From assembly GCF_014323725.1 (NCBI RefSeq), contig NZ_JABVED010000002.1, positions 329,682-393,681 of the forward strand: 64,000 nucleotides of DNA. Direction: 5' to 3'. Of this stretch, positions 1 through 64,000 are shown in pieces. The notes beneath the pieces are model-generated. The model ran no database searches, was not told where the DNA came from, and saw only the letters and a program-made list of their open reading frames with translations. The DNA comes from Actinokineospora xionganensis (lineage in GTDB: Bacteria > Actinomycetota > Actinomycetes > Mycobacteriales > Pseudonocardiaceae). Every line of letters begins with the position of its first letter. Position 1 is the stretch's first letter. The position numbers and the translations under genes were made by a program.

Positions 1-66
1 ACAGACGAGGACGGAGTCTTCGACCGCGGGCGCGTCGGCCCACTCACCGCAGGCCGCGCAGATCAT
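1..66 (-). CDS. start of a CxxC zinc-ribbon-like protein, cut by the window edge
   Basis: The minus strand reads open from an ATG at 66 to the window edge. The 22 visible residues begin MICAACGEWADAP and include a CxxC pair (Cys3 and Cys6) typical of the first half of a zinc ribbon. It lies 5 nt after the stop of the zinc-ribbon gene at 72-425 and in the same direction, so the two probably share a transcript. The rest of the protein is outside the window and no function can be given. Confidence 0.45.
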   Translation of the reverse strand, partial: MICAACGEWADAPAVEDSVLVC

Positions 67-71
67 CGGGT

Positions 72-425
72 TCAGTCGAAGAGCTCTTCGAGGAAGCTCT
101 TGCGCTTCTTCTTGTAGTGACCGCCGTGCCCGCCGTAACCGGCGTGGCCGTACCCGGGGGGCGAGTCACGGTAGCCGGGAGGCGAATCCCGGTGCCCGTA
201 CGCCGGTGCGGGAGGCGGGTAGTGCTGTGCGGGCGGCACATGCGGGGCAGGCGCACCCTGGTAAGGCGGCGGTGCCGCGGCTGTCGTGTATCGCTGCTCG
301 GCACCGACGATCTGCTCGAGCTCGCCGCGGTCCAGGAAGATCCCGCGGCAGCCGTCGCACTGGTCGATGTGGATGCCGAGACGATCCACCGTACGCATCG
401 GGTTCTGACACTTCGGACAAATCAC
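72..425 (-). CDS. TFIIB-type zinc ribbon (zf-TFIIB) protein, 117 aa
   Basis: The N-terminus MICPKCQNPM, followed by a second Cys pair in DQCDGCRGIFLDRGELEQ, is the zf-TFIIB signature: two CxxC knuckles and a conserved FLDRGEL stretch. After residue 50 the chain becomes low complexity, rich in Pro, Gly, Tyr and His, and ends in a basic KKKRK stretch and an acidic FLEELFD tail. The family is small and widespread; its partner and biochemical role are not known, though metal-dependent nucleic-acid or protein binding is assumed. It is followed by another CxxC gene at 66, which suggests a two-gene unit. It is divergent from the SDR gene at 549. Confidence 0.75.
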   Translation of the reverse strand: MICPKCQNPMRTVDRLGIHIDQCDGCRGIFLDRGELEQIVGAEQRYTTAAAPPPYQGAPAPHVPPAQHYPPPAPAYGHRDSPPGYRDSPPGYGHAGYGGHGGHYKKKRKSFLEELFD

Positions 426-548
426 GTCGCCAGCCTACGCAAAGTGGCATGCCCGTGTCCGCATAGCTTGATCAGACACCCGAACGTGCCGGTTTGTGGC
501 CTGCCCGCACATGGTTCGCCCGACGCGCCGAACCTAACGTCGCCACCC

Positions 549-1310
549 ATGAGCAGTGATCCCCTTCACCTCCTCGACGGTCGCTCCGCGCTGGTCACCG
601 GCGGGGCGAGCGGGATCGGCCGGGCGTGCGCACGGGTGCTGGCGGCGGCGGGCGCGAAGGTGCATGTCGTCGACCGGGACCAGCCCGGCGCCGAACTGGT
701 CGCCGCCGAGGTCGGCGGTTGGGCACACGGGGTGGACCTGTCCGACCCCGACGCGCTCGACACGCTGCCGACCGACGTCGATGTCCTGGTGAACAACGCC
801 GGGCTGCAGCACGTGGCCGCCCTGCACGAGTTCCCGCCGGAGCGGTTCGACCTGATCCAGCGGGTCATGGTGACCGCGCCGTTCCTGCTGATCCGCCGGT
901 CCCTGCCGCACATGTACGCCCGCGGCTGGGGCCGGATCGTGAACATCTCCAGCGTCCACGGCCTGCGGGCCAGCGCGTTCAAGTCCGCCTACGTGGCGGC
1001 CAAGCACGGGCTGGAGGGGCTCTCGAAGGTCGCCGCCATCGAGGGCGCCCCGCACAGCGTGACCAGCAACTGCGTCAGCCCCGGCTACGTGCGGACCCCG
1101 CTGGTGCAGAACCAGATCGACGCCCAGGCCCGCGAGCACGGGATCGGCGCCGACGAGGTCGTCGAGCGGGTGCTGCTGCACCGCGCGCCGGTCAAGCGGC
1201 TGATCGAGCCCGAGGACGTGGCCGAACTCGTGCTCTGGCTCTGCGGCCCACATTCCGGCCACCTGACCGGGGCCTCGGTCCCGGTCGACGGTGGCTGGAC
1301 CGCGACCTGA
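549..1310 (+). CDS. SDR-family 3-hydroxybutyrate dehydrogenase-like oxidoreductase, 253 aa
   Basis: A classical short-chain dehydrogenase: the TGGASGIG cofactor loop is near residue 17, NNAG near 75, and the Ser plus YVAAK catalytic set follows (ISSVHG then AYVAAKHGLEG). The C-terminus GHLTGASVPVDGGWTA is typical of 3-hydroxybutyrate dehydrogenases, which interconvert (R)-3-hydroxybutyrate and acetoacetate with NAD. Length is normal for the family. The start was set at ATG 549 because SDR homology begins there; a TAACGT hexamer 8 nt upstream would fit a leaderless or near-leaderless transcript. A metabolite/H+ symporter follows 56 nt downstream, then a PucR-type regulator, so a hydroxybutyrate uptake and oxidation unit is plausible. 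Substrate assignment is by family resemblance only. Confidence 0.8.
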   Translation: MSSDPLHLLDGRSALVTGGASGIGRACARVLAAAGAKVHVVDRDQPGAELVAAEVGGWAHGVDLSDPDALDTLPTDVDVLVNNAGLQHVAALHEFPPERFDLIQRVMVTAPFLLIRRSLPHMYARGWGRIVNISSVHGLRASAFKSAYVAAKHGLEGLSKVAAIEGAPHSVTSNCVSPGYVRTPLVQNQIDAQAREHGIGADEVVERVLLHRAPVKRLIEPEDVAELVLWLCGPHSGHLTGASVPVDGGWTAT

Positions 1311-1366
1311 GCCGGCCTGATCCTCGCAGTCCTCATCCCCCAGCCTCCCCGAAAGAGGTGTCTCCC

Positions 1367-2695
1367 TTGGCATCCGACAAGTCGTTCGTGCGCATCGTGA
1401 GCGCGAGTCTCATCGGCACGACCATCGAGTGGTACGACTTCTTCCTCTACACCTCCGCCGCGGCCCTGGTTTTCAACAAGCTGTTCTTCCCCAACACCGA
1501 CCCGCTGACCGGGACGCTGCTGGCGTTCCTCACCTACGCGATCGGATTCCTGGCCCGGCCCATCGGCGGGCTGGTGTTCGGCCACTTCGGTGACAAGATC
1601 GGCCGCAAGCAACTGCTCGTGGTGAGCCTGCTGCTGATGGGCGGCTCGACCTTCGCCATGGGCCTGCTGCCCACCTACGCCGCCATCGGCGTGGGCGCGC
1701 CGATCCTGCTGACGCTGCTGCGGCTGATCCAGGGCTTCGCGCTGGGCGGCGAGTGGGGCGGCGCGGTGCTGATCGTCTCCGAGCACGGCGACGACAAGCG
1801 GCGCGGGTTCTGGGCGTCGTGGCCGCAGTGCGGCGCGCCGGGCGGGAACCTGCTGGCCACCGCCGTTCTCGCGGTGCTCGCCGCGGTGCAGACCGACGAG
1901 GCGTTCATGTCCTACGGCTGGCGGATCCCGTTCCTGCTCTCCGGTGTCCTCGTGGTGATCGGCCTGTGGATCCGGCTCACCGTCACCGAGTCGCCGGTGT
2001 TCCTCGCCGCGCAGGCGAAGGCCGCGGAGCGCGAGGAGAAGCACGTCCCGGTGGTCGAGGTGTTCCGCGGCCACTGGCGTCGGGTGCTGATCGCCATCGG
2101 CGCGCGCATGGCCGAGAACGTGTCGTACTACGTGATCACCGCGTTCATCCTGGTGTACGTCACCACCGGCCTGGGCATGGCCAAGGGCGTCGGGCTCAAC
2201 GCGGTGCTGGTCGGGTCGGCCGTGCACTTCATCTCGATCCCCTTGTGGGGTGCTCTTTCCGACCGGATCGGCCGCAGGCCGGTGTACCTGATCGGCGCGG
2301 TGAGCATGGCGGTGTGGAGCTTCGCGTTCTTCGCGCTGCTGGACACCAAGTCGCCCGCGACCATCATCCTGGCCGCCACCGTGGGCCTGGTCCTGCACGG
2401 CGCGATGTACGGGCCGCAGGCCGCGTTCTTCGCCGAACAGTTCCCGACGCACGTGCGCTACACGGGCATGTCGGTCGGCAGCCAGCTCTCGTCGATCGCC
2501 GCGGGCGCGGTGGCGCCGCTGATCGCGGTCGCTCTGTTCCGGGAGTACAACAGCACCATCCCGGTGTCGCTGTACGTGGTCGCGATGTGCGTGATCACCA
2601 CGATCGCGGTCCTCGCGGCCCGCGAGTCCAAGGGCGAGTCGCTGGGTGAGCGGGCAGGCGGCACGGCCCGCGAGCCGGCTCCGAGCGCGTCCTGA
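1367..2695 (+). CDS. MHS-family MFS transporter (metabolite:H+ symporter), 442 aa
   Basis: The protein shows GTTIEWYDFFLYT at the N-terminus, the MFS motif GDKIGRKQLLV between TM2 and TM3, and ALSDRIGRRPVYL in the second half, all typical of the metabolite:H+ symporter group (ShiA/ProP/KgtP relatives). Twelve hydrophobic segments are expected. The TTG start at 1367 was chosen because a GAAAGAGG ribosome site sits 6 nt upstream and homology begins there. It follows the SDR gene closely and ends at a strong hairpin, so the two genes are probably co-transcribed. The substrate is likely a short carboxylic acid; 3-hydroxybutyrate is an inference from context. Confidence 0.85.
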   Translation: MASDKSFVRIVSASLIGTTIEWYDFFLYTSAAALVFNKLFFPNTDPLTGTLLAFLTYAIGFLARPIGGLVFGHFGDKIGRKQLLVVSLLLMGGSTFAMGLLPTYAAIGVGAPILLTLLRLIQGFALGGEWGGAVLIVSEHGDDKRRGFWASWPQCGAPGGNLLATAVLAVLAAVQTDEAFMSYGWRIPFLLSGVLVVIGLWIRLTVTESPVFLAAQAKAAEREEKHVPVVEVFRGHWRRVLIAIGARMAENVSYYVITAFILVYVTTGLGMAKGVGLNAVLVGSAVHFISIPLWGALSDRIGRRPVYLIGAVSMAVWSFAFFALLDTKSPATIILAATVGLVLHGAMYGPQAAFFAEQFPTHVRYTGMSVGSQLSSIAAGAVAPLIAVALFREYNSTIPVSLYVVAMCVITTIAVLAARESKGESLGERAGGTAREPAPSAS

Positions 2696-2699
2696 CCAG

Positions 2700-2738
2700 C
2701 CCCGGGGCCATCCGCCACCACGGGTGGCCCCGGGGTTT
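2700..2738 (+). terminator. hairpin terminator after the SDR-MFS pair
   Basis: Arms 2700-2714 and 2721-2735 pair over 15 bp with one G-U pair and a 6-nt loop, followed by TTT. It separates the transporter from the regulator gene that starts at 2767. Confidence 0.75.
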
Positions 2739-2766
2739 CCACTCGGGGATTGCATGAGGTGCGACG

Positions 2767-4635
2767 ATGGCGATCGTGATGGCCGACGACGCCGTGCGCA
2801 CGCTGCTCGACCTGCTCGCCCGCGGGGCGAGCGGGGACCAACTGGCGCAGGTGGCCGCCACCGCGCGGGCCTCGGGCCTCGACGGGGCGGAGCTCGCGCT
2901 GGTCGAGCAGGCCGCCGAGAACGCGCTCCGGGTGCGCCACACGGTCGCTGAGCACCGACGGCGCGAAGCCGAGCTCACCGCGCTGTTCGACACCGCGAGC
3001 GATCTCGCCCGGCTGCGCGACACCGACGCGGTGCTGCGGTCGATCGTGCACCGGGCGCGGATGCTGCTCGGCGTGGACGTCTCCTACCTGTCGATGAACG
3101 ACGAAGTCGCCTGCCGCACGTACATGCGGGTCACCGACGGCTCGGTGTCGGCGCTGTTCCAGCAGGTCACGCTGGCGATGGGCGAGGGTCTCGGCGGGCT
3201 CGTCGCGCAGACCGCCCGGCCCTACGCGACCCGTGACTACTTCGCCGACGAGCGCTTCCGGCACACGAACCCGATCGACACCTCCGTGCGCGACGAGGGT
3301 CTGGCGGCGATCCTGGGTGTGCCGCTTCTGTTGGGCAGCAAGGTGATCGGCGTCCTCTACGCCGCCGACCGGACGCCGCGGGACTTCGCCGCGGAGGAGG
3401 TCGCGCTGCTGGCCTCGTTGGCCGACCACGCGGCGATCGCCATCGACAACGCCCACCTGCTCGACGAGACCCGGCTCGCGCTCGCGGATCTCAACAGCGC
3501 CAACGAGACGATCAGCGCGCACAACGCCGCCATGCGCCGCGCGGAGGAGGCCCACGACAAGCTGATGGACGTCGTGCTGCGCGGCGGCGACGTCCCCGAT
3601 GTGGCCGCCGCGGTCGCGGAAGTGCTGCACGGCGGCATCGCCGTGTACGACGCCGCGGGAGTCGAGCTGGCCCGGGTCGGTGCGGGCTCGGCTCGGCTGT
3701 CGGTGAAAGCCGTCGGCAAGTCCCGCTCTTCCGGGCGCGCGGTGTCCACTCAGGACAACTGGGTGTGCGCGGTGCACGCGGGACAGGAGCTGCTGGGCAG
3801 TCTCGTGCTCACCGGCAGGCCCGAGTTGGCCGACGCCGACCGACGCCTGTTCGAACGCGCGGGCGTGGTGACGGCGCTGCTGCTGATGCTGCGCCGGTCG
3901 GTGGCCCAGGCCGAGGACGAGGTCCGCGGCGAGCTGCTGACCGACCTGCTCACCGCCCCCGACCGCAACCCGGGCGCCCTTCTCGCCCGCGGCAGGCGAT
4001 TGGGCGTCGACCTGACCGAGCCGCACGCGGTGCTGGTGGCCACCGCCGACCAGGTTCCGCGACGACGCCTGGCACTCGCCGCCGCGCGCTACGGCGCACT
4101 GGTCGGTGTGCACGCCGACCAGGTCGTCGTGCTGAGCCGGGAGGCCGCGCCGGGGAAGCTGGCGGCGCGGATGGCGACCACCCTGGGGTCCACTTTGGAC
4201 ACCGCCGTCACGGTCGGCGCCGCGGGTCCGGTGGCGGGCGTCAGCGCCCTGGTCGAGGCGCACGCGGAGGCGGCGAGGTGCCTGCGGTCGCTGCTCGCGC
4301 TCGGGCGGTCCGGACAGGGCGGGTCGATGGCGGACCTGGGTTTCGTCGGCCTGCTGCTTGGCGAGGCGACGGATCTGGACGCGTACGTGCGGTCCACGCT
4401 CGGCCCGGTCCTGGCCTACGACGAGCGCCGGGGCACGGAGCTGCTGCGAACCCTGCGGGCGTACTTCGCCAGCGGCTCGAACCTCACCAAGGCCAAGGAT
4501 GTGCTGCACGTGCACGTGAACACGGTGGTGCAGCGGATGGAGCGGATCGGCTCGCTGCTCGGCGAGGACTGGCAGAGCCCGGAACGTTCCCTGGAGATCC
4601 GACTGGCCCTGCGGTTGCACGACGTCATGCCTTAG
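2767..4635 (+). CDS. GAF-domain PucR/CdaR-type transcriptional regulator, 622 aa
   Basis: The N-terminal part contains a GAF ligand-binding domain (about residues 70-230, ending in LLASLADHAAIAIDNAHLL) with a coiled stretch after it. The C-terminal 70 residues form a PucR-type helix-turn-helix (LRAYFASGSNLTKAKDVLHVHVNTVVQRMERI). Proteins of this build are cytoplasmic, small-molecule-responsive activators, usually of the adjacent catabolic genes. Here the upstream SDR and MHS transporter are the obvious candidate targets, although a hairpin separates them from this gene. The ligand is unknown. The ATG start has a short leader; an alternative ATG lies at codon 5. Confidence 0.85.
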   Translation: MAIVMADDAVRTLLDLLARGASGDQLAQVAATARASGLDGAELALVEQAAENALRVRHTVAEHRRREAELTALFDTASDLARLRDTDAVLRSIVHRARMLLGVDVSYLSMNDEVACRTYMRVTDGSVSALFQQVTLAMGEGLGGLVAQTARPYATRDYFADERFRHTNPIDTSVRDEGLAAILGVPLLLGSKVIGVLYAADRTPRDFAAEEVALLASLADHAAIAIDNAHLLDETRLALADLNSANETISAHNAAMRRAEEAHDKLMDVVLRGGDVPDVAAAVAEVLHGGIAVYDAAGVELARVGAGSARLSVKAVGKSRSSGRAVSTQDNWVCAVHAGQELLGSLVLTGRPELADADRRLFERAGVVTALLLMLRRSVAQAEDEVRGELLTDLLTAPDRNPGALLARGRRLGVDLTEPHAVLVATADQVPRRRLALAAARYGALVGVHADQVVVLSREAAPGKLAARMATTLGSTLDTAVTVGAAGPVAGVSALVEAHAEAARCLRSLLALGRSGQGGSMADLGFVGLLLGEATDLDAYVRSTLGPVLAYDERRGTELLRTLRAYFASGSNLTKAKDVLHVHVNTVVQRMERIGSLLGEDWQSPERSLEIRLALRLHDVMP

Positions 4636-4643
4636 ACAGCCCA

Positions 4644-4671
4644 AAGGGGCCCGTCCAAGGACGAGCCCCTT
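4644..4671. terminator. bidirectional hairpin between convergent genes
   Basis: Outer arms AAGGGGC and GCCCCTT enclose an inner CGTCC/GGACG stem. It lies between the PucR gene (+) and the metalloprotease gene (-). The same inner core recurs at 34862-34890 with different outer arms. Confidence 0.7.
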
Positions 4672-4712
4672 CGGCAACGACCGGCTGCCTCACACAGCCT
4701 GCCGTCAGAGCC

Positions 4713-5675
4713 TTACTTGCCTGCGCGGTAGGCGGCCCAGGCGTCGGACATGCGGGTCGACTGACCCGGGGTGAACTGGTTGTAGCAGTCGTCGTAGGAG
4801 TAGTCCATGTAGTTGTGGATCGGGTCCAGGCCGGGCAGCGAGCAGGAGTCGCGACCCTCCGGGCAGCCCGACGTCGAGCTGGACTGCGCCGGGGTGTCGG
4901 CGACCGAGTCGTTGGTCGTGGTGCAGCCACCCTGGAAGGTGTGCCACAGTCCCATCCAGTGACCGGCCTCATGGGTCAGCGTCTTGCCCAGGTTGAAGTT
5001 CGTGGCGCTGCCACCGGGGACGCTGGTGTAGTCGATCACGACGCCGTCGAGGGTCGGGTTGCTGCTGTAGCTCGACGGGAAGTAGGCCCAACCCAGACCG
5101 CCGATGTCGGCCGACCAGACGTTGAGGGTGCTCGCGCCGCCGACGCGGGTCGCGGCCTTCATCTCCTTCTCGACCCTGGAGCGGTCCAGCCTGGTGAACC
5201 AGGTGTTGTTCGACCAGCGCTTGGTCTCCTGCAGGGTGAAGGTGAAGCCGGTGTTCGCGGCGACACCCGGGGCCTCGGCGCCCGCGAAGCCGTCGTTGAG
5301 GACCTTGATCTGCTGCGCCACGGTCGCGTCGGACATCGAGCCGACACCGCCGTTGCCGGTGATGATGTGGAACACGACCGGGATGGTCGCGCCCGCCGAG
5401 TAGGCGCCGTTCGCCTTCATCGACGCGACCTGGAAGCGCAGCCGGCGGTTGACCCGCTCGGCCTCTTCCTGCGTGATCTCGTTGCGCTCCACGCCGGGGG
5501 CGGTGCCCGGCTTGACGCGGTCGGAGGAAAGCGGGCCCGCGCACAGTTCCGGGCGAAGGGCGACGGCGGAACCACCGGTCTCGGCGACGGCACCGCCGGC
5601 GAGGGTCAGGCCACCGAGCGCGAGCGTCGCCGCGAGCATCACGGTGCGCGCACGCATAGAACGATCCTGAGTCAT
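4713..5675 (-). CDS. secreted M43 (pappalysin-like) zinc metalloprotease, 320 aa
   Basis: A signal peptide (MRARTVMLAATLALGGLTLA, ending at AVA near residue 31) precedes a propeptide and the protease domain. The zinc site is HEAGHWMGLWH at 235-245 (His235, Glu236, His239, His245), with a Met-turn NYMDYS around Met290, the arrangement of the M43 cytophagalysin/pappalysin family. Cysteines at 251, 271, 278 and 297 probably form disulfides, as in bacterial M43 enzymes. A GGAGG ribosome site lies just before the first ATG. It is likely an extracellular protease for nutrient proteins; the substrate is not known. It converges on the PucR gene across a shared hairpin. Confidence 0.9.
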   Translation of the reverse strand: MTQDRSMRARTVMLAATLALGGLTLAGGAVAETGGSAVALRPELCAGPLSSDRVKPGTAPGVERNEITQEEAERVNRRLRFQVASMKANGAYSAGATIPVVFHIITGNGGVGSMSDATVAQQIKVLNDGFAGAEAPGVAANTGFTFTLQETKRWSNNTWFTRLDRSRVEKEMKAATRVGGASTLNVWSADIGGLGWAYFPSSYSSNPTLDGVVIDYTSVPGGSATNFNLGKTLTHEAGHWMGLWHTFQGGCTTTNDSVADTPAQSSSTSGCPEGRDSCSLPGLDPIHNYMDYSYDDCYNQFTPGQSTRMSDAWAAYRAGK

Positions 5676-5782
5676 ATGTCCTCCATGCAGGGGAGTGGGA
5701 CTTCAGGATCCTCACCGGGGGCGCATTCACCCTGGGACATTTGTGACCTGGGTCACCTATTAACGTATTCCCATATATTGGT

Positions 5783-7117
5783 TCATTTTCCGGAGTACCC
5801 GCAGGTAGAAGCGGATATCGGCATAAGAGTTCCGGTCGGCGGGGTGCCGTCCAGCCAACCTTCCAGCGCGTCGAACGCGGTCCGGAAGCACGGGCCGAGT
5901 GGCCGGAGCCGATCCGGATAGACGTCATAGAGACCGTCCACATGGGTCCCGCCGTCGATCCGGTAGTACCGGTGCAGCGCGCCGCGGTCCTGTGCGGTCA
6001 CCAGGTGCGCGTAGACGTCCGAGCTCCGCGAAATCGGGAGCAGGGCGTCGAGTGTGCCGTGCAGGGTGATCAGCGGCTTGTGGATCCGGCCGGTCAGCGA
6101 GATCCGCTCCACCGCCCGGTGCACCGATTTCGGTCGCGCGGCGTAGTCGTAGTCCGCGTCGCAGTCCGGTGTTCCGCTGGCGCAGAAGGGGATTCCGGCT
6201 TGACGGTCGCCGTCGAAGGCGGGGTCGAACTCCTCGCGGTAGATGCGCTGGGTGAGGTCCCAGTAGACCTGGTGGTGGAACGGCCACAGGAATTCCGAGC
6301 CCGGCGCGAAACCGGCGTCCAGGATCGCCTGGTGCGCGGCGGGATCACCCGCGGCGTAGGCCGGGTAATGGCGGATCGCGGCGGGAAGGGACGTGAACAT
6401 GTTCGGCCCCTCCTCGGTCCACAGCGTGCCCTCCCAGTCGACACCGCCGTCGTAGAGGCCTGGCCGGTTCTCCAACTGCCAGCGCACGAGGTACCCGCCG
6501 TTGGACAGCCCGGCCATCAGCGTCCGCGCGGGTGGGCGGCCATAGTGTTGCGCCACAGTGGATTTCGCCGCGATCGTCAGCTGGGTGACCCGGGTGTTCC
6601 ACTCCGCGACCGCGTCACCGGGGCGCCTGCCGTCGCTGTGGAAGCCGATGCCGGTGTTGCCCTTGTCGGTGGCGGCGAACGCGTATCCGGCGGCGAGGAC
6701 GTGGTCGGCGATCGCCCGGTCGTTGGCGTACTGCCTGCGCACCCCGGGGGCGCCGGTGACGACCAACCCGCCGTTCCAGCGCTCCGGCATCCGCAGGACG
6801 AACTGGGCGTCGGAGTTCCAGCCGTGATGGGTGTTGCCGGTGGAGGTGTCGTCGAAGTGGCCGTCGAGCTGGACGCCGGGCACGGCCACGGGCCTGGGCA
6901 GTCCCGCGGAGGTCAGTCCGGCCCAGTCGGCGGTGACGGTGTGTCCAGTGACCGCGGTGCCGACGGTTGTGAGGTCGTCCAGACAGGCGGCCAACTGGCG
7001 CTGCGCGCCGGGCACGTGCAGCCGGTCGGCCGCGCAGCGTCCACTGTGGCCGGTCGCGGCGGCGGGCACGGCGGTGAGAGCCAGGCAGACCGCGGTCAAG
7101 GCGATGCGGGCGAACAT
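5783..7117 (-). CDS. secreted alpha/beta-hydrolase (tannase/3-hydroxybutyrate-oligomer-hydrolase-like), 444 aa
   Basis: The protein begins MFARIALTAVCLALTAVPAAA, a signal peptide, preceded by GGAGGCCTCCCG, which decides the ATG at 7117 over upstream in-frame codons. The nucleophile elbow is GLSNGG in the segment LMAGLSNGGYLVRW. A late ITLHGTLDALLP segment provides the candidate acidic residue and GGTHVDGLYD the candidate catalytic His. Overall architecture (large lid, Cys pairs, exported) recalls tannase/feruloyl-esterase or 3-hydroxybutyrate oligomer hydrolase groups, but I cannot choose between them. The nearby hydroxybutyrate dehydrogenase makes the second possibility attractive but unproven. 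Confidence 0.65.
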   Translation of the reverse strand: MFARIALTAVCLALTAVPAAATGHSGRCAADRLHVPGAQRQLAACLDDLTTVGTAVTGHTVTADWAGLTSAGLPRPVAVPGVQLDGHFDDTSTGNTHHGWNSDAQFVLRMPERWNGGLVVTGAPGVRRQYANDRAIADHVLAAGYAFAATDKGNTGIGFHSDGRRPGDAVAEWNTRVTQLTIAAKSTVAQHYGRPPARTLMAGLSNGGYLVRWQLENRPGLYDGGVDWEGTLWTEEGPNMFTSLPAAIRHYPAYAAGDPAAHQAILDAGFAPGSEFLWPFHHQVYWDLTQRIYREEFDPAFDGDRQAGIPFCASGTPDCDADYDYAARPKSVHRAVERISLTGRIHKPLITLHGTLDALLPISRSSDVYAHLVTAQDRGALHRYYRIDGGTHVDGLYDVYPDRLRPLGPCFRTAFDALEGWLDGTPPTGTLMPISASTCGYSGK

Positions 7118-7337
7118 CGGGAGGCCTCCACGTCGTCGGGGTGAGGCCAACGTAGGGAGCGGGGGCCAGCGGCGATACCCGCGTGATACACACAATCCGG
7201 CCCGCCGGTGTAGTGGTGCCCACCGTGAGTGCCGAGTCAGCCGAAAGTGTGGTACCGGACACAGAATGACCTTGGGCGATGGAGCCAACAGGTGAATCCG
7301 GTGGCGTGGCGCCGATCGCTGGGCTACACCTGGATCC

Positions 7338-8045
7338 GTGCATGAGGTGCTCGCCGAACTGGGAGTCCGTGCCGACCTGCTGGCGCCGCAACAGCTCAGC
7401 GAACTCGACGAACTCGGCTACTGCCGGTTCGACCGATTCCTGTCCCCGGGCCAGGTCGCCGCGGCGCTGGCCGACGTCGAGATCCGGCTTCGCGACAGCG
7501 GGCGGCAGGGCGGGACCCTGCACCTGCGCGGACTGCTCGAAGCGGGCATGGTGTTCAACGCGTTCTGGCTGCGCCCGCACCTGCTCGCGGCGGTCCGGCA
7601 CCTGCTGGGACCCGAGTTCCGCATCAGCGAGATGCACTACCGGGCGAGCACCCCCGACCACGGCGGCCAGGCGCTGCACATCGACACGATCGACCGCGCG
7701 GGTCCAGGACGGTGGCAGGTCTGCAACGCGGTGGTCGCGCTGACGGACTTCACCGCGGACAACGGCGCCACCCGCGTGGTCCCCGGCTCGCACCTCGACT
7801 ACGGGTTCGTGCCTCCGCACGGACACGAGGACCACCCCGACCAGGTGGTGCTGGTGGGCGCGGCGGGGACGTGCTGGCTGTTCAACTCGCACCTGTGGCA
7901 TTCGGGGACGAAGAACCAGACCGGCCAAGTCCGCCACGCGGTGCTGACCAGGTTCCAGCGTCGCGGCGTCGCGGCGCTGCTGGACACGTCGCCGTCGGAC
8001 GGCACCATCGAACGACTGGGCAGCGCCGCGTATCTGCTGATGTGA
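7338..8045 (+). CDS. phytanoyl-CoA dioxygenase (PhyH) family Fe(II)/2-oxoglutarate oxygenase, 235 aa
   Basis: The facial triad reads His114-Ile-Asp116 (ALHIDTIDR) with the distal His near 188 (SHLWHSG) and an Arg about 11 residues later (QVRHAVLTRFQ) suited to bind 2-oxoglutarate. The ATRVVPGSH segment is a PhyH hallmark. Such enzymes hydroxylate small molecules or amino-acid derivatives in the cytoplasm; the substrate here is unknown and no biosynthetic neighbours are evident. The start is GTG at 7338. The gene stands alone and ends at a perfect 14-bp hairpin. Confidence 0.8.
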   Translation: MHEVLAELGVRADLLAPQQLSELDELGYCRFDRFLSPGQVAAALADVEIRLRDSGRQGGTLHLRGLLEAGMVFNAFWLRPHLLAAVRHLLGPEFRISEMHYRASTPDHGGQALHIDTIDRAGPGRWQVCNAVVALTDFTADNGATRVVPGSHLDYGFVPPHGHEDHPDQVVLVGAAGTCWLFNSHLWHSGTKNQTGQVRHAVLTRFQRRGVAALLDTSPSDGTIERLGSAAYLLM

Positions 8046-8052
8046 ACAATGC

Positions 8053-8087
8053 CAGCTGGGGACCGCCCCCGAAGCGGTCCCCAGCTG
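8053..8087. terminator. perfect 14-bp hairpin between convergent genes
   Basis: Arms 8053-8066 and 8074-8087 are perfectly complementary around a 7-nt loop. It separates the PhyH gene (+) from the permease gene (-) and can serve both. Confidence 0.8.
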
Positions 8088-8098
8088 ACAACCCCCGG

Positions 8099-10393
8099 CT
8101 ATTCGGTTCGCATGGAGCTCAATCTGGTGGCGCCACGCAGAAACGGCATGGTCACCAGCGAGACGAGCAGGACCAGCCCGACCGCGGCCAGCGATATCGT
8201 CCCCACCCACGCCCAGTCGACGACCAGCGTCGAAGTGCCCGCGAGACGCATGACCAGGGCGGCGAGGACGACCCCGATCGCCACCGCCAGCACCATCCCA
8301 AGGCCGATCGGCACCGCGATCTGCCAGAGCAGCGAGCGGGCCAGCGCCCCGGTCGGGACACCGCTCGCGGCCAGGATCGCCAGCGGACGGCGGCGTTCCC
8401 GGATGTGTTCCAGCGCCAGCACCAGCAGGCTGGTTCCGGCCAGCAGCAAGGTGAACATCGATCCGATGAGCAGCCCGCGGCGGGCGGCCACGAACATCTC
8501 CCGGTCGGGGTCTTGGTATTCGGTCACCATGTGCTGCGACAGGTACGCGTCCCACCGCGCCAGCGCAACGCCGGTGCGGATTCGCTCCAGGGTCTCAGGG
8601 TCGACGGGGTCGACCACGAGCCCCGCGGTGACCCCCTCGGCAGGCACCACGGGGAAGGACTGGGGTGTGGTGATCGCGTACCAGGACATCGATGTCGGCC
8701 AGTACTGCAGCGCTCGGCGAACCGGGGGCACTGTCCAATTGCCATACGTCTGCCCTGGACCTCGGCCGCCGTCCCCGTAGTGCAGGACGGAGAGGACGCG
8801 TCCGGGCGTCAAGCCGTCGGCCGGTTCCTCCGCGCCGGGATGGACGAAGAACTGCCCGTCGGCGCAATCGGTGACCTTGAGCTGCCGTTCGATCGTGGGG
8901 CAGTCGACGATTCGCACGTGCACCATCGCGTCGCCGTCGGGGAACCGGACATAGGCTTCGCGGAACCTGGAAATCGAAACGGCCGGGTCGGCCCGGCTGA
9001 GGTACTCGGCGACCTCGTCGACCGCCTCGCTCGTGCCCATCACCGTCGCGCTGGCCTCGCTGGGATCCTCCCCGAATTCCCGTGGGGCGTCGAATATGAC
9101 CGCGAGCGACGCCAGCACGCACTGCAGCGCGATCGCGCCCGCGAGCACCACCGCGACCCCGCCGACGACCCTGGACGACGTGCCGCTGTCGAGTTGCAGC
9201 CTGCGGATCGCGAGCTGCCACGACGAGGGGCCACCGCGCACCACGGCCACCGTGCGTTCGACGACCCACGGCAGCAGCAGCGGCACACCGATGAGCACGA
9301 GAGTGGCGCCGGACGCGACGACATAGGCCCAGAACTGGCTGTTGGAGCTGAGTCCGTCGGCCGCCAGCAGCAACGCGACCCCGAGACCGACGGTCGCGAA
9401 CCGCCACGCCATCCGCCGTCGGACCGGCTTGCTGAACCGGACGACGCCCAACGGCTCGATGATCGTGCGGCGCATGGCGAACTGGGCGGTGGACACGGCG
9501 AGGACCGGGATCGCCAGCACGATAAGGATCGCCATCCACCACACCGGAACTATGTCCGCCGGGTACACGCTGACGCCCCTGAGCCGCACGCCTTCGGCCA
9601 GTTGCCTGCCTGCCAGGAACAGGCCCGTGCCGAACAGCAGCCCGGCCATCGCGCTCACCAGGCTCTCGGCGGCGGCGATGCGGCGAACCTGGGCACTGTC
9701 GGCACCGACCAGCCGCAGTGCGGACAGCCGCCGGTCGCGTTCGGCGCCCGCGATCCTCGTGCTGGCGGCGACGAAGATGAACACCGGCACGAGCAGCGCC
9801 ACGGATCCCAGGAGCAGCAACAGAAGCACGCTCGGGTCGAGCGGCCGGTCGACCCGCGTTCCGGAGCCGAAGCCGTACACGCGCTCACCGCGCCCCATCA
9901 CCTCCGGCCCCGCGCCGACGTAGGCCCGCGCGTGCCCCGGCTCGATCACGGCGTCCGGTGCGATCACACCGGCCGTGTGATAGGGGAACCGGGCACGCAG
10001 CTCGTCGTTTCCGGGCTGTGCCAAGAGTTCGGCCAACGCGGGCGTGACGTACATGTCGCCGTCGAACGGAAGCTTCGGGATGCCGGGCGGAACCGGCGCG
10101 GTGTGCCCGGTCGGCCAGACGTACGCGACGCTGATCGACTCGCCGCGAAAACTGGTTCCACTGTTGAGGTACCAGAGCGGGTCGACGCCGTCGATCTTCT
10201 CCGGAATCGTCTGGGTGGCCGCCGCCCGCTCGTAACGGGCGTCGATCATCGGGCCGACCGAGGACGCCAGGAGCAGCACCGCGACGGCGATGCCGATGCC
10301 GACCGTGCTCAGGACCAGCCTGGCCACCGAGGTCCGGCCGCCCCCGACGGCCAACCGGATCCCGATGACCAGGTCGTTGAACCAGGCCCTCAC
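8099..10393 (-). CDS. ABC transporter permease with two FtsX/MacB-type domains, 764 aa
   Basis: An N-terminal membrane segment (VARLVLSTVGIGIAVAVLLLASS) is followed by an extracytoplasmic region, a first FtsX core (VLLLLLLGSVALLVPVFIFVAAS ... RLVGADSAQVRRIAAAESL), further TM segments, a second extracytoplasmic region, and a second FtsX core at the C-terminus (ILAASGVPTGALARSLL). This is the MacB/LolC-like permease layout of exporters or mechanotransmitters for peptides or drugs. The start is a GTG that overlaps the ATPase stop by 4 nt (GTGA), so the two are translated together. It is third in a PadR-ATPase-permease operon. Confidence 0.88.
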   Translation of the reverse strand: MRAWFNDLVIGIRLAVGGGRTSVARLVLSTVGIGIAVAVLLLASSVGPMIDARYERAAATQTIPEKIDGVDPLWYLNSGTSFRGESISVAYVWPTGHTAPVPPGIPKLPFDGDMYVTPALAELLAQPGNDELRARFPYHTAGVIAPDAVIEPGHARAYVGAGPEVMGRGERVYGFGSGTRVDRPLDPSVLLLLLLGSVALLVPVFIFVAASTRIAGAERDRRLSALRLVGADSAQVRRIAAAESLVSAMAGLLFGTGLFLAGRQLAEGVRLRGVSVYPADIVPVWWMAILIVLAIPVLAVSTAQFAMRRTIIEPLGVVRFSKPVRRRMAWRFATVGLGVALLLAADGLSSNSQFWAYVVASGATLVLIGVPLLLPWVVERTVAVVRGGPSSWQLAIRRLQLDSGTSSRVVGGVAVVLAGAIALQCVLASLAVIFDAPREFGEDPSEASATVMGTSEAVDEVAEYLSRADPAVSISRFREAYVRFPDGDAMVHVRIVDCPTIERQLKVTDCADGQFFVHPGAEEPADGLTPGRVLSVLHYGDGGRGPGQTYGNWTVPPVRRALQYWPTSMSWYAITTPQSFPVVPAEGVTAGLVVDPVDPETLERIRTGVALARWDAYLSQHMVTEYQDPDREMFVAARRGLLIGSMFTLLLAGTSLLVLALEHIRERRRPLAILAASGVPTGALARSLLWQIAVPIGLGMVLAVAIGVVLAALVMRLAGTSTLVVDWAWVGTISLAAVGLVLLVSLVTMPFLRGATRLSSMRTE

Positions 10394-11070
10394 TGCACCA
10401 TCTCCACCTGGCGGGCGCGGCCGTCGCGGACGATGACCTCGCGGTCGGAGTACGCGGCGACCCGCGGCTCATGGGTGACGAGGACGATCGCGGCACCGGT
10501 CTCCTTCGCCGTGTCGATGAGCAGCCGCATGACCTGTTCACCGTTGAGCGAGTCCAGCGCCCCGGTCGGCTCGTCGGCGAAGATCACCTTCGGGCCGGTG
10601 ACGAGCGCCCTGGCGACGGCGACCCGCTGGCCCTGGCCACCGGAGACCTCACCGGGACGCTTGTCGGCCGCGCCGTCGACTTCCAGGCGCCCCAACCACT
10701 CCCGGGCGGACTCCTCGGCCTTGCCGCGGGACAGGCCGCCGAGGCGCAACGGGAGGGCGACGTTCTCCAGGCAGGTCAGCTCGGGGACGAGCTGGCCGAA
10801 CTGGAACACGAAGCCGAACTCGGTGCGGCGCAACGCACTGCGGTCCTTGTCCGACATCGTCGACAGGGTCTGTCCGTTGTAGACGACCGTGCCGGACTCG
10901 GGCGCGACGATCCCCGCCATGCAGTGCAGCAGAGTCGACTTGCCCGAGCCCGACGGTCCCATCACCGCGACGATCTCCCCCGCGCCGACGGTCATCGACG
11001 CACCGTCGAGCGCCGCGGACTGGCCGTAGGTCTTGCGTAGATCAGCGCCGACCAGGAGCGGCTCGGTCAC
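10390..11070 (-). CDS. ABC transporter ATP-binding protein, MacB/LolD type, 226 aa
   Basis: Walker A is GPSGSGKST, the signature is EVSGGQGQRVAVARAL, Walker B is VIFADEP followed by TGALDS, and the H-loop is VTHEP. This is the complete short ATPase of a MacB/LolD-class exporter. The GTG start at 11070 overlaps the PadR stop by 4 nt (GTGA), and its own stop overlaps the permease start in the same way. The longer in-frame reading toward 11349 lies inside the PadR gene and was not used. Energises the permease at 8099-10393; the cargo is unknown. Confidence 0.93.
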   Translation of the reverse strand: MTEPLLVGADLRKTYGQSAALDGASMTVGAGEIVAVMGPSGSGKSTLLHCMAGIVAPESGTVVYNGQTLSTMSDKDRSALRRTEFGFVFQFGQLVPELTCLENVALPLRLGGLSRGKAEESAREWLGRLEVDGAADKRPGEVSGGQGQRVAVARALVTGPKVIFADEPTGALDSLNGEQVMRLLIDTAKETGAAIVLVTHEPRVAAYSDREVIVRDGRARQVEMVQ

Positions 11071-11591
11071 GAAGCCACCTGCTTGCCGAGGTCGGCGAGC
11101 CTGGCCGTGGTCAGCTCCAGCCAGCGCAGGTCCGCCTCGAGGTGGAACAGCGCGTGGTCGCAGATGAGCTGGTCGGCCAGGTCGCCGCGCTGCTTGCGCA
11201 CGGTCAGCTCGCGCATCGCCCGCAGGTGCGCGACCCGCTGGGCGTCGAGCACGTCGGCGGCGTTGCGGCCGGACATGAGAGCCAGGATGACCTTCGTGTA
11301 GAGCGCGCTCTGCAGGTAGATCTCCGGCTTCTCCGGCGTCACGAGCCACTCCGCGACATCGGTAACGCCCGCGTCCGTGATCGAGTACCGCTTGCGTTCC
11401 GGACCGCCCCCAGGTTCGACACCGCTCTCCTCCACCAGTCCGTTGCGCAGCAGCCGCGAGAGCGTCGAATAGACCTGCCCGTATGCCAGCGGGCGGTCGG
11501 CGCCGAAGTGCTCGTCGTAGGTGCGCTTCAGGTCATATCCGTGCCTGGGCCCTGTTTCCAGAAGCCCCAGCAAGGCGTGTCCGATTGACAT
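11067..11591 (-). CDS. PadR-family transcriptional regulator, 174 aa
   Basis: The N-terminal winged helix (MSIGHALLGLLETGPRHGYDLKRTYDEHFG ... GQVYSTLSRLLRNGLV, then KRYSITDAG) is diagnostic for PadR, and a C-terminal helical dimerisation region follows. PadR proteins repress their own operon and release on binding hydrophobic drugs or phenolics. It is the first gene of an operon with an ABC exporter, the arrangement of drug-responsive efflux units such as LmrR-LmrCD. A palindrome just upstream (11610-11621) overlaps the likely -10 and is the expected operator. Confidence 0.92.
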   Translation of the reverse strand: MSIGHALLGLLETGPRHGYDLKRTYDEHFGADRPLAYGQVYSTLSRLLRNGLVEESGVEPGGGPERKRYSITDAGVTDVAEWLVTPEKPEIYLQSALYTKVILALMSGRNAADVLDAQRVAHLRAMRELTVRKQRGDLADQLICDHALFHLEADLRWLELTTARLADLGKQVAS

Positions 11592-11599
11592 GACCCGAA

Positions 11600-11621
11600 C
11601 TGTACAGCATGTGTATACACA
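11600..11621 (-). promoter_or_regulatory. operator-like double palindrome upstream of padR
   Basis: CTGTACAG (11600-11607) and TGTGTATACACA (11610-11621) are both perfect palindromes within the 58-nt padR upstream gap. The second includes TATACA on the minus strand, a good -10 element, so repressor binding would block the promoter. PadR operators commonly have ATGT-type half-sites, as here. Confidence 0.55.
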
Positions 11622-11649
11622 CTGCGAATAGAGGTGTGAGCTGTGGAGA

Positions 11650-12006
11650 TCAGCAGGCGCAGAGGCAGAACGGGTGCCCGGCGGGGTCGGCGTAGACGCG
11701 GAACGACTTCTGCTCGTCGAGCAGCTTCGCGCCGATCTCGACGGCCCGCTCGTGGGCCGCCGCGATGTCCTCGACCTTGAGGTCGAGATGGAACTGCTGC
11801 GGCCGATCGCCCTCCGGCCACGTCGGCGCCTCGTAGTTCGCCACCGCCTGGAACTCGATCAGCGTGCCGCCGTTGCCGATGGTCGACCAGGAGTTGTCCT
11901 CTGCGGCATCGGGCTCCGGCCAGTCGAGCAGGCGGGCATAGAACTTCGAGAGCTCCAGCGGGTCGGGACAGTCCAGAACAACCGAGCCGAGTGTGGGTAC
12001 CGACAT
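11650..12006 (-). CDS. VOC (glyoxalase/bleomycin-resistance) family protein, 118 aa
   Basis: A single VOC unit with the beta-alpha-beta-beta-beta repeats: VVLDCPDPLELSKFYARLLDWP at the N-terminus and FHLDLKVEDIAAAHERAVEIGAKLL in the second half, ending with DPAGHPFCLC. The His and acidic metal-site positions look conserved. The start at 12006 has a strong GGGAGGAAATC ribosome site. Members include resistance proteins and small-molecule lyases; the substrate is not deducible. It is divergent from the CGNR regulator at 12093, with shared AACCGG sites between. Confidence 0.85.
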   Translation of the reverse strand: MSVPTLGSVVLDCPDPLELSKFYARLLDWPEPDAAEDNSWSTIGNGGTLIEFQAVANYEAPTWPEGDRPQQFHLDLKVEDIAAAHERAVEIGAKLLDEQKSFRVYADPAGHPFCLCAC

Positions 12007-12024
12007 GATTTCCTCCCAGATGCG

Positions 12025-12086
12025 TAACCGGTGATATGAGCATGCCGGTTAGGCGCGGACCCGTCAACCGGTAAAGGGCCTACAGT
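12025..12086. promoter_or_regulatory. three AACCGG sites and a TACAGT -10 in a divergent promoter
   Basis: TAACCGGT (12025-12032), its inverse GCCGGTTA (12044-12051) and CAACCGGT (12065-12072) lie about 20 bp apart, on one helix face. TACAGT at 12081-12086 stands exactly 6 nt before the GTG of the CGNR gene, and the third site falls in the spacer upstream of it. The arrangement suggests a DNA-binding protein controls both divergent genes; the CGNR protein itself is the natural candidate. Confidence 0.5.
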
Positions 12087-12092
12087 GGTTTT

Positions 12093-12557
12093 GTGAGTTC
12101 TACCCACGACGTGGAGTTGGTCCTCGACTTCCTGAACACCCTTGACGTCGAAGAGAACGCCGACCTGCTCGACGACGACCTGAGATGGCACGCCTGGCTG
12201 GCCGCGCGCGGTCTGACCGCCGGTGACCCCACGCATGTCCGAGCCGTCCGCGACGGGTTGCGGGGCCTGATCGGCGGCGCGCCCGCCTCGCCACCGCCCG
12301 ATGCGGACGTTCGGGTCTCGGTGGTCGCGGGTGTGCCGAAGGTGTCGGCACCGGACGTCGCGGGCGCGGTTCTGGCGGCGGCGAGTCGTCTGGCGGTGCT
12401 CGGCGAGTGGGAGCGGGTGAAGATCTGTCCGGCTGACGAGTGTCAGTGGGCGTTCTTCGACCGGTCGCGCAACCGGTCTCGGACTTGGTGCTCGATGCAG
12501 GTCTGCGGAAACCGGGAGAAGGCCCGGGCCTGGCGGGAGCGCTCGAAGTCCGGCTGA
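12093..12557 (+). CDS. ABATE/CGNR zinc-finger putative transcriptional regulator, 154 aa
   Basis: The N-terminal ABATE domain (LVLDFLNTLD) is followed by the C-terminal CGNR zinc finger: Cys112 and Cys117 (CPADEC) and Cys133 and Cys138 (WCSMQVCGNREKAR), the last within the eponymous CGNR 138-141. ABATE proteins are thought to be stress-related transcription factors with a zinc-ribbon DNA-binding end. The GTG start has no ribosome site but a TACAGT -10 just 6 nt before it, pointing to a leaderless mRNA. Divergent from the VOC gene. Confidence 0.85.
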   Translation: MSSTHDVELVLDFLNTLDVEENADLLDDDLRWHAWLAARGLTAGDPTHVRAVRDGLRGLIGGAPASPPPDADVRVSVVAGVPKVSAPDVAGAVLAAASRLAVLGEWERVKICPADECQWAFFDRSRNRSRTWCSMQVCGNREKARAWRERSKSG

Positions 12558-12566
12558 CCCCACCCG

Positions 12567-12760
12567 CGAGTCGCCCCTCCAGGCAAACGAGTCGCCCCAC
12601 CAGGCAAGTGAGTGCGTCCTTCAAGCAAGTGACTTCGACATGCGGAAGATTCGTCGACAGGTCCATCGGAGCCCAACCGCCTGAGGCATCGCGAACTGAG
12701 GGCTCCGCGGTCGACTCGCGTGCGCGAATGTCGAAGTCGGTTGCTGGAGGGGGCGACTCG
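12567..12760. repeat. degenerate 21-22-bp intergenic repeat in both orientations
   Basis: Three imperfect tandem units lie at 12567-12587, 12588-12609 and 12610-12630; their shared core is GAGTCGCCCC followed by a CAGGCAAG-type end. A related segment in inverted orientation lies at 12728-12760 (ATGTCGAAGTCGG, then GGGGGCGACTCG), so the region could fold into a long imperfect hairpin with a roughly 90-nt loop. It sits between the stops of the convergent CGNR and DUF445 genes. Confidence 0.6.
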
Positions 12761-12768
12761 CGCGAGGG

Positions 12769-14019
12769 TCAGGTGATCAGCTGGGCGACGGTGTAGATCA
12801 CCAGGCCCGCGAGGGCGCCGACCACGGTGCCGTTGATCCTGATGAACTGCAGGTCGCGGCCGACCTGGAGTTCGACCTTGCGTGCGGTCTCGTCGGCGTC
12901 CCAGCGCTGCACTGTGTCGGTGATCAGGGTGGTGATCTCGTCCCGGTAGTTGAGGACGATGTGGGCGGCGGCGCCCTCCACCCAGCCGTCGGCCTTGGTG
13001 CGCAGGGACTCGTCGCCCATCAGGCGGGTGCCGAGGGTCATCAGGCCTGCCCGGACCCGGGTGCGCAGTTCGCTCGACGGGTCCTCGGCGGCGTCGAGGA
13101 GCATCTTCTTGGCGGTGGTCCACGCCGAGCCGATGAGGGTCTGCACATCCGGGTGTTCGAGGACCTGGTGCTTGACCTGCTCGGCCCGCTCCATCACTCG
13201 CGGGTCGGTCTGCATGTCGCCTGCGAACTCGGTGAGGAACTTGTCCAAGGCCAGCCGCATGGGGTGGTTGACGTCGGTTTTGACGTTCCACGCGAAGGAC
13301 AGGACCTCGCCGTAGACCTTGTCCGCCACCAGGGCGTCGACGAACTTCGGCGACCACGTCGGGGCGCGGCCGGACACGACGCCCAGGACCTGGGCGTGGT
13401 TGACCTTGACCCAGTCGTAGGCCTGGTCGCACATGAGGTCCACGAGCTTGTGGTGGGCGCCGTCGCCGATGACCCGTTCCAGGAGCTTGCCCATGGGCGG
13501 ACCCCAGGGGGTGCCGACGATCCGGTTGACGACGGCCTGCTCCATTACGGCCTGCACGTCCTCGTCCCGCAGGACCGTGACGGCGCCGCGCACGACCGTG
13601 GCCAACTCCGAGGTGACCCGTTCGGCGTTCTCCCGCTGGGCGAGCCAGCCGCCGAGCCGGTTCGCCACCCCGACGCGGCGCAGGCGTTCGCGGACGACCT
13701 GTTCGGAGAGGAAGTTGGTGCCGACGAAGTCGCCAAGGCTGTCGCCGAGGACGTCCTTCTTGTTCGGGATGATCGCCGTGTGCGGGATGGGCAGACCCAT
13801 CGGCCTGCGGAACAGCGCGGTGACGGCGAACCAGTCGGCGAGGGCGCCGATCATGCCCGCCTCGGCGGCGGCCTTCACGTAGCCGGTCCACGGGGGCGGG
13901 TCCGGCCACAGGGTCAGGCCGATGAAGATCGCCGTGGCACCCAGCAGGAATCCCAGGGCGACGCCCTTCATCTGCCGCAGGGCGCGCCGCTTCTCAAATT
14001 CGCCGGGTACTTGCTCCAC
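12769..14019 (-). CDS. DUF445 family membrane protein, 416 aa
   Basis: One TM segment lies near the N-terminus (VALGFLLGATAIFIGLTLW), and a second hydrophobic stretch with the family motif GMIGALADWFAVTALFRRPMG follows. A long helical region with the repeated LRxRVxxGLxxL pattern leads to a C-terminal TM segment (TVVGALAGLVIYTVAQLIT). This is the YjiN/YheB-type DUF445 layout and length. The biochemical function of the family is unknown. A short unusual gap of 29 nt separates its start from the divergent dapC gene. Confidence 0.9.
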   Translation of the reverse strand: MEQVPGEFEKRRALRQMKGVALGFLLGATAIFIGLTLWPDPPPWTGYVKAAAEAGMIGALADWFAVTALFRRPMGLPIPHTAIIPNKKDVLGDSLGDFVGTNFLSEQVVRERLRRVGVANRLGGWLAQRENAERVTSELATVVRGAVTVLRDEDVQAVMEQAVVNRIVGTPWGPPMGKLLERVIGDGAHHKLVDLMCDQAYDWVKVNHAQVLGVVSGRAPTWSPKFVDALVADKVYGEVLSFAWNVKTDVNHPMRLALDKFLTEFAGDMQTDPRVMERAEQVKHQVLEHPDVQTLIGSAWTTAKKMLLDAAEDPSSELRTRVRAGLMTLGTRLMGDESLRTKADGWVEGAAAHIVLNYRDEITTLITDTVQRWDADETARKVELQVGRDLQFIRINGTVVGALAGLVIYTVAQLIT

Positions 14020-14048
14020 GACGCCATTGTCCGTGAGGATTCCTATCC

Positions 14049-15212
14049 GTGCCTCGAACCACGCTTGTACCCAGGCTGCGTCCGTTCACGTCGACGATCT
14101 TCGCGGAGATGACCTCCCTCGCGGCGAGCTTCGGCGCGGTCAACCTCGGCCAGGGCTTCCCGGACACCGACGGTCCGGCCGCCATGCTGGCCGAAGCCCA
14201 GAAAGCCATCGCCGACGGGATCAACCAGTACCCGCCGGGGCCCGGCAGGCCGGAGCTGCGAGCGGCCATCGCGGCGCGGCGTTCGCGCTACGGGACGGCC
14301 TTCGACCCGGACTCGGAGATCCTCGTCACCGTGGGTGCCACCGAGGCCATCGCGGCGTCGCTGCTGGCTCTCGTCGAGGCGGGCGACGAGGTGATCCTCT
14401 TCGAGCCGTACTACGACTCCTACGCCGCCTCGGTCGCCATGGCGGGCGCCACCCGGCGGGTCGTGTCCCTGGTGGAGGAGCCGTCGGGTCGCTTCGGGCT
14501 CGACGTCGAGGCGCTGCGGGCGGCGGTCACGCCCGCGACCAAGGCGATCCTGGTGAACAGCCCGCACAACCCGACCGGGACGGTCTTCACCCAGGCGGAG
14601 CTGGCAGCCGTCGTCGAGGTCTGCGTCGAGCACGATCTGCTGGCGATCACCGACGAGGTCTACGAGGACCTGCTGTTCGACGGGCTGGCGCACGTGCCGT
14701 TGGGATCGCTGCCGGGGATGGCGGAGCGCACGCTGACGATCTCCAGCGCGGGCAAGAGCTTCAACTGCACCGGGTGGAAGATCGGCTGGGTCTGCGGGCC
14801 CGCCGAACTGGTCGCGGCGGTGCGCGCGGCCAAGCAGTTCCTCACCTTCGTCGGCGGCGCGCCGTTCCAGCCCGCGGTGGCGCACGCGCTGAACCACGAA
14901 GGCGCCTGGGTGCGGGACCTTCGGGACTCGTTGGAGAACAAGCGCGACCGGCTCTCCGCCGGACTCGCCGAGGCCGGGTTCGGGGTGCGCCAGACCGCGG
15001 GCACGTACTTCGTCTGCGCCGACGTGCGGCCGCTGGGCTTCGGCGACGGTCTGGAGCTGTGCCGCGAACTGCCCGCGCGCATCGGGGTGGCGGCGGTGCC
15101 GGTGCAGGTGTTCACGGACAACCCGGACCGCTGGCGGCACCTGGTCCGCTTCGCGTTCTGCAAGAAGGACGACATCCTGGACGAGGCGATCAGCAGGCTG
15201 CACAAGCTCTGA
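14049..15212 (+). CDS. dapC: N-succinyldiaminopimelate aminotransferase DapC
   Basis: A fold-type I PLP aminotransferase of 387 aa. The PLP Lys is Lys236 in SSAGKSFNCTGWK; Asn174 (SPHNPTG), Asp202 and Tyr205 (TDEVYE) are the usual cofactor contacts; the substrate Arg lies in LVRFAFCKKDD near the end. Residue patterns such as VNLGQGFPDTDGP, GGAPFQPAV and the FCK(K/R)DD end match the mycobacterial DapC (Rv0858c type) closely from memory. DapC makes N-succinyl-LL-2,6-diaminopimelate from N-succinyl-2-amino-6-oxopimelate with glutamate, for lysine and peptidoglycan. Related kynurenine/methionine aminotransferases remain possible. Start is GTG, with GAGGA 9 nt before it. Confidence 0.82.
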   Translation: MPRTTLVPRLRPFTSTIFAEMTSLAASFGAVNLGQGFPDTDGPAAMLAEAQKAIADGINQYPPGPGRPELRAAIAARRSRYGTAFDPDSEILVTVGATEAIAASLLALVEAGDEVILFEPYYDSYAASVAMAGATRRVVSLVEEPSGRFGLDVEALRAAVTPATKAILVNSPHNPTGTVFTQAELAAVVEVCVEHDLLAITDEVYEDLLFDGLAHVPLGSLPGMAERTLTISSAGKSFNCTGWKIGWVCGPAELVAAVRAAKQFLTFVGGAPFQPAVAHALNHEGAWVRDLRDSLENKRDRLSAGLAEAGFGVRQTAGTYFVCADVRPLGFGDGLELCRELPARIGVAAVPVQVFTDNPDRWRHLVRFAFCKKDDILDEAISRLHKL

Positions 15213-15305
15213 CCCGGTTCCCCTTGTCCCTCTTTGGTGGGTCACCCGGATCCGGCTCGCGGTGATCGTCGTCCGACCGGCGATGACGATCACCGGGAGG
15301 ACCAA

Positions 15306-15866
15306 GTGGACACAGCCGAGCTCGTCCGACGGGCGGGCACGGGTGACCAGACGGCATGGCGGGACCTGGTCGAGCGGTACGCGGGCCTGGTCTGGCGGAT
15401 CGCCCGCGCCCACCGACTCGACGACGCGGACGCGGCCGACGTCAGCCAGAGCACCTGGATCGCCCTCGCGGAGCACCTGCCCACGCTCCGGTCGCCCGAG
15501 CGGCTCTCGGCGTGGCTGGCCACCACGGCCCGGCGGGAGTGTCTGCGGATGATCGCCCACCGCGGCCGTGAGGTGCGGGCGTCGGAGTGGTCCGACGTCG
15601 TCGACCACGCGGGCGAGCACCGCTGGCCGGAAACAGCCATCCTGCGCGGCGAGCGCGACGACACCCTCTGGCGCGCCTTCGCGGCGCTCCCGGACCGCTG
15701 CCGGTCCCTCCTGGGCCTGCTCGCTTTCGCACCGGACTTGAGCTACGCCCAGCTGGGGCGGGCGGTCGGGATCGCGGTGGGCAGCATCGGGCAGACCCGC
15801 GGCAGATGCCTCGACGTGTTGCGGCGCAAGCTCATCTCCCTTGGCATCCCGGGCGAGGTGGCGTGA
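15306..15866 (+). CDS. ECF-like sigma-70 family sigma factor of a CHAT-protein operon, 186 aa
   Basis: Region 2 is at residues 1-85 (ELVRRAGTGDQTAWRDLVERYAGLVWRIARAH, then DAADVSQSTWIALAEHLPTL) and region 4 is at the C-terminus (FAALPDRCRSLLGLLAF ... YAQLGRAVGIAVGSIGQTRGRCLDVLRRKL). There is no region 3, as in ECF sigma factors. The GTG start at 15306 is supported by GGGAGG upstream. No membrane anti-sigma gene is adjacent; a 22-codon reading frame, a 129-aa protein and a CHAT-TPR protein follow in one tightly coupled operon. Its targets are probably the operon itself and related genes, which is inference. Confidence 0.88.
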   Translation: MDTAELVRRAGTGDQTAWRDLVERYAGLVWRIARAHRLDDADAADVSQSTWIALAEHLPTLRSPERLSAWLATTARRECLRMIAHRGREVRASEWSDVVDHAGEHRWPETAILRGERDDTLWRAFAALPDRCRSLLGLLAFAPDLSYAQLGRAVGIAVGSIGQTRGRCLDVLRRKLISLGIPGEVA

Positions 15867-15934
15867 TGACCGGCCTGCTCGCTTCCTGCCGCCATTCCGC
15901 GGCCATCCAGCGCTTCCGAAGCGAGGTGGTGTGA
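15866..15934 (+). CDS. 22-codon mini-ORF coupled on both sides by TGATG overlaps
   Basis: ATG at 15866 overlaps the last base of the sigma-factor stop, and the TGA at 15932-15934 overlaps the ATG of the next gene. The encoded peptide begins MTGLLASCRHS and ends FRSEVV. The segment before each start is nearly identical (GCGAGGTGG then C or T then GTGATGACCG at 15853 and 15921), so it may be a duplicated ribosome-loading site, a leader peptide or a real small protein. Too short for homology-based assignment. Confidence 0.4.
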   Translation: MTGLLASCRHSAAIQRFRSEVV

Positions 15935-16323
15935 TGACCGACGCGGAGTTGCTCGCCGAGTTGGCGGGCATGTTGGACCGGGTCGATCCGGTGCCCGCCA
16001 CCGTCCGCACCGCGGCGATGTTGGCTGGGACGTTCGTCGGCGCCCGGTGGGACTGGCTGGAACTCTCGCCGCTGGCCGGGGTCGCGGTTCGGGGCGGCGC
16101 CCGGATGTGGCGGTGTGGTGCGGGGGTCATCGAGATCGCCGACCGGGTGTCCGGGCTGCTGACCGTCCCCGTCACCCGCGCGGAACTGCACAGCGCGGCG
16201 GGTGTTCTCGCCGTCGCGGTGGATTCGGTGGGCGCGTTCTCCGCTCAGCTGCCCACCGGGCGGATGCGGCTCGTGCTGCACCGGGCAGGCGACGTGCCGC
16301 TGGTGACGAGGTGGTTCCGGTGA
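15934..16323 (+). CDS. small cytoplasmic protein of the sigma-CHAT operon, 129 aa
   Basis: The protein begins MTDAELLAELAGMLDRVDPVPATVRTAA, the typical start of the conserved middle gene in actinobacterial sigma/CHAT operons. A beta-rich C-terminal half (VPVTRAELHSAAGVLAVAVDSVGAFSAQLPTGRMRLVLH) resembles a carboxypeptidase-regulatory-like or transthyretin-like sandwich. No TM segment or cysteine motif is seen. Its stop overlaps the GTG of the CHAT gene by 4 nt. It could be a cytoplasmic anti-sigma or adaptor between sigma factor and CHAT protease; no direct evidence exists. Confidence 0.65.
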   Translation: MTDAELLAELAGMLDRVDPVPATVRTAAMLAGTFVGARWDWLELSPLAGVAVRGGARMWRCGAGVIEIADRVSGLLTVPVTRAELHSAAGVLAVAVDSVGAFSAQLPTGRMRLVLHRAGDVPLVTRWFR

Positions 16324-18371
16324 CCTGGGACCACCACCACCGGGCCGCGCTCGCCCACCAAGAGCGCGGCGAGCCGTTGCGGGCCCGGCCACACGCCCGG
16401 CTGGCACGGGAACACGCCGCGACCGCGGCGCAGGCGGCGGAGTCCGCGCTGGTCATGGCCTGGATCGCGCAGCAGGTCGGCGACCACGACGCGGCGGTCG
16501 CGCTGATCGCCGACGCCCGGCCCGCGTTGTCCGGGCAGCTTTTGGCACGCGCGGACTGCCTGCACGGGCTGACGCTCTGCATGACGGCCGAGCACGAAGC
16601 GGCGCTCAGCGTCCTGGCACGGGCGGCGAAGCGGCTGCGCGACGACCACTGGCGGGCCAACGCCCTGGTCGGCATCGGCGTCTCCGCGGGCTACCTGCGG
16701 CGGCCCGCCGTGGCCGAGGACGCACTCGACCGCGCGCACGCCCTCTACCTCGCGCAAGGCAAGCCCGAGCGGGCCCGAACCTGCTTGCACAACAAGGGTT
16801 TCGTCGCCGCCCAGGCAGGCGACTTCAGCCGCGCCCTGCGGCTCTACGACGCCGCGGGCATCGACGAGACCACGCGGCCGGAGGTCCTGATCGACCGGGC
16901 GAACGCGCTCCTCGGCGTCGGACTCATCAACAGCGCAGGACGGGCACTCGCCCGGGCGGCGGTCGCGCTCGGGGCCACCGGGCGCGGGCCCGCGTTCGCC
17001 GAAGCCACTCTCGCCCACGCGCACCGGGCGCTGCTGGCCGGTGATCCCGCCACGGCGGCGAAGGCGGCTGAGACGGCGGCGGGATTGTTCGAGGAGCAGG
17101 GAAATTCGGGGTGGCTCGCGCACGCCCAAGCGGTGCGGCTGCGCGCCCTGGGGCGAACTTCGTCCGACGTCGCCGACCGGTGCGAACAGGCGGGGTGGGT
17201 CGCCGAGGCCGCTGAGCTGCGCTTGCTCGCCGGGCGGCTGGATCTGGTCGAGCCACACCGGTTCGCCGTCGAACCCGGACTGCGCGCGCTCGGCTGGCTG
17301 GCCCGGGCCCAGGCGGCGGGCAGCCCACGAGCCGCTTTCGCCGCCTGCCGCGCCGGCGGTCTGGGCGACTCACGGCTCGCCGCGGTCGGGGTGGACGCCG
17401 CCGTGTCGGGCGGCAGGCCGCGAACGGTCTTCACCTGGGCCGAGCGTTCGCGTGGCGTGGATGCCCCCACGCACCGAGAAATCGGTGTGGCACTGGGAGA
17501 TCGCGAGTTGCTAGACTTCTATGTCCATAAAGGACAGCTGCGGACGGTTTCGGTTTTCCGCGGCCGGTTCCGCGACCACGTCGTCGGATCGGCGGCCGCG
17601 GTCGCCGAAGCCGCCGAGAGCCTGCGGATAACGTCCACACTGGCCGCCAGGACCGGGACTGCCGCGGCCACCCAGCGCGCGGCACGGGTGCTCGACGCGA
17701 TGCTGTTCACGAGTTCGGCGATCCGGGAACTGGTCGTGCTCCCGTCTCCGGAGCTGTCGTCTGTTCCCTGGGCGGCGCTGCCGAGCCTGGCGGGAATACC
17801 GGTCTCGGTGGCGCCGTCGGCAGCCGCCTGGCTGCGCGCGAAACAGGTCCCCGAGCGGACCGGTCCGACCGCGTGGATCGCCTGCCCCGGCCTGACCCAC
17901 GCGGCAGGTGAGGTGACCACGCTGCATGCCCGGCACGGCGGCACCCTCGTCACCGGCCGGGAGTCGACCGTCGTGAACGTGTTGGCGGCGATGAGCGGAG
18001 CAGGCCTTGTCCACATCGCCGCCCACGGCCGACACCACACTGCGGCGCCGCGGTTCTCCGCCCTGGCACTGGCGGATGGCCCGCTGCGCGCCCAGGACAT
18101 CGAGCGGCTGCCCGAACCGCCCCGACTGCTCGTGCTGTCGTCCTGCGAATCGGGGAAGGCCGACTTGCTGGGCCTGATCGCCGTCCTGCTCGACCTGGGT
18201 GTCGGCACGGTGGTCGCCAGCACGCTGCCGGTGCCCGACGACCTCGCCGTGCCGCTGATGACCGACCTCCACGAACGGCTCGCGGCGGGCGCGGGCCCGG
18301 CGAAGGCGCTCGCGGGGGCCCAGACGGCGCACGGCCACCTCGGCTTCGCCTGCTACGGCTCACCGGGATGA
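16320..18371 (+). CDS. TPR-CHAT caspase-like protease, 683 aa
   Basis: The N-terminal two thirds are TPR-like helical repeats (AALAHQERGEPLRARPHARLAREH, then ARADCLHGLTL, RARTCLHNKGFVAAQAGDFSRALRLYD and others). The C-terminal third is a CHAT caspase-like domain: catalytic His569 in VHIAAHGRHH and Cys609 in VLSSCESG, both intact, with the ASTLPVPDD strand typical of the fold. CHAT proteases act as effectors of stress, defence or regulated proteolysis in the cytoplasm, their TPRs sensing partners. The GTG start overlaps the upstream stop (GTGA). Last gene of the sigma operon; a subtilisin gene converges on it 36 nt away. Confidence 0.9.
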   Translation: MTWDHHHRAALAHQERGEPLRARPHARLAREHAATAAQAAESALVMAWIAQQVGDHDAAVALIADARPALSGQLLARADCLHGLTLCMTAEHEAALSVLARAAKRLRDDHWRANALVGIGVSAGYLRRPAVAEDALDRAHALYLAQGKPERARTCLHNKGFVAAQAGDFSRALRLYDAAGIDETTRPEVLIDRANALLGVGLINSAGRALARAAVALGATGRGPAFAEATLAHAHRALLAGDPATAAKAAETAAGLFEEQGNSGWLAHAQAVRLRALGRTSSDVADRCEQAGWVAEAAELRLLAGRLDLVEPHRFAVEPGLRALGWLARAQAAGSPRAAFAACRAGGLGDSRLAAVGVDAAVSGGRPRTVFTWAERSRGVDAPTHREIGVALGDRELLDFYVHKGQLRTVSVFRGRFRDHVVGSAAAVAEAAESLRITSTLAARTGTAAATQRAARVLDAMLFTSSAIRELVVLPSPELSSVPWAALPSLAGIPVSVAPSAAAWLRAKQVPERTGPTAWIACPGLTHAAGEVTTLHARHGGTLVTGRESTVVNVLAAMSGAGLVHIAAHGRHHTAAPRFSALALADGPLRAQDIERLPEPPRLLVLSSCESGKADLLGLIAVLLDLGVGTVVASTLPVPDDLAVPLMTDLHERLAAGAGPAKALAGAQTAHGHLGFACYGSPG

Positions 18372-18378
18372 CACCCCC

Positions 18379-18401
18379 GCCCGCGCATAGCGAGCGCGGG
18401 C
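18379..18401. terminator. short hairpin between CHAT and subtilisin genes
   Basis: Arms 18379-18386 and 18394-18401 pair over 8 GC-rich bp around a 7-nt loop in the 36-nt convergent gap. Confidence 0.5.
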
Positions 18402-18407
18402 CGCTCG

Positions 18408-19568
18408 TCAGCTCACCTGCGATGACATCGCCGGTGACACCCGTTCCCGTGCGGCCGTGTGGGTCAGGCCCTCGTTGATGGCCTTGGCGATCTCCGCCGC
18501 CACCCTGGGCGCCGCGAAGGAGGTGCCGCTCCACCGAGCCGCCCCATACGCGCGGCCGGTCGCCGACGGGCGGACGTGGGCGCTGACGACGTCCACGCCC
18601 GGGGCCGCCGTGTCGACCCAGGGGCCGTGGCCGGAGAACGGGGCCGGGCTCCCATCCGGTTTCGTGGCGCCGACCGCGACGACCGACGGGAGTGCCGCGG
18701 GCCAGAACGGGCGAGACGTCCCGTGGTTGCCCGCCGCCGCGACCACCACGGTGTCGGTGAAGCGGGAGAACTCGTGGACCAGCGCGGGCGGGCAGCGGTC
18801 GTCCGTGGTGTGGCAGCCTGCGGTCAGGACGACGACGTCGATGTGTTCCCCGCGGGCCGCCGCGTGTTGGCGGGTGCGGCGCAGGGCCATGGCCACCGTG
18901 CGGTCGTCGGTGATGCCGTGGGAGCTCAGCACCCGGTGGTGGCGCAGGACCGCCCCGGGGGCGTGCCGCAGCGCCACCCCGGTGACGAAGGTGCCGTGGC
19001 CCGCCTGGGCGTCGGTGACGCCGTCGCCCTCGAAGTCGAGGGTCTCGGGGACCGGGCCCCACTCGCCGAACCAGGGGCGGCTGGTGAACCACGGGTGCGG
19101 GTCCACGCCGGTGTCGAGGATCAGGACCGTGACCGGCTTGGCCCAGTCCTCGGCGGGCGGCTCCGGGGGCAGTTCGACCGGCTCGGGCTTCGCGCCGGTC
19201 CCGTGCAGGATCGGGGCGCCGACCATGACCGTGTGGACGTGGTTGGCCGACACCTTGAGGCGGTCGGCGTAGTCCTCGGCGATCCGGATGGCGTCGGCGG
19301 TCGGGCGCAGCCGCAGGGTCGCGTGGTCGGCCGAGTCCACGCGGTCGATCCAGCGGGCGAGTTCGTCGACGGCCGCGTCGAGGCCGCCCAGCGGGACCAG
19401 GAGTTGGCCGCGGTGGACCAGGCACTCGGCGGGGCCGCCCGGGTCGTGGTGCTGGAAGGCGGGGTGGCGCTCGGCGATCTCATGTGTGTGCACAAGGGAC
19501 ACCGTCCCGTCGCAAGGAGACAAGCGCTCGCGGGAAGCCCTCGCGTCACCCGGAGTGGTGATTTCCAC
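18408..19568 (-). CDS. cytoplasmic S8 subtilisin-like serine protease, 386 aa
   Basis: Counting from the GTG at 19568, the triad is Asp152 (LILDTGVD), His191 (GHGTFVTG) and Ser350 (SGTSFAAPRVAAEIA), with oxyanion Asn281 (AAAGNHG). No signal peptide is visible; instead a 140-residue N-terminal region with RGQLLVPLGGLDAAVDEL precedes the catalytic domain, as in S8 proteases found beside CHAT/sigma operons of actinobacteria. The start is uncertain: GTGs and a TTG occur over about 70 nt and none has a convincing ribosome site. Convergent with the CHAT gene, so the two proteases probably belong to one module. Confidence 0.85.
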   Translation of the reverse strand: MEITTPGDARASRERLSPCDGTVSLVHTHEIAERHPAFQHHDPGGPAECLVHRGQLLVPLGGLDAAVDELARWIDRVDSADHATLRLRPTADAIRIAEDYADRLKVSANHVHTVMVGAPILHGTGAKPEPVELPPEPPAEDWAKPVTVLILDTGVDPHPWFTSRPWFGEWGPVPETLDFEGDGVTDAQAGHGTFVTGVALRHAPGAVLRHHRVLSSHGITDDRTVAMALRRTRQHAAARGEHIDVVVLTAGCHTTDDRCPPALVHEFSRFTDTVVVAAAGNHGTSRPFWPAALPSVVAVGATKPDGSPAPFSGHGPWVDTAAPGVDVVSAHVRPSATGRAYGAARWSGTSFAAPRVAAEIAKAINEGLTHTAARERVSPAMSSQVS

Positions 19569-19704
19569 ACTCTGTGATGATCGACCGCCCGGAGTGCGGC
19601 CGTTCACCGTCTTTCCGGGTGGAACGAGCCCGGTTAGGGTGCAGAAATGCGGCCAAGTCGTGGATAGTGGCTTGGTTGCGCCGGGTAGTCGGAGCGAGTC
19701 GCGG

Positions 19705-20463
19705 ATGGTGGTGACGAGCGTGGATCGCACAGTGAGCGTGCTGTTGCTCCGCGTCGCCGCCGTCGCCGGGTTGCTGATGGCGGTCTGGGTCGCCATGGTG
19801 GTCCTCGCTTCGAACGCCTCGGCTGAGGACCGGCCGCTACCACCGCCGCCGCGACCCACCCGACCCAGCTCCGGGCTGATCGGTCTCGTCGGCAACACCC
19901 TCGACGTGGCACGCCCGCTGGTGAGCGGGGTGGTCGGCACGGTGTCGGAGGTCCCCCTGGTCGACGACCCTGTCGACGTGCCGATCCTGGAACCGCAGGC
20001 GGAGACCACCAGCCAGTCGAGTGAGACGTTCTCGGCACCCGCCGCGGTGTCGGTCAAGCCGCCCGCGCCGCCACGCGCGCCCGTGGTGAGCGCGCCGGAG
20101 CCGGTCAAGGCCGCTCCGGTGCGGCTCACGCCCAAGGTCGAGCGGCCGGTTGAGCCGCCGCGACCCGTCGTGGTCCCGAAGGCGCCCGCCCGCAAGCCCA
20201 CCTTCGAACTCGTGGCCGGCTCGTCGGATGAAGAAGCCGACAAGCGAACCACCCCGGAGCCGCCCGCCGCGCCCGCGGCGCCCGCCGCTCCGGGATCCAC
20301 CGCCTCCGCCGCCTCCGATGGCGGCGGTCACGCCCGCGGCCTGACCGGCATGCTCGCCGGTCGCGCCCCGCTCACCCCGCCCGCGTCGGCGGGAGTGGCG
20401 GGATCGCGCGTCACGGACGCGGCAGGCAGATGCGCGGGGCTTCCCGCGTCGTCCCCCGACTGA
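19705..20463 (+). CDS. exported proline/alanine-rich protein, 252 aa
   Basis: A signal sequence or anchor (VSVLLLRVAAVAGLLMAVWVAMVVLASNASA, likely cut at ASA-ED) is followed by a Pro-rich segment (PLPPPPRPTRP), an amphipathic region (LVGNTLDVARPLVSGVVGTV) and long Pro/Ala/Val-rich low-complexity stretches to the end. No catalytic domain is recognisable. The ATG at 19705 was chosen because the hydrophobic segment begins soon after. It is divergent from the S8 protease gene; a cell-wall-spanning or surface role is a guess from composition. Confidence 0.65.
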   Translation: MVVTSVDRTVSVLLLRVAAVAGLLMAVWVAMVVLASNASAEDRPLPPPPRPTRPSSGLIGLVGNTLDVARPLVSGVVGTVSEVPLVDDPVDVPILEPQAETTSQSSETFSAPAAVSVKPPAPPRAPVVSAPEPVKAAPVRLTPKVERPVEPPRPVVVPKAPARKPTFELVAGSSDEEADKRTTPEPPAAPAAPAAPGSTASAASDGGGHARGLTGMLAGRAPLTPPASAGVAGSRVTDAAGRCAGLPASSPD

Positions 20464-20532
20464 CCTAGCACCGTCCCCGGGGACAGGTGTGCCCATAGGG
20501 CGCCCGTGTCCGCTCTCGAACCATCTCCACAG

Positions 20533-20606
20533 CCCGATCTGCCGACCGCGCCCGTGCAGATCGGGACCCTGGCCCCGGCGCCGCGATGCCCCCGCGGCGC
20601 CGGGGC
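20533..20606. terminator. two consecutive hairpins downstream of the Pro-rich gene
   Basis: A 10-bp perfect stem (20533-20542 with 20556-20565) is followed 6 nt later by a 14-bp perfect stem (20572-20585 with 20593-20606, 7-nt loop). They lie in the convergent gap 20464-20775, which has no gene. Confidence 0.65.
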
Positions 20607-20682
20607 ACCCACTGGCCGTCCACCGTGATCGGCACAACGAGGGGCTGTGCCGAATGACCTTCATGGTGGATGACCAGGTCGA

Positions 20683-20740
20683 AGTGCGCTGGATGGCGAC
20701 AGACCCGGAAGGGTCAACGCGTTACGCCATCCAGCGCACT
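20683..20740. other. 16-bp perfect stem with inner GGAA-tetraloop hairpin, then T5
   Basis: Arms 20683-20698 and 20725-20740 pair perfectly over 16 bp. The 26-nt loop itself carries GACCC-GGAA-GGGTC (20702-20715), a 5-bp stem closed by a GNRA tetraloop. A GCGCTTTTT run follows. This may be a terminator of elaborate shape or a small structured RNA; it lies 35 nt from the end of the MocR gene. Confidence 0.55.
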
Positions 20741-20775
20741 GCGCTTTTTAGCGGGTAAAGGGGTGGGAAAGCTAG

Positions 20776-22233
20776 TCAAGCGACCGGAATGTGCCCATAA
20801 GGACTTACCGGCGCGGGCGATCCGGTGACGTGCTCGGCCACCAGCGACAGCCTGCGCACGGCTTCGGCCAGTTGCGCGGGCGGCAGCGTGTAGGGCAGCC
20901 GGATCCAGCGTTCGAGGCCGCCGTGGGCGGCGAACCGCGATCCCGGTGCCACCCGAACGCCGAAGTTCTGCGCGGTCACCGCGAGCCGGGTGCCGATCGG
21001 CTCCGGCAGCCCGCACCACAGGCTCAGCCCGCCGCCCGGCACCTCGAAAGTCCACTGTGGACAATAAGTGCGGACGGCTTCGACCAGCGCGTCACGGCGG
21101 GCCGCGAGCTCGGTCCGGCGCACACGCGGAACCGGGTCCGGATCGGCGTAGAGTTCGGCCAGGACAAGCTGTTCGAGCACGGGCGAGCCAAGATCATAGG
21201 CATGGCGGGCGGCCGCTATTCGCCGGATGACGTCCTCCGGCGCGCGCACCCAGCCCAGCCGCAGACCGCCCCAGTGCGACTTGCTCGCCGACCCGACGGC
21301 CAGCACCATGCCGCCGCCGAACGCGGGCAGCGGCGCGGGACCGTCGAGCGGGTCGCCGTCGAGGTCGAGTTCGACCAGGGTCTCGTCCACGACGACAGGT
21401 GTCCGCGCGCGGCGCAGCGCGGAGACAAGCCGGGCGCGGCCTTCGGCGTCGAGCCTGCGCCCGGTCGGGTTGTGGAAATCGACGATGAAGTGGGCCAGCC
21501 GCGGCGACGCCTGGCGCAGCGCGGCCTCGATGCCCTCGTGGTCCCAGCCGTCCTCGACCAGCGGCACGGCGACGGGGACGGCGTGCGCGGCCTTGATCGC
21601 GTCGATGGCGTTGGGGTAGGTGGGGAGTTCGATCAGGACCCGGTCGCCCGGGTCGGTCATCGTGCGCAGCACGAGAGCGAGTGCGTGGTGAGCCCCGTTG
21701 GTGATCAGCACCTCGGCCGGGCCGGTCGGCAGACCGCGTGCGGTGTAGCGCTCGGCGATGCGCTGGCGCAGGATGTCGACGCCGTAGTCGTAGTAGCCGT
21801 GGCCCGCGAGTTCGGCGGCGAACCGGGAGCGCACGGCATCGATCGCCTTGGCGATGCCCGGAACCGCCTCGGGCGCGGCGCGGGCCAGGTCGAGGGGTTG
21901 CTCGTCGAGCGACTCCCACGTCCGGTCGGCGCCCGAGGCGCTGGGCAGCGCGGTCCAGGAACCGGACCCGCGCCTGCTGACGATCAGACCGTCGGCCCGC
22001 AGGAGGTCCCAGGCGGTGCCGACGAGCGTCCGGCTGACGCCCAGGGCTTCGGCGAGTTCGCGCTCGGCGGGCAGGACCGTGCCGGGCGGAAGCTGCCCGT
22101 CGAGGACCAGCAGCTTGATCCCGGCGGCCAGCCCAGCCGACCCCTGCCTGCTGCCGTGCGCCCGCCATTCACCCAGCAACCGGACCAATTGCTGCCGGGA
22201 GACCCGGCCACTGGGTGGAACACTCGACGTCAT
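20776..22233 (-). CDS. MocR-type GntR regulator with aminotransferase domain, 485 aa
   Basis: Residues 15-90 form a GntR winged helix (LLVLDGQLPPGTVLPAERELAEALGVSRTLVGTAWDLLRADGLIVSRRGSGSW). The rest is a fold-type I aminotransferase-like domain with FHNPTGRRL, the Asp of VVVDETL and the PLP-Lys motif SASKSHWGGLRLGWV. This is the MocR/PdxR/GabR architecture: PLP or an amino-acid aldimine is the effector and catalysis is usually lost. It is divergent from a yczE-type gene, an arrangement also seen with B. subtilis ycxD-yczE. The ATG at 22233 is the first codon consistent with the GntR fold. Confidence 0.9.
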   Translation of the reverse strand: MTSSVPPSGRVSRQQLVRLLGEWRAHGSRQGSAGLAAGIKLLVLDGQLPPGTVLPAERELAEALGVSRTLVGTAWDLLRADGLIVSRRGSGSWTALPSASGADRTWESLDEQPLDLARAAPEAVPGIAKAIDAVRSRFAAELAGHGYYDYGVDILRQRIAERYTARGLPTGPAEVLITNGAHHALALVLRTMTDPGDRVLIELPTYPNAIDAIKAAHAVPVAVPLVEDGWDHEGIEAALRQASPRLAHFIVDFHNPTGRRLDAEGRARLVSALRRARTPVVVDETLVELDLDGDPLDGPAPLPAFGGGMVLAVGSASKSHWGGLRLGWVRAPEDVIRRIAAARHAYDLGSPVLEQLVLAELYADPDPVPRVRRTELAARRDALVEAVRTYCPQWTFEVPGGGLSLWCGLPEPIGTRLAVTAQNFGVRVAPGSRFAAHGGLERWIRLPYTLPPAQLAEAVRRLSLVAEHVTGSPAPVSPYGHIPVA

Positions 22234-22237
22234 GTGA

Positions 22238-22287
22238 CCAATTGTCGCAGATTGGCTCTCGATAGAAAGTCCAATCGTTGTCAGAAT
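22238..22287. promoter_or_regulatory. CCAAT-repeat operator between mocR and yczE-like genes
   Basis: The 60-nt divergent gap contains CCAAT (22238-22242), ATTGG (22251-22255, the inverse) and CCAAT (22271-22275), two of them followed by TGTC-type ends. CAGAAT at 22282-22287 stands 6 nt before the yczE ATG and may be its -10. MocR regulators bind repeated short sites in such gaps; matching this set to the protein is inference. Confidence 0.4.
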
Positions 22288-22293
22288 GGCCGC

Positions 22294-22914
22294 ATGACCG
22301 TGGTCGACCTCCAGCACGTGCCGGTCCGGGTCGCACCCGGACGCCGGCTCACCCAACTCTTCGTCGGGCTCGCCCTGTATGGCGCGAGCATGGCGCTGCA
22401 GATCGAGGCCGCGCTCGGCCTCGCGCCGTGGGATGTGCTGCACGAGGCGCTGAACAAGGTCACCGGGCTCAGCTTCGGCACGATCACCGCGATCACCGGC
22501 GTGATCGTGATGCTGTGCTGGATCCCGCTGCGCCAGCGGCCCGGCGTCGGCACGATCGCCAACATCGTGCTCATCTCGGTGTCGGTGGATGTGACGCTGT
22601 TCCTGCTGCCCACACCGGATTCCCTGGTCGCCCGAATCGCGTTCCTCGGCTCCGGGATCGTCCTCAACGGACTGGCGACCGCGGCGTACATCGGCGCCCG
22701 GCTCGGACCGGGCCCGCGCGACGGGCTGATGACCGGACTCGCCACCCGGTTCGGGTTCTCGATCCGGTGGGTCCGCACGGGGATCGAGATCGCCGTGCTC
22801 GCCACCGGCTGGCTCCTCGGCGGCACGGTCGGAGTCGGGACCGCGCTCTACGCGGTGGCGATCGGCCCACTCGCCCAACTGTTCCTGCCCCTCGTCTCCT
22901 GGAAGCAGCAATAG
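22294..22914 (+). CDS. YczE-family integral membrane protein, 206 aa
   Basis: The protein has about five hydrophobic segments with the family features LFVGLALYGASMALQIEAALGLAPWDVLHEAL, LGPGPRDGLMTGLA and RTGIEIAVLATGWLLGGTVGVGTALYA. YczE proteins are membrane proteins of unknown mechanism; the Bacillus member is needed for polyketide (bacillaene) production. The gene is controlled, by position, from the divergent MocR regulator. No ribosome site is obvious before the ATG, but a CAGAAT hexamer at 6 nt suggests a leaderless or very short leader. Confidence 0.85.
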   Translation: MTVVDLQHVPVRVAPGRRLTQLFVGLALYGASMALQIEAALGLAPWDVLHEALNKVTGLSFGTITAITGVIVMLCWIPLRQRPGVGTIANIVLISVSVDVTLFLLPTPDSLVARIAFLGSGIVLNGLATAAYIGARLGPGPRDGLMTGLATRFGFSIRWVRTGIEIAVLATGWLLGGTVGVGTALYAVAIGPLAQLFLPLVSWKQQ

Positions 22915-23051
22915 TTGGTGTCCGACAAACCCGACTTGCAACGAACCGACACCGAAGGGGATCGTGGCGAAAGCCGACCACGATTGCCCTGCCGGTCGGC
23001 GCCATCGCCCGTCTGGTGACCCAAGCATGGAATTGCGGGGAGCCGGACTGG

Positions 23052-23597
23052 TTAGCCTGCCTGGGCCAACTCCGCGGTGACGGTGCGGTGCGTGACGCCG
23101 AAGCCTGCCAGGATGTCGGCCACGACGCCCTGCTCGGCGAGCAGCGCGAGCAACAGGTGCTCGTCACCGATCGTGGAATCCTTGCGGGCCAACGCTTCCC
23201 GCAGGGTGCGCTCCAGGAGCTTCTTGGATTCAGGGGCGATCGGGACCCGCCATCGCGGGCCGAACGCGCGCCGTCGCCTCGCCGGGGCCAGAGCGCCTTC
23301 GCCGTGGGTGGATTCGAGCGCCTCGACGATCGCGTCGACGTCGATGCCGACCTCGCTCAGGGCCGCGGTGTCCGCCTGGGACAGTCCGCCGCGGCGGTGG
23401 GCCTGGGCGATCGCCTCGGTGACCGCGGCGGTCGTGACGCCGTGCGCGGCGAGGATCTTCGCGCTGGTCGTGTCGCCGTGCTTGAGGATGGCCAGCAGCA
23501 GGTGCTCGGGCCGGATAAGGGCGGCGCGCTCCTGTTCGGCCAGGTGCACGCCGTCGCGCACGATGACGCGGGCGGTCTTGGTGAATCGCTCGAACAT
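23052..23597 (-). CDS. Clp N-terminal-domain protein (no ATPase), 181 aa
   Basis: Two Clp-N repeats are visible: MFERFTKTARVIVRDGVHLAEQERAALIRPEHLLLAILKHG at the start and SKKLLERTLREALARKDSTIGDEHLLLALLAEQG in the second half, joined by an Arg-rich linker. This is the adaptor/substrate-recognition domain of ClpC/ClpA standing alone, without AAA modules. Such proteins may act as ClpC adaptors or decoys in regulated proteolysis. It starts immediately after the stop of the small HTH gene (0 nt gap), so both are translated from one mRNA. Confidence 0.88.
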   Translation of the reverse strand: MFERFTKTARVIVRDGVHLAEQERAALIRPEHLLLAILKHGDTTSAKILAAHGVTTAAVTEAIAQAHRRGGLSQADTAALSEVGIDVDAIVEALESTHGEGALAPARRRRAFGPRWRVPIAPESKKLLERTLREALARKDSTIGDEHLLLALLAEQGVVADILAGFGVTHRTVTAELAQAG

Positions 23598-23807
23598 CTA
23601 CTTCCTCCCGTATTTCTTGTGCACGGCCTGCTTGCTCACGCCGAGTTCGGCGGCGATCTCCTGCCAGGACCAACCGTCGATCCGGGCACTGCGGACCTGC
23701 ACGGCTTCGAGTTGTTCGAGTAGCCGACGCAAGGCGGCCACCGCGCGCAGACCCACCCTGGGGTCCTTGTCGCCCGCCGCCGTGGCCAACTGGGTTGCTT
23801 CAGCCAT
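23598..23807 (-). CDS. small helix-turn-helix protein paired with a Clp-N protein, 69 aa
   Basis: The C-terminal part IDGWSWQEIAAELGVSKQAVHKKYGRK is a clear HTH with a basic end. The ATG at 23807 was preferred over an upstream codon because a TTGACA/TATGTT promoter places the transcription start at this ATG, giving a leaderless mRNA. The HTH gene directly precedes a Clp-N-domain gene, a cassette seen across actinobacteria. Two GTCAA-N6-TTGAC dyads overlap its promoter, so autoregulation is likely. Confidence 0.85.
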   Translation of the reverse strand: MAEATQLATAAGDKDPRVGLRAVAALRRLLEQLEAVQVRSARIDGWSWQEIAAELGVSKQAVHKKYGRK

Positions 23808-23810
23808 GCC

Positions 23811-23854
23811 GTCAACATAGGTTGACGACACCAGGGTTGTCAACCTTCATTGAC
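23811..23854 (-). promoter_or_regulatory. promoter overlapped by two GTCAA-N6-TTGAC dyads
   Basis: Dyad one is at 23811-23826 and dyad two at 23839-23854, 28 bp apart, each with the same 5-6-5 design. On the minus strand TTGACA (23843-23838), an 18-nt spacer and TATGTT (23819-23814) form a good promoter, the -35 in one dyad and the -10 touching the other; ATG follows 6 nt after the -10. Confidence 0.6.
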
Positions 23855-23871
23855 GGAGGCAGGATCAGGGC

Positions 23872-24624
23872 ATGCCGGGATTCGCAATCGCTGAAGCCGC
23901 GGGGGTGGGCCTCGACGGGGTCGAACGTCCCAGCGAGGACGTGGTGATCGTGCTGCCCGAGGCGGTGATCCTGCTCGACGGCGCCACCAGTTCGCGCACC
24001 GATCTGCCCACCGGCGGCGACTACGCCCGCGAACTGGGCGCGCAACTGGCCGCACGGCTGTCAGCCGCCCCCGAGTTGGATCTGGCGAGGCTCGTGGCGG
24101 GCTCGATCCGGTCGGTCGCGCGGCACAACGGGTTCACCCCCGGCGAGAGCCCGTCGAGCACGGTGTCCATCGTGCGGTGGGACGACACGACGGTGGAGGC
24201 ACTGGTCCTGGCCGACAGCCCGGTGGCCGCGTTCCTCACCGACGCGGTGGAGGTCGTGGCCGACGACCGGCTGCGCGCGCTGCGCAGGTCGGTCGACACC
24301 GTCGTCGAGTGGCGCAACCGCGAGGGCGGGTTCTGGGTCGCCGAGGCGGTCCCCGCCGCCGCCGAGCAGGCCATGCGGGCTTCCTGGCCGCGAGCCGACG
24401 TGCGGGCCGTGCTGATGGCCAGCGACGGCGTCTCATGCGGAATCGACGACTACGGCGTGTTCGCCCGCTGGGAGGACATGCGGCGGATGGCCGAGACCGA
24501 CGGCCCCCAAGCGGTGCTCGACGCGGTGCGGGCGGCGGAACTGGCCGACCCGGGCCGAGCGCGGTGGCCACGCACCAAACTGCACGACGACCAGGCATTG
24601 GTGCATTTGGACTTTAACCAGTAA
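23872..24624 (+). CDS. PP2C-like protein phosphatase domain protein, 250 aa
   Basis: Metal-site motifs of the PP2C fold can be traced: Glu22-Asp23 (SEDVVIVL), Asp36-Gly37 (LLDGATSS), Asp185-Gly186 (LMASDGVSCG) and Asp239-Asp240 (KLHDDQALVHL). The spacing is that of a short, divergent PP2C. It would remove phosphate from Ser/Thr residues with Mn or Mg in the cytoplasm. Its ATG lies 65 nt from the divergent HTH/Clp-N cassette and just beyond the second dyad, so it may share that control. GGAGG occurs 13 nt upstream and CAGGAT 6 nt upstream of the start. Confidence 0.75.
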   Translation: MPGFAIAEAAGVGLDGVERPSEDVVIVLPEAVILLDGATSSRTDLPTGGDYARELGAQLAARLSAAPELDLARLVAGSIRSVARHNGFTPGESPSSTVSIVRWDDTTVEALVLADSPVAAFLTDAVEVVADDRLRALRRSVDTVVEWRNREGGFWVAEAVPAAAEQAMRASWPRADVRAVLMASDGVSCGIDDYGVFARWEDMRRMAETDGPQAVLDAVRAAELADPGRARWPRTKLHDDQALVHLDFNQ

Positions 24625-24736
24625 GGCAAACAGCGCTCAGCGTGACCGATACACGTCAAGATCAACACACCCCGTAACGCTCCCGGGTGCAGGACGACTT
24701 CGTCAGTGATACCCGCGAGTTCGCCTGGAGACGTTC

Positions 24737-25762
24737 ATGCCGCAATCGAGTTCCTCGCCGGTGCTGCACACCGGCGACAAAGTGCGTGTTCGCAGCGCCG
24801 AGGACATCCTCGCCACCCTCGACGAGCAGGGAACGTCGGGCGCGCTGCCGCTGATGCCGGAGACGCTGAGGTTCGCGGGCCGTGAACTCACCGTGTTCAA
24901 GAGCGCGCACAAGACCTGCGACACCATCAACGGCAAGGGCACCACCCGGCGCATGGACCGCGCGGTGCACCTCACCGGCGCCCGGTGCGACGGCAGCGCC
25001 CACGGCGGCTGCCAGGCGGGCTGTCTGCTCTTCTTCAAGGAGGAGTGGCTGGAGAACCTCGACGGCACGCCGATCCGACAGGACTCGCCGCCCGCGCGCA
25101 CGATCCCGCTGAGCCTCGAGGTGATCGAGCGCGGGACCACCGCGGGCATCGACGACGACGGCGAGCCGATCTACCGCTGTCAGGCCACCGAACTGGTCCG
25201 GGCGACCGACTATCTGCCGGTGCATGACGCGAGGCAGTACGTCAACGACGTCCGCACGGGAAACGTGAAGCTGCGGGCGACCCTGTTGGCGCTGGCGATC
25301 TCGGTGTTCAACAACTACCAGAAGCTCAGCCGCAAGCTCCCCGCGAGACTGCGCGTCCGCGACGGCAAGTTCTACCCGTTCTACGGCGGCACCGGCCCGG
25401 CGAAGCAGAAGCAGCGGGAGCCGCTCGACCTCAAACCCGGCGAACTGGTCGAGGTCAAGTCCAAGGAAGAGATCATGCCGACCCTCGGGCCGAACAACCG
25501 CAACCGCGGTCTCTGGTTCGACGCGGAGATGCTGCCCTACTCCGGGCGCAAGGGGCGGGTGCTCGGCCGGATCGACCAGATCATCAACGAGGCCACCGGA
25601 AAGATGATCAAACTGCGCGACTGCGTGGTCATCGAGGACATCACATGCGCGGGCCAGTTCAACCGGTACTGTCCGAGGTCGGACTACATCTACTGGCGCG
25701 AGGCCTGGCTGCGGCGGGTGCCCGACAGCACGGCCGACGAAGCCCCCGGCGGCACGGTCTGA
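24737..25762 (+). CDS. unknown conserved Cys-rich protein, 341 aa
   Basis: I do not recognise a named family. Conserved-looking features are Cys61 in HKTCDTINGK, the cluster C84-x7-C92-x3-C96 in RCDGSAHGGCQAGCLLFFKEEWLENLDG, Cys148, and a C-terminal group in LRDCVVIEDITCAG followed by FNRYCPRSDYIYWREAWLRR. Such spaced cysteines suggest a metal site or redox cofactor, and the two aromatic WREAWL/KEEWLEN motifs look like internal repeats. No signal peptide is seen. It has a GGAGA ribosome site and sits just before the exopolysaccharide locus, but on the other strand from its first genes. Confidence 0.6.
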   Translation: MPQSSSSPVLHTGDKVRVRSAEDILATLDEQGTSGALPLMPETLRFAGRELTVFKSAHKTCDTINGKGTTRRMDRAVHLTGARCDGSAHGGCQAGCLLFFKEEWLENLDGTPIRQDSPPARTIPLSLEVIERGTTAGIDDDGEPIYRCQATELVRATDYLPVHDARQYVNDVRTGNVKLRATLLALAISVFNNYQKLSRKLPARLRVRDGKFYPFYGGTGPAKQKQREPLDLKPGELVEVKSKEEIMPTLGPNNRNRGLWFDAEMLPYSGRKGRVLGRIDQIINEATGKMIKLRDCVVIEDITCAGQFNRYCPRSDYIYWREAWLRRVPDSTADEAPGGTV

Positions 25763-25769
25763 GGGTCGG

Positions 25770-26186
25770 TCAGCGGCTCGGCCGGGCCGGCACCCGCACC
25801 GGTGGGAGCGCGAAGCTGACCCGGACGGCCTGCCGCCTGCGGACCGCGGCGCGGTAGGCCGCCGCCCACGAGTAGACGATCACCAGCAGCGCGATCGCGC
25901 GCGCCCAGTTCACGTGGTGCTCGGGGTAGAGGACGCCCTGGATGTAGGTCTCGATGAACCCGTCCTCGTAGAGCGCCATCCCCGCCCGGCCCCGCGCCCA
26001 GTTCTCCGCGCCGGTGATCGGGCACGGCATCTGCCACACCGAGCTGACGACACCCCAGCCCACCAGCGCCACGTGCGCCCACACCACCCTGGGCCAGCGC
26101 ACGGCCAACAGCCCGCCGAACACCAGGAAGGCCAGGATGCCGAAATGAACGGCGAGCAAAGCGATCGCGAGAATCCGGTCGCCCAA
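25770..26186 (-). CDS. DUF2784 membrane protein, 138 aa
   Basis: Four hydrophobic segments (ILAIALLAVHFGILAFLVFGGLLAV, VWAHVALVGWGVVSSVW and a late ALLVIVYSWAAAYRAAV) with the family motif CPITGAENWAR and a GFIETYI...YPEH stretch identify DUF2784. Function is unknown. The start is TTG with GGAGGT 5 nt upstream. It converges on the Cys-rich gene with a 7-nt gap. Confidence 0.85.
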   Translation of the reverse strand: MGDRILAIALLAVHFGILAFLVFGGLLAVRWPRVVWAHVALVGWGVVSSVWQMPCPITGAENWARGRAGMALYEDGFIETYIQGVLYPEHHVNWARAIALLVIVYSWAAAYRAAVRRRQAVRVSFALPPVRVPARPSR

Positions 26187-26393
26187 GACCCACCTCCACG
26201 CTGACAGGCGCCACAGACCGATCGCTGTGGTGTGCCTTCCGACTGGCTCACGGCGGCGCTGTGTCCACCGTCGATCAAGAGCGTTCGCGGCGACCCGGTC
26301 ATGAACTTGTCACATGACGCTGATCTCGATCCGCGATGTCCTCACGAAGGGAGTCGTCCGAAGAGCACAATCCGTTAACCCGGTTGCGGGTAT

Positions 26394-27728
26394 TCAGTGC
26401 GTCCGTTGAGCCGGTTTCTTTCCCACGCCGGTCCAATCGAAGCCCGCGCGCCGCAGGACGTCCGGATCGAGCAGGTTCCGGGTGTCCACCACGATCGGCT
26501 CGGCCACCACCTCCGCCATCCGCACCCAGTCGAGGGTCCGGAAGTCCGGCCACTCGGTGAGCACGACGAGGCCTTGCGCGTCCCTGGCTGCCTCGTAGGG
26601 GTCGTCGACGAGGGTGACCAGGCCCAGCTCCGGCCGGGAGGCTGTGGGGGTCATGGCGGGGTCGTAGGCGTAGAGCTCGGCCCCGGCCTGGCGCAGCAGC
26701 GCGGCGACGGCGAGCGCGGGTGAGTCACGCAGGTCGTCGGTGCCCGCCTTGAAGGTCAGGCCCAGCAGTCCCAGCCGCACCTTCGACAGGGAGCCGGTGC
26801 GCTTGCCGGTCACCGCGAGCCGGATCTTGTCGACCATCCTTTGGCGCTGCCGGGTGTTGGTGTCGATGGTCGCGCGCAGCAGCCGGAACTCGAAGTCGGC
26901 GGCGTCGGCGACCTGGAGCATCGCGGCGGTGTCCTTGGGCAGGCAGGAGCCACCCCAGCCGGGGCCGGGCGTCAGGAACGCCTGCCCGATGCGGTGGTCG
27001 TAACCGATGCCCTCGGTGACGTCGTTGATGTTCGCGCCGAGACGCTCGCAGAGTTCGGCGACGGCGTTGACGTAGGACAGCTTCATCGCCAGGAAGCAGT
27101 TCGCCGCGTACTTCACCAGTTCGGCGCTCTCGGCGTCGGTGAGCACGGTGGGCGCGCCGAGCCGGGCGTAGAGGGCGGCGACCCGCTCGGCGGCGTCCTG
27201 CTTGTCACAGCCCACCACGATCCGGTCCGGGTTGAGGAAGTCGTAGACCGCGGTGCCCTCGCGGAGGAACTCCGGGTTGGACACCACCGCGACGTCGTCG
27301 CGGCCGAGCAGTTCGGCGGTGCGCTGCGCGGTGCCCACCGGCACCGTCGACTTGTTCACCACGACACAGCCCTCGGGGAGCAGGTCGCGGCATTCGTCCA
27401 CAACGGACTCGACGGCGGCCAGGTCGGCGACACCGCCTACGCCCATCGGGGTCGGCACGCAGAGGAAGACGACCTCGGGGGCGCCCGCCGGGTCCGTCAT
27501 CGCCGCGGCCGCGCCGAGCACGAAGCTGAGCCTGCCGGAGGCGAGCCCCTCGGCGACCAGCTCGGGCAGGCCCGGTTCGAGGATGTCGACCTCACCGCGG
27601 ATCAGCCGCTTGACCTTGTCCGGGTCGACGTCGGCGCACACCACACGGTGCCCGAGCGACGCCAGGCAGGCGCCGGTGGTCAGACCGACATAGCCGGTGC
27701 CGACGACCACGATTCGACGTACGAACAT
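26394..27728 (-). CDS. ugd: UDP-glucose 6-dehydrogenase
   Basis: A complete 444-aa nucleotide-sugar dehydrogenase: N-terminal Rossmann motif VVGTGYVGLTTGACLASLGH, catalytic Cys in GPGWGGSCLPKDT, central helix with AELVKYAANCFLAMKLSYVNAVAELCE, and C-terminal domain LGLTFKAGTDDLRDSPAL. It oxidises UDP-glucose to UDP-glucuronate with two NAD, supplying the adjacent exopolysaccharide locus; GDP-mannose dehydrogenase is less likely. The ATG at 27728 was chosen because TTGGGAG directly upstream is its ribosome site. It closes the left side of the minus-strand glycan gene group. Confidence 0.93.
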   Translation of the reverse strand: MFVRRIVVVGTGYVGLTTGACLASLGHRVVCADVDPDKVKRLIRGEVDILEPGLPELVAEGLASGRLSFVLGAAAAMTDPAGAPEVVFLCVPTPMGVGGVADLAAVESVVDECRDLLPEGCVVVNKSTVPVGTAQRTAELLGRDDVAVVSNPEFLREGTAVYDFLNPDRIVVGCDKQDAAERVAALYARLGAPTVLTDAESAELVKYAANCFLAMKLSYVNAVAELCERLGANINDVTEGIGYDHRIGQAFLTPGPGWGGSCLPKDTAAMLQVADAADFEFRLLRATIDTNTRQRQRMVDKIRLAVTGKRTGSLSKVRLGLLGLTFKAGTDDLRDSPALAVAALLRQAGAELYAYDPAMTPTASRPELGLVTLVDDPYEAARDAQGLVVLTEWPDFRTLDWVRMAEVVAEPIVVDTRNLLDPDVLRRAGFDWTGVGKKPAQRTH

Positions 27729-27773
27729 TCCGTGCACTCCCAACGTAGTGAGCGCGGGCGCCCACGGTTTTGC

Positions 27774-29189
27774 CTATCCGGCGGACAAATCGCCCGCCGG
27801 TTCGCGGGAAACCCTCCGGGTGCCCGCGAAGTCGCGCAGCGCTTCGTCGTCGCGCAGGTCGACCATCGTGTTGCCCCAGCGGTCGAGCAGTCCGGTGTCA
27901 CCCTTCGCCCGCTGTTCGGTCTCGGGCCACGCGTCCGGGAACGGACCCGCGGACCGGTTTACCAGCAAGCCGTCGTAGACCCCGACGTAGGTCCGTGCCT
28001 GGGCTCGCCAGTCGAGTTCGGTCTCGGCCCGCCGCCTGCCCGCCGCGCCGAGTTCCGACCGGCGCTCCTCGTCGTCGAGCAGTGCGACCACCGCGTCCGC
28101 GAAACCGATGGTGTCACCCGGCTCGACATAAACGGCACAGTCGCCGGCGGAAATTACGGTTTCGGTCAGCCGATAGGCGACGACCGGTAACGCGAACGCC
28201 ATGTATTCCATGGTTTTGTTCATTGTCGAGATGTCGTTGAGCGGACTGAGCGGATCCGGCGAGAGGCCGACCGACGCGGTCGACAGGTATCGGGTGATCT
28301 GTTCGGGACCGACCCGGCCGGGGAATTCGACGTAGTCGTCCAGGCCCAGGTCCGTGCACCGCTTGCGGAGGTCGTCGAGGCAGTCCCCGAAGCCCAGCAG
28401 GGCGAACCGGACGTCCTCGCGGCCGCGCGTCCTGACCACGTGTTCGGCCATGTCGAGCACACCGTCCACCCCGTCCTGCGGGCCCATGATCCCCAGGTAC
28501 GCCACCAGGTGCTTGCCGCCGCGGCGCAGACTGTCGACCGCGTCGACCGGCCGCATGACCGCGGTGTCCGGGCCGGACCGGACGACGGCGGTGCGCTCCG
28601 GGTCGACGCCGCCGCGCTCCCAGGCGATGCGCTGGTAGGAGGTGTTGGTCGAGATGACGCGGTCGGCCGTGCGGAACGTCCGGCGCTCCAGCCACTTCAG
28701 GATCGCGAGCTGAATCTTCGAGCCGAGGCCGGTGGGCGCGCCGAACCGGGAGAGGAACACCTCGGGGTTGAGGTCGTGGTGGTCGAAGACGAACCTGACC
28801 CCGCGCGCCTTCCACAGCAGCGCGAGCAGCCAATACGTGTCCGGCGGGTTGCACGCCTGGATCACGTCGAAGCGGCGCCTGCGCGAGACGGTGAGGCTGA
28901 GCCAGGCGGTGCGCAGCCAGCAGTACAGGAACTCCCAGGCGTAGCTCAGCAGCCCCTCGGCCTGCGGCGGCGGCTTGTACTTGTAGAGGTGCACGCCGTC
29001 GAGCTCCGCGCGCGCCGGGTCGCCTGGGCCCTTCGGGCAGATCACCGAGACCTCGTACCCGGCGGCGGTGAGCGCCTGGCACTCAAGCCAGACCCGTCGG
29101 TCCAGCGGCACCGGCAGGTTCTGCACGATGATCAACACATGGGGTCTTCCGGTCAACTCGACGCTCCTGACGGTGTCATTCCCGTTCAT
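27774..29189 (-). CDS. GT4 family glycosyltransferase, 471 aa
   Basis: A GT-B glycosyltransferase: N-terminal HVLIIVQNLPVPLDRRVWLECQALTAAGYEV, linker with FDHHDLNPEVFLSRFG, and C-terminal donor domain with YLGIMGPQDGVDG, and the EX7E-like segment NKTMEYMAFALPVVAY. The N-terminus resembles WbnK/WcaL-type GT4 enzymes that add sugars to a lipid-linked repeat. Its ATG overlaps the stop of the upstream GT2 gene by 1 nt (TAATG). Works at the cytoplasmic membrane face; sugar specificity unknown. Confidence 0.88.
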   Translation of the reverse strand: MNGNDTVRSVELTGRPHVLIIVQNLPVPLDRRVWLECQALTAAGYEVSVICPKGPGDPARAELDGVHLYKYKPPPQAEGLLSYAWEFLYCWLRTAWLSLTVSRRRRFDVIQACNPPDTYWLLALLWKARGVRFVFDHHDLNPEVFLSRFGAPTGLGSKIQLAILKWLERRTFRTADRVISTNTSYQRIAWERGGVDPERTAVVRSGPDTAVMRPVDAVDSLRRGGKHLVAYLGIMGPQDGVDGVLDMAEHVVRTRGREDVRFALLGFGDCLDDLRKRCTDLGLDDYVEFPGRVGPEQITRYLSTASVGLSPDPLSPLNDISTMNKTMEYMAFALPVVAYRLTETVISAGDCAVYVEPGDTIGFADAVVALLDDEERRSELGAAGRRRAETELDWRAQARTYVGVYDGLLVNRSAGPFPDAWPETEQRAKGDTGLLDRWGNTMVDLRDDEALRDFAGTRRVSREPAGDLSAG

Positions 29190-30031
29190 TACTGCCCTCG
29201 ACTAGTGAGGTCGGTCGACCAGGCCATGTCGTTTCCCCCGCGCAGCCCGCGCCACTTGGCCAGTACCCGGTCGCAGAGCAGGACGAACGCGAAACATCCG
29301 GCGTCGACCATGCTCACCCGGCCGGACCAAACCAGCCCGACCAGTTCCCGGGGCGAGATCGAGCCGTCGGCGGGCGCGGCCCCGACACCTTCGAGTTGGC
29401 GGTTCGCCAGCCGGACCCGGGCTCGCCTGCGCACCACGGCCGCGACGGTTCGCGCCGGTCGCACCACACACCGGGCGCCCGCGACGGACCGGCGTTCGTG
29501 CTCGGCGAAGCTCCGGTGCACCCAGCCGTCGTCGGCGAGCACGTCCGGCAGCGGGAAGACGCGGTCGTGCCCGGCCGGGCCGAGGGCGTAGACACCGACC
29601 CCGGCGAGTCCACGGCGCGGCGCCATCAGCAACTCGTGCACGCGCTGGAACCGGGCGGCCACTGTGGACACTGCGGTGCGGTCGAACTCGGGGACGGGCG
29701 CGCACGCGGCCACGGTCCCGTCGGCGAGCGTGGCGACCAGCAGGCGCACGGACTCGACGGAGAGATCCACGTCAGCGTCGAGGTACACCCTGGGAAAGGC
29801 CAGACACGCTTCGTCGCCCAAGGCGAGCGCGTTGCCCTTGCCGGGGATTGGCGTCTCGATCACCCGGGCCCCCGCCGCGCGGGCGACCTCCGCGGTGCGG
29901 TCGGCGCAGGCGTTGGCCACGACGATCACGTCCAACTCGCCCGGCTCGGCGCCGGTCAGCAGGGCCGCCAGGCAGCGGCCGATGACCTGTTCCTCGTTGT
30001 GCGCGGGAATCACCACGCAGGCGATCGTCAC
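29189..30031 (-). CDS. GT2 family glycosyltransferase, 280 aa
   Basis: Begins VTIACVVIPAHNEEQVIGRCLAALL, the classical GT-A nucleotide-binding start, with DADVDLS as the DxD metal site and a C-terminal region lacking clear TM segments. The GTG at 30031 overlaps the stop of the PIG-L gene by 4 nt (GTGA) and the longer upstream reading lies inside that gene. The PIG-L/GT2 pairing is common in actinobacterial glycan loci, where a deacetylase acts on an amino-sugar made or transferred nearby. Confidence 0.87.
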   Translation of the reverse strand: MTIACVVIPAHNEEQVIGRCLAALLTGAEPGELDVIVVANACADRTAEVARAAGARVIETPIPGKGNALALGDEACLAFPRVYLDADVDLSVESVRLLVATLADGTVAACAPVPEFDRTAVSTVAARFQRVHELLMAPRRGLAGVGVYALGPAGHDRVFPLPDVLADDGWVHRSFAEHERRSVAGARCVVRPARTVAAVVRRRARVRLANRQLEGVGAAPADGSISPRELVGLVWSGRVSMVDAGCFAFVLLCDRVLAKWRGLRGGNDMAWSTDLTSRGQ

Positions 30032-30810
30032 CGGTCCGCCTGTCCGCGGTAGCGCAGGAACAGCTCCACGCCACGTCCGGCGTCGTCGAGCACCGCGGGG
30101 GGCAGCGACACCCACGGCTCGTCGGCGGGGACACCGTCCGGCCGGTGACCGAGTTGGGTGCGGTGGGCGGCCAGAGCGTGCAGCTTGCGGTCGCGGACCT
30201 CCGCGGTGCGGACGGTGACCGCGCCGCCGGTCAGGGCAACGCGGGCGAACTGGCTGAAGGACGACCAGCGGCCGCCCTTGGCCAGCGGCCAGGAGCCCCA
30301 CAGCCAGACCGGGTACTCGAAGAGCCGTGCCCCGGTTCGGTCGGCCACCAGCCGGGCGGCGCGTCCGACGGCGGCGTGGTCGGGATGGGCCTCCCACGCG
30401 CACGTGCTGAACAAGTCCTCGACGCCGCGTTCGCGAACGAGGGCGCCGACCCGCTCGGCGAGCGCGTCGACGTCGGTGCCCGCCTGCCCGTCGGGCAGGT
30501 CGAGCCAGAGCACCTCGGGTCCGCCGAGCCGCTTCGCCGCGTCGGCCATCTCGACCCGACGCAGGGCGGCGAGGTCCTCGGGAGAGCAGTAGGAACTGCG
30601 GTGTGAGTGGCGACCGTCCGTCACCACGACCACGGTCACCGACGCGCCCGCCGCGATCTTGCGCAGGATGGTCGCGCCGCAGCCGATGGTCTCGTCGTCG
30701 GGGTGTGGCGCGAGGACCAGCGCCGGACTCGACGACGCGAGCCGGTCGGTCCAGTCGCGCGCGGTGGCGAACAGCGCTCCCCGCGCGATCCTCCGCAGGC
30801 CGCTCAACAC
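30028..30810 (-). CDS. PIG-L family N-deacetylase, 260 aa
   Basis: The zinc motif PHPDDE is at residues 35-40 (LVLAPHPDDETIGCGATI) and the distal zinc ligand is in WEAHPDHAAVGRAARL. These enzymes (MshB/LmbE-like) remove acetyl from N-acetyl-glucosaminyl groups of small molecules or lipids. Here it lies between a GT4 gene (7-nt overlap upstream) and a GT2 gene (4-nt overlap downstream), so it most likely deacetylates an amino-sugar of the exopolysaccharide repeat rather than a mycothiol precursor. Confidence 0.9.
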   Translation of the reverse strand: MLSGLRRIARGALFATARDWTDRLASSSPALVLAPHPDDETIGCGATILRKIAAGASVTVVVVTDGRHSHRSSYCSPEDLAALRRVEMADAAKRLGGPEVLWLDLPDGQAGTDVDALAERVGALVRERGVEDLFSTCAWEAHPDHAAVGRAARLVADRTGARLFEYPVWLWGSWPLAKGGRWSSFSQFARVALTGGAVTVRTAEVRDRKLHALAAHRTQLGHRPDGVPADEPWVSLPPAVLDDAGRGVELFLRYRGQADR

Positions 30811-31910
30811 GGCGACGTCCCAAGGCCTGCCGCGGTGAGCAGCGCGTTCTCCAGCCGGTCGGTGGACTCCGACCAGTCCAGCGCGGCCACCGCCGCCAGC
30901 CCGCCCTCCCGCAGCCGCGCCCGGAGCGCGTCGTCCCGCAGGACGCGGAGCACGGCGTCGGCCAGGGCGGCCGGGTCGTCCACGTCGGCCAGCAGGGCGC
31001 TCTCGCCGTCGCGGGCGAAGTCGTCCACCCCGCCGTTACGGGTACTCACGAGAACCGACCCGCACGCCATCGCCTCGGTGGCCGGGAACCCCCAGCCCTC
31101 GTGCCGGGAGGTGCAGAGGAAAACGGAGCCGCGGTTGTAGATGTCGTCGACCAACACCTCTGGTGTGGGCGACCTCACATAGTCGACCCAGTCGGGCAGT
31201 TCCGCGGCCCGCGCCTGCGTGCCGAAGGCAACCGCGGCGACGGTCGGGAAGGCCGACCGCACCCGGTTGAGGACGTCGACCGCGGTGTCCAGGCCCTTGA
31301 CCGGGGAGGGGTGGGCGAGCAGCGCGATGACGGGGGCGCGCCCCGCCGGATCGGTGCGCACCCGGAACAGGTCGAGATCCAGACCGTTGGGCACGTGTGT
31401 GATCGAGTCCTGGGATACCCCCAGGTCAGTGAGCACGTCGACCAAGTGGCGCGACACGGCGATCTTGGGCACGGGCAGGCGCAGGACGTCGTGGACCGTG
31501 TCCTCGGGGCCCGCCCAGGTCTCATAGGACTGGATCAGGTGCACCGGCGCGCCATGATCGGGGCGCAGGTCGGGCAGCACCTGCGCGGTAGTCCAGTAAG
31601 TCGCGATCGTGACGTCGGCCGATGGCAATGATTTTGGCTGGAATTCGTCGACCGTCGTCATCACCACACGGTCGTCGATCGGCATCCACCGAACGGCTGT
31701 GGACAAACCGCCGGAGCGCAGGTTCTGCCGCACTTGGCTCAACCGGCCGCGCAATCGGCTGATCGGCTCACGGCGGGGCGCGATGGCCCGGTGATGCAGG
31801 ACCTTGACAGCGTGCCCCCTGCTCACCAGCCTGTTGGCGTACTCATAAATCACCTTCGGCCCCCCGGATGGCACCCGAGGGAACATCGGACACAAGATCG
31901 TGACCCGCAT
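30804..31910 (-). CDS. GT4 family glycosyltransferase, 368 aa
   Basis: N-terminus MRVTILCPMFPRVPSGGPKVIYEYANRL, donor domain ALLAHPSPVKGLDTAVDVLNRV, and EX7E motif in HEGWGFPATEAMACGSVLVST identify a GT-B retaining enzyme. The ATG at 31910 has TTGGAG 8 nt upstream, preferable to a GTG further out. First gene of a four-gene overlapping minus-strand run (GT4, PIG-L, GT2, GT4). Its upstream gap holds the promoter of the divergent beta-helix gene. Confidence 0.87.
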   Translation of the reverse strand: MRVTILCPMFPRVPSGGPKVIYEYANRLVSRGHAVKVLHHRAIAPRREPISRLRGRLSQVRQNLRSGGLSTAVRWMPIDDRVVMTTVDEFQPKSLPSADVTIATYWTTAQVLPDLRPDHGAPVHLIQSYETWAGPEDTVHDVLRLPVPKIAVSRHLVDVLTDLGVSQDSITHVPNGLDLDLFRVRTDPAGRAPVIALLAHPSPVKGLDTAVDVLNRVRSAFPTVAAVAFGTQARAAELPDWVDYVRSPTPEVLVDDIYNRGSVFLCTSRHEGWGFPATEAMACGSVLVSTRNGGVDDFARDGESALLADVDDPAALADAVLRVLRDDALRARLREGGLAAVAALDWSESTDRLENALLTAAGLGTSPC

Positions 31911-32005
31911 GCGGTCGCTCCAAGGAAGACCCGAGACCGCGTGATCTCGCGGCACACCGACACAATTCGTTAATCATTTTCTAAAAGTTCGGTGCCGATC
32001 TTTGG

Positions 32006-32063
32006 TTGAACACCAGTTATCCAACCGTTATGCTCGCCGCCGAATCGTTATGAAACGATTCGG
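32006..32063 (+). promoter_or_regulatory. promoter and leader hairpin of the beta-helix lipoprotein gene
   Basis: TTGAAC (32006-32011), a 17-nt spacer and TATGCT (32029-32034) form a good sigma-A type promoter in an AT-richer gap. The roughly 50-nt leader begins with a perfect 10-bp stem (32040-32049 with 32054-32063) and ATGA loop, which may protect the mRNA end or regulate translation. Confidence 0.5.
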
Positions 32064-32093
32064 TCGACGATCAATCCGGAAGGAACCTTCGTT

Positions 32094-33206
32094 GTGCGCA
32101 ACGCTTTACGTTTTGCATTTGCCGATCACTCCAAAAAGAAGCGGGTGGCCGGCGTCGCGGTAGCGCTCGGCCTGGCCGCGCTGACCGTCACCGCCTGCAC
32201 CGCCGCCGAGGCCGCCGTGGTCTCGCCCGGCTCGGTCAAGCACACGAAGCAGCACAAGGCCCACCCGCGATTCGGCACCACCGCTCCGGTCACCACCTCC
32301 GCGCCCAGCTCCAGCACCACCACCACCACGACCTCCGCGCCCACCAGCGCGAACCGCAGCGCGACCTCGTCGGTGGTCCCGACGACCAGCGGCAGCGGCA
32401 CCACCACTTCCGCACCCGCGGCGGCCCCGGTCGCGGGCTGCGCGGGCGCGATGAGCCCGACCGGCCTGGCGGTGAACGCCGCCGCCATGCCCAAGCGCGA
32501 CACGATGTCGATCACCCAAGCCGGTGCTGTGGTCGAGAACGTGGACGTCTCCCGCTACATCGACATCACCGCGAGCAACGTTACGGTGCGCAACGTCCGG
32601 GTCCGGGGCAACGGCGGGCCCAGCTATGGCATCTACATCCAGTCCGGAGTGACGGGGACGCGCCTCGAGAACATCGAGATCGGCGGTGGCGACAACGGCA
32701 CGACGAAGACCGGTGTCGACGTCGGCGTGCTGCTCCCCTCGAACTCCGGTGGCGCGGGTTCCAACAAGGCGACGCGGGTGTGGGTTCATCACACCCTGGA
32801 TGGTTTCCGGTTGGACGGCAACGGTTTGATCTCCTGCAGCCGAGTGTCCAGCTTGGACATGGCGCCCGGCGCCCACGGTGACGGGGTGCAGTCGACCGGC
32901 TGGTCCGGCTCGATCATCCAGGACAGCTACATCGAAGGCGGCTCCAACGCCCCGATCTTCTTCAACCAGGAAGGCGGCAACCCGCCGATCGTCGGCGCGC
33001 AGGTGCTGCGCAACCGCATCGTCGGGATGTCCAACGGGACCGACGTGAGCTCGTTCGGCCTCTACGTCAACGGCGGCACGAACCAGACCAGGGCGATCGG
33101 CAACGTCTTCGCCGGGTCGTACCAGGGTGGTCCGGTCAACTCGAACGCCACGTTCGCGGAGTTCAGCGGCAACACGTGGGCCGACGGCAGGCCGATCACC
33201 CGCTAG
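32094..33206 (+). CDS. exported right-handed beta-helix protein, 370 aa
   Basis: An N-terminal hydrophobic stretch ending LTVTACTAAE looks like a lipobox (Cys35), then a Thr/Ser/Pro linker about 80 residues long, then a beta-helix domain with ladder-like repeats (ITASNVTVRNVRVRGNGGPSYGIYI, VWVHHTLDGFRLDGNGL, HGDGVQSTGWSGSIIQDSYIEGG, AQVLRNRIVGMSNGTDVSSFGLYVN). This is the pectate-lyase-like fold that binds or cleaves polysaccharides on the cell surface. The GTG start has AAGGAACC upstream. Likely acts on the exopolymer made by the locus; catalytic residues are not identifiable. Confidence 0.8.
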   Translation: MRNALRFAFADHSKKKRVAGVAVALGLAALTVTACTAAEAAVVSPGSVKHTKQHKAHPRFGTTAPVTTSAPSSSTTTTTTSAPTSANRSATSSVVPTTSGSGTTTSAPAAAPVAGCAGAMSPTGLAVNAAAMPKRDTMSITQAGAVVENVDVSRYIDITASNVTVRNVRVRGNGGPSYGIYIQSGVTGTRLENIEIGGGDNGTTKTGVDVGVLLPSNSGGAGSNKATRVWVHHTLDGFRLDGNGLISCSRVSSLDMAPGAHGDGVQSTGWSGSIIQDSYIEGGSNAPIFFNQEGGNPPIVGAQVLRNRIVGMSNGTDVSSFGLYVNGGTNQTRAIGNVFAGSYQGGPVNSNATFAEFSGNTWADGRPITR

Positions 33207-33233
33207 GAATTCGGCCACTTTCTGTAACGCTCA

Positions 33234-33278
33234 GGCCCCGGGAATCGTTTCACTGCATATGAGTGAATCCCCGGGGCC
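33234..33278 (+). terminator. hairpin after the beta-helix gene
   Basis: Outer arms 33234-33242 and 33270-33278 (9 GC bp) enclose inner arms 33249-33254 and 33262-33267. No T-run follows, so it may also act as an mRNA 3-prime end stabiliser before the flippase gene. Confidence 0.6.
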
Positions 33279-33308
33279 GAGCGGCGTCCGACCCATGACG
33301 GGCCTGCT

Positions 33309-34865
33309 TTGACCACGCCCGCGGACCAGGCGCCGCCCACCGGGCGCGCCGACGAAGCCCCGGACGACCACCACCGGATCTCCGGCCACAGCACCGCGGA
33401 CACCACAGCCGCCGCGGCGGGCGGTGTCATGTGGAGCACGGTCGCCCTGCTCGTGCGTCAGATCGGGCGGCTCGGCTTCGCCATCCTGCTGGCCAGGTGG
33501 ATCGGCCCCGCGGACTTCGGCATCGCCGCGGAGGCGACGATCTACGTCGCGCTCAACGCCATGCTGCTCGAAACCGGCTTCGCGAGCCTGGTCGTGCAGC
33601 GCGACCGGCTGCGCGACGCGGACGTGGGCGCGGCCCAGACCCTGTCCATGGGCGTGGCCCTCGTCATCGCGGCACTCACCGTGCTGCTGGCCGGGCCCAT
33701 CGCCACTTTGATGGACTCCCCGCAGCTGGCGCCGGTGTTGATGTGGCTGTCGGTGTGCCCGATCCTCAAGGCGCTGGCCGTCGTGCCCGCCGGGTACATC
33801 AACCGGTACCTGCGGTTCCGGGCGCTGGCGGTCACCGAGATCCTCGCGACCATCGCGGGTGGCGCCGCGGGCATCACCGCCGCCGTCAGCGGGATGGGCT
33901 ACTGGGCGCTGGTGGTCCAGCAGATCTCCACCGACGTCCTCGTCGCCGTCTGCATGCTCGTCGCCAGCGGTTGGCTGCCGTGGCGGACCGACCGGGCGGC
34001 GATCCGGGAGACGGCGAGCTTCGGCGGCAAGGTGATCACCGGCCAGGGCCTGGGCTACCTCACCCGCAACCTCGACAGCGTGCTCATCGCCAGTGTGCTC
34101 GGCGCGGTCCCGCTGGCGTTCTACACAATCGCCTACCGGGTCATGACGGTTCCGGTGCAGCTGCTCGGCAGCGCGGCGAACCGCATCAGCTTCCCGGTGT
34201 TCTCCCGGCTGCAGGACCGCCCGGCGGACGCACGCAGACTCTTCCTGCGGTCCAGCCAGGTCATGGCCATGGCGGTGTTCCCGGTGATGATCACCGTGGC
34301 GCTCGCCTCACGGGAGATCGTGGCCTTGGTGTTCGGCGAGGTGTGGCTGCCCGCCGTGCCCGCGATGCAGGTCCTCGCGGTCACCTCGATCATCCAGGTG
34401 CTGGTCACCGCCAGCGGCGCGCTCTACCTCGCGGCCGCCCGGGTCGACCTGACGCTGCGCTGGTCGATCATCCCGCTCGTGGTCTGCTCGATCGCCTTCG
34501 TCGCCGGGCTTCCGTGGGGCATCACCGGGGTCGCGGTGGCGTACTGCGCCGCGACGTTCCTGCTGGCGCCCTTCCAGCTTCGCGCCGCGGGCAACCTGGT
34601 GGGGCTGCGGCTGCGGGAGTGGGTGTGGGCCATCCTGCCGTTCACCTTGGCGGGCGCGATCGCCACGGTTGCCGGCCTGGCCGTGCGCTGGGTGCTCGCC
34701 GACAGCGCGTACTGGCTGGTCTTGCCTGCCGTGGTGGTTGTGGTTCCCGCCGCGTTCCTGGGGGCGTTGGCCGTGCGCAGGCGTGACCTGATCCAGATGG
34801 CGGTGCGCGCGGCGAAGATGATCCTCAAGGGGCGCAGCGGGATCACGGTCCCGGACGCGGCCTAG
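33309..34865 (+). CDS. Wzx-type polysaccharide flippase (MOP superfamily), 518 aa
   Basis: About 12-14 hydrophobic segments with the family pattern GGVMWSTVALLVRQIGRLGFAILLARWIGPADFGIAAEA at the N-terminus and FGGKVITGQGLGYLTRNLDSVLIASVLG in the middle, characteristic of PST/Wzx exporters. It would flip the undecaprenyl-linked repeat unit across the membrane for polymerisation. The TTG start at 33309 is weak; internal starts up to the first TM segment (Met at residue 41) are possible. The stop codon is the first part of a terminator hairpin. Confidence 0.88.
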   Translation: MTTPADQAPPTGRADEAPDDHHRISGHSTADTTAAAAGGVMWSTVALLVRQIGRLGFAILLARWIGPADFGIAAEATIYVALNAMLLETGFASLVVQRDRLRDADVGAAQTLSMGVALVIAALTVLLAGPIATLMDSPQLAPVLMWLSVCPILKALAVVPAGYINRYLRFRALAVTEILATIAGGAAGITAAVSGMGYWALVVQQISTDVLVAVCMLVASGWLPWRTDRAAIRETASFGGKVITGQGLGYLTRNLDSVLIASVLGAVPLAFYTIAYRVMTVPVQLLGSAANRISFPVFSRLQDRPADARRLFLRSSQVMAMAVFPVMITVALASREIVALVFGEVWLPAVPAMQVLAVTSIIQVLVTASGALYLAAARVDLTLRWSIIPLVVCSIAFVAGLPWGITGVAVAYCAATFLLAPFQLRAAGNLVGLRLREWVWAILPFTLAGAIATVAGLAVRWVLADSAYWLVLPAVVVVVPAAFLGALAVRRRDLIQMAVRAAKMILKGRSGITVPDAA

Positions 34866-34890
34866 TGGCCCGTCCAGGACGAGCCACTAG
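34862..34890. terminator. terminator that begins in the flippase stop codon
   Basis: CTAGTGGC (34862-34869) pairs with GCCACTAG (34883-34890) around a CCGTCC/GGACGA core, the same core as 4644-4671 with different outer arms. A partial copy of its right half lies at 34898-34914. Confidence 0.65.
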
Positions 34891-35027
34891 CCCTCGGGTC
34901 CTGGACGAGCCACCACCGGCATGCCACCCACAGCCCGACCCCCGGACGAGTGAACAACAGCCTGCACTGCCCCCCGCCCCGCTCGCGCCCTGCCTCGGGA
35001 TCGGGCAGGGGTCTCCGGGCGGACGGT

Positions 35028-35969
35028 CTAGCGGCGGGTGACTGAGCGGAGCGCGAGCTTGGTGTATTCGAACAGTCCACGTGCGACTGTGCGGATGACA
35101 CGCAGCCAGTTGGTCTTCAGCCAACCGCGCATCTGTGCGAGACAGCGGAGTTTGTCTCGGCGGCTGATCGGTGCGCGCATCACCGCTGCTATGTACTGGC
35201 GGCCGATGTTGAGGACTGGGAAGGGAATACGGCCGTTCCACTCCGGGTCGAGCACCAGGTAACGAGCCCGCGCGGTCGCGGCCTGGCGCATGATGCGGCC
35301 GGGGTGCTCCCGGTGCAGGAACAGATCCTTCTCGACGACCCTGATCGGGCCGCGCAGAGCGAGTTCGACGATCTCCAGGCGGTCGGCGGAGTCGAAGCTG
35401 GCGTGCAGTGAGGTCTGCTTGAGCGTCTCCCGCCGCGCCACGCCGAACCAGGCCCAGCACATGTGGTCGAGTTCGGTCAGGTCGCGGAAGCGGACCGCCA
35501 CATCCGGGTGCCCGGTGCGCGGTTCGTCCTCCCAGCGACGGATCCGCTCGCCGTTCTCGTCGATATCGACCACCGTGGTGTGCACGCACGACGCTTCCGG
35601 GTGGTTGGCGAGTTCGGCCACGCACTCCTTGAAGTAGCCGGGCTCGTACACATTGTCCGAGTGCACCCAGGCGAACAGCTCGCCGGTGGTGTGGTGGAAG
35701 CCGTAGTTGTGGTTCCCCGCCGCGCCAAGGTTCTTCTCGTGCCGGACGTACCGCACGCGTGGGTCGCGGGCGACGTACTCCGCGACGATCGCCGGGGTCG
35801 CGTCCGTCGAGGCGTTGTCGCAGACAAGGAGGTCCCAGTCGGTGAAGTCCTGGGCGAGGATGCTGTCGAGGGCGGCGACGATGAACTTCTCGCCGTTGTA
35901 CACAGGCATGGCGAGGCTGAGCACGGGCTTGCCGCCCGACCCCGCCAGGTTGCCGTTCGCGTCCGCCAT
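35028..35969 (-). CDS. GT2 family glycosyltransferase, 313 aa
   Basis: GT-A start VLSLAMPVYNGEKFIVAALDSILAQDF, then DLLVCDNASTDATPAIV and the acidic site WVHSDNVYEPGYF. The C-terminal half is basic with amphipathic helices, consistent with membrane association (RRDKLRCLAQMRGWLKTNWLRVI). Transfers a sugar to the lipid-linked repeat; specificity unknown. It lies alone on the minus strand between the flippase terminator and the beta-helix/Wzy/Wzz operon. Confidence 0.88.
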   Translation of the reverse strand: MADANGNLAGSGGKPVLSLAMPVYNGEKFIVAALDSILAQDFTDWDLLVCDNASTDATPAIVAEYVARDPRVRYVRHEKNLGAAGNHNYGFHHTTGELFAWVHSDNVYEPGYFKECVAELANHPEASCVHTTVVDIDENGERIRRWEDEPRTGHPDVAVRFRDLTELDHMCWAWFGVARRETLKQTSLHASFDSADRLEIVELALRGPIRVVEKDLFLHREHPGRIMRQAATARARYLVLDPEWNGRIPFPVLNIGRQYIAAVMRAPISRRDKLRCLAQMRGWLKTNWLRVIRTVARGLFEYTKLALRSVTRR

Positions 35970-36052
35970 CGGTGCCCGCTCCTCGTTGTTCGTCCGTGTC
36001 GCCTGTACTGGATATCGCCCGCCGAACAGGTCCGGTTACGTCCGCGCCGTCA

Positions 36053-36862
36053 CTACGGCCAGTGGACCGGGGTGCCGTCGGTGAACCTGTTGCGCTCATA
36101 GATCTTCGGCCGCACACCGCGGGGGTAGACCGGGCCGTACTGGGCCCCGGGCTGGAACTCGTTGTCGGCGATGGTGACGTCGGCAAGTGCCTTTCCGGTG
36201 TTCCCCTCGACGTTGTAGACGGTGTATCCGCCACCGCCGAGGACGTTGCGTCGGACGATCACCGGCCCCACCTGCCGTCGCTCCGGCGTCACGTCCGGGG
36301 ACAGCATGATCGCGGCGTTGCTGCCCTCACCGGTGCCGACTTCGATCCGGTTGTCCTCGATGACGATGTCGCCGTACGCCTCGTCGGCCTGCAGGCCGTC
36401 GATGTGGCCGCCCTCGATCGGCTGGAAGTCGTGGAACCAGCTCCCGGTGACCCGCACGTGGTCGCCGAGCTTGGCGCCGTCGCTGCTCGCGCCGACGATC
36501 TCCACCCCGCGGGCGGTCCAGTTGTTCCCGGCGATCCCCGCGTCGGTGTATCCGCCGCGGATGGTGACCTGTTCGATCGTCACCGAGCCCTCGCCCTCGG
36601 TGCGGATCGCCCACGGCTCGGACCCGTCGCCCTCGAACACGCTGCGCCGGATGACCACGTCGGGCGCGGCGACGGTGATCGCGCCGGTGACGCGCATCCG
36701 ATCCAGCACCGCTGCGGGAGCGGCGACCGTCATCGTTCCCGTCGGCGTCAGCTCGATCCCCGGCGGCACACCCGGGGCCGCAGGCGCGGGCGGCGCTGGA
36801 GGCGAACCGCACGCGGCCGAGGTCAGCGCGAGAAGGGCGACAGCGACGAGACGAAAGATCAC
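36053..36862 (-). CDS. lipoprotein with right-handed beta-helix domain, 269 aa
   Basis: A signal peptide ends in the lipobox LTSAAC, so the mature protein is lipid-anchored. After a Pro/Ala linker, beta-helix rungs follow (GTMTVAAPAAVLDRMRVTGAITVAAPDVVIRRSVFEGD, HVRVTGSWFHDFQPIEGGHIDGLQADEAYGDIVIEDNRI, VGPVIVRRNVLGGGGYTVYNV). The fold and the HIDGLQ segment resemble the exported beta-helix protein at 32094, so the locus encodes two. The GTG start overlaps the Wzy stop (GTGA), giving an operon Wzz-Wzy-this gene. It may bind or trim the polymer emerging from Wzy. Confidence 0.83.
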   Translation of the reverse strand: MIFRLVAVALLALTSAACGSPPAPPAPAAPGVPPGIELTPTGTMTVAAPAAVLDRMRVTGAITVAAPDVVIRRSVFEGDGSEPWAIRTEGEGSVTIEQVTIRGGYTDAGIAGNNWTARGVEIVGASSDGAKLGDHVRVTGSWFHDFQPIEGGHIDGLQADEAYGDIVIEDNRIEVGTGEGSNAAIMLSPDVTPERRQVGPVIVRRNVLGGGGYTVYNVEGNTGKALADVTIADNEFQPGAQYGPVYPRGVRPKIYERNRFTDGTPVHWP

Positions 36863-38358
36863 GTGGGGTTCCCGACCGGAAGATGGCGGTAGCGGCTGAT
36901 CCCCAATGCGGGATCACGCACCGTCGTGCGCCACAGCGCGCCCGACAGTCCGATGAGGACATGAGTGACGACAAGCATGATGGTGAACCCGAAGGCGTCG
37001 AAGGTCGCGGCGGCGACGGCGGCGGCGGCGATCGCCCCGGCGAGGGCCTGCCCGAGGTCGCGGTCGGCGGGGTCGGCGGCGAACCGGCTCACCCGCCGCG
37101 CGAAGACGTAGCCGCACCAGAACAACGCGACCCGCACGATCAGCCCGGTCGCGCCCAGGGTGACCAGTTCGTAGAGGTACTCGTTGTCGAGCACGATGTA
37201 GAGCTTCGGCACGAACGTGCCCGGCCCGAGGCCGAACAACGGGTACTCGGCCCAGTACCGGAAGACGATCTCGTAGTCGGCGGTGCGGCCGTGGATGCTG
37301 GGGTCGTCGTCCACCGCCCGGAACAGCTGCAGGATCCCGCCGAGCACACCCGGGGTGGCGGCCTGCACGGCGATGAGGCCGAGGACCGCGAGGGGCAGCA
37401 GGTTGAGCAGGACCCGCAGCTTCGTCGTCAGGAAGTACACGCCGAGCGCGACCATGGTCGCCAGCACCGCGGAGCGCGAGACCGCCAGCGGGATGCCCGC
37501 CGCGATCACCGCGACGGCGAGCCACGGCCAGAACCGCTTGCCTTTCGGCGCCTTCAACGCGAAATGCAGGGCCAACGGCAGCACCAGGCTCAAGACGACG
37601 CCGTATTCGATGGGGTGCGTGGCCGTGCCCGCGACCCGGTAGAGCCCGTCGCGCTCGACGATGAAGTCGGAGTTGGACGTGTGCACCTTGAGGCCGGGCA
37701 GGCGGATCGCCCCGGAGAGATCGATGATCTGGAAGTACTGCAGGATCCCGGCCGTCGACAGGAACGCGGCGCCCGCGACGATCCGGGCGAGGATCCGGCG
37801 GACGACGTTCGCGGTGCCCGGGACGTCCGCGCTGAACAGCAGCAGGCCCAACACGCTGATCTGGACCATCAGGCCCGCGTCGGCGCCGTTGGCCTCGATC
37901 GTGGTCATGCCGCGGATCTGCGCCAGCCCATAGCTGGCGAGCACGCCCATGACGACGAGGATCGCCAGCACGCGGATCGGCTGGCGTCTGCGGTCGGACT
38001 CGCCGCCGGGCACGATCCGGTCGAACGACCAGTACATGAACATGATCGCGGCGATGAGCATGCACGGTCTGCCCGCCTGGCCGAGCGGGCCGATCACCAG
38101 GTTCGCGGGAAGCAGGAAGGTCGCGCCGAGCAGGACGCTGAACGCGGTCAGCTCATTCCACGGCGCGTAGAGCAGCCCGGTGACCACCAGTGCGATGCCG
38201 AGCACCATCGGCAGCGTGTCGGGATAGAGGATCGCCACCGCGGGCGCGCAGAAGCCGGCGACGATGAACACCACGCGGACCCACGTGCGGGACTCCAACC
38301 GGGCCCACAGCGACGGAGCGGGCGGCGTGATGGGGGCGAAGATGATGGTCGGGCTCAT
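36859..38358 (-). CDS. Wzy-type O-antigen ligase/polymerase family protein, 499 aa
   Basis: Multiple TM segments and the PF04932-type loop HGRTADYEIVFRYWAEYPLFGLGPGTF, whose Arg and the later loop are the mark of Wzy polymerases and WaaL ligases. A long periplasmic loop follows the RSAV segment (LAVSRSAVLATMVALGVYFL). In this context (flippase, Wzz, no lipid A) it is most likely the polymerase of the repeat unit. Start ATG overlaps the Wzz stop (ATGA) and its stop overlaps the next GTG. Confidence 0.85.
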   Translation of the reverse strand: MSPTIIFAPITPPAPSLWARLESRTWVRVVFIVAGFCAPAVAILYPDTLPMVLGIALVVTGLLYAPWNELTAFSVLLGATFLLPANLVIGPLGQAGRPCMLIAAIMFMYWSFDRIVPGGESDRRRQPIRVLAILVVMGVLASYGLAQIRGMTTIEANGADAGLMVQISVLGLLLFSADVPGTANVVRRILARIVAGAAFLSTAGILQYFQIIDLSGAIRLPGLKVHTSNSDFIVERDGLYRVAGTATHPIEYGVVLSLVLPLALHFALKAPKGKRFWPWLAVAVIAAGIPLAVSRSAVLATMVALGVYFLTTKLRVLLNLLPLAVLGLIAVQAATPGVLGGILQLFRAVDDDPSIHGRTADYEIVFRYWAEYPLFGLGPGTFVPKLYIVLDNEYLYELVTLGATGLIVRVALFWCGYVFARRVSRFAADPADRDLGQALAGAIAAAAVAAATFDAFGFTIMLVVTHVLIGLSGALWRTTVRDPALGISRYRHLPVGNPT

Positions 38359-39566
38359 TGCGGCCCGGCCTTACGCGATGGATCACCACCGCTCACCGGC
38401 GCCACCCGCACCGTGTCCTGGCCGTGGCCCCGCGCTCGGTCATGGTCTTTCCGCGGCCACCCGCTGGGTCTCCGGGGCGTGCCCTCACCGGCGGGCGGCG
38501 CGTCCTCGGTGACGGGCCTGCGCTGCGGCGACCGCGCGGGCTGCGCCTTGTCCTCCGCGGTGGTGGCGGGTTTCGCGGGGGCGTTCTCCGGGGCGGGCGT
38601 CCGCACGGGCTGCCTGCCCGCGCCGTTCGGGGCGGCGCCGTTCTTTGCCTGGCCGTTCGGGAGGTTCGCGGTGGTGGCCGCACCGTTCTGGGCCTGGCCG
38701 ACCGGAGCGCTCGCCTGCTGACCGGTGCCGTTGCGCGCACCCGGGTTCGGCGGCTGGGTGGCGACGGGCGCCGGGTTGCGCGGCGGGTTGACCGGCGCGG
38801 GGCCCCGAGGCGCGCCCGTGGCGGGCTGCGCGGGGGCGGGCGGCCGCGGCGGTGCGGACACCTGCGGAGCCATGGCCTGCTTTTCCGGCTCGGGCGCGTT
38901 CTCCTCGGCCGCGGGTTCCTGCTCGACCGCGGCGAGCTTGGCCGCACGCTTGCGCCGCAGTCGGGCCGTGCCCCAGCCGCGGAAGTCCGCGAGCACCGCG
39001 ATACCGAAGGCGAGGATGGTGCCGAGGCCGATCGCCGCGAACAGCACCTTCAGCCTCGATCCGCTGGTCTGCAGCGGCTCCTGCGGGTTGACGACGTCGT
39101 CCAGCGTCACACGGGCGGGCGGCGGCACGTTCTTGGCCGCCTGGATCCCGTCGAGGCGCTTGCCCAACTCGCCCACCAGCGACCGGTAGGTGACCAATGC
39201 CTCCTCGCGGGTCGTCGCGACGACCGAGACATGGATCAGCGGGCGACCCTCCTGCACGAGGGCCTGGAAGGTCCCGGTGCCGCCCTGGGCGGCGACCGCG
39301 TTGGCCGTGTCCGCCGACGCCGCGACACCACCGAGGACCGAGGCCGTGGACCGCGTGTCGGAGTAGCTGTTGTTCGCGATGGCGGCGGCCTCCGCCTCGG
39401 TGGTGACGTACGGGGTGTTGATCACCAGGACACCGCCGACCTCGAAGCCCGGCGCGACCTGTGAAGCGGCGACGAACCCGGTGACACAGCACAGGATCAA
39501 CGTCGGCACGAACACATACCAACGGCGAATCGCGATGCGAAATACCGTGACGAGATCCATGCTCAT
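38355..39566 (-). CDS. Wzz-like chain-length co-polymerase without kinase domain, 403 aa
   Basis: TM1 (WYVFVPTLILCCVTGFVAASQVAPGFEVGGVLVINTPYV) and TM2 (LKVLFAAIGLGTILAFGIAVLADFRGW) flank an extracytoplasmic Wzz domain. No Walker A motif is present, so there is no BY-kinase fusion. Instead a cytoplasmic tail of about 190 residues is rich in Pro, Ala, Gln and Asn with the repeated unit NGxGxAxN. Chain-length control of the Wzy product is the expected role. Divergent from the GT4 gene at 39695; first gene of the Wzz-Wzy-lipoprotein operon. Confidence 0.8.
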   Translation of the reverse strand: MSMDLVTVFRIAIRRWYVFVPTLILCCVTGFVAASQVAPGFEVGGVLVINTPYVTTEAEAAAIANNSYSDTRSTASVLGGVAASADTANAVAAQGGTGTFQALVQEGRPLIHVSVVATTREEALVTYRSLVGELGKRLDGIQAAKNVPPPARVTLDDVVNPQEPLQTSGSRLKVLFAAIGLGTILAFGIAVLADFRGWGTARLRRKRAAKLAAVEQEPAAEENAPEPEKQAMAPQVSAPPRPPAPAQPATGAPRGPAPVNPPRNPAPVATQPPNPGARNGTGQQASAPVGQAQNGAATTANLPNGQAKNGAAPNGAGRQPVRTPAPENAPAKPATTAEDKAQPARSPQRRPVTEDAPPAGEGTPRRPSGWPRKDHDRARGHGQDTVRVAPVSGGDPSRKAGPQ

Positions 39567-39694
39567 ACCTTCCGCAAAATGGTAGCCTCAATGGCGGGCC
39601 GGGGCTCCCAGCACCATTTTGAGGTTGACCACAGGATACTGCCGCACGCGCCAGAAAGATCCGAATAACCACGCGAATTGGACACGGCACTTAA

Positions 39695-40849
39695 ATGGGA
39701 CAAAACAGCCTCGGTCGTCCCGATGTCAGACCGGACGCGGGGACGAGACGTATCGGGTTCGCCTGCGCCTGGGACTCCCCGCCGATGCGCACGTGGTCGC
39801 ACACTCCGTGGAATCTCCGACAGGCGCTGCGTGAGCGGGCGTCCGTCGTGGACCTCGGACTCACCTGGTCCGGACCGACCCGGGCGGCGCTGAAGGCCTT
39901 GGGCGCGTACCGGCACGACGGGCGCTGGGCCACCGCGTGGAAACACCACCCGCTCACGGTCGCGGCAGGTGAGCGGCGGCTGCGGTCCCACAGCCGGACG
40001 AGCGCCGCGGACGTCGTCCTGGAGATCGGCGATCTCGCCCGGTTCGACCAGCCGTTCCTGCTCTACCAGGACCTCAGCTTCGACATGGTGATCGAGCGGC
40101 TCGTGGACGGCACCGGAAGCGGGGCGCGGATGCCCGGGCTGTCCGAGTCGCGGATCAGAAGGCTCGCCGACCGTCAGCGGTTGATCTATGACCGCTGTGC
40201 CGCGGTGCTCACGATGAGCCAGTGGACCGCCGACCACCTGGTGCGGGTGACCGGTGTGCCCGCCGACCGCGTGCATGTGGTGCCCCCTGGCGCCAACGCG
40301 CTGCCCGACGGGCCGGTTCGAGCCGACCGGCCGCGGCCACGACGCAGGCTGCTGTTCGTCGGCAAGGACTTCCAAGGCAAGGCGGGTGACGTGGTCGTCG
40401 AGGCGCTCGCCGTGCTGCGCCGCGAGGTCGACCCCGCCTTCCGGCTGACGATCGCCGGTCCCGCCGCATACCAGGGCGAGGTGCCGCCGGGTGTCCGGTT
40501 CCTCGGCCGCCTGCCGCTCGAGGAGGTGGGCTCCCTCTACGCCGAGCACGACCTGTTCGTGATGCCCAGTCGCTTCGAGGCTTTCGGGATCGCATTCGTC
40601 GAAGCCCTCGCGCACGGAATTCCCTGTATTGCGCGACACGATTGCGCGATGCCCGAATTGGTGCGTTCGGGCGCGAATGGCGGATTGGTCGAGTCCGACG
40701 ACCCCATCGAACTGGCGGCCAAAATAATGAGCGTCATCAATGACGACGCGATCTACGCGAACACCGAACGCGAATCGGCGGAAGTCATCGCCCGGTACCA
40801 GTGGTCGAGGGCCGCCGACGACGTCGTGCGAATCATCGGCGCGCTCTAG
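39695..40849 (+). CDS. GT4 family glycosyltransferase, first of a tandem pair, 384 aa
   Basis: GT-B enzyme with RIGFACAWDSPPMRTWSHTPWNLRQAL at the N-terminus, VLEIGDLARFDQPFLLYQDLSFDMVI in the middle, donor site LLFVGKDFQGKAGDVVVEAL and EX7E in FEAFGIAFVEALAHGIPCIA. The companion gene at 41136 shares this order and most of these motifs, so the two arose by duplication. The 12-residue N-terminal extension before RRIGFACAW is not conserved. Sugar specificity is unknown; the pair would add two related residues or act redundantly. Confidence 0.87.
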   Translation: MGQNSLGRPDVRPDAGTRRIGFACAWDSPPMRTWSHTPWNLRQALRERASVVDLGLTWSGPTRAALKALGAYRHDGRWATAWKHHPLTVAAGERRLRSHSRTSAADVVLEIGDLARFDQPFLLYQDLSFDMVIERLVDGTGSGARMPGLSESRIRRLADRQRLIYDRCAAVLTMSQWTADHLVRVTGVPADRVHVVPPGANALPDGPVRADRPRPRRRLLFVGKDFQGKAGDVVVEALAVLRREVDPAFRLTIAGPAAYQGEVPPGVRFLGRLPLEEVGSLYAEHDLFVMPSRFEAFGIAFVEALAHGIPCIARHDCAMPELVRSGANGGLVESDDPIELAAKIMSVINDDAIYANTERESAEVIARYQWSRAADDVVRIIGAL

Positions 40850-41135
40850 TGGACGGTCGGCGGCAGCCGACGCCGTCCGGAAACCCGTCAGGGAGACCCG
40901 GCCGCGCGCGGACGCGTCGCGATGCGCCATGAGGACCTCCCCTTCTCCCGACCGTCGGAGCCGGCCTCTGCCCCTTGCATACCGATTTCGGCGGCCGGCG
41001 TTACGCCCAATGGCTCACCCGCACAGGTACTTGTTGAAGCTGCGGCCAGCATCGCCGGCGAAGTCCCGTCGGCACCGGCACCCCGCCTGTCACCGTAAGC
41101 CGCTTAACGGAATAATCGGCGAAAAGGGGCAGAAC

Positions 41136-42293
41136 ATGACAGGTCGAGCGTCACCCGGCGACGATACGCGGTCCGCCGGGATCAGGGTCGGTTTCGCCTG
41201 CGCCTGGGACGAGCCACCCGCGCCGACCTGGAGCTACACGCCCTGGAACCTGCGCGGGGCGCTGCGGAAGCGGACCGAGGTCGTCGACCTGGGGCTGCGC
41301 TGGGCGCGGCCTGCCCGGACCGCGCTGAAGGCGCTCGGCGCCTACCGGCACGAGGGCCGGTGGGCAAGCGCCTGGAAACACCACGCCCTTACCCAGAGCG
41401 TCACCGGCCTGCGGCTGCGCTCCGCCGAGCGCGGGCTGCGCCCCGACGTGGTACTCCAGATCGGCGATCTCGCCCGGCTGGACAAGCCCTACTTCGTCTA
41501 CCAGGACCTGAGTTTCGACCTCCTGCTCGACCACTTCGACAACGAGACCGGAGTGCGGCACTTCCCCCACCTGACGCCTTCGCGTATCCGCCGCCTCGTC
41601 GACCGCCAGCACGAGATCTACGCGGGCGCCGCGGGCGTCCTCGCGATGAGCGGGTGGCTGGCCGAGCACCTGGTCCGGGTCACGGGACTGCCCGCGGACC
41701 GGGTGCACGTCGTGCCACCGGCGGCCAACGTTCTGCCGGAGGCCGACAACCGACGACCGGCGGTGTCCGCGCGCCGCCGCAAGCTCCTGTTCGTCGGCAA
41801 GGACTTCGACACCAAGGCCGGTCCGGACGTCGTGACCGCGCTGGGGGCGCTGCGCCGCGACGTCGACCCGGAGATCGAGCTGACGGTGGTGGGCCCGACC
41901 ACCTGGCCCCTGCCGGGTCCGGTGCCCGACGGCGTGCGCTTCCTTGGCAGGCTCCCACTCGAGCAGGTTCGACAGCTCTACACCGAACACGACGTCTTCG
42001 TGATGCCCAGCCACTTCGAGGGCTACGGCATGGCGCTGGTCGAGGCGCTCGCCCACGGCCTGCCGTGCGTGGCGCGCGATGCCTGCGCGATGCCGGAGAT
42101 CGTCCGCCCAGGGGTCAACGGAGCGCTGGTGAAGTCCACCGACGCGGACGAGCTGGCGGGCACGATCGCCGCCGTTCTCACCGACGACGGGCTCACCGAG
42201 CGGGCGATCGAGCAGTCCGATGAGGTCGTGGCCCATTACAGCTGGGACCGCGTCGCCGACGACGTCCTGCGGATCGCGAACGGATCGCGCTAG
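41136..42293 (+). CDS. GT4 family glycosyltransferase, second of a tandem pair, 385 aa
   Basis: Paralogue of the preceding enzyme: RVGFACAWDEPPAPTWSYTPWNLRGAL, VLQIGDLARLDKPYFVYQDLSFDLLL, LLFVGKDFDTKAGPDVVTALG and FEGYGMALVEALAHGLPCVA line up one to one. ATG at 41136 has AAAAGGGG before it and is the only start that matches the paralogue; upstream in-frame sequence (40850-41135) is not conserved and is taken as intergenic. The TAG stop is read in CTAG, which on the other strand is the stop of the polysaccharide deacetylase, so the two converging genes overlap by 4 nt. Confidence 0.88.
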   Translation: MTGRASPGDDTRSAGIRVGFACAWDEPPAPTWSYTPWNLRGALRKRTEVVDLGLRWARPARTALKALGAYRHEGRWASAWKHHALTQSVTGLRLRSAERGLRPDVVLQIGDLARLDKPYFVYQDLSFDLLLDHFDNETGVRHFPHLTPSRIRRLVDRQHEIYAGAAGVLAMSGWLAEHLVRVTGLPADRVHVVPPAANVLPEADNRRPAVSARRRKLLFVGKDFDTKAGPDVVTALGALRRDVDPEIELTVVGPTTWPLPGPVPDGVRFLGRLPLEQVRQLYTEHDVFVMPSHFEGYGMALVEALAHGLPCVARDACAMPEIVRPGVNGALVKSTDADELAGTIAAVLTDDGLTERAIEQSDEVVAHYSWDRVADDVLRIANGSR

Positions 42294-43009
42294 GACTTGA
42301 ACCAGGCCCACCGCTGAAGACTGCCGGTTCGCAGGGCGTCGGCCAGCGAGACGCCGCGCAGCGCCCGGTCGCTGAGGCCGTCCAGCACCGCGGTGGTCAG
42401 CTCGCCACGGTCGAACCGGGGGGCGGGCTGGTCCGCGGCCAGGTCCGGGTCCCCCGCGAAACCGTCGTGCGCCAACAGGACCGAGCCCGCGGACATCCGC
42501 TCCATGGCCCGCTTCGCCAGGTCGTCCACCGGCAGGTCGAGCCAGTCCCACGCCGTCGGTCCCCAGACCACCGGTTCCAACCCACACCGCTTCACCGCCC
42601 GCCAGGTGCCGATCGACTGGGCGCCGAACGGTGGCCGGAACCACCGAACCGGCATGCCGAGGAGGTCCTCGAGCTCCGCCTTGCCCCGCGCGGTCCGCTG
42701 GTACACCTCGGCCGCGGGCAAGGTGGTCAGCCTGCGGTGGTCGATGCCGTGCAGCGCGATCTCGTGGCCTTGGGCGACCGCTTCCGCGAGCAGCGTGCGA
42801 AAGCGCCGGGCGCGGTCGATGAGGACGAAGAACGTCGCGGTCGCGCCGTGCTCGGCGAGCGCCGCGAGGACTTTCTCGGTGCCGTCCGGGTCCGGTCCGT
42901 CATCGAAGGTCAGCACGGCGTGCGACTCGGTGGTCCACACCCCACGCACCGACCCGACCGGCGCGGTGATGACCCGCGCCACCGGTTTGATCAAGGAGCG
43001 GACGTTCAT
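42290..43009 (-). CDS. polysaccharide deacetylase (NodB domain, CE4), 239 aa
   Basis: CE4 motifs are present: AVLTFDDGPDPDGTEKVL (Motif 1, Asp and Asp), HGIDHRRLT (Motif 2, metal His pair), RWFRPPFGAQS (Motif 3) and VLLAHDGFAG late in the chain. No signal peptide is evident, but the N-terminal VARVITAPVGSVRGVW could serve as a membrane-near segment. It would remove acetyl groups from N-acetylated sugars of the polymer or its lipid precursor. ATG at 43009 overlaps the GT2 stop (ATGA); last gene of the long EPS operon. Confidence 0.88.
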   Translation of the reverse strand: MNVRSLIKPVARVITAPVGSVRGVWTTESHAVLTFDDGPDPDGTEKVLAALAEHGATATFFVLIDRARRFRTLLAEAVAQGHEIALHGIDHRRLTTLPAAEVYQRTARGKAELEDLLGMPVRWFRPPFGAQSIGTWRAVKRCGLEPVVWGPTAWDWLDLPVDDLAKRAMERMSAGSVLLAHDGFAGDPDLAADQPAPRFDRGELTTAVLDGLSDRALRGVSLADALRTGSLQRWAWFKS

Positions 43010-43959
43010 GCGCGGGCCGCCGCGTCCGACCGGGCCTGCCACGTTCCGGGCCAGCCGCGCTCCCACTCGCCGCGCCGCCGCCACACCGCAGCCCAGCGCG
43101 GGGGGCGACCCAGAAGCCGCTCGGCGATCATCCGGACGCGCACCCCGGTGCGCAGCGCCAGCAGACCGTAGCGCCGCCACGAGCCAAAGTGCCGCTGCAC
43201 CACCGAAGCACGGCCCGCGAGGACGAGCACGTCGCGATCCGGCCGGTTCGTGGACGACGCCCCGACCGCGTGCACCGCTTGCGCGTCGGGCGTGATCGAG
43301 GGCCGGTAGCCGAGCGCGGCGGCACGCAGACACAGGTCCTGGTCCTCGCCGTAGATCCGGTACGCCTCGTCGAGACCGCCGAGTTCGTCCCAGGTGTGCT
43401 TGGCGAGCAGCATGAAGCCGCCGCTGATCACCTCGACATGGCGCACCCGGTCGCGGGCGAAGTTCCCGATCGCCTCCGGGTCGAACCACCTCGAACCCCG
43501 GGCGAGCGAGGAGATGCCCGTCGCCGAGCAGGTGACGCTCCACGGCGTCATCCGGCCGAAGCAGCTCCGCGGGTCCAACTCGCCGTCGGGCCGCAGGGTG
43601 CGGCCGCCGACGATGCCGTGTCGGGGATTTGCTTTCAGGTGCGCCAGCAACGCGTCGATGGCGCCGGGCATCGGCTCGGCGTCGGGGTTGAGCAGCAGGA
43701 CGTAGCGGCCCGAGGCCCGCTCGGCCGCGCGGTTGACGCCGTGAGCGAACCCGGTGTTGGCGCCCAACCTGCGCACCGCGTCCGGTCCGAGCAGCCGCTC
43801 GGCGACCTCGGCCGCGCCGTCGGCGGAGTCGTTGTCGCTGACCAGGACCTCGAACGGGACCGAGGGCGCGGCGGCACCGGTGAGGGCCAGCAGCGTGCGC
43901 TCGAGGAGTTCGGCGGCGTTGTAGGTGACCATCAGCACCGAGAGCTCGGGCCCGGTCAT
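43006..43959 (-). CDS. GT2 rhamnosyltransferase-like glycosyltransferase, 317 aa
   Basis: GT-A start LSVLMVTYNAAELLERTLLALTG, donor DxD-like LLLNPDAEPMPGAIDALL, and the WbbL-type YGEDQDLCLRAAALGYRP motif place it among rhamnosyl- or related hexosyltransferases. Overlaps the methyltransferase upstream (ATGA) and the deacetylase downstream (ATGA). Sugar assignment is by family only. Confidence 0.87.
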   Translation of the reverse strand: MTGPELSVLMVTYNAAELLERTLLALTGAAAPSVPFEVLVSDNDSADGAAEVAERLLGPDAVRRLGANTGFAHGVNRAAERASGRYVLLLNPDAEPMPGAIDALLAHLKANPRHGIVGGRTLRPDGELDPRSCFGRMTPWSVTCSATGISSLARGSRWFDPEAIGNFARDRVRHVEVISGGFMLLAKHTWDELGGLDEAYRIYGEDQDLCLRAAALGYRPSITPDAQAVHAVGASSTNRPDRDVLVLAGRASVVQRHFGSWRRYGLLALRTGVRVRMIAERLLGRPPRWAAVWRRRGEWERGWPGTWQARSDAAARA

Positions 43960-45095
43960 GCGGACTTCCCGAGGATCTTCGGGAGCGTCAGCCAGGTGCC
44001 GCCCGCCGCCTCGATCTCCGGCAGCGCGCGGCGGACCTCGTCGAGCAGGTCGGGGAGCATCAGCAGCACGGTGTCCGGCTTCGACCCGACCAGTTCGGCG
44101 GGCGAGATCACCGGCACGTCCGTTCCGGGCATCATCCGGCCCTGCTTGCCCGGCGACGCGTCGCCCACGGCGGGCAGCAGGTCTCGGGTGATCCGCGCGT
44201 GGCAGAGCACCGGGACCGCGCGCGAGGCGGCGCCGTAGCCGACCACGCGCCTGCCCGCCTGCCGCTGCTCGCCGAGCCAGGTCCGCAGGACGCGGGCGTC
44301 GCGGTCGGCGTCGGCCTGCAGCGCGCGCAGGGATGAGGGATTGAGCACCCCGGCACTCACCTCGCTGGAGATCAGCTTGCGGGTGTCGACATCCGGGTCG
44401 GCGTTCGCCTGGGCGAGGACCACGATCGTCCCGCCCGCCATCGGATAGCGCCAGGCGCGGTGCACACCGAGACCATGCGCGCGCAGGGCGGTGTCGAGGG
44501 CGGGCACCGACCAGTAGCCGAAGTGCCCGTGCCGCAACTCACTCCACTGCCGGTGCAGCAGAACGGTGGCCAGGCTGTGGAACTGGAACACCATGACCCC
44601 GCCGGGCGCCAGCCTGGCCGCGCGCGCCGCGAGCGCGCGCGCCTGGTCCGGCTCGTGCAGCAGGCCATAGGTGTCCAGCACCAGGTCCGCCCGCCCGGTG
44701 GGCGCCTCGACGAGACCGTGCCGCACGACCAGTGGCAGCCAGTCGCCACCATGCGGGCTGCCGAACTCCGTCACCGACGCGCCGCGCCGGAGCCTGCCTT
44801 CGACCGCGAGCCGTTCGACGACCCGGCCCGCCTGGTCGCGCATCGCGCGGGGTTCCACGCTGAGCACGTTCTCCGGCCAGCCGGGGTCGTCGGCCAGCTG
44901 CGCGAGCCCGCAGCCGACGCAGAACCACATCCGCAGCGGGTGCACGGGCTCGGTCGCGCCGGGCTCGGGGAACTGCTCGCACCCGGGCTGGCGGCCCAGA
45001 TCGAGCACCGACTCGCCCGCGCCGCCCCCGCAGTGCCTGCACGACACCTCGGGAAGCACGTCCGAGGGGTCGAGCGCGACAACCGGGTTGGCCAT
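43956..45095 (-). CDS. three-domain sugar C-methyltransferase homologue with degenerate SAM motif, 379 aa
   Basis: The domain order is N-terminal zinc knuckle (CRHCGGGAG ... CVGCGLAQL), central Rossmann-like region, and C-terminal Methyltransf_14 (VVGYGAASRAVPVLCHARITRDLLPAVGD ... GTDVPVISPAELV). These features mark TylCIII/NovU-type NDP-sugar C-methyltransferases, as in the paralogue at 47609. However the expected SAM loop (ExxSNDGYLL) is replaced by FGSPHGGDWLPLV, so the protein may have lost catalysis or bind differently. Gap to the epimerase gene upstream is 2 nt. Confidence 0.8.
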   Translation of the reverse strand: MANPVVALDPSDVLPEVSCRHCGGGAGESVLDLGRQPGCEQFPEPGATEPVHPLRMWFCVGCGLAQLADDPGWPENVLSVEPRAMRDQAGRVVERLAVEGRLRRGASVTEFGSPHGGDWLPLVVRHGLVEAPTGRADLVLDTYGLLHEPDQARALAARAARLAPGGVMVFQFHSLATVLLHRQWSELRHGHFGYWSVPALDTALRAHGLGVHRAWRYPMAGGTIVVLAQANADPDVDTRKLISSEVSAGVLNPSSLRALQADADRDARVLRTWLGEQRQAGRRVVGYGAASRAVPVLCHARITRDLLPAVGDASPGKQGRMMPGTDVPVISPAELVGSKPDTVLLMLPDLLDEVRRALPEIEAAGGTWLTLPKILGKSA

Positions 45096-45097
45096 CG

Positions 45098-46129
45098 TCA
45101 GCCCGTCACGACCGGGCGCATGTCGCCATCGATCGTGCCCTCGGCGGTCCGGTCGCTGAGCCGGGCGAGCCGGGTGAAACGGCGCTCGAACGCGGCCGCG
45201 GTCAGCTTGTGCTCGGTGTAGGCGACGGCGAGTTCGCGGGCGCCCGCGGGCACGGTCCACGCGCACTCGAAGCCCGGCATCGCCGCGCGGATCCGGGAGA
45301 AGTCGACCCGGTAGGACCGCGGGTCGGCACCCGCCTCGCCGGTGATCGACAGCGTCGAGCCGGGGACGGCGTCGACGACGGCCGCGGCGATCTCGGACAC
45401 CCGCAGGTTGTTCCGCTCGTCGCCGACGTTGAAGGCCTTGGAGTGGATCGCGTGCGTGGGCGCCGCGAGCACCTCGGCGAACGCCGTGGCGATGTCCGCG
45501 GCGTGGACCAGCGGCCGCCACGGCGTGCCATCGGAGAGCACCTTCACGACGCCGGTCAGCAGCGCGTGCCCGACCAGGTTGTTCAACACGATGTCAGCGC
45601 GCAGCCGGGGGGAGAAGCCGAACGCGGTGGCGTTGCGCAGGAACGTGGGACTGAAGCTGTCGTCGGCGAGCGCGACGAGGTCTTCCTCGACCCGCACCTT
45701 GGACTCCGCGTACGGCGTCACCGGGCGCAGCGGGGCGTCCTCGTCGACCAGTCCGTCGCCACCGCTGGCACCGTAGACCGAGCACGTCGAGGCGTAGAGG
45801 AAGCGGCGCACGCCCGCTTCCTTCGCCAGCCGCGCCAACCGGGTCGACGCGTGGTGGTTGATGTCGTAGGTGATCTGCGGGGCCAGCGACCCGAGCGGGT
45901 CGTTGGACAGCGCCGCCAGGTGCACCACGGCGTCGAAGCCCGCGAGGTGCTCGACCTCGACGTCGCGCAGGTCGACCGCGATTCCCTTGGGGTCGGCCGG
46001 TTCCGGGCCCAGGTAGCAGTCGGCGAACAGGCCGGAGTCGAGCCCGACGACGTCGTGGCCGTGCTCGGCGAGCACGGGCGCCATCACCGTGCCGAGGTAC
46101 CCCTGGTGACCGGTCAGTAGAACGCGCAT
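45098..46129 (-). CDS. NAD-dependent sugar epimerase/dehydratase (extended SDR), 343 aa
   Basis: Begins [31 protein letters not shown] (NAD-binding GxxGxxG), with the catalytic Ser/Tyr-x3-Lys set in YASTCSVYG and [14 protein letters not shown]. The C-terminal half ([20 protein letters not shown] ... [17 protein letters not shown]) is typical of nucleotide-sugar epimerases and 4-reductases. It modifies an NDP-sugar in the pathway with the neighbouring nucleotidyltransferase and methyltransferases. The exact reaction is not assignable. Confidence 0.87.
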
Positions 46130-46142
46130 TGCCAGTCCCCTG

Positions 46143-46805
46143 TCAGCTATCGGCGCCGGTGGGCCCGGCGGCCATGATCAGTTTCGTCGTGTGGAAAGCC
46201 TCGGCGTAGCGGCTGTTGCACTGCACGCCGCGGATCCGGGCCAGCCCGGCGAAGGTCTCCTCGTCGAACCAGGTCTTGCCGTGCTGCGAGCCGTAGTGCT
46301 CGTGCAGCAGGCCGACCTTGTCCGCCAGGACGTCCTCCGGCAGTGGGAAGAACACCTGCGGCTGAGCCAGATCGCTCTCCCACTTGAGAATCTCGTAACC
46401 GAGCACCACATGGTTGCGGAAGGCCGTCGGGACGAGCGCCGCCACCCCGCGGTGGTCCTGGTGCGCGTCGTGCGGCGACGGCGCGAACACGAGGTCCGGG
46501 TCGCAGCCGCGGCGCACGAGTTCCAGCGCCTCCTTGGCCCGCTCCCAGTGCACCGGCAGGCGCCCGTCCGGGATGTCGAGCACGGTCACCTCGAGTTCCG
46601 CCTTCGGACAGAACGCCGCCAGCGCGGCCCGCTCCTCGTCCTCGCGCGGTCCGCCGCCGCCGGTGAACACCAGCGCGACCACCCGGACGCCCGGGTTGGC
46701 GCGGCACAGCTCCAGCAGCGCGCCGCCCGAGCCGATCGCGATGTCGTCGCAGTGCGCGCCGATCACCAGCAGTTCGGCGCAGCGGCGCGGGATCAGGCTG
46801 AGCAC
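46143..46805 (-). CDS. PIG-L family deacetylase, second in the locus, 220 aa
   Basis: Zinc motif variant AHCDD at residues 17-21 ([21 protein letters not shown]; most members have AHPDD) and the distal ligand in [19 protein letters not shown]. This is the short bacterial PIG-L type often beside sugar methyltransferases and a nucleotidyltransferase in glycan clusters. The GTG at 46805 directly abuts the stop of the preceding gene (0 nt). Probably deacetylates an N-acetyl amino-sugar nucleotide or lipid-linked sugar. Confidence 0.87.
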
Positions 46806-47612
46806 TCAGGACTCCATGGCGACGGGGACCCGGTCCGGGCCCTTGTCCCACAACATCCACGGCCGGTTGTTGTGCGCGTACGCGTCGTTGAGGGCGAAGC
46901 GCTCCTTCACCGTGTCCGTCGGCTTCCAGAAGCCCCGGTACGGATACGCGAGCAGCTTGCCCTCCTTCGCGAGTTCCACGCAACCGTCGGCGACCAGGTC
47001 CCCGTTCTCCGGGATGTGGTCGAAGATCTCCTGCCGCAGCACGAAATACCCGCCGTTGGACCACAGCGGCATCTCACTGACCGGCACGATCCCGCTGACC
47101 CGGCCGTCCTCGCCGAGATCGACGCAGTGGAACGTCGACTCGGGCGGCACGACCATCATCGACGCGCCCGCGTCGGAGGCGGCGAACCGGTCGACCATCA
47201 CGTCGAGCGGGGCGTCGGTGAGCACGTCGGCGTAGTTGGCGAGGAACATCTCCTCACCCTCGACGTGCTCGCGCACCCGCCGCAGCCGCTCGCCGATGGG
47301 CGACTCGATTCCGGTCTGCACGAACGTGATCGACCAGTCCGAGATGTCGGTGGAGAGCAGCTCGACCTGCCCGTCGCGCATGACGAAGTCGTTGGACTCG
47401 GTCTCGCGGTAGTCGAGGAAGAAGTTCTTGATGTGGTGCGCGCCGTAACCCAGGCACAGCACGAACTCGCGGTGTCCGAAGTGGGCGTAGTAGCGCATGA
47501 CGTGCCAGATGAGCGGTCGCGGGCCGACCAGGGCCATCGGCTTGGGCACGTCGTCGTCCGGGCCGGAACGCATGCGCATCCCGTAACCGCCGCAGAAGAG
47601 AACGACCTTCAT
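46806..47612 (-). CDS. sugar-1-phosphate nucleotidyltransferase (RfbF-like), 268 aa
   Basis: N-terminus MKVVLFCGGYGMRMRSGPDDDVPKPMALVGPRPLIWHVMRYY contains the GGxGxRxR pyrophosphorylase signature and KPM...GP binding residues. The remainder (YGAHHIKNFFLDYRE ... SNGGYFVLRQEIFDHI ... WKPTDTVKERFALND) matches glucose-1-phosphate cytidylyltransferases most closely. It would make an activated hexose (CDP- or similar) for the deoxysugar branch. ATG overlaps the methyltransferase stop (ATGA). Confidence 0.87.
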   Translation of the reverse strand: MKVVLFCGGYGMRMRSGPDDDVPKPMALVGPRPLIWHVMRYYAHFGHREFVLCLGYGAHHIKNFFLDYRETESNDFVMRDGQVELLSTDISDWSITFVQTGIESPIGERLRRVREHVEGEEMFLANYADVLTDAPLDVMVDRFAASDAGASMMVVPPESTFHCVDLGEDGRVSGIVPVSEMPLWSNGGYFVLRQEIFDHIPENGDLVADGCVELAKEGKLLAYPYRGFWKPTDTVKERFALNDAYAHNNRPWMLWDKGPDRVPVAMES

Positions 47613-48844
47613 GACCCCACCTCGACGATTTCCAGATTCGGGATGGGGAAGACCAGCTTCCCGCCCCATTCGGCCACATAGGACAGTTGCTCGGTCAGTT
47701 CGGCGCGCAGGTTCCACGGCAGGACAAGCACGTAGTCGGGCTTGTCCTCGGCGATGCGCTCCGGTGCGCTGATCGGGATGCGCGTGCCCGGGGTGAAGCG
47801 GCCGTGCTTGTACGGGTTGCGGTCCACTGTGTACGCGAGCAGGTCGGGCCGGATGCCGCAGTGGTTGAGCAGCGTGTTGCCCTTGCCGGGCGCGCCGTAG
47901 CCGACCACCGTCTCGCCGCGCTCGGCCGCCGCGGTGAGGAAGCTCAGCAGCTCCCGGCGCACCCGCGCCACCCGCTGGGCGAACTCCGCGTACCCCGACA
48001 GCTCGTGCAGGCCCGCGGCCTTCTCCCGGGAGAGCACGTCCCGCACCCGCGTGCTCGGCTCGCCCGCGACCTCGTCGGGACGGGCCCAGAGTCGGATGGA
48101 GCCGCCGTGGGTGGGCAGCAGTTCGACGTCGACCACGGTGAGCCCGCCGCAGGCGAGGGCGCGCTGCGCGGACGCGACCGTGTAGTACTGGAAGTGCTCG
48201 TGGTAGATCGTGTCGTACTGGTTGAGGTCCATCAGGGTGAGCAGGTGCTGCACCTCGATCGACACCCAGCCGTCGTCGGCGACCATCGCGCGCAGGCCCT
48301 TGGTGAAGCCGATGACGTCCGGGATGTGCGCGTAGACGTTGTTCGCCACGACAAGATCGGCGGGGCCGTGCTCGGCACGCACCTCGGCGCCGGTCTCCGG
48401 GCTGAGGAAGGCGCTCTTGGTCGGGACGCCCTTCTCCCGGGCCGCCGTGCCGACGTTGACCGACGGCTCGACCCCGAGGCATGGCACCGAGCGGGCCACC
48501 AGGTGCTGCAGCAGGTAGCCGTCGTTGCTCGCCACCTCGACGACGAACGACGACGAGTCCAGCTCGAGCCGCTCGACCGTCTCGGCGACGAAGGTCCGCG
48601 CGTGCTCGACCCAGGACGTGGAGTACGAAGAGAAGTAGGCGTACTCGGTGAAGGTGTCCTCGGGGCTGATCAGCGGCGGGATCTGGGCGAGCCAGCATTC
48701 CGCGCATACCCGCAGGTGCAGCGGGTAGGTGATCTCCGGTTCCTCGAGCTGCTCAGCGGTGAGGAACCGCTCGCAGGGCGGGGTGGCGCCAAGGTCGACG
48801 ACGTCGGCGAGGTTCGTCGAGCCGCAGAGTCGGCACATCATCAT
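47609..48844 (-). CDS. NDP-sugar C-methyltransferase-like protein (Methyltransf_13/14), 411 aa
   Basis: Starts MMMCRLCGSTNLADVVDLGATPPCERF with a zinc knuckle CRLCG ... CAECWLAQ. The SAM site VVEVASNDGYLLQHLVARSVPCLGVEPS is intact, HEHFQYY carries the family catalytic His/Tyr region, and the C-terminal domain has VVGYGAPGKGNTLLNHCGI. Family members (TylC3, NovU) methylate C3 of 4-keto deoxysugars. Three consecutive ATGs occur at the start; the first overlaps the upstream stop as TGATG. Confidence 0.88.
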   Translation of the reverse strand: MMMCRLCGSTNLADVVDLGATPPCERFLTAEQLEEPEITYPLHLRVCAECWLAQIPPLISPEDTFTEYAYFSSYSTSWVEHARTFVAETVERLELDSSSFVVEVASNDGYLLQHLVARSVPCLGVEPSVNVGTAAREKGVPTKSAFLSPETGAEVRAEHGPADLVVANNVYAHIPDVIGFTKGLRAMVADDGWVSIEVQHLLTLMDLNQYDTIYHEHFQYYTVASAQRALACGGLTVVDVELLPTHGGSIRLWARPDEVAGEPSTRVRDVLSREKAAGLHELSGYAEFAQRVARVRRELLSFLTAAAERGETVVGYGAPGKGNTLLNHCGIRPDLLAYTVDRNPYKHGRFTPGTRIPISAPERIAEDKPDYVLVLPWNLRAELTEQLSYVAEWGGKLVFPIPNLEIVEVGS

Positions 48845-50352
48845 CAGTAAGCCCCTTGACCGCTGAAAACCGCACGCATTGTCTTCCACAAGATCACCGC
48901 GTCGAGCGCGAGCGACCAGTCCTCCACGTACCGCAGGTCGAGCCGGACCGACTCGTCCCACGGCAGGTCGCTGCGCCCGCTGACCTGCCAGAGGCCGGTG
49001 AGCCCCGGTTTGACCAGCAGCCGCCTGCGCACGTCCGGCTCGTACCGGGCGCACTCCTCCGGCAGCGGCGGGCGGGGGCCGACCAGCGACATCTGGCCGA
49101 GCAGCACGTTGAACAGCTGAGGCATCTCGTCGATCGAGAAGCGGCGCAGCACGGCGCCGGAGCGGGTGATCCGCGGATCCTTGCGGATCTTGAAGAGCAG
49201 ACCCGCGCCTTCGTCGCACGCCTCGAGGTCGTGCACCATGCGGTCGGCGCCGACGACCATCGTGCGGAACTTGACGATGGTGAACTCCTGGCCGTCCTTG
49301 CCCACGCGGCGCTGGCGGTAGAACACCGGCCCGCGGCTGTCGAGCGCGACGACGGCGCCCGCGGCGATCATCAGCGGAAGCAGGAGGGTGAGCAGGACAA
49401 GCGCGCCGACCCGGTCGACCACGTCCTTGACGACGCGGCGCACACCGGTGAACGCGGGCGCGGTGACGTGCAGCAGCGGCATGCCGAGCACGGCGCTGAC
49501 GTGCAGCCGGGGTCCGGCCACCTCCATCAGCATCGGGGCGACGACCAGATCGGCGCCGCTGCCTTCCAGCTTCCAGGCGAGTTGCTGCAGTCGCTTCGGG
49601 GTCCAGTACGGGTCGGGGGCCACGGCGAGGATGCGGTAGCCGCCGCGACGAACGTGCTCGGCGACGTCCTCGATGCGCCCGACCACGGGCACGCCGTCGA
49701 GGTCGACGTCGAGGGCGTCGGAGGTGCAGGCGGCCTCGACGCGCCAGCCGAGGTGCACCGACTGCTTGGTGCGGGTTATCAGGTCGAGCGCAGCGGTGGC
49801 GTTGCCCGCGACCATGACCGGCAGCAGGCACTGGCCTTCGCGCCGGGAGCGGTGCAGCAGCTTGCGCAGGGCGTAGCGCATGGGGAACGCCAGGAGCCCG
49901 ACGGCGGGCACCACAAGGAAGACCCAGGGCCGCATGGTCTCGACGCTGAATGCGAGACCGCCGAGACCGAGCGCCACGTCGGCGTAGAACAGCCCGCGGC
50001 CCAGGCGCGCGAACTCCTCAGCGCCCTGACCGAGCGCGGAGCGGTTCCACGACCGGTTCATCGCCACCGAGCACAAGACCACCGCGACGGTGATCAGGCC
50101 GAGGATCAGGGTGCGCGGGACGGACAGTCCCTGGCTCGAACCCACGAGCGGACCGATCGCGACCACGACAAGGATCGCGCACAGCGCGTCGCTGACGATC
50201 ACGGACCGGCGGTAGCGGTGCTCCCAGGTCGAGACTGGCGGCGAGGAAGGTTCGCCTGCGGGCAAGGGCGGTCGGGATTCGCGAGGTGTATGTAATCCCG
50301 CCTCCGAAGATCTTAAAGATCTTCGTCGCGGGAACCCCACTTGGTCACGCAT
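48844..50352 (-). CDS. polyprenyl-phosphate glycosylphosphotransferase (WbaP/WcaJ-type), 502 aa
   Basis: Several N-terminal TM segments (SVIVSDALCAILVVVAIGPLVGSS and others), a central CoA-binding-like soluble region, then the sugar transferase domain: VKDVVDRVGALVLLTLLLPLMIAAGAVVALDSRGPVFYRQRRVGKDGQEFTIVKFRTM ... RFSIDEMPQLFNVLLGQMSLVGPRPPLPEE. This enzyme transfers the first sugar-1-phosphate to undecaprenyl phosphate and starts repeat-unit assembly. It heads the operon that runs to 42290 without gaps over 13 nt. A near-palindrome lies within its first 16 codons. Confidence 0.92.
   Translation of the reverse strand: MRDQVGFPRRRSLRSSEAGLHTPRESRPPLPAGEPSSPPVSTWEHRYRRSVIVSDALCAILVVVAIGPLVGSSQGLSVPRTLILGLITVAVVLCSVAMNRSWNRSALGQGAEEFARLGRGLFYADVALGLGGLAFSVETMRPWVFLVVPAVGLLAFPMRYALRKLLHRSRREGQCLLPVMVAGNATAALDLITRTKQSVHLGWRVEAACTSDALDVDLDGVPVVGRIEDVAEHVRRGGYRILAVAPDPYWTPKRLQQLAWKLEGSGADLVVAPMLMEVAGPRLHVSAVLGMPLLHVTAPAFTGVRRVVKDVVDRVGALVLLTLLLPLMIAAGAVVALDSRGPVFYRQRRVGKDGQEFTIVKFRTMVVGADRMVHDLEACDEGAGLLFKIRKDPRITRSGAVLRRFSIDEMPQLFNVLLGQMSLVGPRPPLPEECARYEPDVRRRLLVKPGLTGLWQVSGRSDLPWDESVRLDLRYVEDWSLALDAVILWKTMRAVFSGQGAY
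50305..50325 (-). other. 10-bp inverted repeat inside the initiator gene start
   Basis: CGAAGATCTT and AAGATCTTCG flank a single A. It is 28-48 nt into the coding part of the glycosylphosphotransferase gene. It could be a protein-binding operator or an mRNA hairpin near the start of the operon. Confidence 0.4.
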
Positions 50353-50739
50353 TGTGTTCCCCCGGTCAGCCGGAATGGGCGTGCGGCACTGCGGAGCCTC
50401 CCCGACGGGCCCCTGCGATGTTCTTGAAAAGTCTGCTCAACGGAGGTGTCGAGTCCTCCGACCGAATCCTCGCGTTCGTACCTTGATTCGTTAGGGCCGA
50501 CGAAGCCGTTACACGCACAGTGAGTTTTTCGGTAACCCGTAAGGATGAATTCAAGTTAGGTTTCACCGCTACTGCACGCAACGGCACTACCACGGGCACC
50601 TGGGCAAACGGGCGCGAACGGCGATCCACTGGCCGTTTCCAGCCGTCTTCCAGCCGGTTCGCCGCCCCGAACGGGTGACGCGCTGTCGGACAGTCACGGA
50701 AGGGCTCCGCAGAGCCCCACCTCTAATGGAGCAACACGC
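50353..50739. other. non-coding upstream region of the EPS operon
   Basis: No convincing gene. The minus strand must hold the promoter of the glycosylphosphotransferase operon in the AT-richer stretch around 50490-50590, but no unambiguous -35/-10 pair was identified. A minor hairpin GGGCTC-CGCA-GAGCCC lies at 50704-50719. Confidence 0.5.
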
Positions 50740-50773
50740 AAGAAGGCCGCCCCGGCGACGGGGCGGCCTTCTT
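50740..50773 (-). terminator. 14-bp hairpin downstream of tRNA-Phe
   Basis: Arms 50740-50753 and 50760-50773 are perfectly complementary with a 6-nt loop. It lies 15 nt past the 3-prime end of the tRNA cluster transcript. Confidence 0.8.
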
Positions 50774-50787
50774 GTCGATCACTCTTG

Positions 50788-50861
50788 TGGCCAGGGGCGG
50801 GGTCGAACCGCCGACCTACCGCTTTTCAGGCGGTCGCTCGTACCAACTGAGCTACCTGGCC
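50788..50861 (-). tRNA. tRNA-Phe (GAA)
   Basis: Reading the minus strand, a full cloverleaf of 74 nt: acceptor GGCCAGG/CCTGGCC, D-arm GCTC/GAGC, anticodon stem ACCGC/GCGGT with loop CTGAAAA (anticodon GAA), T-arm GGCGG/CCGCC with TTCGACC, discriminator A. No encoded CCA. Last of three tRNAs on this strand. Confidence 0.95.
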
Positions 50862-51080
50862 GTACCACTACGAACAGTCACTACCGTACTACAACCGCAC
50901 ATGCGAGCTGACACCTCGATCTAACACGATCGCGCCCCCGATACCGAAAGGTGCGACCCACCAACAGAACCAAGCTGGTTCCGCAGGCCGCCGCACCGTG
51001 GGGGTCTGGGGGTCGCCCCCCAGTGCTTCGGCGAGCGCCCCTGTCCACGATTTCCGTGGACAGGGGGCACCCAAAGCTCG

Positions 51081-51154
51081 CGACCCAGACGGGACTCGAA
51101 CCCGCGACCTTCGCCGTGACAGGGCGACGCGCTAACCAACTGCGCCACTGGGCC
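51081..51154 (-). tRNA. tRNA-Asp (GTC)
   Basis: Cloverleaf of 74 nt: acceptor GGCCCAG/CTGGGTC (one G-U), D-arm GCGC/GCGC, anticodon stem TCGCC/GGCGA with loop CTGTCAC (anticodon GTC), T-arm GCGGG/CCCGT with TTCGAGT, discriminator G. No encoded CCA. Confidence 0.95.
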
Positions 51155-51216
51155 TTGCTTTACTGCCGCACTACTACTGCTGTCACTTCTACTGCTGTAC
51201 TGCGCTAGCCACTACG

Positions 51217-51289
51217 TACTCCCAACGGGATTCGAACCCGCGCTGCCGCCTTGAAAGGGCGGAGTCCTAGGCCGCTAGACGATGGGAGC
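51217..51289 (-). tRNA. tRNA-Glu (TTC)
   Basis: Cloverleaf of 73 nt: acceptor GCTCCCA/TGGGAGT, anticodon stem CCGCC/GGCGG with loop CTTTCAA (anticodon TTC), T-arm GCGGG/CCCGT with TTCGAAT, discriminator A. First of the Glu-Asp-Phe cluster common in actinobacteria. Confidence 0.95.
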
Positions 51290-51745
51290 CCGACCGCTCG
51301 GGCGGACCGATCGACTGCGCTTCCAGAGGCTACCGGTTCTGCTTGCTGGTATTCGCTGGGAGCATGGATAGCTTAGGGCACACCCCCCGGGTCCTCCAAA
51401 ACGGGTATTGCATTGTGCCTCTGAGCTGCGAAAACGTGATCTTCAGGCGGCCCGGAGGCCGATCAAGCCCCCGGGTCGGGCACGACCCGGGGACACGATC
51501 ACCTTCATGGAGCACGCATCCGGGCCCTCGCCGTCGCCCGCGAGGGAGGCGTCAGGGTCGAGCGCGTCAGGAGGAGCAACCGGAATAGTCGATCATGGCG
51601 AGGGCTCGGGGTGTTTTCCGAAGTCGGGCAAGATCGACAAAAGCGGCGTGGAAATTCGGAACCGAATGCCGCTCGCAATTCACCGGGGTGTCATTGACAG
51701 CGGCCGCGCGACGACCGGAGGTCCGCGCGCGGCCGGGGTCGGCGA
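51290..51745. other. non-coding region upstream of the tRNA cluster, with a hairpin
   Basis: No gene supported. A 10-bp perfect stem (51469-51478 with 51483-51492, loop GGCA) lies in the middle. The promoter of the minus-strand tRNA cluster must lie near 51300-51360. Open frames here lack start signals and codon bias. Confidence 0.5.
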
Positions 51746-51991
51746 CTACCGGCGGACGGCGGGCAGGCCGTCTTCACCTTCCACAAGTCCGAGCATTTCG
51801 AGCAGCTCACGGCAGTCGTCGGCGTCGGTCGAGCCGCGAGCGACGGCCAGCCTGGCCCGTCGCACCTGCTCGTCGGACACGCGTGCCGAGTCGCCGGACC
51901 GCGGCGCAGGCACTCCTGTCGAGAATTGGCCGGACGTGCCGAGGCTGTCCTGCTGAAGAAGGAAGGACCGCACTTCGAGTGACCCGCTCAT
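51746..51991 (-). CDS. small conserved hypothetical protein, 81 aa
   Basis: Starts at ATG 51991 with GGAGG 5 nt upstream. The C-terminal half VSDEQVRRARLAVARGSTDADDCRELLEMLGLVEG is a helical pair with a DADDC segment seen in short actinobacterial proteins of unknown role. The N-terminal half is Ser/Gly-rich and variable. A single Cys is present. No export signal. Confidence 0.6.
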   Translation of the reverse strand: MSGSLEVRSFLLQQDSLGTSGQFSTGVPAPRSGDSARVSDEQVRRARLAVARGSTDADDCRELLEMLGLVEGEDGLPAVRR

Positions 51992-52139
51992 ATCGCCTCC
52001 CCGAATTGTTTGGCGTGAGGCTATGAGAGATCTCGCTCCGGTCACAGCCCCCCGGAGAGTGAACCGAGTACACGCCGGGTAGCCGAACGTGATCGATTTT
52101 CTTGATCTGTGCCGAGTTTGGCCAGTAGATCACCAACTT

Positions 52140-52158
52140 CGCCGTCACCTGAACGGCG
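52140..52158. terminator. short hairpin upstream of the copper operator
   Basis: CGCCGT (52140-52145) pairs with ACGGCG (52153-52158) around a 7-nt loop, possibly insulating the copZ promoter from upstream transcription. Confidence 0.35.
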
Positions 52159-52185
52159 CAACCAGGCCCCGCCAGTGTAGACATT

Positions 52186-52200
52186 TACCCCCTAGGGGTA
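52186..52200 (+). promoter_or_regulatory. CsoR-type operator TACCCC-CTA-GGGGTA
   Basis: A 15-bp inverted repeat matching copper-sensing CsoR/RicR sites in actinobacteria lies 44 nt before a CopZ-type gene, where it would cover the promoter. No csoR or copA gene occurs in the window. Confidence 0.7.
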
Positions 52201-52243
52201 TTGTTGCCTGCAAGAACCACCATCCGTCGAGAGGATTCCGCCC

Positions 52244-52453
52244 GTGTCTGTTCAGACCGTCTACACCGTCACCGGCATGACGTGCGGCCACTGCGCCAGC
52301 TCGGTCACCGAGGAGCTCACCGAAATCGAGGGCGTCACCGACGTCGCGGTCGACCTGGCGAGCGGCGCCGTGACCGTCACCAGCACCACGGCACTGGAGC
52401 GCGAGGACGTCGTGTCCGCGGTGACCGAAGCGGGTTACCAGGTCACAGCCTGA
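52244..52453 (+). CDS. copZ: heavy-metal-associated (HMA) copper chaperone
   Basis: A single HMA domain of 69 aa with the metal site GMTCGHC (Cys14, Cys17), and the usual ferredoxin-like strands VYTVTGMTCGHCASSVTEELTEIEGVTDVAVDLASGAVTVT. It carries Cu(I) in the cytoplasm to a P-type ATPase or to CsoR. Starts at GTG with GAGAGGA 8 nt upstream. The CsoR-like operator upstream implies copper-induced expression; no transporter is adjacent, so it acts on a partner encoded elsewhere. Confidence 0.88.
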   Translation: MSVQTVYTVTGMTCGHCASSVTEELTEIEGVTDVAVDLASGAVTVTSTTALEREDVVSAVTEAGYQVTA

Positions 52454-52765
52454 TCGCTCCCCCGTGCGGGTTATTTACCGCGAGATTTACCGCTGCGCAA
52501 TGCGAACATCAGGTGAACATTTTCCCTCGATTTTTCCCACCTTGCCCCTCCCGCAGGACGAGTGCGCGTGCAACAATCGACTTGCTGACATACCCCCGGT
52601 CAGCGCCTGTGGAGATCCCCTCCGGCCCCCGCGTTCCTCCCCCTGGCGCGGGGGCCTCTCCATGTCCGCAGGTCAGCGGCCTGCTCGCGGGTGTTCATCA
52701 GATCGAGAGGTGTGTCGACCCTCACAGAGGAGGCGCCGCCGCAACCGATTCGTTATCCTCTCCCG
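52454..52765. other. intergenic region with a 10-bp hairpin and a short direct repeat
   Basis: Holds ATTTACCGC twice (52473-52481 and 52485-52493, 12-nt period) and a 10-bp stem (52624-52633 with 52647-52656, 13-nt loop) that could end the copZ mRNA. TATCCT at 52754-52759 is the likely -10 of the next gene. No gene seen. Confidence 0.5.
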
Positions 52766-53107
52766 GTGCCTTTTCCCTCTTTCGGACGCAGCCGTACCGA
52801 CCTCAAAGCGGTCGGCACCAACACGGGACGTCACCGTCCCCCGCACCGTGAGCAGAATGAGGAACTCCTGCCCGACGTAGAGCTGGAGAACTACCTCGCG
52901 GCTCTCTCCCCCGAATCGGACAACGAGACGACGGCCACCGGCCGCCGCTTCGGCAGCGCCGAGGTCTACCAACTGCGCCTGTCGCTGATGGCGAACGAGC
53001 AGCTGCGCGAACTGGCGGCCTACCGCCAGACGTCCCCGATGGCGCTCGCCCAGGAATGGGTCATGCAGCGCCTGGAGTGGGAGTCGCAGCAGCTGCAGCG
53101 CTCCTGA
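52766..53107 (+). CDS. ribbon-helix-helix-like small protein, 113 aa
   Basis: Starts VPFPSFGRSRTDLKAVGTNTG, has an acidic middle (LLPDVELENYLAALSPE), and ends with AEVYQLRLSLMANEQLRELAAYRQTSPMALAQEWVMQRLEWE, which looks like a CopG/RHH-type strand and two helices that could bind DNA. The GTG at 52766 was preferred because TATCCT lies exactly 6 nt before it, as in other genes here; in-frame GTGs at 52691 and 52712 are alternatives. Function unknown. Confidence 0.6.
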   Translation: MPFPSFGRSRTDLKAVGTNTGRHRPPHREQNEELLPDVELENYLAALSPESDNETTATGRRFGSAEVYQLRLSLMANEQLRELAAYRQTSPMALAQEWVMQRLEWESQQLQRS

Positions 53108-53120
53108 CACCAACCACGCA

Positions 53121-53154
53121 CGAGAGCCCCGGTCGTGGGCGACCGGGGCTCTCG
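53121..53154. terminator. 15-bp perfect hairpin between convergent genes
   Basis: Arms 53121-53135 and 53140-53154 pair perfectly around a TGGG tetraloop between the RHH-like gene (+) and the cold-shock gene (-). Confidence 0.85.
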
Positions 53155-53183
53155 TGGGGTGAAGAGGACTTCGCGGGCGGAGA

Positions 53184-53387
53184 TTACAGCGGGACGACGT
53201 TCGTTGCCTGCGGGCCCTTGGTGCCCTGGCCGACCTCGAACTCGACGCGCTGGTTCTCCTCGAGGGACCGGAATCCCTTGGACTGAATCTCCGAGTAGTG
53301 CACGAAGACATCGGCGCCGCCATCATCCTGCGCGATGAATCCGAAGCCCTTCTCGGCGTTGAACCACTTGACTGTGCCCTGTGCCAT
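53184..53387 (-). CDS. cspA: cold-shock domain protein CspA-type
   Basis: A 67-aa single cold-shock domain with RNP1 KGFGFI (13-18) and RNP2 VFVHY (27-31), beginning [18 protein letters not shown]. It binds single-stranded RNA/DNA as a chaperone. The ATG at 53387 has GGAGG upstream and matches all family members; the longer reading is not used. The leader upstream (53388-53764) is long and structured, as usual for csp genes. Confidence 0.95.
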
Positions 53388-53764
53388 AAAACCTGCCTCC
53401 ATCGCAGGAGCTTGGGGCTGCACCATGCAGCCCCGGGCCGCCCTCGGGCGGTGCTCCCGCCCAGTCCGACGAAAGCAGCGCGCCCGCGTTGTCGTTCCGC
53501 GAGCGTGGAAAGCACGAACACAGAAGCTACGGCCTGCAAGGCAAAGAATATCGAGATGTCGTGGGCCGCACTACTGCCTGACGGGCACCCCGCTAGCCCA
53601 AGCGGGTGATCTACACCAACACGCTCCGAACATCTGTCGACCGCCCATAAAACTCCCGCCAAAAGCAACTGATGTGGCGTGAGTCACACCCCTATCCAGC
53701 CAACTTCGGGACCCTCTACAGCGTCGTAATGGGTGTCAAGGGCACAGGGGGAAGGGAAAGCGAC
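53388..53764. other. structured leader of the cold-shock gene and divergent promoter region
   Basis: The 9-bp stem 53414-53422 with 53426-53434 (CCA loop) and a CTCC/GGAG stem just before it lie within the likely 5-prime UTR of the minus-strand cspA gene. The right part carries a purine-rich ribosome site for the L,D-transpeptidase at 53765. No gene seen. Confidence 0.5.
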
Positions 53765-54961
53765 ATGGGCGGGACAAGGCACTCGGGGAGACGGTGGATC
53801 CCCGCCACGCTGTTAGGCGCCGGACTGGTCACGGTCCTCGCTCTGACCGGCTGCACCACGACCGGCGCGGGCACGGCGGGCGTCGGCGGCGTCGGCTTGG
53901 TCGAGCAGCCTGAGCCCGCGAAGCTCACCGTCAGCCCGGCCGCCGGCGCCAAGGACGTCGGACCCGGTGGACCGATCACGGTCAACGTCGCCGACGGCAC
54001 CCTCGAGAAGGTCACGCTCACCAACGCGGATGGCAAGCAGGTCAAGGGAGAGTTGGCCGCGGACAAGAAGTCCTGGAAGGTCGGCGAGGACCTCGGCTAC
54101 GCCAAGACCTACACGTGGTCCGGCTCGGCGCTGGGCGCCGACGGCAAGAACGTCCCCCTTTCCGGTTCCTTCACCACGGTCAAGCCGAAGAGCCAGATCA
54201 AGGCGAGCCTCAACACCGGCGACAACCAGACCTACGGCGTCGCGATGCCCATCGCGGTCACGTTCGACGCGCCGGTCAAAGACCGGGCCGCCGTGCAGAA
54301 GGCGCTGACCGTCGAGACCTCGGTCGACACGGAGGGCGCCTGGGCGTGGCTCAGCGACCGGTCGGCGCACTGGCGTCCCAAGGAGTACTGGAAGCCCGGC
54401 ACGAAGGTCACCGTGAAGGCCGACACCTACGGCATCGCCTTCGGCAACGGCGCCTACGGCCGCAACGACGTGACGTCGACGTTCACCATCGGCCGGTACC
54501 AGGTCGTCGAGGGGAACACCCAGACCCACCGGATGGTCGTCAAGACCGAAGCCGGGCAGACGCACGACTTTCCCGCCAGCTTCGGCCTCGAGTCCGACCC
54601 GGGCCGGGTCACCAAGAGCGGCACGCACGTGGTGATGAGCAAGCACGCGTCGTACGGGATGACGAACCCGAAGTACAACTACGAGAACGTGGTCGTGCCG
54701 TGGGCGGTCCGCATCTCCAACAACGGCGAGTTCATCCACGGGTACGCACCCTCGATCTGGGCCCAGGGCAAGCAGAACGTCTCGCACGGCTGCATCAACC
54801 TGGCCCCCGCCAACGCGAAGCTCTACTACGACACGGTTCTTCCGGGCGACCCGGTGGAGATCACCGGCAGCACCCAGCAACTCGGCGCACAGGACGGCGA
54901 CTACTACGACTGGGCCCTGTCCTGGGAGAAGTGGCAGAAACTGTCCGCCGAAGTCGCCTAG
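53765..54961 (+). CDS. L,D-transpeptidase lipoprotein (LdtMt2-like), 398 aa
   Basis: A signal peptide ending in lipobox LALTGC is followed by two Ig-like domains (AKLTVSPAAGAKDVGPGGPITVNVADGTLEKVTL, then IKASLNTGDNQTYGVAMPIAVTFDAPVKDRAAVQKAL) and a YkuD catalytic domain with IHGYAPSIWAQGKQNVSHGCINL; the nucleophile is Cys343. This is the mycobacterial LdtMt layout. It makes 3-3 crosslinks between diaminopimelate residues of peptidoglycan outside the membrane. The ATG at 53765 has GGGGGAAGGGAAAG before it. Confidence 0.92.
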   Translation: MGGTRHSGRRWIPATLLGAGLVTVLALTGCTTTGAGTAGVGGVGLVEQPEPAKLTVSPAAGAKDVGPGGPITVNVADGTLEKVTLTNADGKQVKGELAADKKSWKVGEDLGYAKTYTWSGSALGADGKNVPLSGSFTTVKPKSQIKASLNTGDNQTYGVAMPIAVTFDAPVKDRAAVQKALTVETSVDTEGAWAWLSDRSAHWRPKEYWKPGTKVTVKADTYGIAFGNGAYGRNDVTSTFTIGRYQVVEGNTQTHRMVVKTEAGQTHDFPASFGLESDPGRVTKSGTHVVMSKHASYGMTNPKYNYENVVVPWAVRISNNGEFIHGYAPSIWAQGKQNVSHGCINLAPANAKLYYDTVLPGDPVEITGSTQQLGAQDGDYYDWALSWEKWQKLSAEVA

Positions 54962-54978
54962 AACGTTCCTCCAGGGTG

Positions 54979-55017
54979 GCCACCGCCGAAGCATTCACCG
55001 CTTCGGCGGTGGCTTTT
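54979..55017 (+). terminator. Rho-independent terminator of the L,D-transpeptidase gene
   Basis: A perfect 14-bp stem (54979-54992 with 55000-55013, 7-nt loop) is followed directly by TTTT. Confidence 0.9.
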
Positions 55018-55170
55018 GTCGTGCCCCTGCGGCATTCAGACGCCGCCTAAGGAAACCCGACCACGGCCGCCCCCAAACCGCACCATCAGACGCCAGGTGA
55101 CCAACTCTCAAGATTTCGGGGAGGCGGACTAGTGGCTTTGTCTTGCCCTGCGGCTTTTCGGGTGCCGCGT

Positions 55171-55182
55171 TACGGTCGGGCG
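55171..55182 (+). promoter_or_regulatory. TACGGT -10 with 6-nt spacing to a start codon
   Basis: TACGGT at 55171-55176, then CGGGCG, then the ATG at 55183; consistent with a leaderless mRNA. No clear -35. Confidence 0.4.
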
Positions 55183-56505
55183 ATGTCGGGGAAAGGGCAG
55201 GACGAGCACCTGATCCGCCGGGCGGTCGCCGCGTCGGCGATGGGCAACTGCATCGAGTGGTACGACTTCGGCGTCTTCGGGTTCATGCCCGCGGTGCTGG
55301 GCGCGGTGTTCTTCAACGCCGCGACACCCACGGAGAATGTGCTCGGCACGTTCGCGGTCCTCGCGGTGGCGTTCATCGCGCGACCCTTCGGCGGCTTCGT
55401 GTTCGGCCCGCTCGGCGACAAGATCGGCAGGCAGAAGGTCCTGGCCACCACGATCATCCTGATGTCGGGCTCGACGTTCGCGATCGGGCTGTTCCCGTCG
55501 TACACGACCGCCGGGATCGTCGCGCCGATCCTGGTGATCCTCGCCCGGCTGATCCAGGGATTCTCCGCGGGCGGCGAGTACGGCGGCGCGGCGACGTACA
55601 TCGCGGAGTACGCGCCGGACAAGCGCCGCGGGTTCCTCGGCAGCTGGCTGGAATTCGGGACGCTGACCGGGTTCTTCCTCGGCGCGGCCGTGGTGACGGC
55701 GTGCACCGTGGGCCTGGGCGACGAGACGATGCTGGCCTGGGGCTGGCGGCTGCCGTTCCTGATCGCCGGGCCGCTCGGCCTCGTCGGGCTCTACCTGCGG
55801 CTCAAGCTGGAGGACACGCCGCTGTTCCGTGAGCTCGAAGCCGAGCACCACGTCGAGAAGTCCCCGCTGCGCACGGTGATCACCACGCAGTGGAAGGCGA
55901 TCCTGCACCTGATCGGCTACATCGTGCTACTCAACATCGCCGACTACGTGATGTTGACGTACATGGAGAGCTACCTGACGAACACGCTCAAGCTGGACGG
56001 CCACGAGCCGCTGTTCGTGATCATGGGCGTCATCCTGGGCATGATGGTCGTCATCACCCCGATCGGCGCCCTGTCCGACCGCATCGGGCGCAAACCGCTG
56101 CTGTACGCGGCCTGTCTCGGCTTCATCGTGCTGCCGGTGCCCGCGTTCAAGCTGATGGGCACCGGCAGCACGGTCAGCCTGACAATCGGGCTCGCGATCA
56201 TCGGGCTGCTGCTGACCTTCCTGCTGGCCACGATCCCGTCGGTGCTGCCCGCGATGTTCCCGACCGAGGTCCGGTACGGCGCCTTCGCGATCGGCTACAA
56301 CCTGTCCACCGCCCTGTTCGCCGGGACGGCGCCGTTCATCGTCACCAAGCTCGTCACCTCCACCGGCGACCAGCTGATCCCGGCGTACTACCTGATGGGA
56401 GCGGCCCTGGTCGCCGTCGTCCCGATCATCCTGCTGCCGGAGACGGCCGGGCGGTCGCTGCGCGGGATCACCAGCAGCACGCGGACGCCGCAGCCGGTCT
56501 CCTGA
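55183..56505 (+). CDS. MHS-family MFS transporter (ProP-like), 440 aa
   Basis: Twelve-TM symporter with GNCIEWYDFGVFGFMPAVLGAVFF at TM1, GPLGDKIGRQKVL, the substrate-site segment SAGGEYGGAATYIAEYAPDKRRGFLGSWLEFGTLTGFFLG, and ALSDRIGRKPLL. These fit the proline/betaine or alpha-ketoglutarate:H+ symporter group, more closely than the transporter at 1367. The ATG at 55183 was chosen over an upstream in-frame codon because of the -10 placement. Substrate not certain; compatible solutes are the best guess. Confidence 0.87.
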   Translation: MSGKGQDEHLIRRAVAASAMGNCIEWYDFGVFGFMPAVLGAVFFNAATPTENVLGTFAVLAVAFIARPFGGFVFGPLGDKIGRQKVLATTIILMSGSTFAIGLFPSYTTAGIVAPILVILARLIQGFSAGGEYGGAATYIAEYAPDKRRGFLGSWLEFGTLTGFFLGAAVVTACTVGLGDETMLAWGWRLPFLIAGPLGLVGLYLRLKLEDTPLFRELEAEHHVEKSPLRTVITTQWKAILHLIGYIVLLNIADYVMLTYMESYLTNTLKLDGHEPLFVIMGVILGMMVVITPIGALSDRIGRKPLLYAACLGFIVLPVPAFKLMGTGSTVSLTIGLAIIGLLLTFLLATIPSVLPAMFPTEVRYGAFAIGYNLSTALFAGTAPFIVTKLVTSTGDQLIPAYYLMGAALVAVVPIILLPETAGRSLRGITSSTRTPQPVS

Positions 56506-56536
56506 CCGTGTGCCAGACCACAGAGGACTCGCCGCT

Positions 56537-56548
56537 TACGCTCCGGGG
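56537..56548 (+). promoter_or_regulatory. TACGCT -10 with 6-nt spacing to a start codon
   Basis: TACGCT at 56537-56542, then CCGGGG, then ATG at 56549; same geometry as at 55171. Confidence 0.4.
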
Positions 56549-57130
56549 ATGAGCCGTGCACCTGAGCCGTGGCCGCCCGTGGAGACCGACCTGCCGCAGC
56601 GGCATGCGGACGCCCCGGACCCGGGCACCGACCTCCCGCCGCACTACGCCCACTGCTTCGGCTGCGGCGACCAAGCCGAGGACGGCCTGCACCTGCGGGC
56701 CACGGTCGGCGAGGGCCACACCATCCTGTCCCAGTTCACCGTCACCGAGGCCCACCAGGGCGCGCCGGGCCTGGCCCACGGTGGCCTGCTGGCCTGCGCC
56801 TTCGACGAGGCGCTCGGCACGACGGTCGGCAACCTGCTGCGGTCGCCCGCGGTCACCGCGAAGCTGGAGACCAGCTTCCTGCGGCCGGTCCCCGTGGGCA
56901 CCACGCTGTTCATCGATGCCCACCTCGACGGCATCGCGGGCCGCAAGATCTACGTCAGCGCCGACGGTCGCCTCGACGCCCCCGACGGGCCGATCGCGGT
57001 GCGGGCGCGGGCGCTGTTCGTGCTGGTCGACCTGAGCCACTTCGTCACCCACGGCCGCAAGGAAGACCTGGTCGCCGTGGCGAAGGACCCGAGCCTGCTC
57101 AGCCACCGTCCCTTCGAGATCAATCCGTAG
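56549..57130 (+). CDS. hotdog-fold PaaI-type acyl-CoA thioesterase, 193 aa
   Basis: HYAHCFGCGDQAEDGLHLRATVG, then QGAPGLAHGGLLACAFDEALGTTVGNLL with the HGG..DE active segment, and KLETSFLRPVPVGTTLFIDAHLDGIAGRKIYV are the hotdog thioesterase pattern. A Cys-rich FGCG motif near the start is typical of this subgroup. Hydrolyses acyl- or aryl-CoA in the cytoplasm; the substrate is unknown. Its stop TAG is part of the -10 of the next gene. Confidence 0.83.
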   Translation: MSRAPEPWPPVETDLPQRHADAPDPGTDLPPHYAHCFGCGDQAEDGLHLRATVGEGHTILSQFTVTEAHQGAPGLAHGGLLACAFDEALGTTVGNLLRSPAVTAKLETSFLRPVPVGTTLFIDAHLDGIAGRKIYVSADGRLDAPDGPIAVRARALFVLVDLSHFVTHGRKEDLVAVAKDPSLLSHRPFEINP

Positions 57131-57139
57131 GCTGACGGG
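57128..57139 (+). promoter_or_regulatory. TAGGCT -10 overlapping a stop codon, 6 nt before a GTG start
   Basis: TAGGCT at 57128-57133 includes the thioesterase stop; GACGGG then separates it from the GTG at 57140. Confidence 0.35.
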
Positions 57140-58291
57140 GTGGTCTTCCTCCTCTTGGCGCTGCTGGTCGTCGCGGTACTCCACGCCTACGCGTGGAAGC
57201 GGCTGGTGCTCGACATCGCCCGGACCCCGCGGTTCCGGAAGGCGGGCACCGTCGCGCTCGCGGTCCTGGCCGTGCTGCTGGTCGCGGCCCTGGTGCTGCC
57301 GCGCCGGATCGGGATCGACGCCGCCCGCTGGATCGTCTGGCCCGGGTATCTGTGGTTCGCGGTGCTGTTCTACCTGTTCGTCATCCTGATGGTCCTGGAG
57401 ATCCCGCGCTTCGTGGCGAACCGGTGGCCGAAGGCCACGGCCACCGACGAGAGCCGCAGGCTGTTCCTGGCCCGCGGCGCGGCGGTCGTGGCTGCCGTCG
57501 CGGCCCCGACCACAGTCGGCGCGGGCATGGTCTCGGCCCTGAGCGCCCCCGAGGTCAAGCGCTTCACGGTGCCGATCCGCAGGCTCGACCCGACGTTCGC
57601 GGGCTTCCGGATCGCCGTGGTCAGCGACATCCACCTGGGACCGATCCTCGGCCGGTCGCACGCCGAGCGGCTGGTCCGGATGATCAACGAGACCCAGCCG
57701 GACCTGGTGGCCATGGTCGGCGACCTGGCCGACGGGACGGTGGCGGAACTGGGCCACGCGGCCGAGCCGCTGCGCGACCTGGTCTCGCGCGAGGGGACGT
57801 ACTTCGTCACCGGCAACCACGAGTACTACTCCGGCCACCAGCAGTGGATCACCGAGCTGGAACGGCTCGGTCTGCACTACCTCCGCAACACCCGCACTCA
57901 GATCACCCGGGCGGGCAAGACGTTCGACCTCGCGGGCATCACCGACCTCACGGGCAAGGCGTTCGACGACGGCCCGGACGTGGTGGGTGCCCTGCGTGGC
58001 CGGGACGAGACCAAACCGGCTGTCCTTCTGGCCCACCAACCGGTCCAGGTCACCGACGCGGCGCGGGCCGGGGTGGACCTGCAGCTGTCGGGACACACCC
58101 ACGGCGGGCAGTTGTACCCGTTCCACCACGTCGTCGGGCTGGCTCAGCCCGCCGTGTCGGGTCTGTCCAAAGTGGACGACACCTGGCTGTATGTGACCAA
58201 TGGAGCGGGTTTCTGGGGCCCGCCGGTCCGGGTCGGCGCAGCGCCGGACATCACGGTGCTGGAACTCGTGAGCGCCCCGATCATCCGCTGA
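57140..58291 (+). CDS. membrane-anchored metallophosphoesterase, 383 aa
   Basis: Four or so N-terminal TM segments (VFLLLALLVVAVLHAYAWKRL; AGTVALAVLAVLLVAALVLP; WFAVLFYLFVILMVLEI) precede a YkuE-type calcineurin-like domain with VVSDIHLGPIL, GDLADG, GNHEYYSG, LAHQP and SGHTHGGQLYP, a complete set of di-metal ligands. Family members hydrolyse phosphodiesters such as UDP-linked lipids or are of unknown substrate. The domain faces the outside if the twin-Arg-like SRRLFLARGAAVVAAV segment acts as a TM anchor. Confidence 0.88.
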   Translation: MVFLLLALLVVAVLHAYAWKRLVLDIARTPRFRKAGTVALAVLAVLLVAALVLPRRIGIDAARWIVWPGYLWFAVLFYLFVILMVLEIPRFVANRWPKATATDESRRLFLARGAAVVAAVAAPTTVGAGMVSALSAPEVKRFTVPIRRLDPTFAGFRIAVVSDIHLGPILGRSHAERLVRMINETQPDLVAMVGDLADGTVAELGHAAEPLRDLVSREGTYFVTGNHEYYSGHQQWITELERLGLHYLRNTRTQITRAGKTFDLAGITDLTGKAFDDGPDVVGALRGRDETKPAVLLAHQPVQVTDAARAGVDLQLSGHTHGGQLYPFHHVVGLAQPAVSGLSKVDDTWLYVTNGAGFWGPPVRVGAAPDITVLELVSAPIIR

Positions 58292-58729
58292 GCGAGCAGG
58301 TTCACCCCATCGGGAGACGCGTCGACACGGGCGAGTCGTAACACGGGCTGCTCACGATGTCGGATTGTGTGACGCCGCAACCGTCACCGTCTCGTCGATC
58401 CAAAGCCGCATGTCCGAAGCCGATCGCTGGCGAAACATAGTGCGATCACAATGTTTTCTCAGATCACACGTACGTGACGGTTCATTCTATTGGGGGACAT
58501 GACGCTCCAATGAAGAACGCGGTGCGTATTCAAACGAATGCCTGGCAACGTTTCGAGCGCCACGCGGGCCGTGTCGCATTTGCCCACCGCGCGTCGAACT
58601 CACTATGGTTTCGGCTCGTCGGGCGGTTATCGACTCTCACGGGGTCGAATCACGTTTAAGTAGCGCATCGCGTCGCCATTGCGATATTCGGAGTTCTCGC
58701 GGTGCGCGCAACATCAAGGAGCAATTGAA
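58292..58729. other. non-coding region upstream of the rodlin-like gene
   Basis: No gene supported. The right part is less GC-rich and has a perfect 10-mer palindrome CACGTACGTG (58467-58476) and two GATCACA words (58444-58450 and 58462-58468). It must carry the promoter and leader for the GTG at 58730. Confidence 0.5.
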
Positions 58730-59230
58730 GTGCTGAAGAAGATTGGCACGGTCGCCGTTGGCGTCGCGGGCGGCCTGTTCATGCTCACCGGCATGGCCTC
58801 GGCACAGGCGGGCGAGCCCGCCGGCGACTTCCCGGATGGCCCGCACCTCTCGCACGGGCACGGCCACAACAGCCTCGTCCACGTCGGCGACACCAGCCTC
58901 GCGAACGGCTCGCTGAACAACGTCGGCCAGTGCATCGCTGTGCCGAAGCCGCAGGTCCCGGTTGCCGTGAACGGAATCGGCGCCGCTGTGCCGGTCGCCG
59001 CTCAGGACATCAAGCCGCCGGTCGCCCTGCCCGAGATCAACGTGCTGGGCGGGCACAACGGCGACTCGACGACCACCACGTCGGTCGTCGACCAGACCGG
59101 CAACAACTACTGCACCGGTGGCTCCGGCAACGGTGCGGGCAGCGGCACCGGCCACGGCTCCGGTGACGGTGCCGCGGCTGGCGCGGGCGACAGCAGCAAC
59201 GCCGACGGCGCGGGCATCTTCACCGGCTGA
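58730..59230 (+). CDS. secreted rodlin-like surface protein, 166 aa
   Basis: A signal peptide (LKKIGTVAVGVAGGLFMLTGMASA) precedes a hydrophilic chain. The order SLNNVGQCIAVPKPQVPV, then VAAQDI, INVLGG and DQTGNNYC (two widely spaced Cys) resembles Streptomyces rodlins, which coat aerial hyphae and spores as ordered rodlets. A Gly/Ser/Ala/Asn-rich tail of 45 residues follows and is not usual for rodlins. GTG at 58730 has AAGGAG 8 nt upstream. The assignment rests on pattern memory, so the name is tentative. Confidence 0.6.
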   Translation: MLKKIGTVAVGVAGGLFMLTGMASAQAGEPAGDFPDGPHLSHGHGHNSLVHVGDTSLANGSLNNVGQCIAVPKPQVPVAVNGIGAAVPVAAQDIKPPVALPEINVLGGHNGDSTTTTSVVDQTGNNYCTGGSGNGAGSGTGHGSGDGAAAGAGDSSNADGAGIFTG

Positions 59231-59316
59231 TGATCAGTCGCTGTGAGCTCGGCGTTTTGCCGATCCGCGCGATAGCTCCCGCTCCGAGCACGGAATGAAT
59301 CCGTTCGGAATCAAAT

Positions 59317-59358
59317 TCAGCGCGGGTGCGACTTCGACTGAAGTCGCACCCGCGCTGA
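59317..59358. terminator. 19-bp perfect hairpin between convergent genes
   Basis: Arms 59317-59335 and 59340-59358 are perfectly complementary around a GACT loop; AT-rich flanks on both sides suit bidirectional termination of the rodlin-like gene and pknG. Confidence 0.9.
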
Positions 59359-59407
59359 TTTGTCAGTTCGGCGTCGACGAAATTCGACGATGTCGAAATC
59401 TCGCGGA

Positions 59408-62400
59408 TCAGGTGAAGGTGCGCGGGCGGATGGCGTTGGCCTTGTCGACCAGGGCGTGCCTGTGTTCCGGTGTGCCCGCGAGCCGGGCCAAAGCCCGGTA
59501 ACAGCGTTCCAGGCCGAAGCGGAGTTCGCGCTCCGCCAGGTCGCAGCCGAGGACCTGGCGGTTCGGGGTCGCCGGGTGTGCGCCCGGCTTGCCCGCCTTG
59601 ACCCAGTTGTAGGCGGCCTCCAACACGTCGGCGGACAGCCGCGTCCGCCGTTCCGCGTCGAGGACCAGGCGTTCCAGCCGCGTGGCCGCGTCGTGGATGT
59701 CCGGCTCGGCGACCGGGGTCTGGCCGGTCGGCCGAGTCTTGACCTTGATCGCGGCGACCTGCGCGGACACGTGGTGGCTCGAGGTGTCCGGAACCGAGTG
59801 CAGGACCTCGATCGCCCCGTTGCGGGCGCTCTGCGCGAGGTACACGCGGGCCAGGCCGAAGGCGGCGCTGACGTAGGAGTGGTCGGTGCGCCAGACCAGT
59901 TCGTAGTAGCGGGCGGCGGAGAAGTGGTCGCCTTCCTGCTCCGCGCTGGCGGCCAGCGCGAGCTTCGGGGCGATCTCGCCGGGCACCGCGTCGTAGACGT
60001 GCTCGAAGGACTCGCGGGCGGCCTTCGGGTGTCCACCGGCCAGGGCGATCAGGCCGCGGTACCAGTGGGGGCGCCAGTCGGCCGGGTCCGCGACGAGCCT
60101 GCGGGCCGCGTCGAGCTCCGAAGACGCCGCGCGCGGATCACCTTGCTCCATGCGGGCTTTGACCAGCCGCAGCCGCACCTCGATGGAGTCCTGCGGAGCG
60201 GCGGTCAGCGCCGCGACGAGTTCCGCGGGCTCGGTGGCGGTGATGCTGGCGAGGACGGCGGCGGCCGGGTCATCGGTGTCTATCAGCGGAAGTGGCAGGA
60301 CGGAGGCCACGTCTGCGGGGCTCGGCAGCGGCAGCGGCTCGGGGCCCTCGGACACGACGGAGCCGAACGTCCTGGTCTCCACACCGAACACAGTGGACAG
60401 TCCGGGCCGCGGCCTGCCGGTGCCCAGCGCCATGACCTCGCGCAGCACGCCGGTCAGCTGGTCGGCCATCTCCTCCGCGGAGGCGAAGCGCTGCAAGGGA
60501 TCGGCGTGTGTGGCCCGTTTGAGGACGCGGTAGTAGCTGCTGAACAGCGCGAACAGCGGCTCGGCGTCCGGCCCGGGCAGGGTGTGCTTGTAGCGGCTCG
60601 TGTAACCGGCGAACTCGATCGACAGGACGGCGAGGGTACGGCCGACGGTGTAGATGTCGGAGGCCACCGTGGCGCCCTCGGTGGCCAGCTCGGGCGCGGC
60701 GTAGCCGGAGGTGAAGAACAGCGGGCTCTCGTAGTCGTCGGTCTTGCGGACGGCTCCGAGGTCGATCAGCTTGAGCTGCTCGCCGTGCTGGATCACGTTG
60801 TCGGGCTTGAGGTCGCAGTAGAGCATGTCGATGCTGTGCAGGTAGCCGATGGCGGGCAGGATCTCCAGCCCGTAGGCGATCACCTGCCCGATCGGCAGCG
60901 GCTCCGCCCGGCCCGCCTCGCGGTGGTGCTCAAGCGCGAGCTGGCGCAGCGACTGGCCGCCGACGTACTCCATGACGATGTAACCGACCAGGTTGCCGGT
61001 GTTGGGGTCCGGGTGCTGGACGAAGTTGTAGATCTTGACGACATTCGGGTGCTCGACCTCGGCGAGGAACCGCCGCTCGGCCACGGCCGAGGCCATCGAG
61101 GTCGCGTCGCCGGTGTCGATCATGCCCTTGAGGACCACCCAGCGGTCGCTGACGTTGTGGTCCTTGGCCAGGTAGATCCAGCCGAGGCCGCCGTAGGCGA
61201 TGCTGCCGAGCACCTCGTACTGGCCGCCGACAAGGTCGCCGCGGAACAGCCGGGGGCGGAAGTTGAAGGTCTGGCCGCACTTGTGGCACTCGCCCTCGGC
61301 CGGACCGGGCTGACCGTCGGTGCCACGGCCGACCTCGGCGCCGCAGTTGTTGCAGAACCGCTTGTTCTCCGAGACCGACGGGTCGTCGAGGACCGCGCTC
61401 GCCGGGTCCTTGACCGGCACCACGGGAACGTCGACCAGGCCGGCGCCGAGCCTGCCCCGCCCACTGGCCCGCGACGCGGTGCGCCTGCTGGTGCCGGGGA
61501 ACGAACTGGACCCGGTGGTGATCGGCCCGGACTCGGTCCGCTGCGCGAGCGGGTGGGGTGTCTGCTGGGGTTCCTCCGGCGGCTTGGGCGGCACGATGCT
61601 CTGGGTGAGCGTGTGCATGCCGAGCACGCTGGTGGGCTGCGGGTCGCCGTCGCTCAGGGCGGTGTCGGGGAGGACCCCGGGCTGACGCGGGGCGACCGGG
61701 GGCAGCTCCTGCTGCCAGGGGGCGCCGGGGAACGTCTCGGGCTGCCGCCGACCGGCGCCGCGAGGCGGTTCGCCCGGGCGTGCGGGTTCCGCGGGGGCGT
61801 CCGGCTGGCCGGTGCCGCGTGGGTCGTGGTGGCCAGGCTGCGGGCGGGGCCGCGGGCGGCGGCCGTGCTGAGCGGGCGGCGGCTGGCCTTGGGTGCTGGG
61901 GGCACCCGTCTGCTGCCGACCCTGGCTGTTTGGCGACTGGATGCCTTGGGGCGGTGTGCCCTGCTGCCCTTGCGATCCCGCTGAACCGTGCACACCCTGC
62001 GGCACGGCGCTCTGCCCCTGCTGCGCAGGCCCCTGCGAGCCCGGCGAACCGAGTGACGGCAGACCCTGCGGCGGGGTGCCCGGCTGTCCCTGCTGGGCAT
62101 GCGGCGGCTGGCCGGGTGCACCGAAGGGCTGCTGGGCGGTCGATCCCGGAGCGCCGGGGGAATGGTTGGCCGGTTGCGCGGACCAACCCTGCTGGGGGCC
62201 CCGATGGCCCGGCTGCTGCCCTTGACCAGGGTGCATGGGCTGGCTCTGCGGGTAGGGCCTGCCCTGGGTGGCCGACGGGTGCGGCTGCTGCCACCCCGGC
62301 TGCCCCTGGGTGGCCGAGGGGTGCGGCGGCTGCCCCGAGGACTGCGGATGCGGCTGTCCCTGGGTCCCGGGCGCGGGTGGTCGGGACTGGGGTTGGCCGG

Positions 62401-63010
62401 GGCCGCCGAACGGCCTGCCCGCGCCGCCCTGCCCGGGATGCCCGCCCTGCTGCGGTCGAGGCTGATGTCCTTGCCCGGCAAACGGTTGCTGCCCCTGGGT
62501 GCCGGGTCGCGGCTGTGGGGACGGGTGCGGCTGCCCGTGCGTGCGCGGCCCCTGCCCGGCGAACGGCGGCTCGGTTGAGCCCGTCGTGGACGGCGAGCCC
62601 GGCCCGCGCGAATCCGAAGAAGCCTGCCCAGCCAACGAAGACTGCGCAGCACCCGACTGGCCACGCGAATCCTGGGAATACTGCGCGCCGATCGGCGGCT
62701 CGGTCGAGGCAGGCCCACCCGACGGCGACTCGGTCTGACCCGCCTGCGACTCGTCGTGCCCGGCGCGCGAGTCGGCTGGGTCCGCGGCGGTGTGCTGGCC
62801 TGGCGCACCCGCGGGGCCGTGGTCCGCGGAACCGGTGGTCGCCTGCGGCCTGCCGGGTGAGTCCGCCGGGGTCTGCCTGCCCTTGGCGGTCAGCGGCGCC
62901 GAGCCGGAACGCTTCGGGTCGGCGTCGCGCTGGATCTGCCACTGGAGTTTCTCCGGGCGCGGCTCGGGCTCCTCGCGGGGCTCGTCGCCGGGGGGTGTCC
63001 ACTGTGTCAT
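59408..63010 (-). CDS. pknG: serine/threonine protein kinase PknG with a very long N-terminal region
   Basis: The core matches PknG: rubredoxin knuckles CNNC (Cys553, Cys556) and CHKC (Cys575, Cys578), kinase domain with YGGLGWIYLAKD, VVLKG, catalytic YCDLKPDN (Asp733) and DLGAVR in place of DFG, and a C-terminal TPR domain ending LVDKANAIRPRTFT. Mycobacterial PknG is about 750 aa; here 1200, because roughly 450 extra residues rich in Gln, Gly, Pro and Ser precede the rubredoxin. A conserved TGSSSFPGTSRR segment marks the usual regulatory N-terminal tail. It controls glutamate/2-oxoglutarate metabolism through the GarA/OdhI-type switch. ATG at 63010 lies 7 nt past glnH. Confidence 0.93.
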   Translation of the reverse strand: MTQWTPPGDEPREEPEPRPEKLQWQIQRDADPKRSGSAPLTAKGRQTPADSPGRPQATTGSADHGPAGAPGQHTAADPADSRAGHDESQAGQTESPSGGPASTEPPIGAQYSQDSRGQSGAAQSSLAGQASSDSRGPGSPSTTGSTEPPFAGQGPRTHGQPHPSPQPRPGTQGQQPFAGQGHQPRPQQGGHPGQGGAGRPFGGPGQPQSRPPAPGTQGQPHPQSSGQPPHPSATQGQPGWQQPHPSATQGRPYPQSQPMHPGQGQQPGHRGPQQGWSAQPANHSPGAPGSTAQQPFGAPGQPPHAQQGQPGTPPQGLPSLGSPGSQGPAQQGQSAVPQGVHGSAGSQGQQGTPPQGIQSPNSQGRQQTGAPSTQGQPPPAQHGRRPRPRPQPGHHDPRGTGQPDAPAEPARPGEPPRGAGRRQPETFPGAPWQQELPPVAPRQPGVLPDTALSDGDPQPTSVLGMHTLTQSIVPPKPPEEPQQTPHPLAQRTESGPITTGSSSFPGTSRRTASRASGRGRLGAGLVDVPVVPVKDPASAVLDDPSVSENKRFCNNCGAEVGRGTDGQPGPAEGECHKCGQTFNFRPRLFRGDLVGGQYEVLGSIAYGGLGWIYLAKDHNVSDRWVVLKGMIDTGDATSMASAVAERRFLAEVEHPNVVKIYNFVQHPDPNTGNLVGYIVMEYVGGQSLRQLALEHHREAGRAEPLPIGQVIAYGLEILPAIGYLHSIDMLYCDLKPDNVIQHGEQLKLIDLGAVRKTDDYESPLFFTSGYAAPELATEGATVASDIYTVGRTLAVLSIEFAGYTSRYKHTLPGPDAEPLFALFSSYYRVLKRATHADPLQRFASAEEMADQLTGVLREVMALGTGRPRPGLSTVFGVETRTFGSVVSEGPEPLPLPSPADVASVLPLPLIDTDDPAAAVLASITATEPAELVAALTAAPQDSIEVRLRLVKARMEQGDPRAASSELDAARRLVADPADWRPHWYRGLIALAGGHPKAARESFEHVYDAVPGEIAPKLALAASAEQEGDHFSAARYYELVWRTDHSYVSAAFGLARVYLAQSARNGAIEVLHSVPDTSSHHVSAQVAAIKVKTRPTGQTPVAEPDIHDAATRLERLVLDAERRTRLSADVLEAAYNWVKAGKPGAHPATPNRQVLGCDLAERELRFGLERCYRALARLAGTPEHRHALVDKANAIRPRTFT

Positions 63011-63017
63011 CTCGGCC

Positions 63018-64000
63018 TCAGTCCCGGTACTTGACCGTCGGGGGCGCGGCCTGTTCGCCCGCCTGGGTGAGCCAGCGCCCATAGCTGGCCGTCCACGAGC
63101 CGCTCGCGATCGACTTCTCCAGCACGCCGTTGACGAACCGGACCATGTCCTCGTTCGCTTTGGGGATGCCGATGCCGTAGGGCTCCTCGGTGAACCGCGG
63201 TCCGACCATCTTCACGTTCGGGTCCTGCGCGACCATGCCCGCCAGGATCGTGTCGTCCGTCGACACCCCCGCGACCTGTCCCTGCTGCAGCATCAGCAGG
63301 CAGTCCGTCCAGTTGTCCACCGCGACGACCTCCGGCGGGGCAGGGGAGTCGCGCAGCTTGTTGAGCGACGTGGACCCCTTGGCCGCGCAGACGCGCTGGC
63401 CGCGAAGCTGGTCGACCCCGCTGATCTCGGAGCCGCGGTCCACCAGCAGGCGCTGGCCCGCCACGTAGTAGATCGCGGAGAAGTTGATGTCGACCCAGCG
63501 GGCGCAGGTCGCCGTCATCGTGCGGACGACGATGTCGACCTCGCCCTTCTGCAGCGCGGGGATTCGGCCCGCCGAAGTGATGACCTTGAACTGGACCTTG
63601 TTGGGATCGCCGAAGATCGCCGCCGCGATCTCGCGGACCCGGTCGATGTCGAAGCCCTCAAGCTGGTTCGTGGTCGGATTGCGGAACCCGAACAGGAAGG
63701 TGTTCTGGTCGACCCCGGCGATGAGCCTGCCGCGGTCCTGGATCTTCTTCATCGTGGACCCCTCCGGCATCGCGCCGGGCCCGGGCATCGCGCCGGGGCG
63801 CAGGCTGGCCGTGGGATCGCACGGCGGGACCTGGGTGGTCGCACCGGTCGTCGTGGGCGGGTTCACGACCACGCCGACCGGCTCGGGCCGCTGGGCGGAC
63901 TGGACGACGGCCAGGTCGACCGGCTTGCCCGCCGCCGAGCAACCCGTAGACAACACCGCCAGCATCGCCAGCGCCGCTACAAGTGCCGCTGTGGCACGCC
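63018..64000 (-). CDS. glnH: glutamine-binding lipoprotein GlnH of the pknG operon, 5-prime truncated
   Basis: The reading frame runs off the right edge; the visible part starts in the signal peptide (ATAALVAALAMLAVLSTGCSAAG, lipobox LSTGC). The periplasmic-binding fold follows: RLIAGVDQNTFLFGFRNPTTNQLEGFDIDRVREIAAAIFGD, DIVVRTMTATCARWVDINFSAIYYVAGQRLLV and FTEEPYGIGIPKANEDMVRFVN. In mycobacteria GlnH binds aspartate/glutamate-type amino acids outside the membrane and signals through GlnX to PknG; the expected glnX gene lies beyond the edge. Directly upstream of pknG with a 7-nt gap. Confidence 0.88.
   Translation of the reverse strand, partial: RATAALVAALAMLAVLSTGCSAAGKPVDLAVVQSAQRPEPVGVVVNPPTTTGATTQVPPCDPTASLRPGAMPGPGAMPEGSTMKKIQDRGRLIAGVDQNTFLFGFRNPTTNQLEGFDIDRVREIAAAIFGDPNKVQFKVITSAGRIPALQKGEVDIVVRTMTATCARWVDINFSAIYYVAGQRLLVDRGSEISGVDQLRGQRVCAAKGSTSLNKLRDSPAPPEVVAVDNWTDCLLMLQQGQVAGVSTDDTILAGMVAQDPNVKMVGPRFTEEPYGIGIPKANEDMVRFVNGVLEKSIASGSWTASYGRWLTQAGEQAAPPTVKYRD

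What the first reader, a model, noticed from the sequence alone, without database searches (positions are those of the whole stretch)
15306..19568. Sigma factor - small protein - TPR-CHAT protease operon converging on a cytoplasmic subtilisin
Seen directly: an ECF-like sigma factor, a 22-codon frame, a 129-aa protein and a CHAT protease with intact His569/Cys609 are coupled by start-stop overlaps. A subtilisin with an intact triad (Asp152, His191, Ser350) and no signal peptide ends 36 nt away. Known: CHAT proteases are caspase-fold effectors in several bacterial stress and conflict systems, and similar sigma/CHAT/S8 neighbourhoods occur in actinobacteria (CATRA-type conflict systems were proposed bioinformatically). 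Inference: two proteases, a TPR sensor and a dedicated sigma factor form a signalling or cell-death circuit in which the 129-aa protein holds sigma or CHAT inactive. No biochemical role is known to me.
Basis: partly seen in the sequence, partly recalled or inferred. Interest (0 to 1): 0.8.

Follow-up and report, generated by a model that had tools for sequence, protein, structure and literature searches.

The report
Two-protease switch on a sigma factor
A set of four genes (a gene-switching sigma factor, a small partner protein and two internal proteases) is kept together, or as two pairs, in many actinobacteria, which suggests a circuit in which cutting a protein turns genes on.

Summary
In detail: ECF-type sigma factor, 129-aa protein (p129), TPR-CHAT protease and a convergent subtilisin (S8) without signal peptide, catalytic residues intact. 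The 22-codon frame lies in a 69-nt insertion absent from the two relatives compared and is probably not a gene. The group is real: a p129 profile hits 131 of 394 class genomes, a TPR-CHAT profile 124, both 122 (41 expected). Of 61 p129 loci outside one family and the genome's own second copy, 51 carry all four genes. In the exceptional family the module is split into sigma-p129 and CHAT-S8 pairs, and one genome fuses sigma to p129; so p129 belongs with sigma, CHAT with S8. Solved relatives of the CHAT protein include DdvA, an anti-sigma factor, and Csx29, the Craspase protease whose substrate inhibits a sigma factor. Best reading: p129 holds sigma; a TPR-sensed signal makes CHAT, with S8, cut p129 and free sigma. 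The only invariant p129 residue is an Arg in an interdomain loop, a testable cut site. Inhibition and cleavage are inferred, not shown. CATRA membership and a cell-death role found no support. New variant of a known kind.

The parts
15227..15276 (+). Candidate ECF-type promoter of the operon: upstream block TCCCTCTTTGGTGGG, -35-like GGATC (15248-15252), 17-nt spacer, -10-like CGTCCGA (15270-15276)
   Evidence: Core present upstream of sigma in 12 of 13 genus loci, L038 deviates. The 50-nt pattern without mismatch occurs once in each of 10 genomes, upstream of sigma (pattern made from these sites). The core alone is not rare by chance: 0.48 expected in the window.
15306..15866 (+). ECF-type sigma factor, 186 aa
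   Evidence: solved relatives include many ECF sigma factors
15866..15934 (+). 22-codon frame inside a 69-nt insertion; probably not a gene
15934..16323 (+). p129: two predicted helices (3-34) and a beta-sandwich (57-117); candidate soluble anti-sigma or sigma cofactor
   Evidence: paired with sigma
16090..16092 (+). Codon of Arg53, invariant in 74 of 74 p129 representatives, in the interdomain loop V-R-G
   Evidence: residues 51-60 are the lowest-confidence block of the model
16320..18371 (+). TPR-CHAT protease, 683 aa; helical TPR part about 1-392, CHAT about 396-683
18024..18026 (+). Codon of catalytic His569
18144..18146 (+). Codon of catalytic Cys609
18408..19568 (-). Subtilisin (S8) of a distinct subfamily, 386 aa, with an N-terminal region of about 140 residues before the catalytic domain; triad Asp152, His191, Ser350

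Best explanation
This is a four-gene signalling module built from two sub-pairs: an ECF-type sigma factor with a soluble partner (p129), and a TPR-CHAT protease with its own cytoplasmic subtilisin. Most likely p129 holds sigma inactive. A signal bound by the TPR part switches on the CHAT protease (caspase/separase fold), which with the subtilisin cuts p129, perhaps after invariant Arg53 between its helices and its beta-sandwich, and frees sigma. Sigma then transcribes its own operon and possibly few other genes. Shown here: conservation, co-occurrence, sub-pairing, kept catalytic residues, one sigma-p129 fusion, a conserved ECF-like promoter, structural kinship of the CHAT protein to DdvA, Csx29 and separase. 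Inferred: the anti-sigma activity, the signal, which protease cuts, and where.
Against: No binding or cleavage was tested. p129 matches no anti-sigma family (window protein in Pfam and NCBIfam; 26 members in Pfam) and none of its 7 weak PDB hits is one. Arg53 could be a sigma contact rather than a cut site. The S8 upstream region has its own conserved sequence, and a scan found no element shared with the sigma promoter. The fusion is one case among 106 p129 loci, in an unnamed assembly. Nine genomes have p129 without CHAT at the cut-off (five of them in genus g64, whose other members score only 1e-61 to 1e-75) and two the reverse. Among 40 loci found through CHAT, 6 lack S8, 10 are CHAT-S8 only and 4 are CHAT alone. 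The CHAT profile was built mostly from CHATs beside p129, so CHATs without p129 may be under-counted; 8 of the 10 genomes contributed to the S8 profile. Whole-length superpositions are loose: Csx29 rmsd 12-16 A, DdvA TM-score 0.31.
Confidence: 0.5

Rival explanations
1. p129 is a positive cofactor or stability factor of sigma, like the C-terminal extensions of some ECF sigma factors (recalled) supplied as a separate protein; the proteases end the response by destroying sigma or p129.
For: Sigma-p129 fusion L051 with p129 in C-terminal position; sigma-p129 kept without CHAT nearby in 18 of 18 f34 loci; p129's beta domain weakly resembles the carboxypeptidase regulatory domain (10 of 26 members, best E 3.1e-4) rather than a recognised anti-sigma domain.
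Against: Solved relatives of the partner protease are tied to sigma inhibition (DdvA, Csx29-Csx30).
Confidence: 0.22
2. Conflict or cell-death system: CHAT and S8 are effectors that digest cell proteins on phage or stress signals, and sigma only raises their dose.
For: Two intact proteases; weak PADLOC matches BovA (8.8e-05, CHAT) and IetS (0.0025, S8); CHAT and S8 proteins in defence systems are recalled knowledge.
Against: Only 2 plasmid records and 1 phage record match CHAT, none over 80% of it; no CRISPR-like repeat and only ABC-ATPase-type PADLOC hits among 10 flanking proteins; the full module is in 12 of 15 other genus genomes and p129 in a third of the class sample.
Confidence: 0.13
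3. The CHAT protein is mainly a sensor scaffold, as DdvA may be, that binds p129 or sigma; S8 is the protease that acts, on p129 or by activating CHAT.
For: S8 triad kept in every row scored and S8 of a module-specific subfamily; DdvA is titled an anti-sigma factor although His and Cys align in its CHAT domain.
Against: CHAT His 120 of 120 and Cys 119 of 120 are kept, which a pure scaffold would not need.
Confidence: 0.15

Closest known systems
DdvS/DdvA ECF sigma/anti-sigma pair of Myxococcus xanthus (PDB 8ROT, 8RW5)
   Same: ECF sigma factor tied to a CHAT protein; first hit of the CHAT profile (E 1.1e-9) and of Foldseek (E 3.3e-13); DdvS is active when DdvA is inactivated (PMC4374960, passages)
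   Different: DdvA is titled a transmembrane protein and is 991 residues long; here CHAT is separate from p129 and a subtilisin is added
Craspase / DiCASP (Cas7-11, Csx29 TPR-CHAT, Csx30, CASP-sigma; type III-E CRISPR)
   Different: No CRISPR-like repeat near the window module and no Cas-like match among 10 flanking proteins; p129 has 129 residues, Csx30 565, and no relation was tested; an S8 is present
Separase (clan CD cysteine protease)
   Different: Kinship of fold only; Arg specificity of separase is recalled
EACC2-caspase neighbourhoods with ECF sigma and TPR genes
   Same: Caspase-like protease, ECF sigma and TPR gene linked, proposed bioinformatically (PMC8195603, passages)
   Different: Described with an EACC2 domain and DUF1822, which I did not test for here; the passages read mention no S8
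Intracellular subtilisins
   Same: S8 without signal peptide; the S8 profile hits Tk-subtilisin, subtilisins and intracellular subtilisins
   Different: Tied to a CHAT gene, with its own N-terminal region

Membership tests
ECF sigma factor | ECF-type sigma with regions 2 and 4 | tested here: met
   TIGR02937 E 3.6e-21 over residues 17-176; Sigma70_r2 above cut-off, Sigma70_r4 weak (0.028)
ECF sigma factor | GGAAC-type -35 / CGTC-type -10 autoregulated promoter (consensus recalled) | tested here: inconclusive
   GGAnC-N17-CGTCnGA upstream of sigma in 12 of 13 genus loci; no transcription data; core alone not rare
Anti-sigma factor (p129) | binds and inhibits the cognate sigma | not testable with these tools
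   only gene pairing and one fusion
Anti-sigma factor (p129) | recognised anti-sigma domain | tested here: inconclusive
   no Pfam or NCBIfam anti-sigma match; a two-helix N-terminus is predicted
TPR-CHAT protease | TPR repeats plus CHAT with His/Cys dyad | tested here: met
   CHAT in 20 of 20 and TPR_12 in 17 of 20 members; dyad; model
Craspase (type III-E CRISPR) | CRISPR array beside TPR-CHAT | tested here: not met
   no direct repeats of 21 nt or more spaced up to 120 bp at window 5000-30000; relatives not tested
Craspase (type III-E CRISPR) | Cas7-11 effector gene | tested here: inconclusive
   no Cas match among 10 flanking window proteins in PADLOC; whether that library holds a Cas7-11 model was not checked
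Craspase (type III-E CRISPR) | sigma factor inhibited by the protease's substrate | not testable with these tools
   sigma gene present; inhibition not tested
CATRA ternary system | CATRA domain proteins | tested here: inconclusive
   no CATRA family returned for the four proteins or for the p129, S8 and CHAT alignments; presence of a CATRA model in the library not confirmed
Subtilisin S8 | Asp/His/Ser triad and oxyanion Asn | tested here: met
   D 117/117, H 117/117, N 117/117, S 115/115 of rows with a residue there

The most novel reading that the evidence does not exclude
A CRISPR-free counterpart of the Craspase circuit, widespread in actinobacteria: TPR-CHAT senses a cellular signal, cuts the sigma-holding protein p129 after its invariant Arg (separase-like specificity), and a module-specific intracellular subtilisin completes or amplifies the cut. 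The DdvA anti-sigma and the Csx29-Csx30-sigma branch of type III-E CRISPR would then be variants of one old CHAT-sigma switch.
Probability: 0.25. Interest if true: 0.87.

Novelty: new variant of a known kind. Interest (0 to 1): 0.72.

Why it matters
Regulated proteolysis of anti-sigma factors is usually membrane-based (recalled). Here a protease of the caspase fold and a subtilisin without signal peptide are tied to one sigma factor across many families of the phylum. If the reading holds, it links the odd sigma factor of Craspase and the CHAT domain of DdvA, and it offers a small, testable substrate with a predicted cut site.

Tried and rejected
CATRA reading: no support. The 2021 paper that names CATRA calls it a caspase-dependent ternary conflict system (PMC8195603, passages); in PMC7159879 the words CATRA, CHAT and sigma factor do not occur (passage search).

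Mobile defence element: tblastn of the CHAT protein found no plasmid or phage record covering 80% of it; the Nonomuraea 'plasmid' record is 11.9 Mb, presumably a chromosome. Rfam found nothing at 10000-26000; no sigma-70-type promoter or terminator-like site at 15000-20200.

22-codon gene: rejected, an insertion absent from L021 and L022; a 91-nt query over it occurs once in the genome.

Shared promoter between sigma and S8: a bipartite 5+5 scan found no pair in more than one locus, as in shuffles. f34 upstream regions show no shared motif by eye. With up to two mismatches the 50-nt sigma promoter pattern has six further sites in 5 of 10 genomes, against three for the reversed control.

A second apparent sigma-p129 fusion (L145) was rejected: its sigma region is split over two frames.

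Literature: ten library searches listed no paper that I recognised as describing this four-gene module; I saw listings and starts of abstracts, and passages of four papers. The library lacks most subscription papers and the ECF reclassification paper is not held, so this does not prove it is unpublished.

Full report
What was given and where it lies. The window comes from an Actinokineospora: a 'same genus' relative, G013, has a contig of 392,129 bases, the length of a named A. iranica record, and others match likewise. p129 matches no Pfam or NCBIfam family in this genome.

Conservation of the unit, found through CHAT. I fetched 40 loci of CHAT relatives from the window's genome and its relatives. 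Of these 40, 20 carry sigma, p129, CHAT and S8; 6 lack S8; 10 are CHAT-S8 only; 4 are CHAT alone (L037 is one of these and starts at a contig end). Twelve of 15 other genus genomes carry the full module, at identities to the window of 57-96% (sigma), 38-92% (p129) and 55-93% (S8).

Conservation, found through p129. A p129 profile hit 131 of 394 class genomes. I fetched 80 loci (the best hit of 79 of these genomes plus the second copy in the window's genome) and searched them with iterated profiles. Sigma is directly upstream of p129 in 77 of 80; adjacent sigma, CHAT and S8 are all present in 51 of 80. The misses are 18 loci of one family (f34), the own second copy, and ten others, five of them cut by a contig end (L076, L124, L129, L133, L146). 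In 20 loci from the 17 genomes of other classes that had a match (25 of 296 phylum genomes in all), 11 carry all four; of the other nine, four have only sigma-p129, one has sigma, p129 and CHAT, and four have p129 without an adjacent sigma.

Split modules. In f34, 17 of 18 genomes hold one full or partial TPR-CHAT gene elsewhere (E 1e-125 or better); the exception is a 1.7-Mb, 75%-complete assembly. S8 lies beside 15 of these 17 CHAT genes; the other two CHAT genes lie at contig ends. The window's genus also has a second system in two pieces: a lone sigma-p129 pair (4 loci examined; a second p129 copy, or in G001 the only copy, of this kind appears in all 16 genus genomes) and a lone CHAT-S8 pair (9 loci examined). 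Trees place both pieces next to the sigma-p129-CHAT operons of L039 and L059 (100/99 for p129, whose bootstrap had not settled; 100/100 for CHAT); no S8 was found in the fetched stretches of L039 and L059.

Co-occurrence. p129 and CHAT (E up to 1e-60) occur together in 122 of 394 genomes against 41 expected; 9 have only p129 and 2 only CHAT; 53 of 56 genera with either have both. These genomes are related, so the Fisher p value is not a true probability, and the CHAT profile was built mostly from CHATs beside p129, which may under-count others. In 10 of 10 genomes every S8 scoring below 1e-70 (11 proteins) lies in a CHAT neighbourhood, and the next best is 7e-34. Eight of these ten genomes contributed rows to the S8 profile; G249 (3.8e-91) and G192 (1.2e-73) did not.

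Who works with whom. Because sigma-p129 and CHAT-S8 separate as pairs, and because L051 encodes sigma and p129 in one 310-residue frame, I assign p129 to sigma. L145 looked like a second fusion and is not.

The proteins. The p129 model (mean pLDDT 85) has two helices and a beta-sandwich; 10 of 26 members weakly match the carboxypeptidase regulatory domain. Among 74 representatives under 70% identity the only invariant residue is Arg53, in the loop between the two parts, preceded by V in 49 and followed by G, S or A in 69. The 21 p129 sequences from other classes also show an Arg in this loop, 21 of 21 by eye. The CHAT model (mean pLDDT 90) is nearest to DdvA by Foldseek and to Csx29/TPR-CHAT and separase by VIA-align; a CHAT-only profile hits DdvA first, then TPR-CHAT/Csx29. 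DdvA and Csx29 are both tied to ECF sigma factors (passages). Catalytic residues of CHAT and S8 are kept in all rows scored but one.

Regulation. Upstream of sigma a footprint GGAnC-N17-CGTCnGA with an upstream block is seen in 12 of 13 genus loci. The whole 50-nt pattern occurs without mismatch once per genome in 10 genomes, at that place only. It was made from those sites, so only the lack of other close sites is informative; it suggests a narrow regulon. The S8 upstream region has a different conserved sequence.

Reading. The best reading is a proteolytic switch on a sigma factor. Parts, pairing and conservation are shown; inhibition by p129, activation through the TPR part and cleavage are inferred from DdvA and Craspase. 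The module works like the Csx29-Csx30-sigma branch of Craspase, but a CRISPR array, one defining feature of type III-E, was not found near it. A defence or death role is not excluded; wide presence in one or two copies and the lack of plasmid or phage copies fit a regulatory system better.

Noticed in passing
L073 (G000:C12:306892-307323) and L040 (G000:C70): The window's genome has a second, split copy of the system: a lone sigma-p129 pair about 38 kb upstream of this one and a lone CHAT-S8 pair on another contig.
   Followed up: yes
15261-15294: Inverted repeat GGTGATCGTC/GACGATCACC over the predicted -10 region; in L022 both arms change together (GTTGATCGT/ACGATCAAC), as an operator or hairpin under selection would.
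   Followed up: partly
15866-15934: 69-nt insertion between sigma and p129 that keeps start-stop coupling on both sides and repeats the junction sequence; absent from L021 and L022.
   Followed up: partly
upstream of S8, about 19569-19690 (- strand reading): Conserved blocks CACTATC, GCACC(C/T)TA and TCCACCCGGAAAGACGG in 12 genus loci, unlike the sigma promoter.
   Followed up: no
L034:3364-4677 (-): S8 partner with a Tat-like N-terminus (RRR and a hydrophobic stretch), the one convincing exception among 78 called S8 genes.
   Followed up: no
L058:3162-8460, L181: L058 has two CHAT genes in tandem beside one module; L181 has two p129/CHAT/S8 sets in tandem with one detected sigma.
   Followed up: no
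f34 loci L084, L089, L090, L096, L104: In 5 of 6 f34 loci listed (not L108) the lone sigma-p129 pair lies near a large protein of 1,258-1,302 aa with a signal-like N-terminus, a possible sigma target.
   Followed up: no
L055: The only scored CHAT row with the catalytic Cys position replaced (Asn); this CHAT gene stands without sigma, p129 or S8.
   Followed up: no
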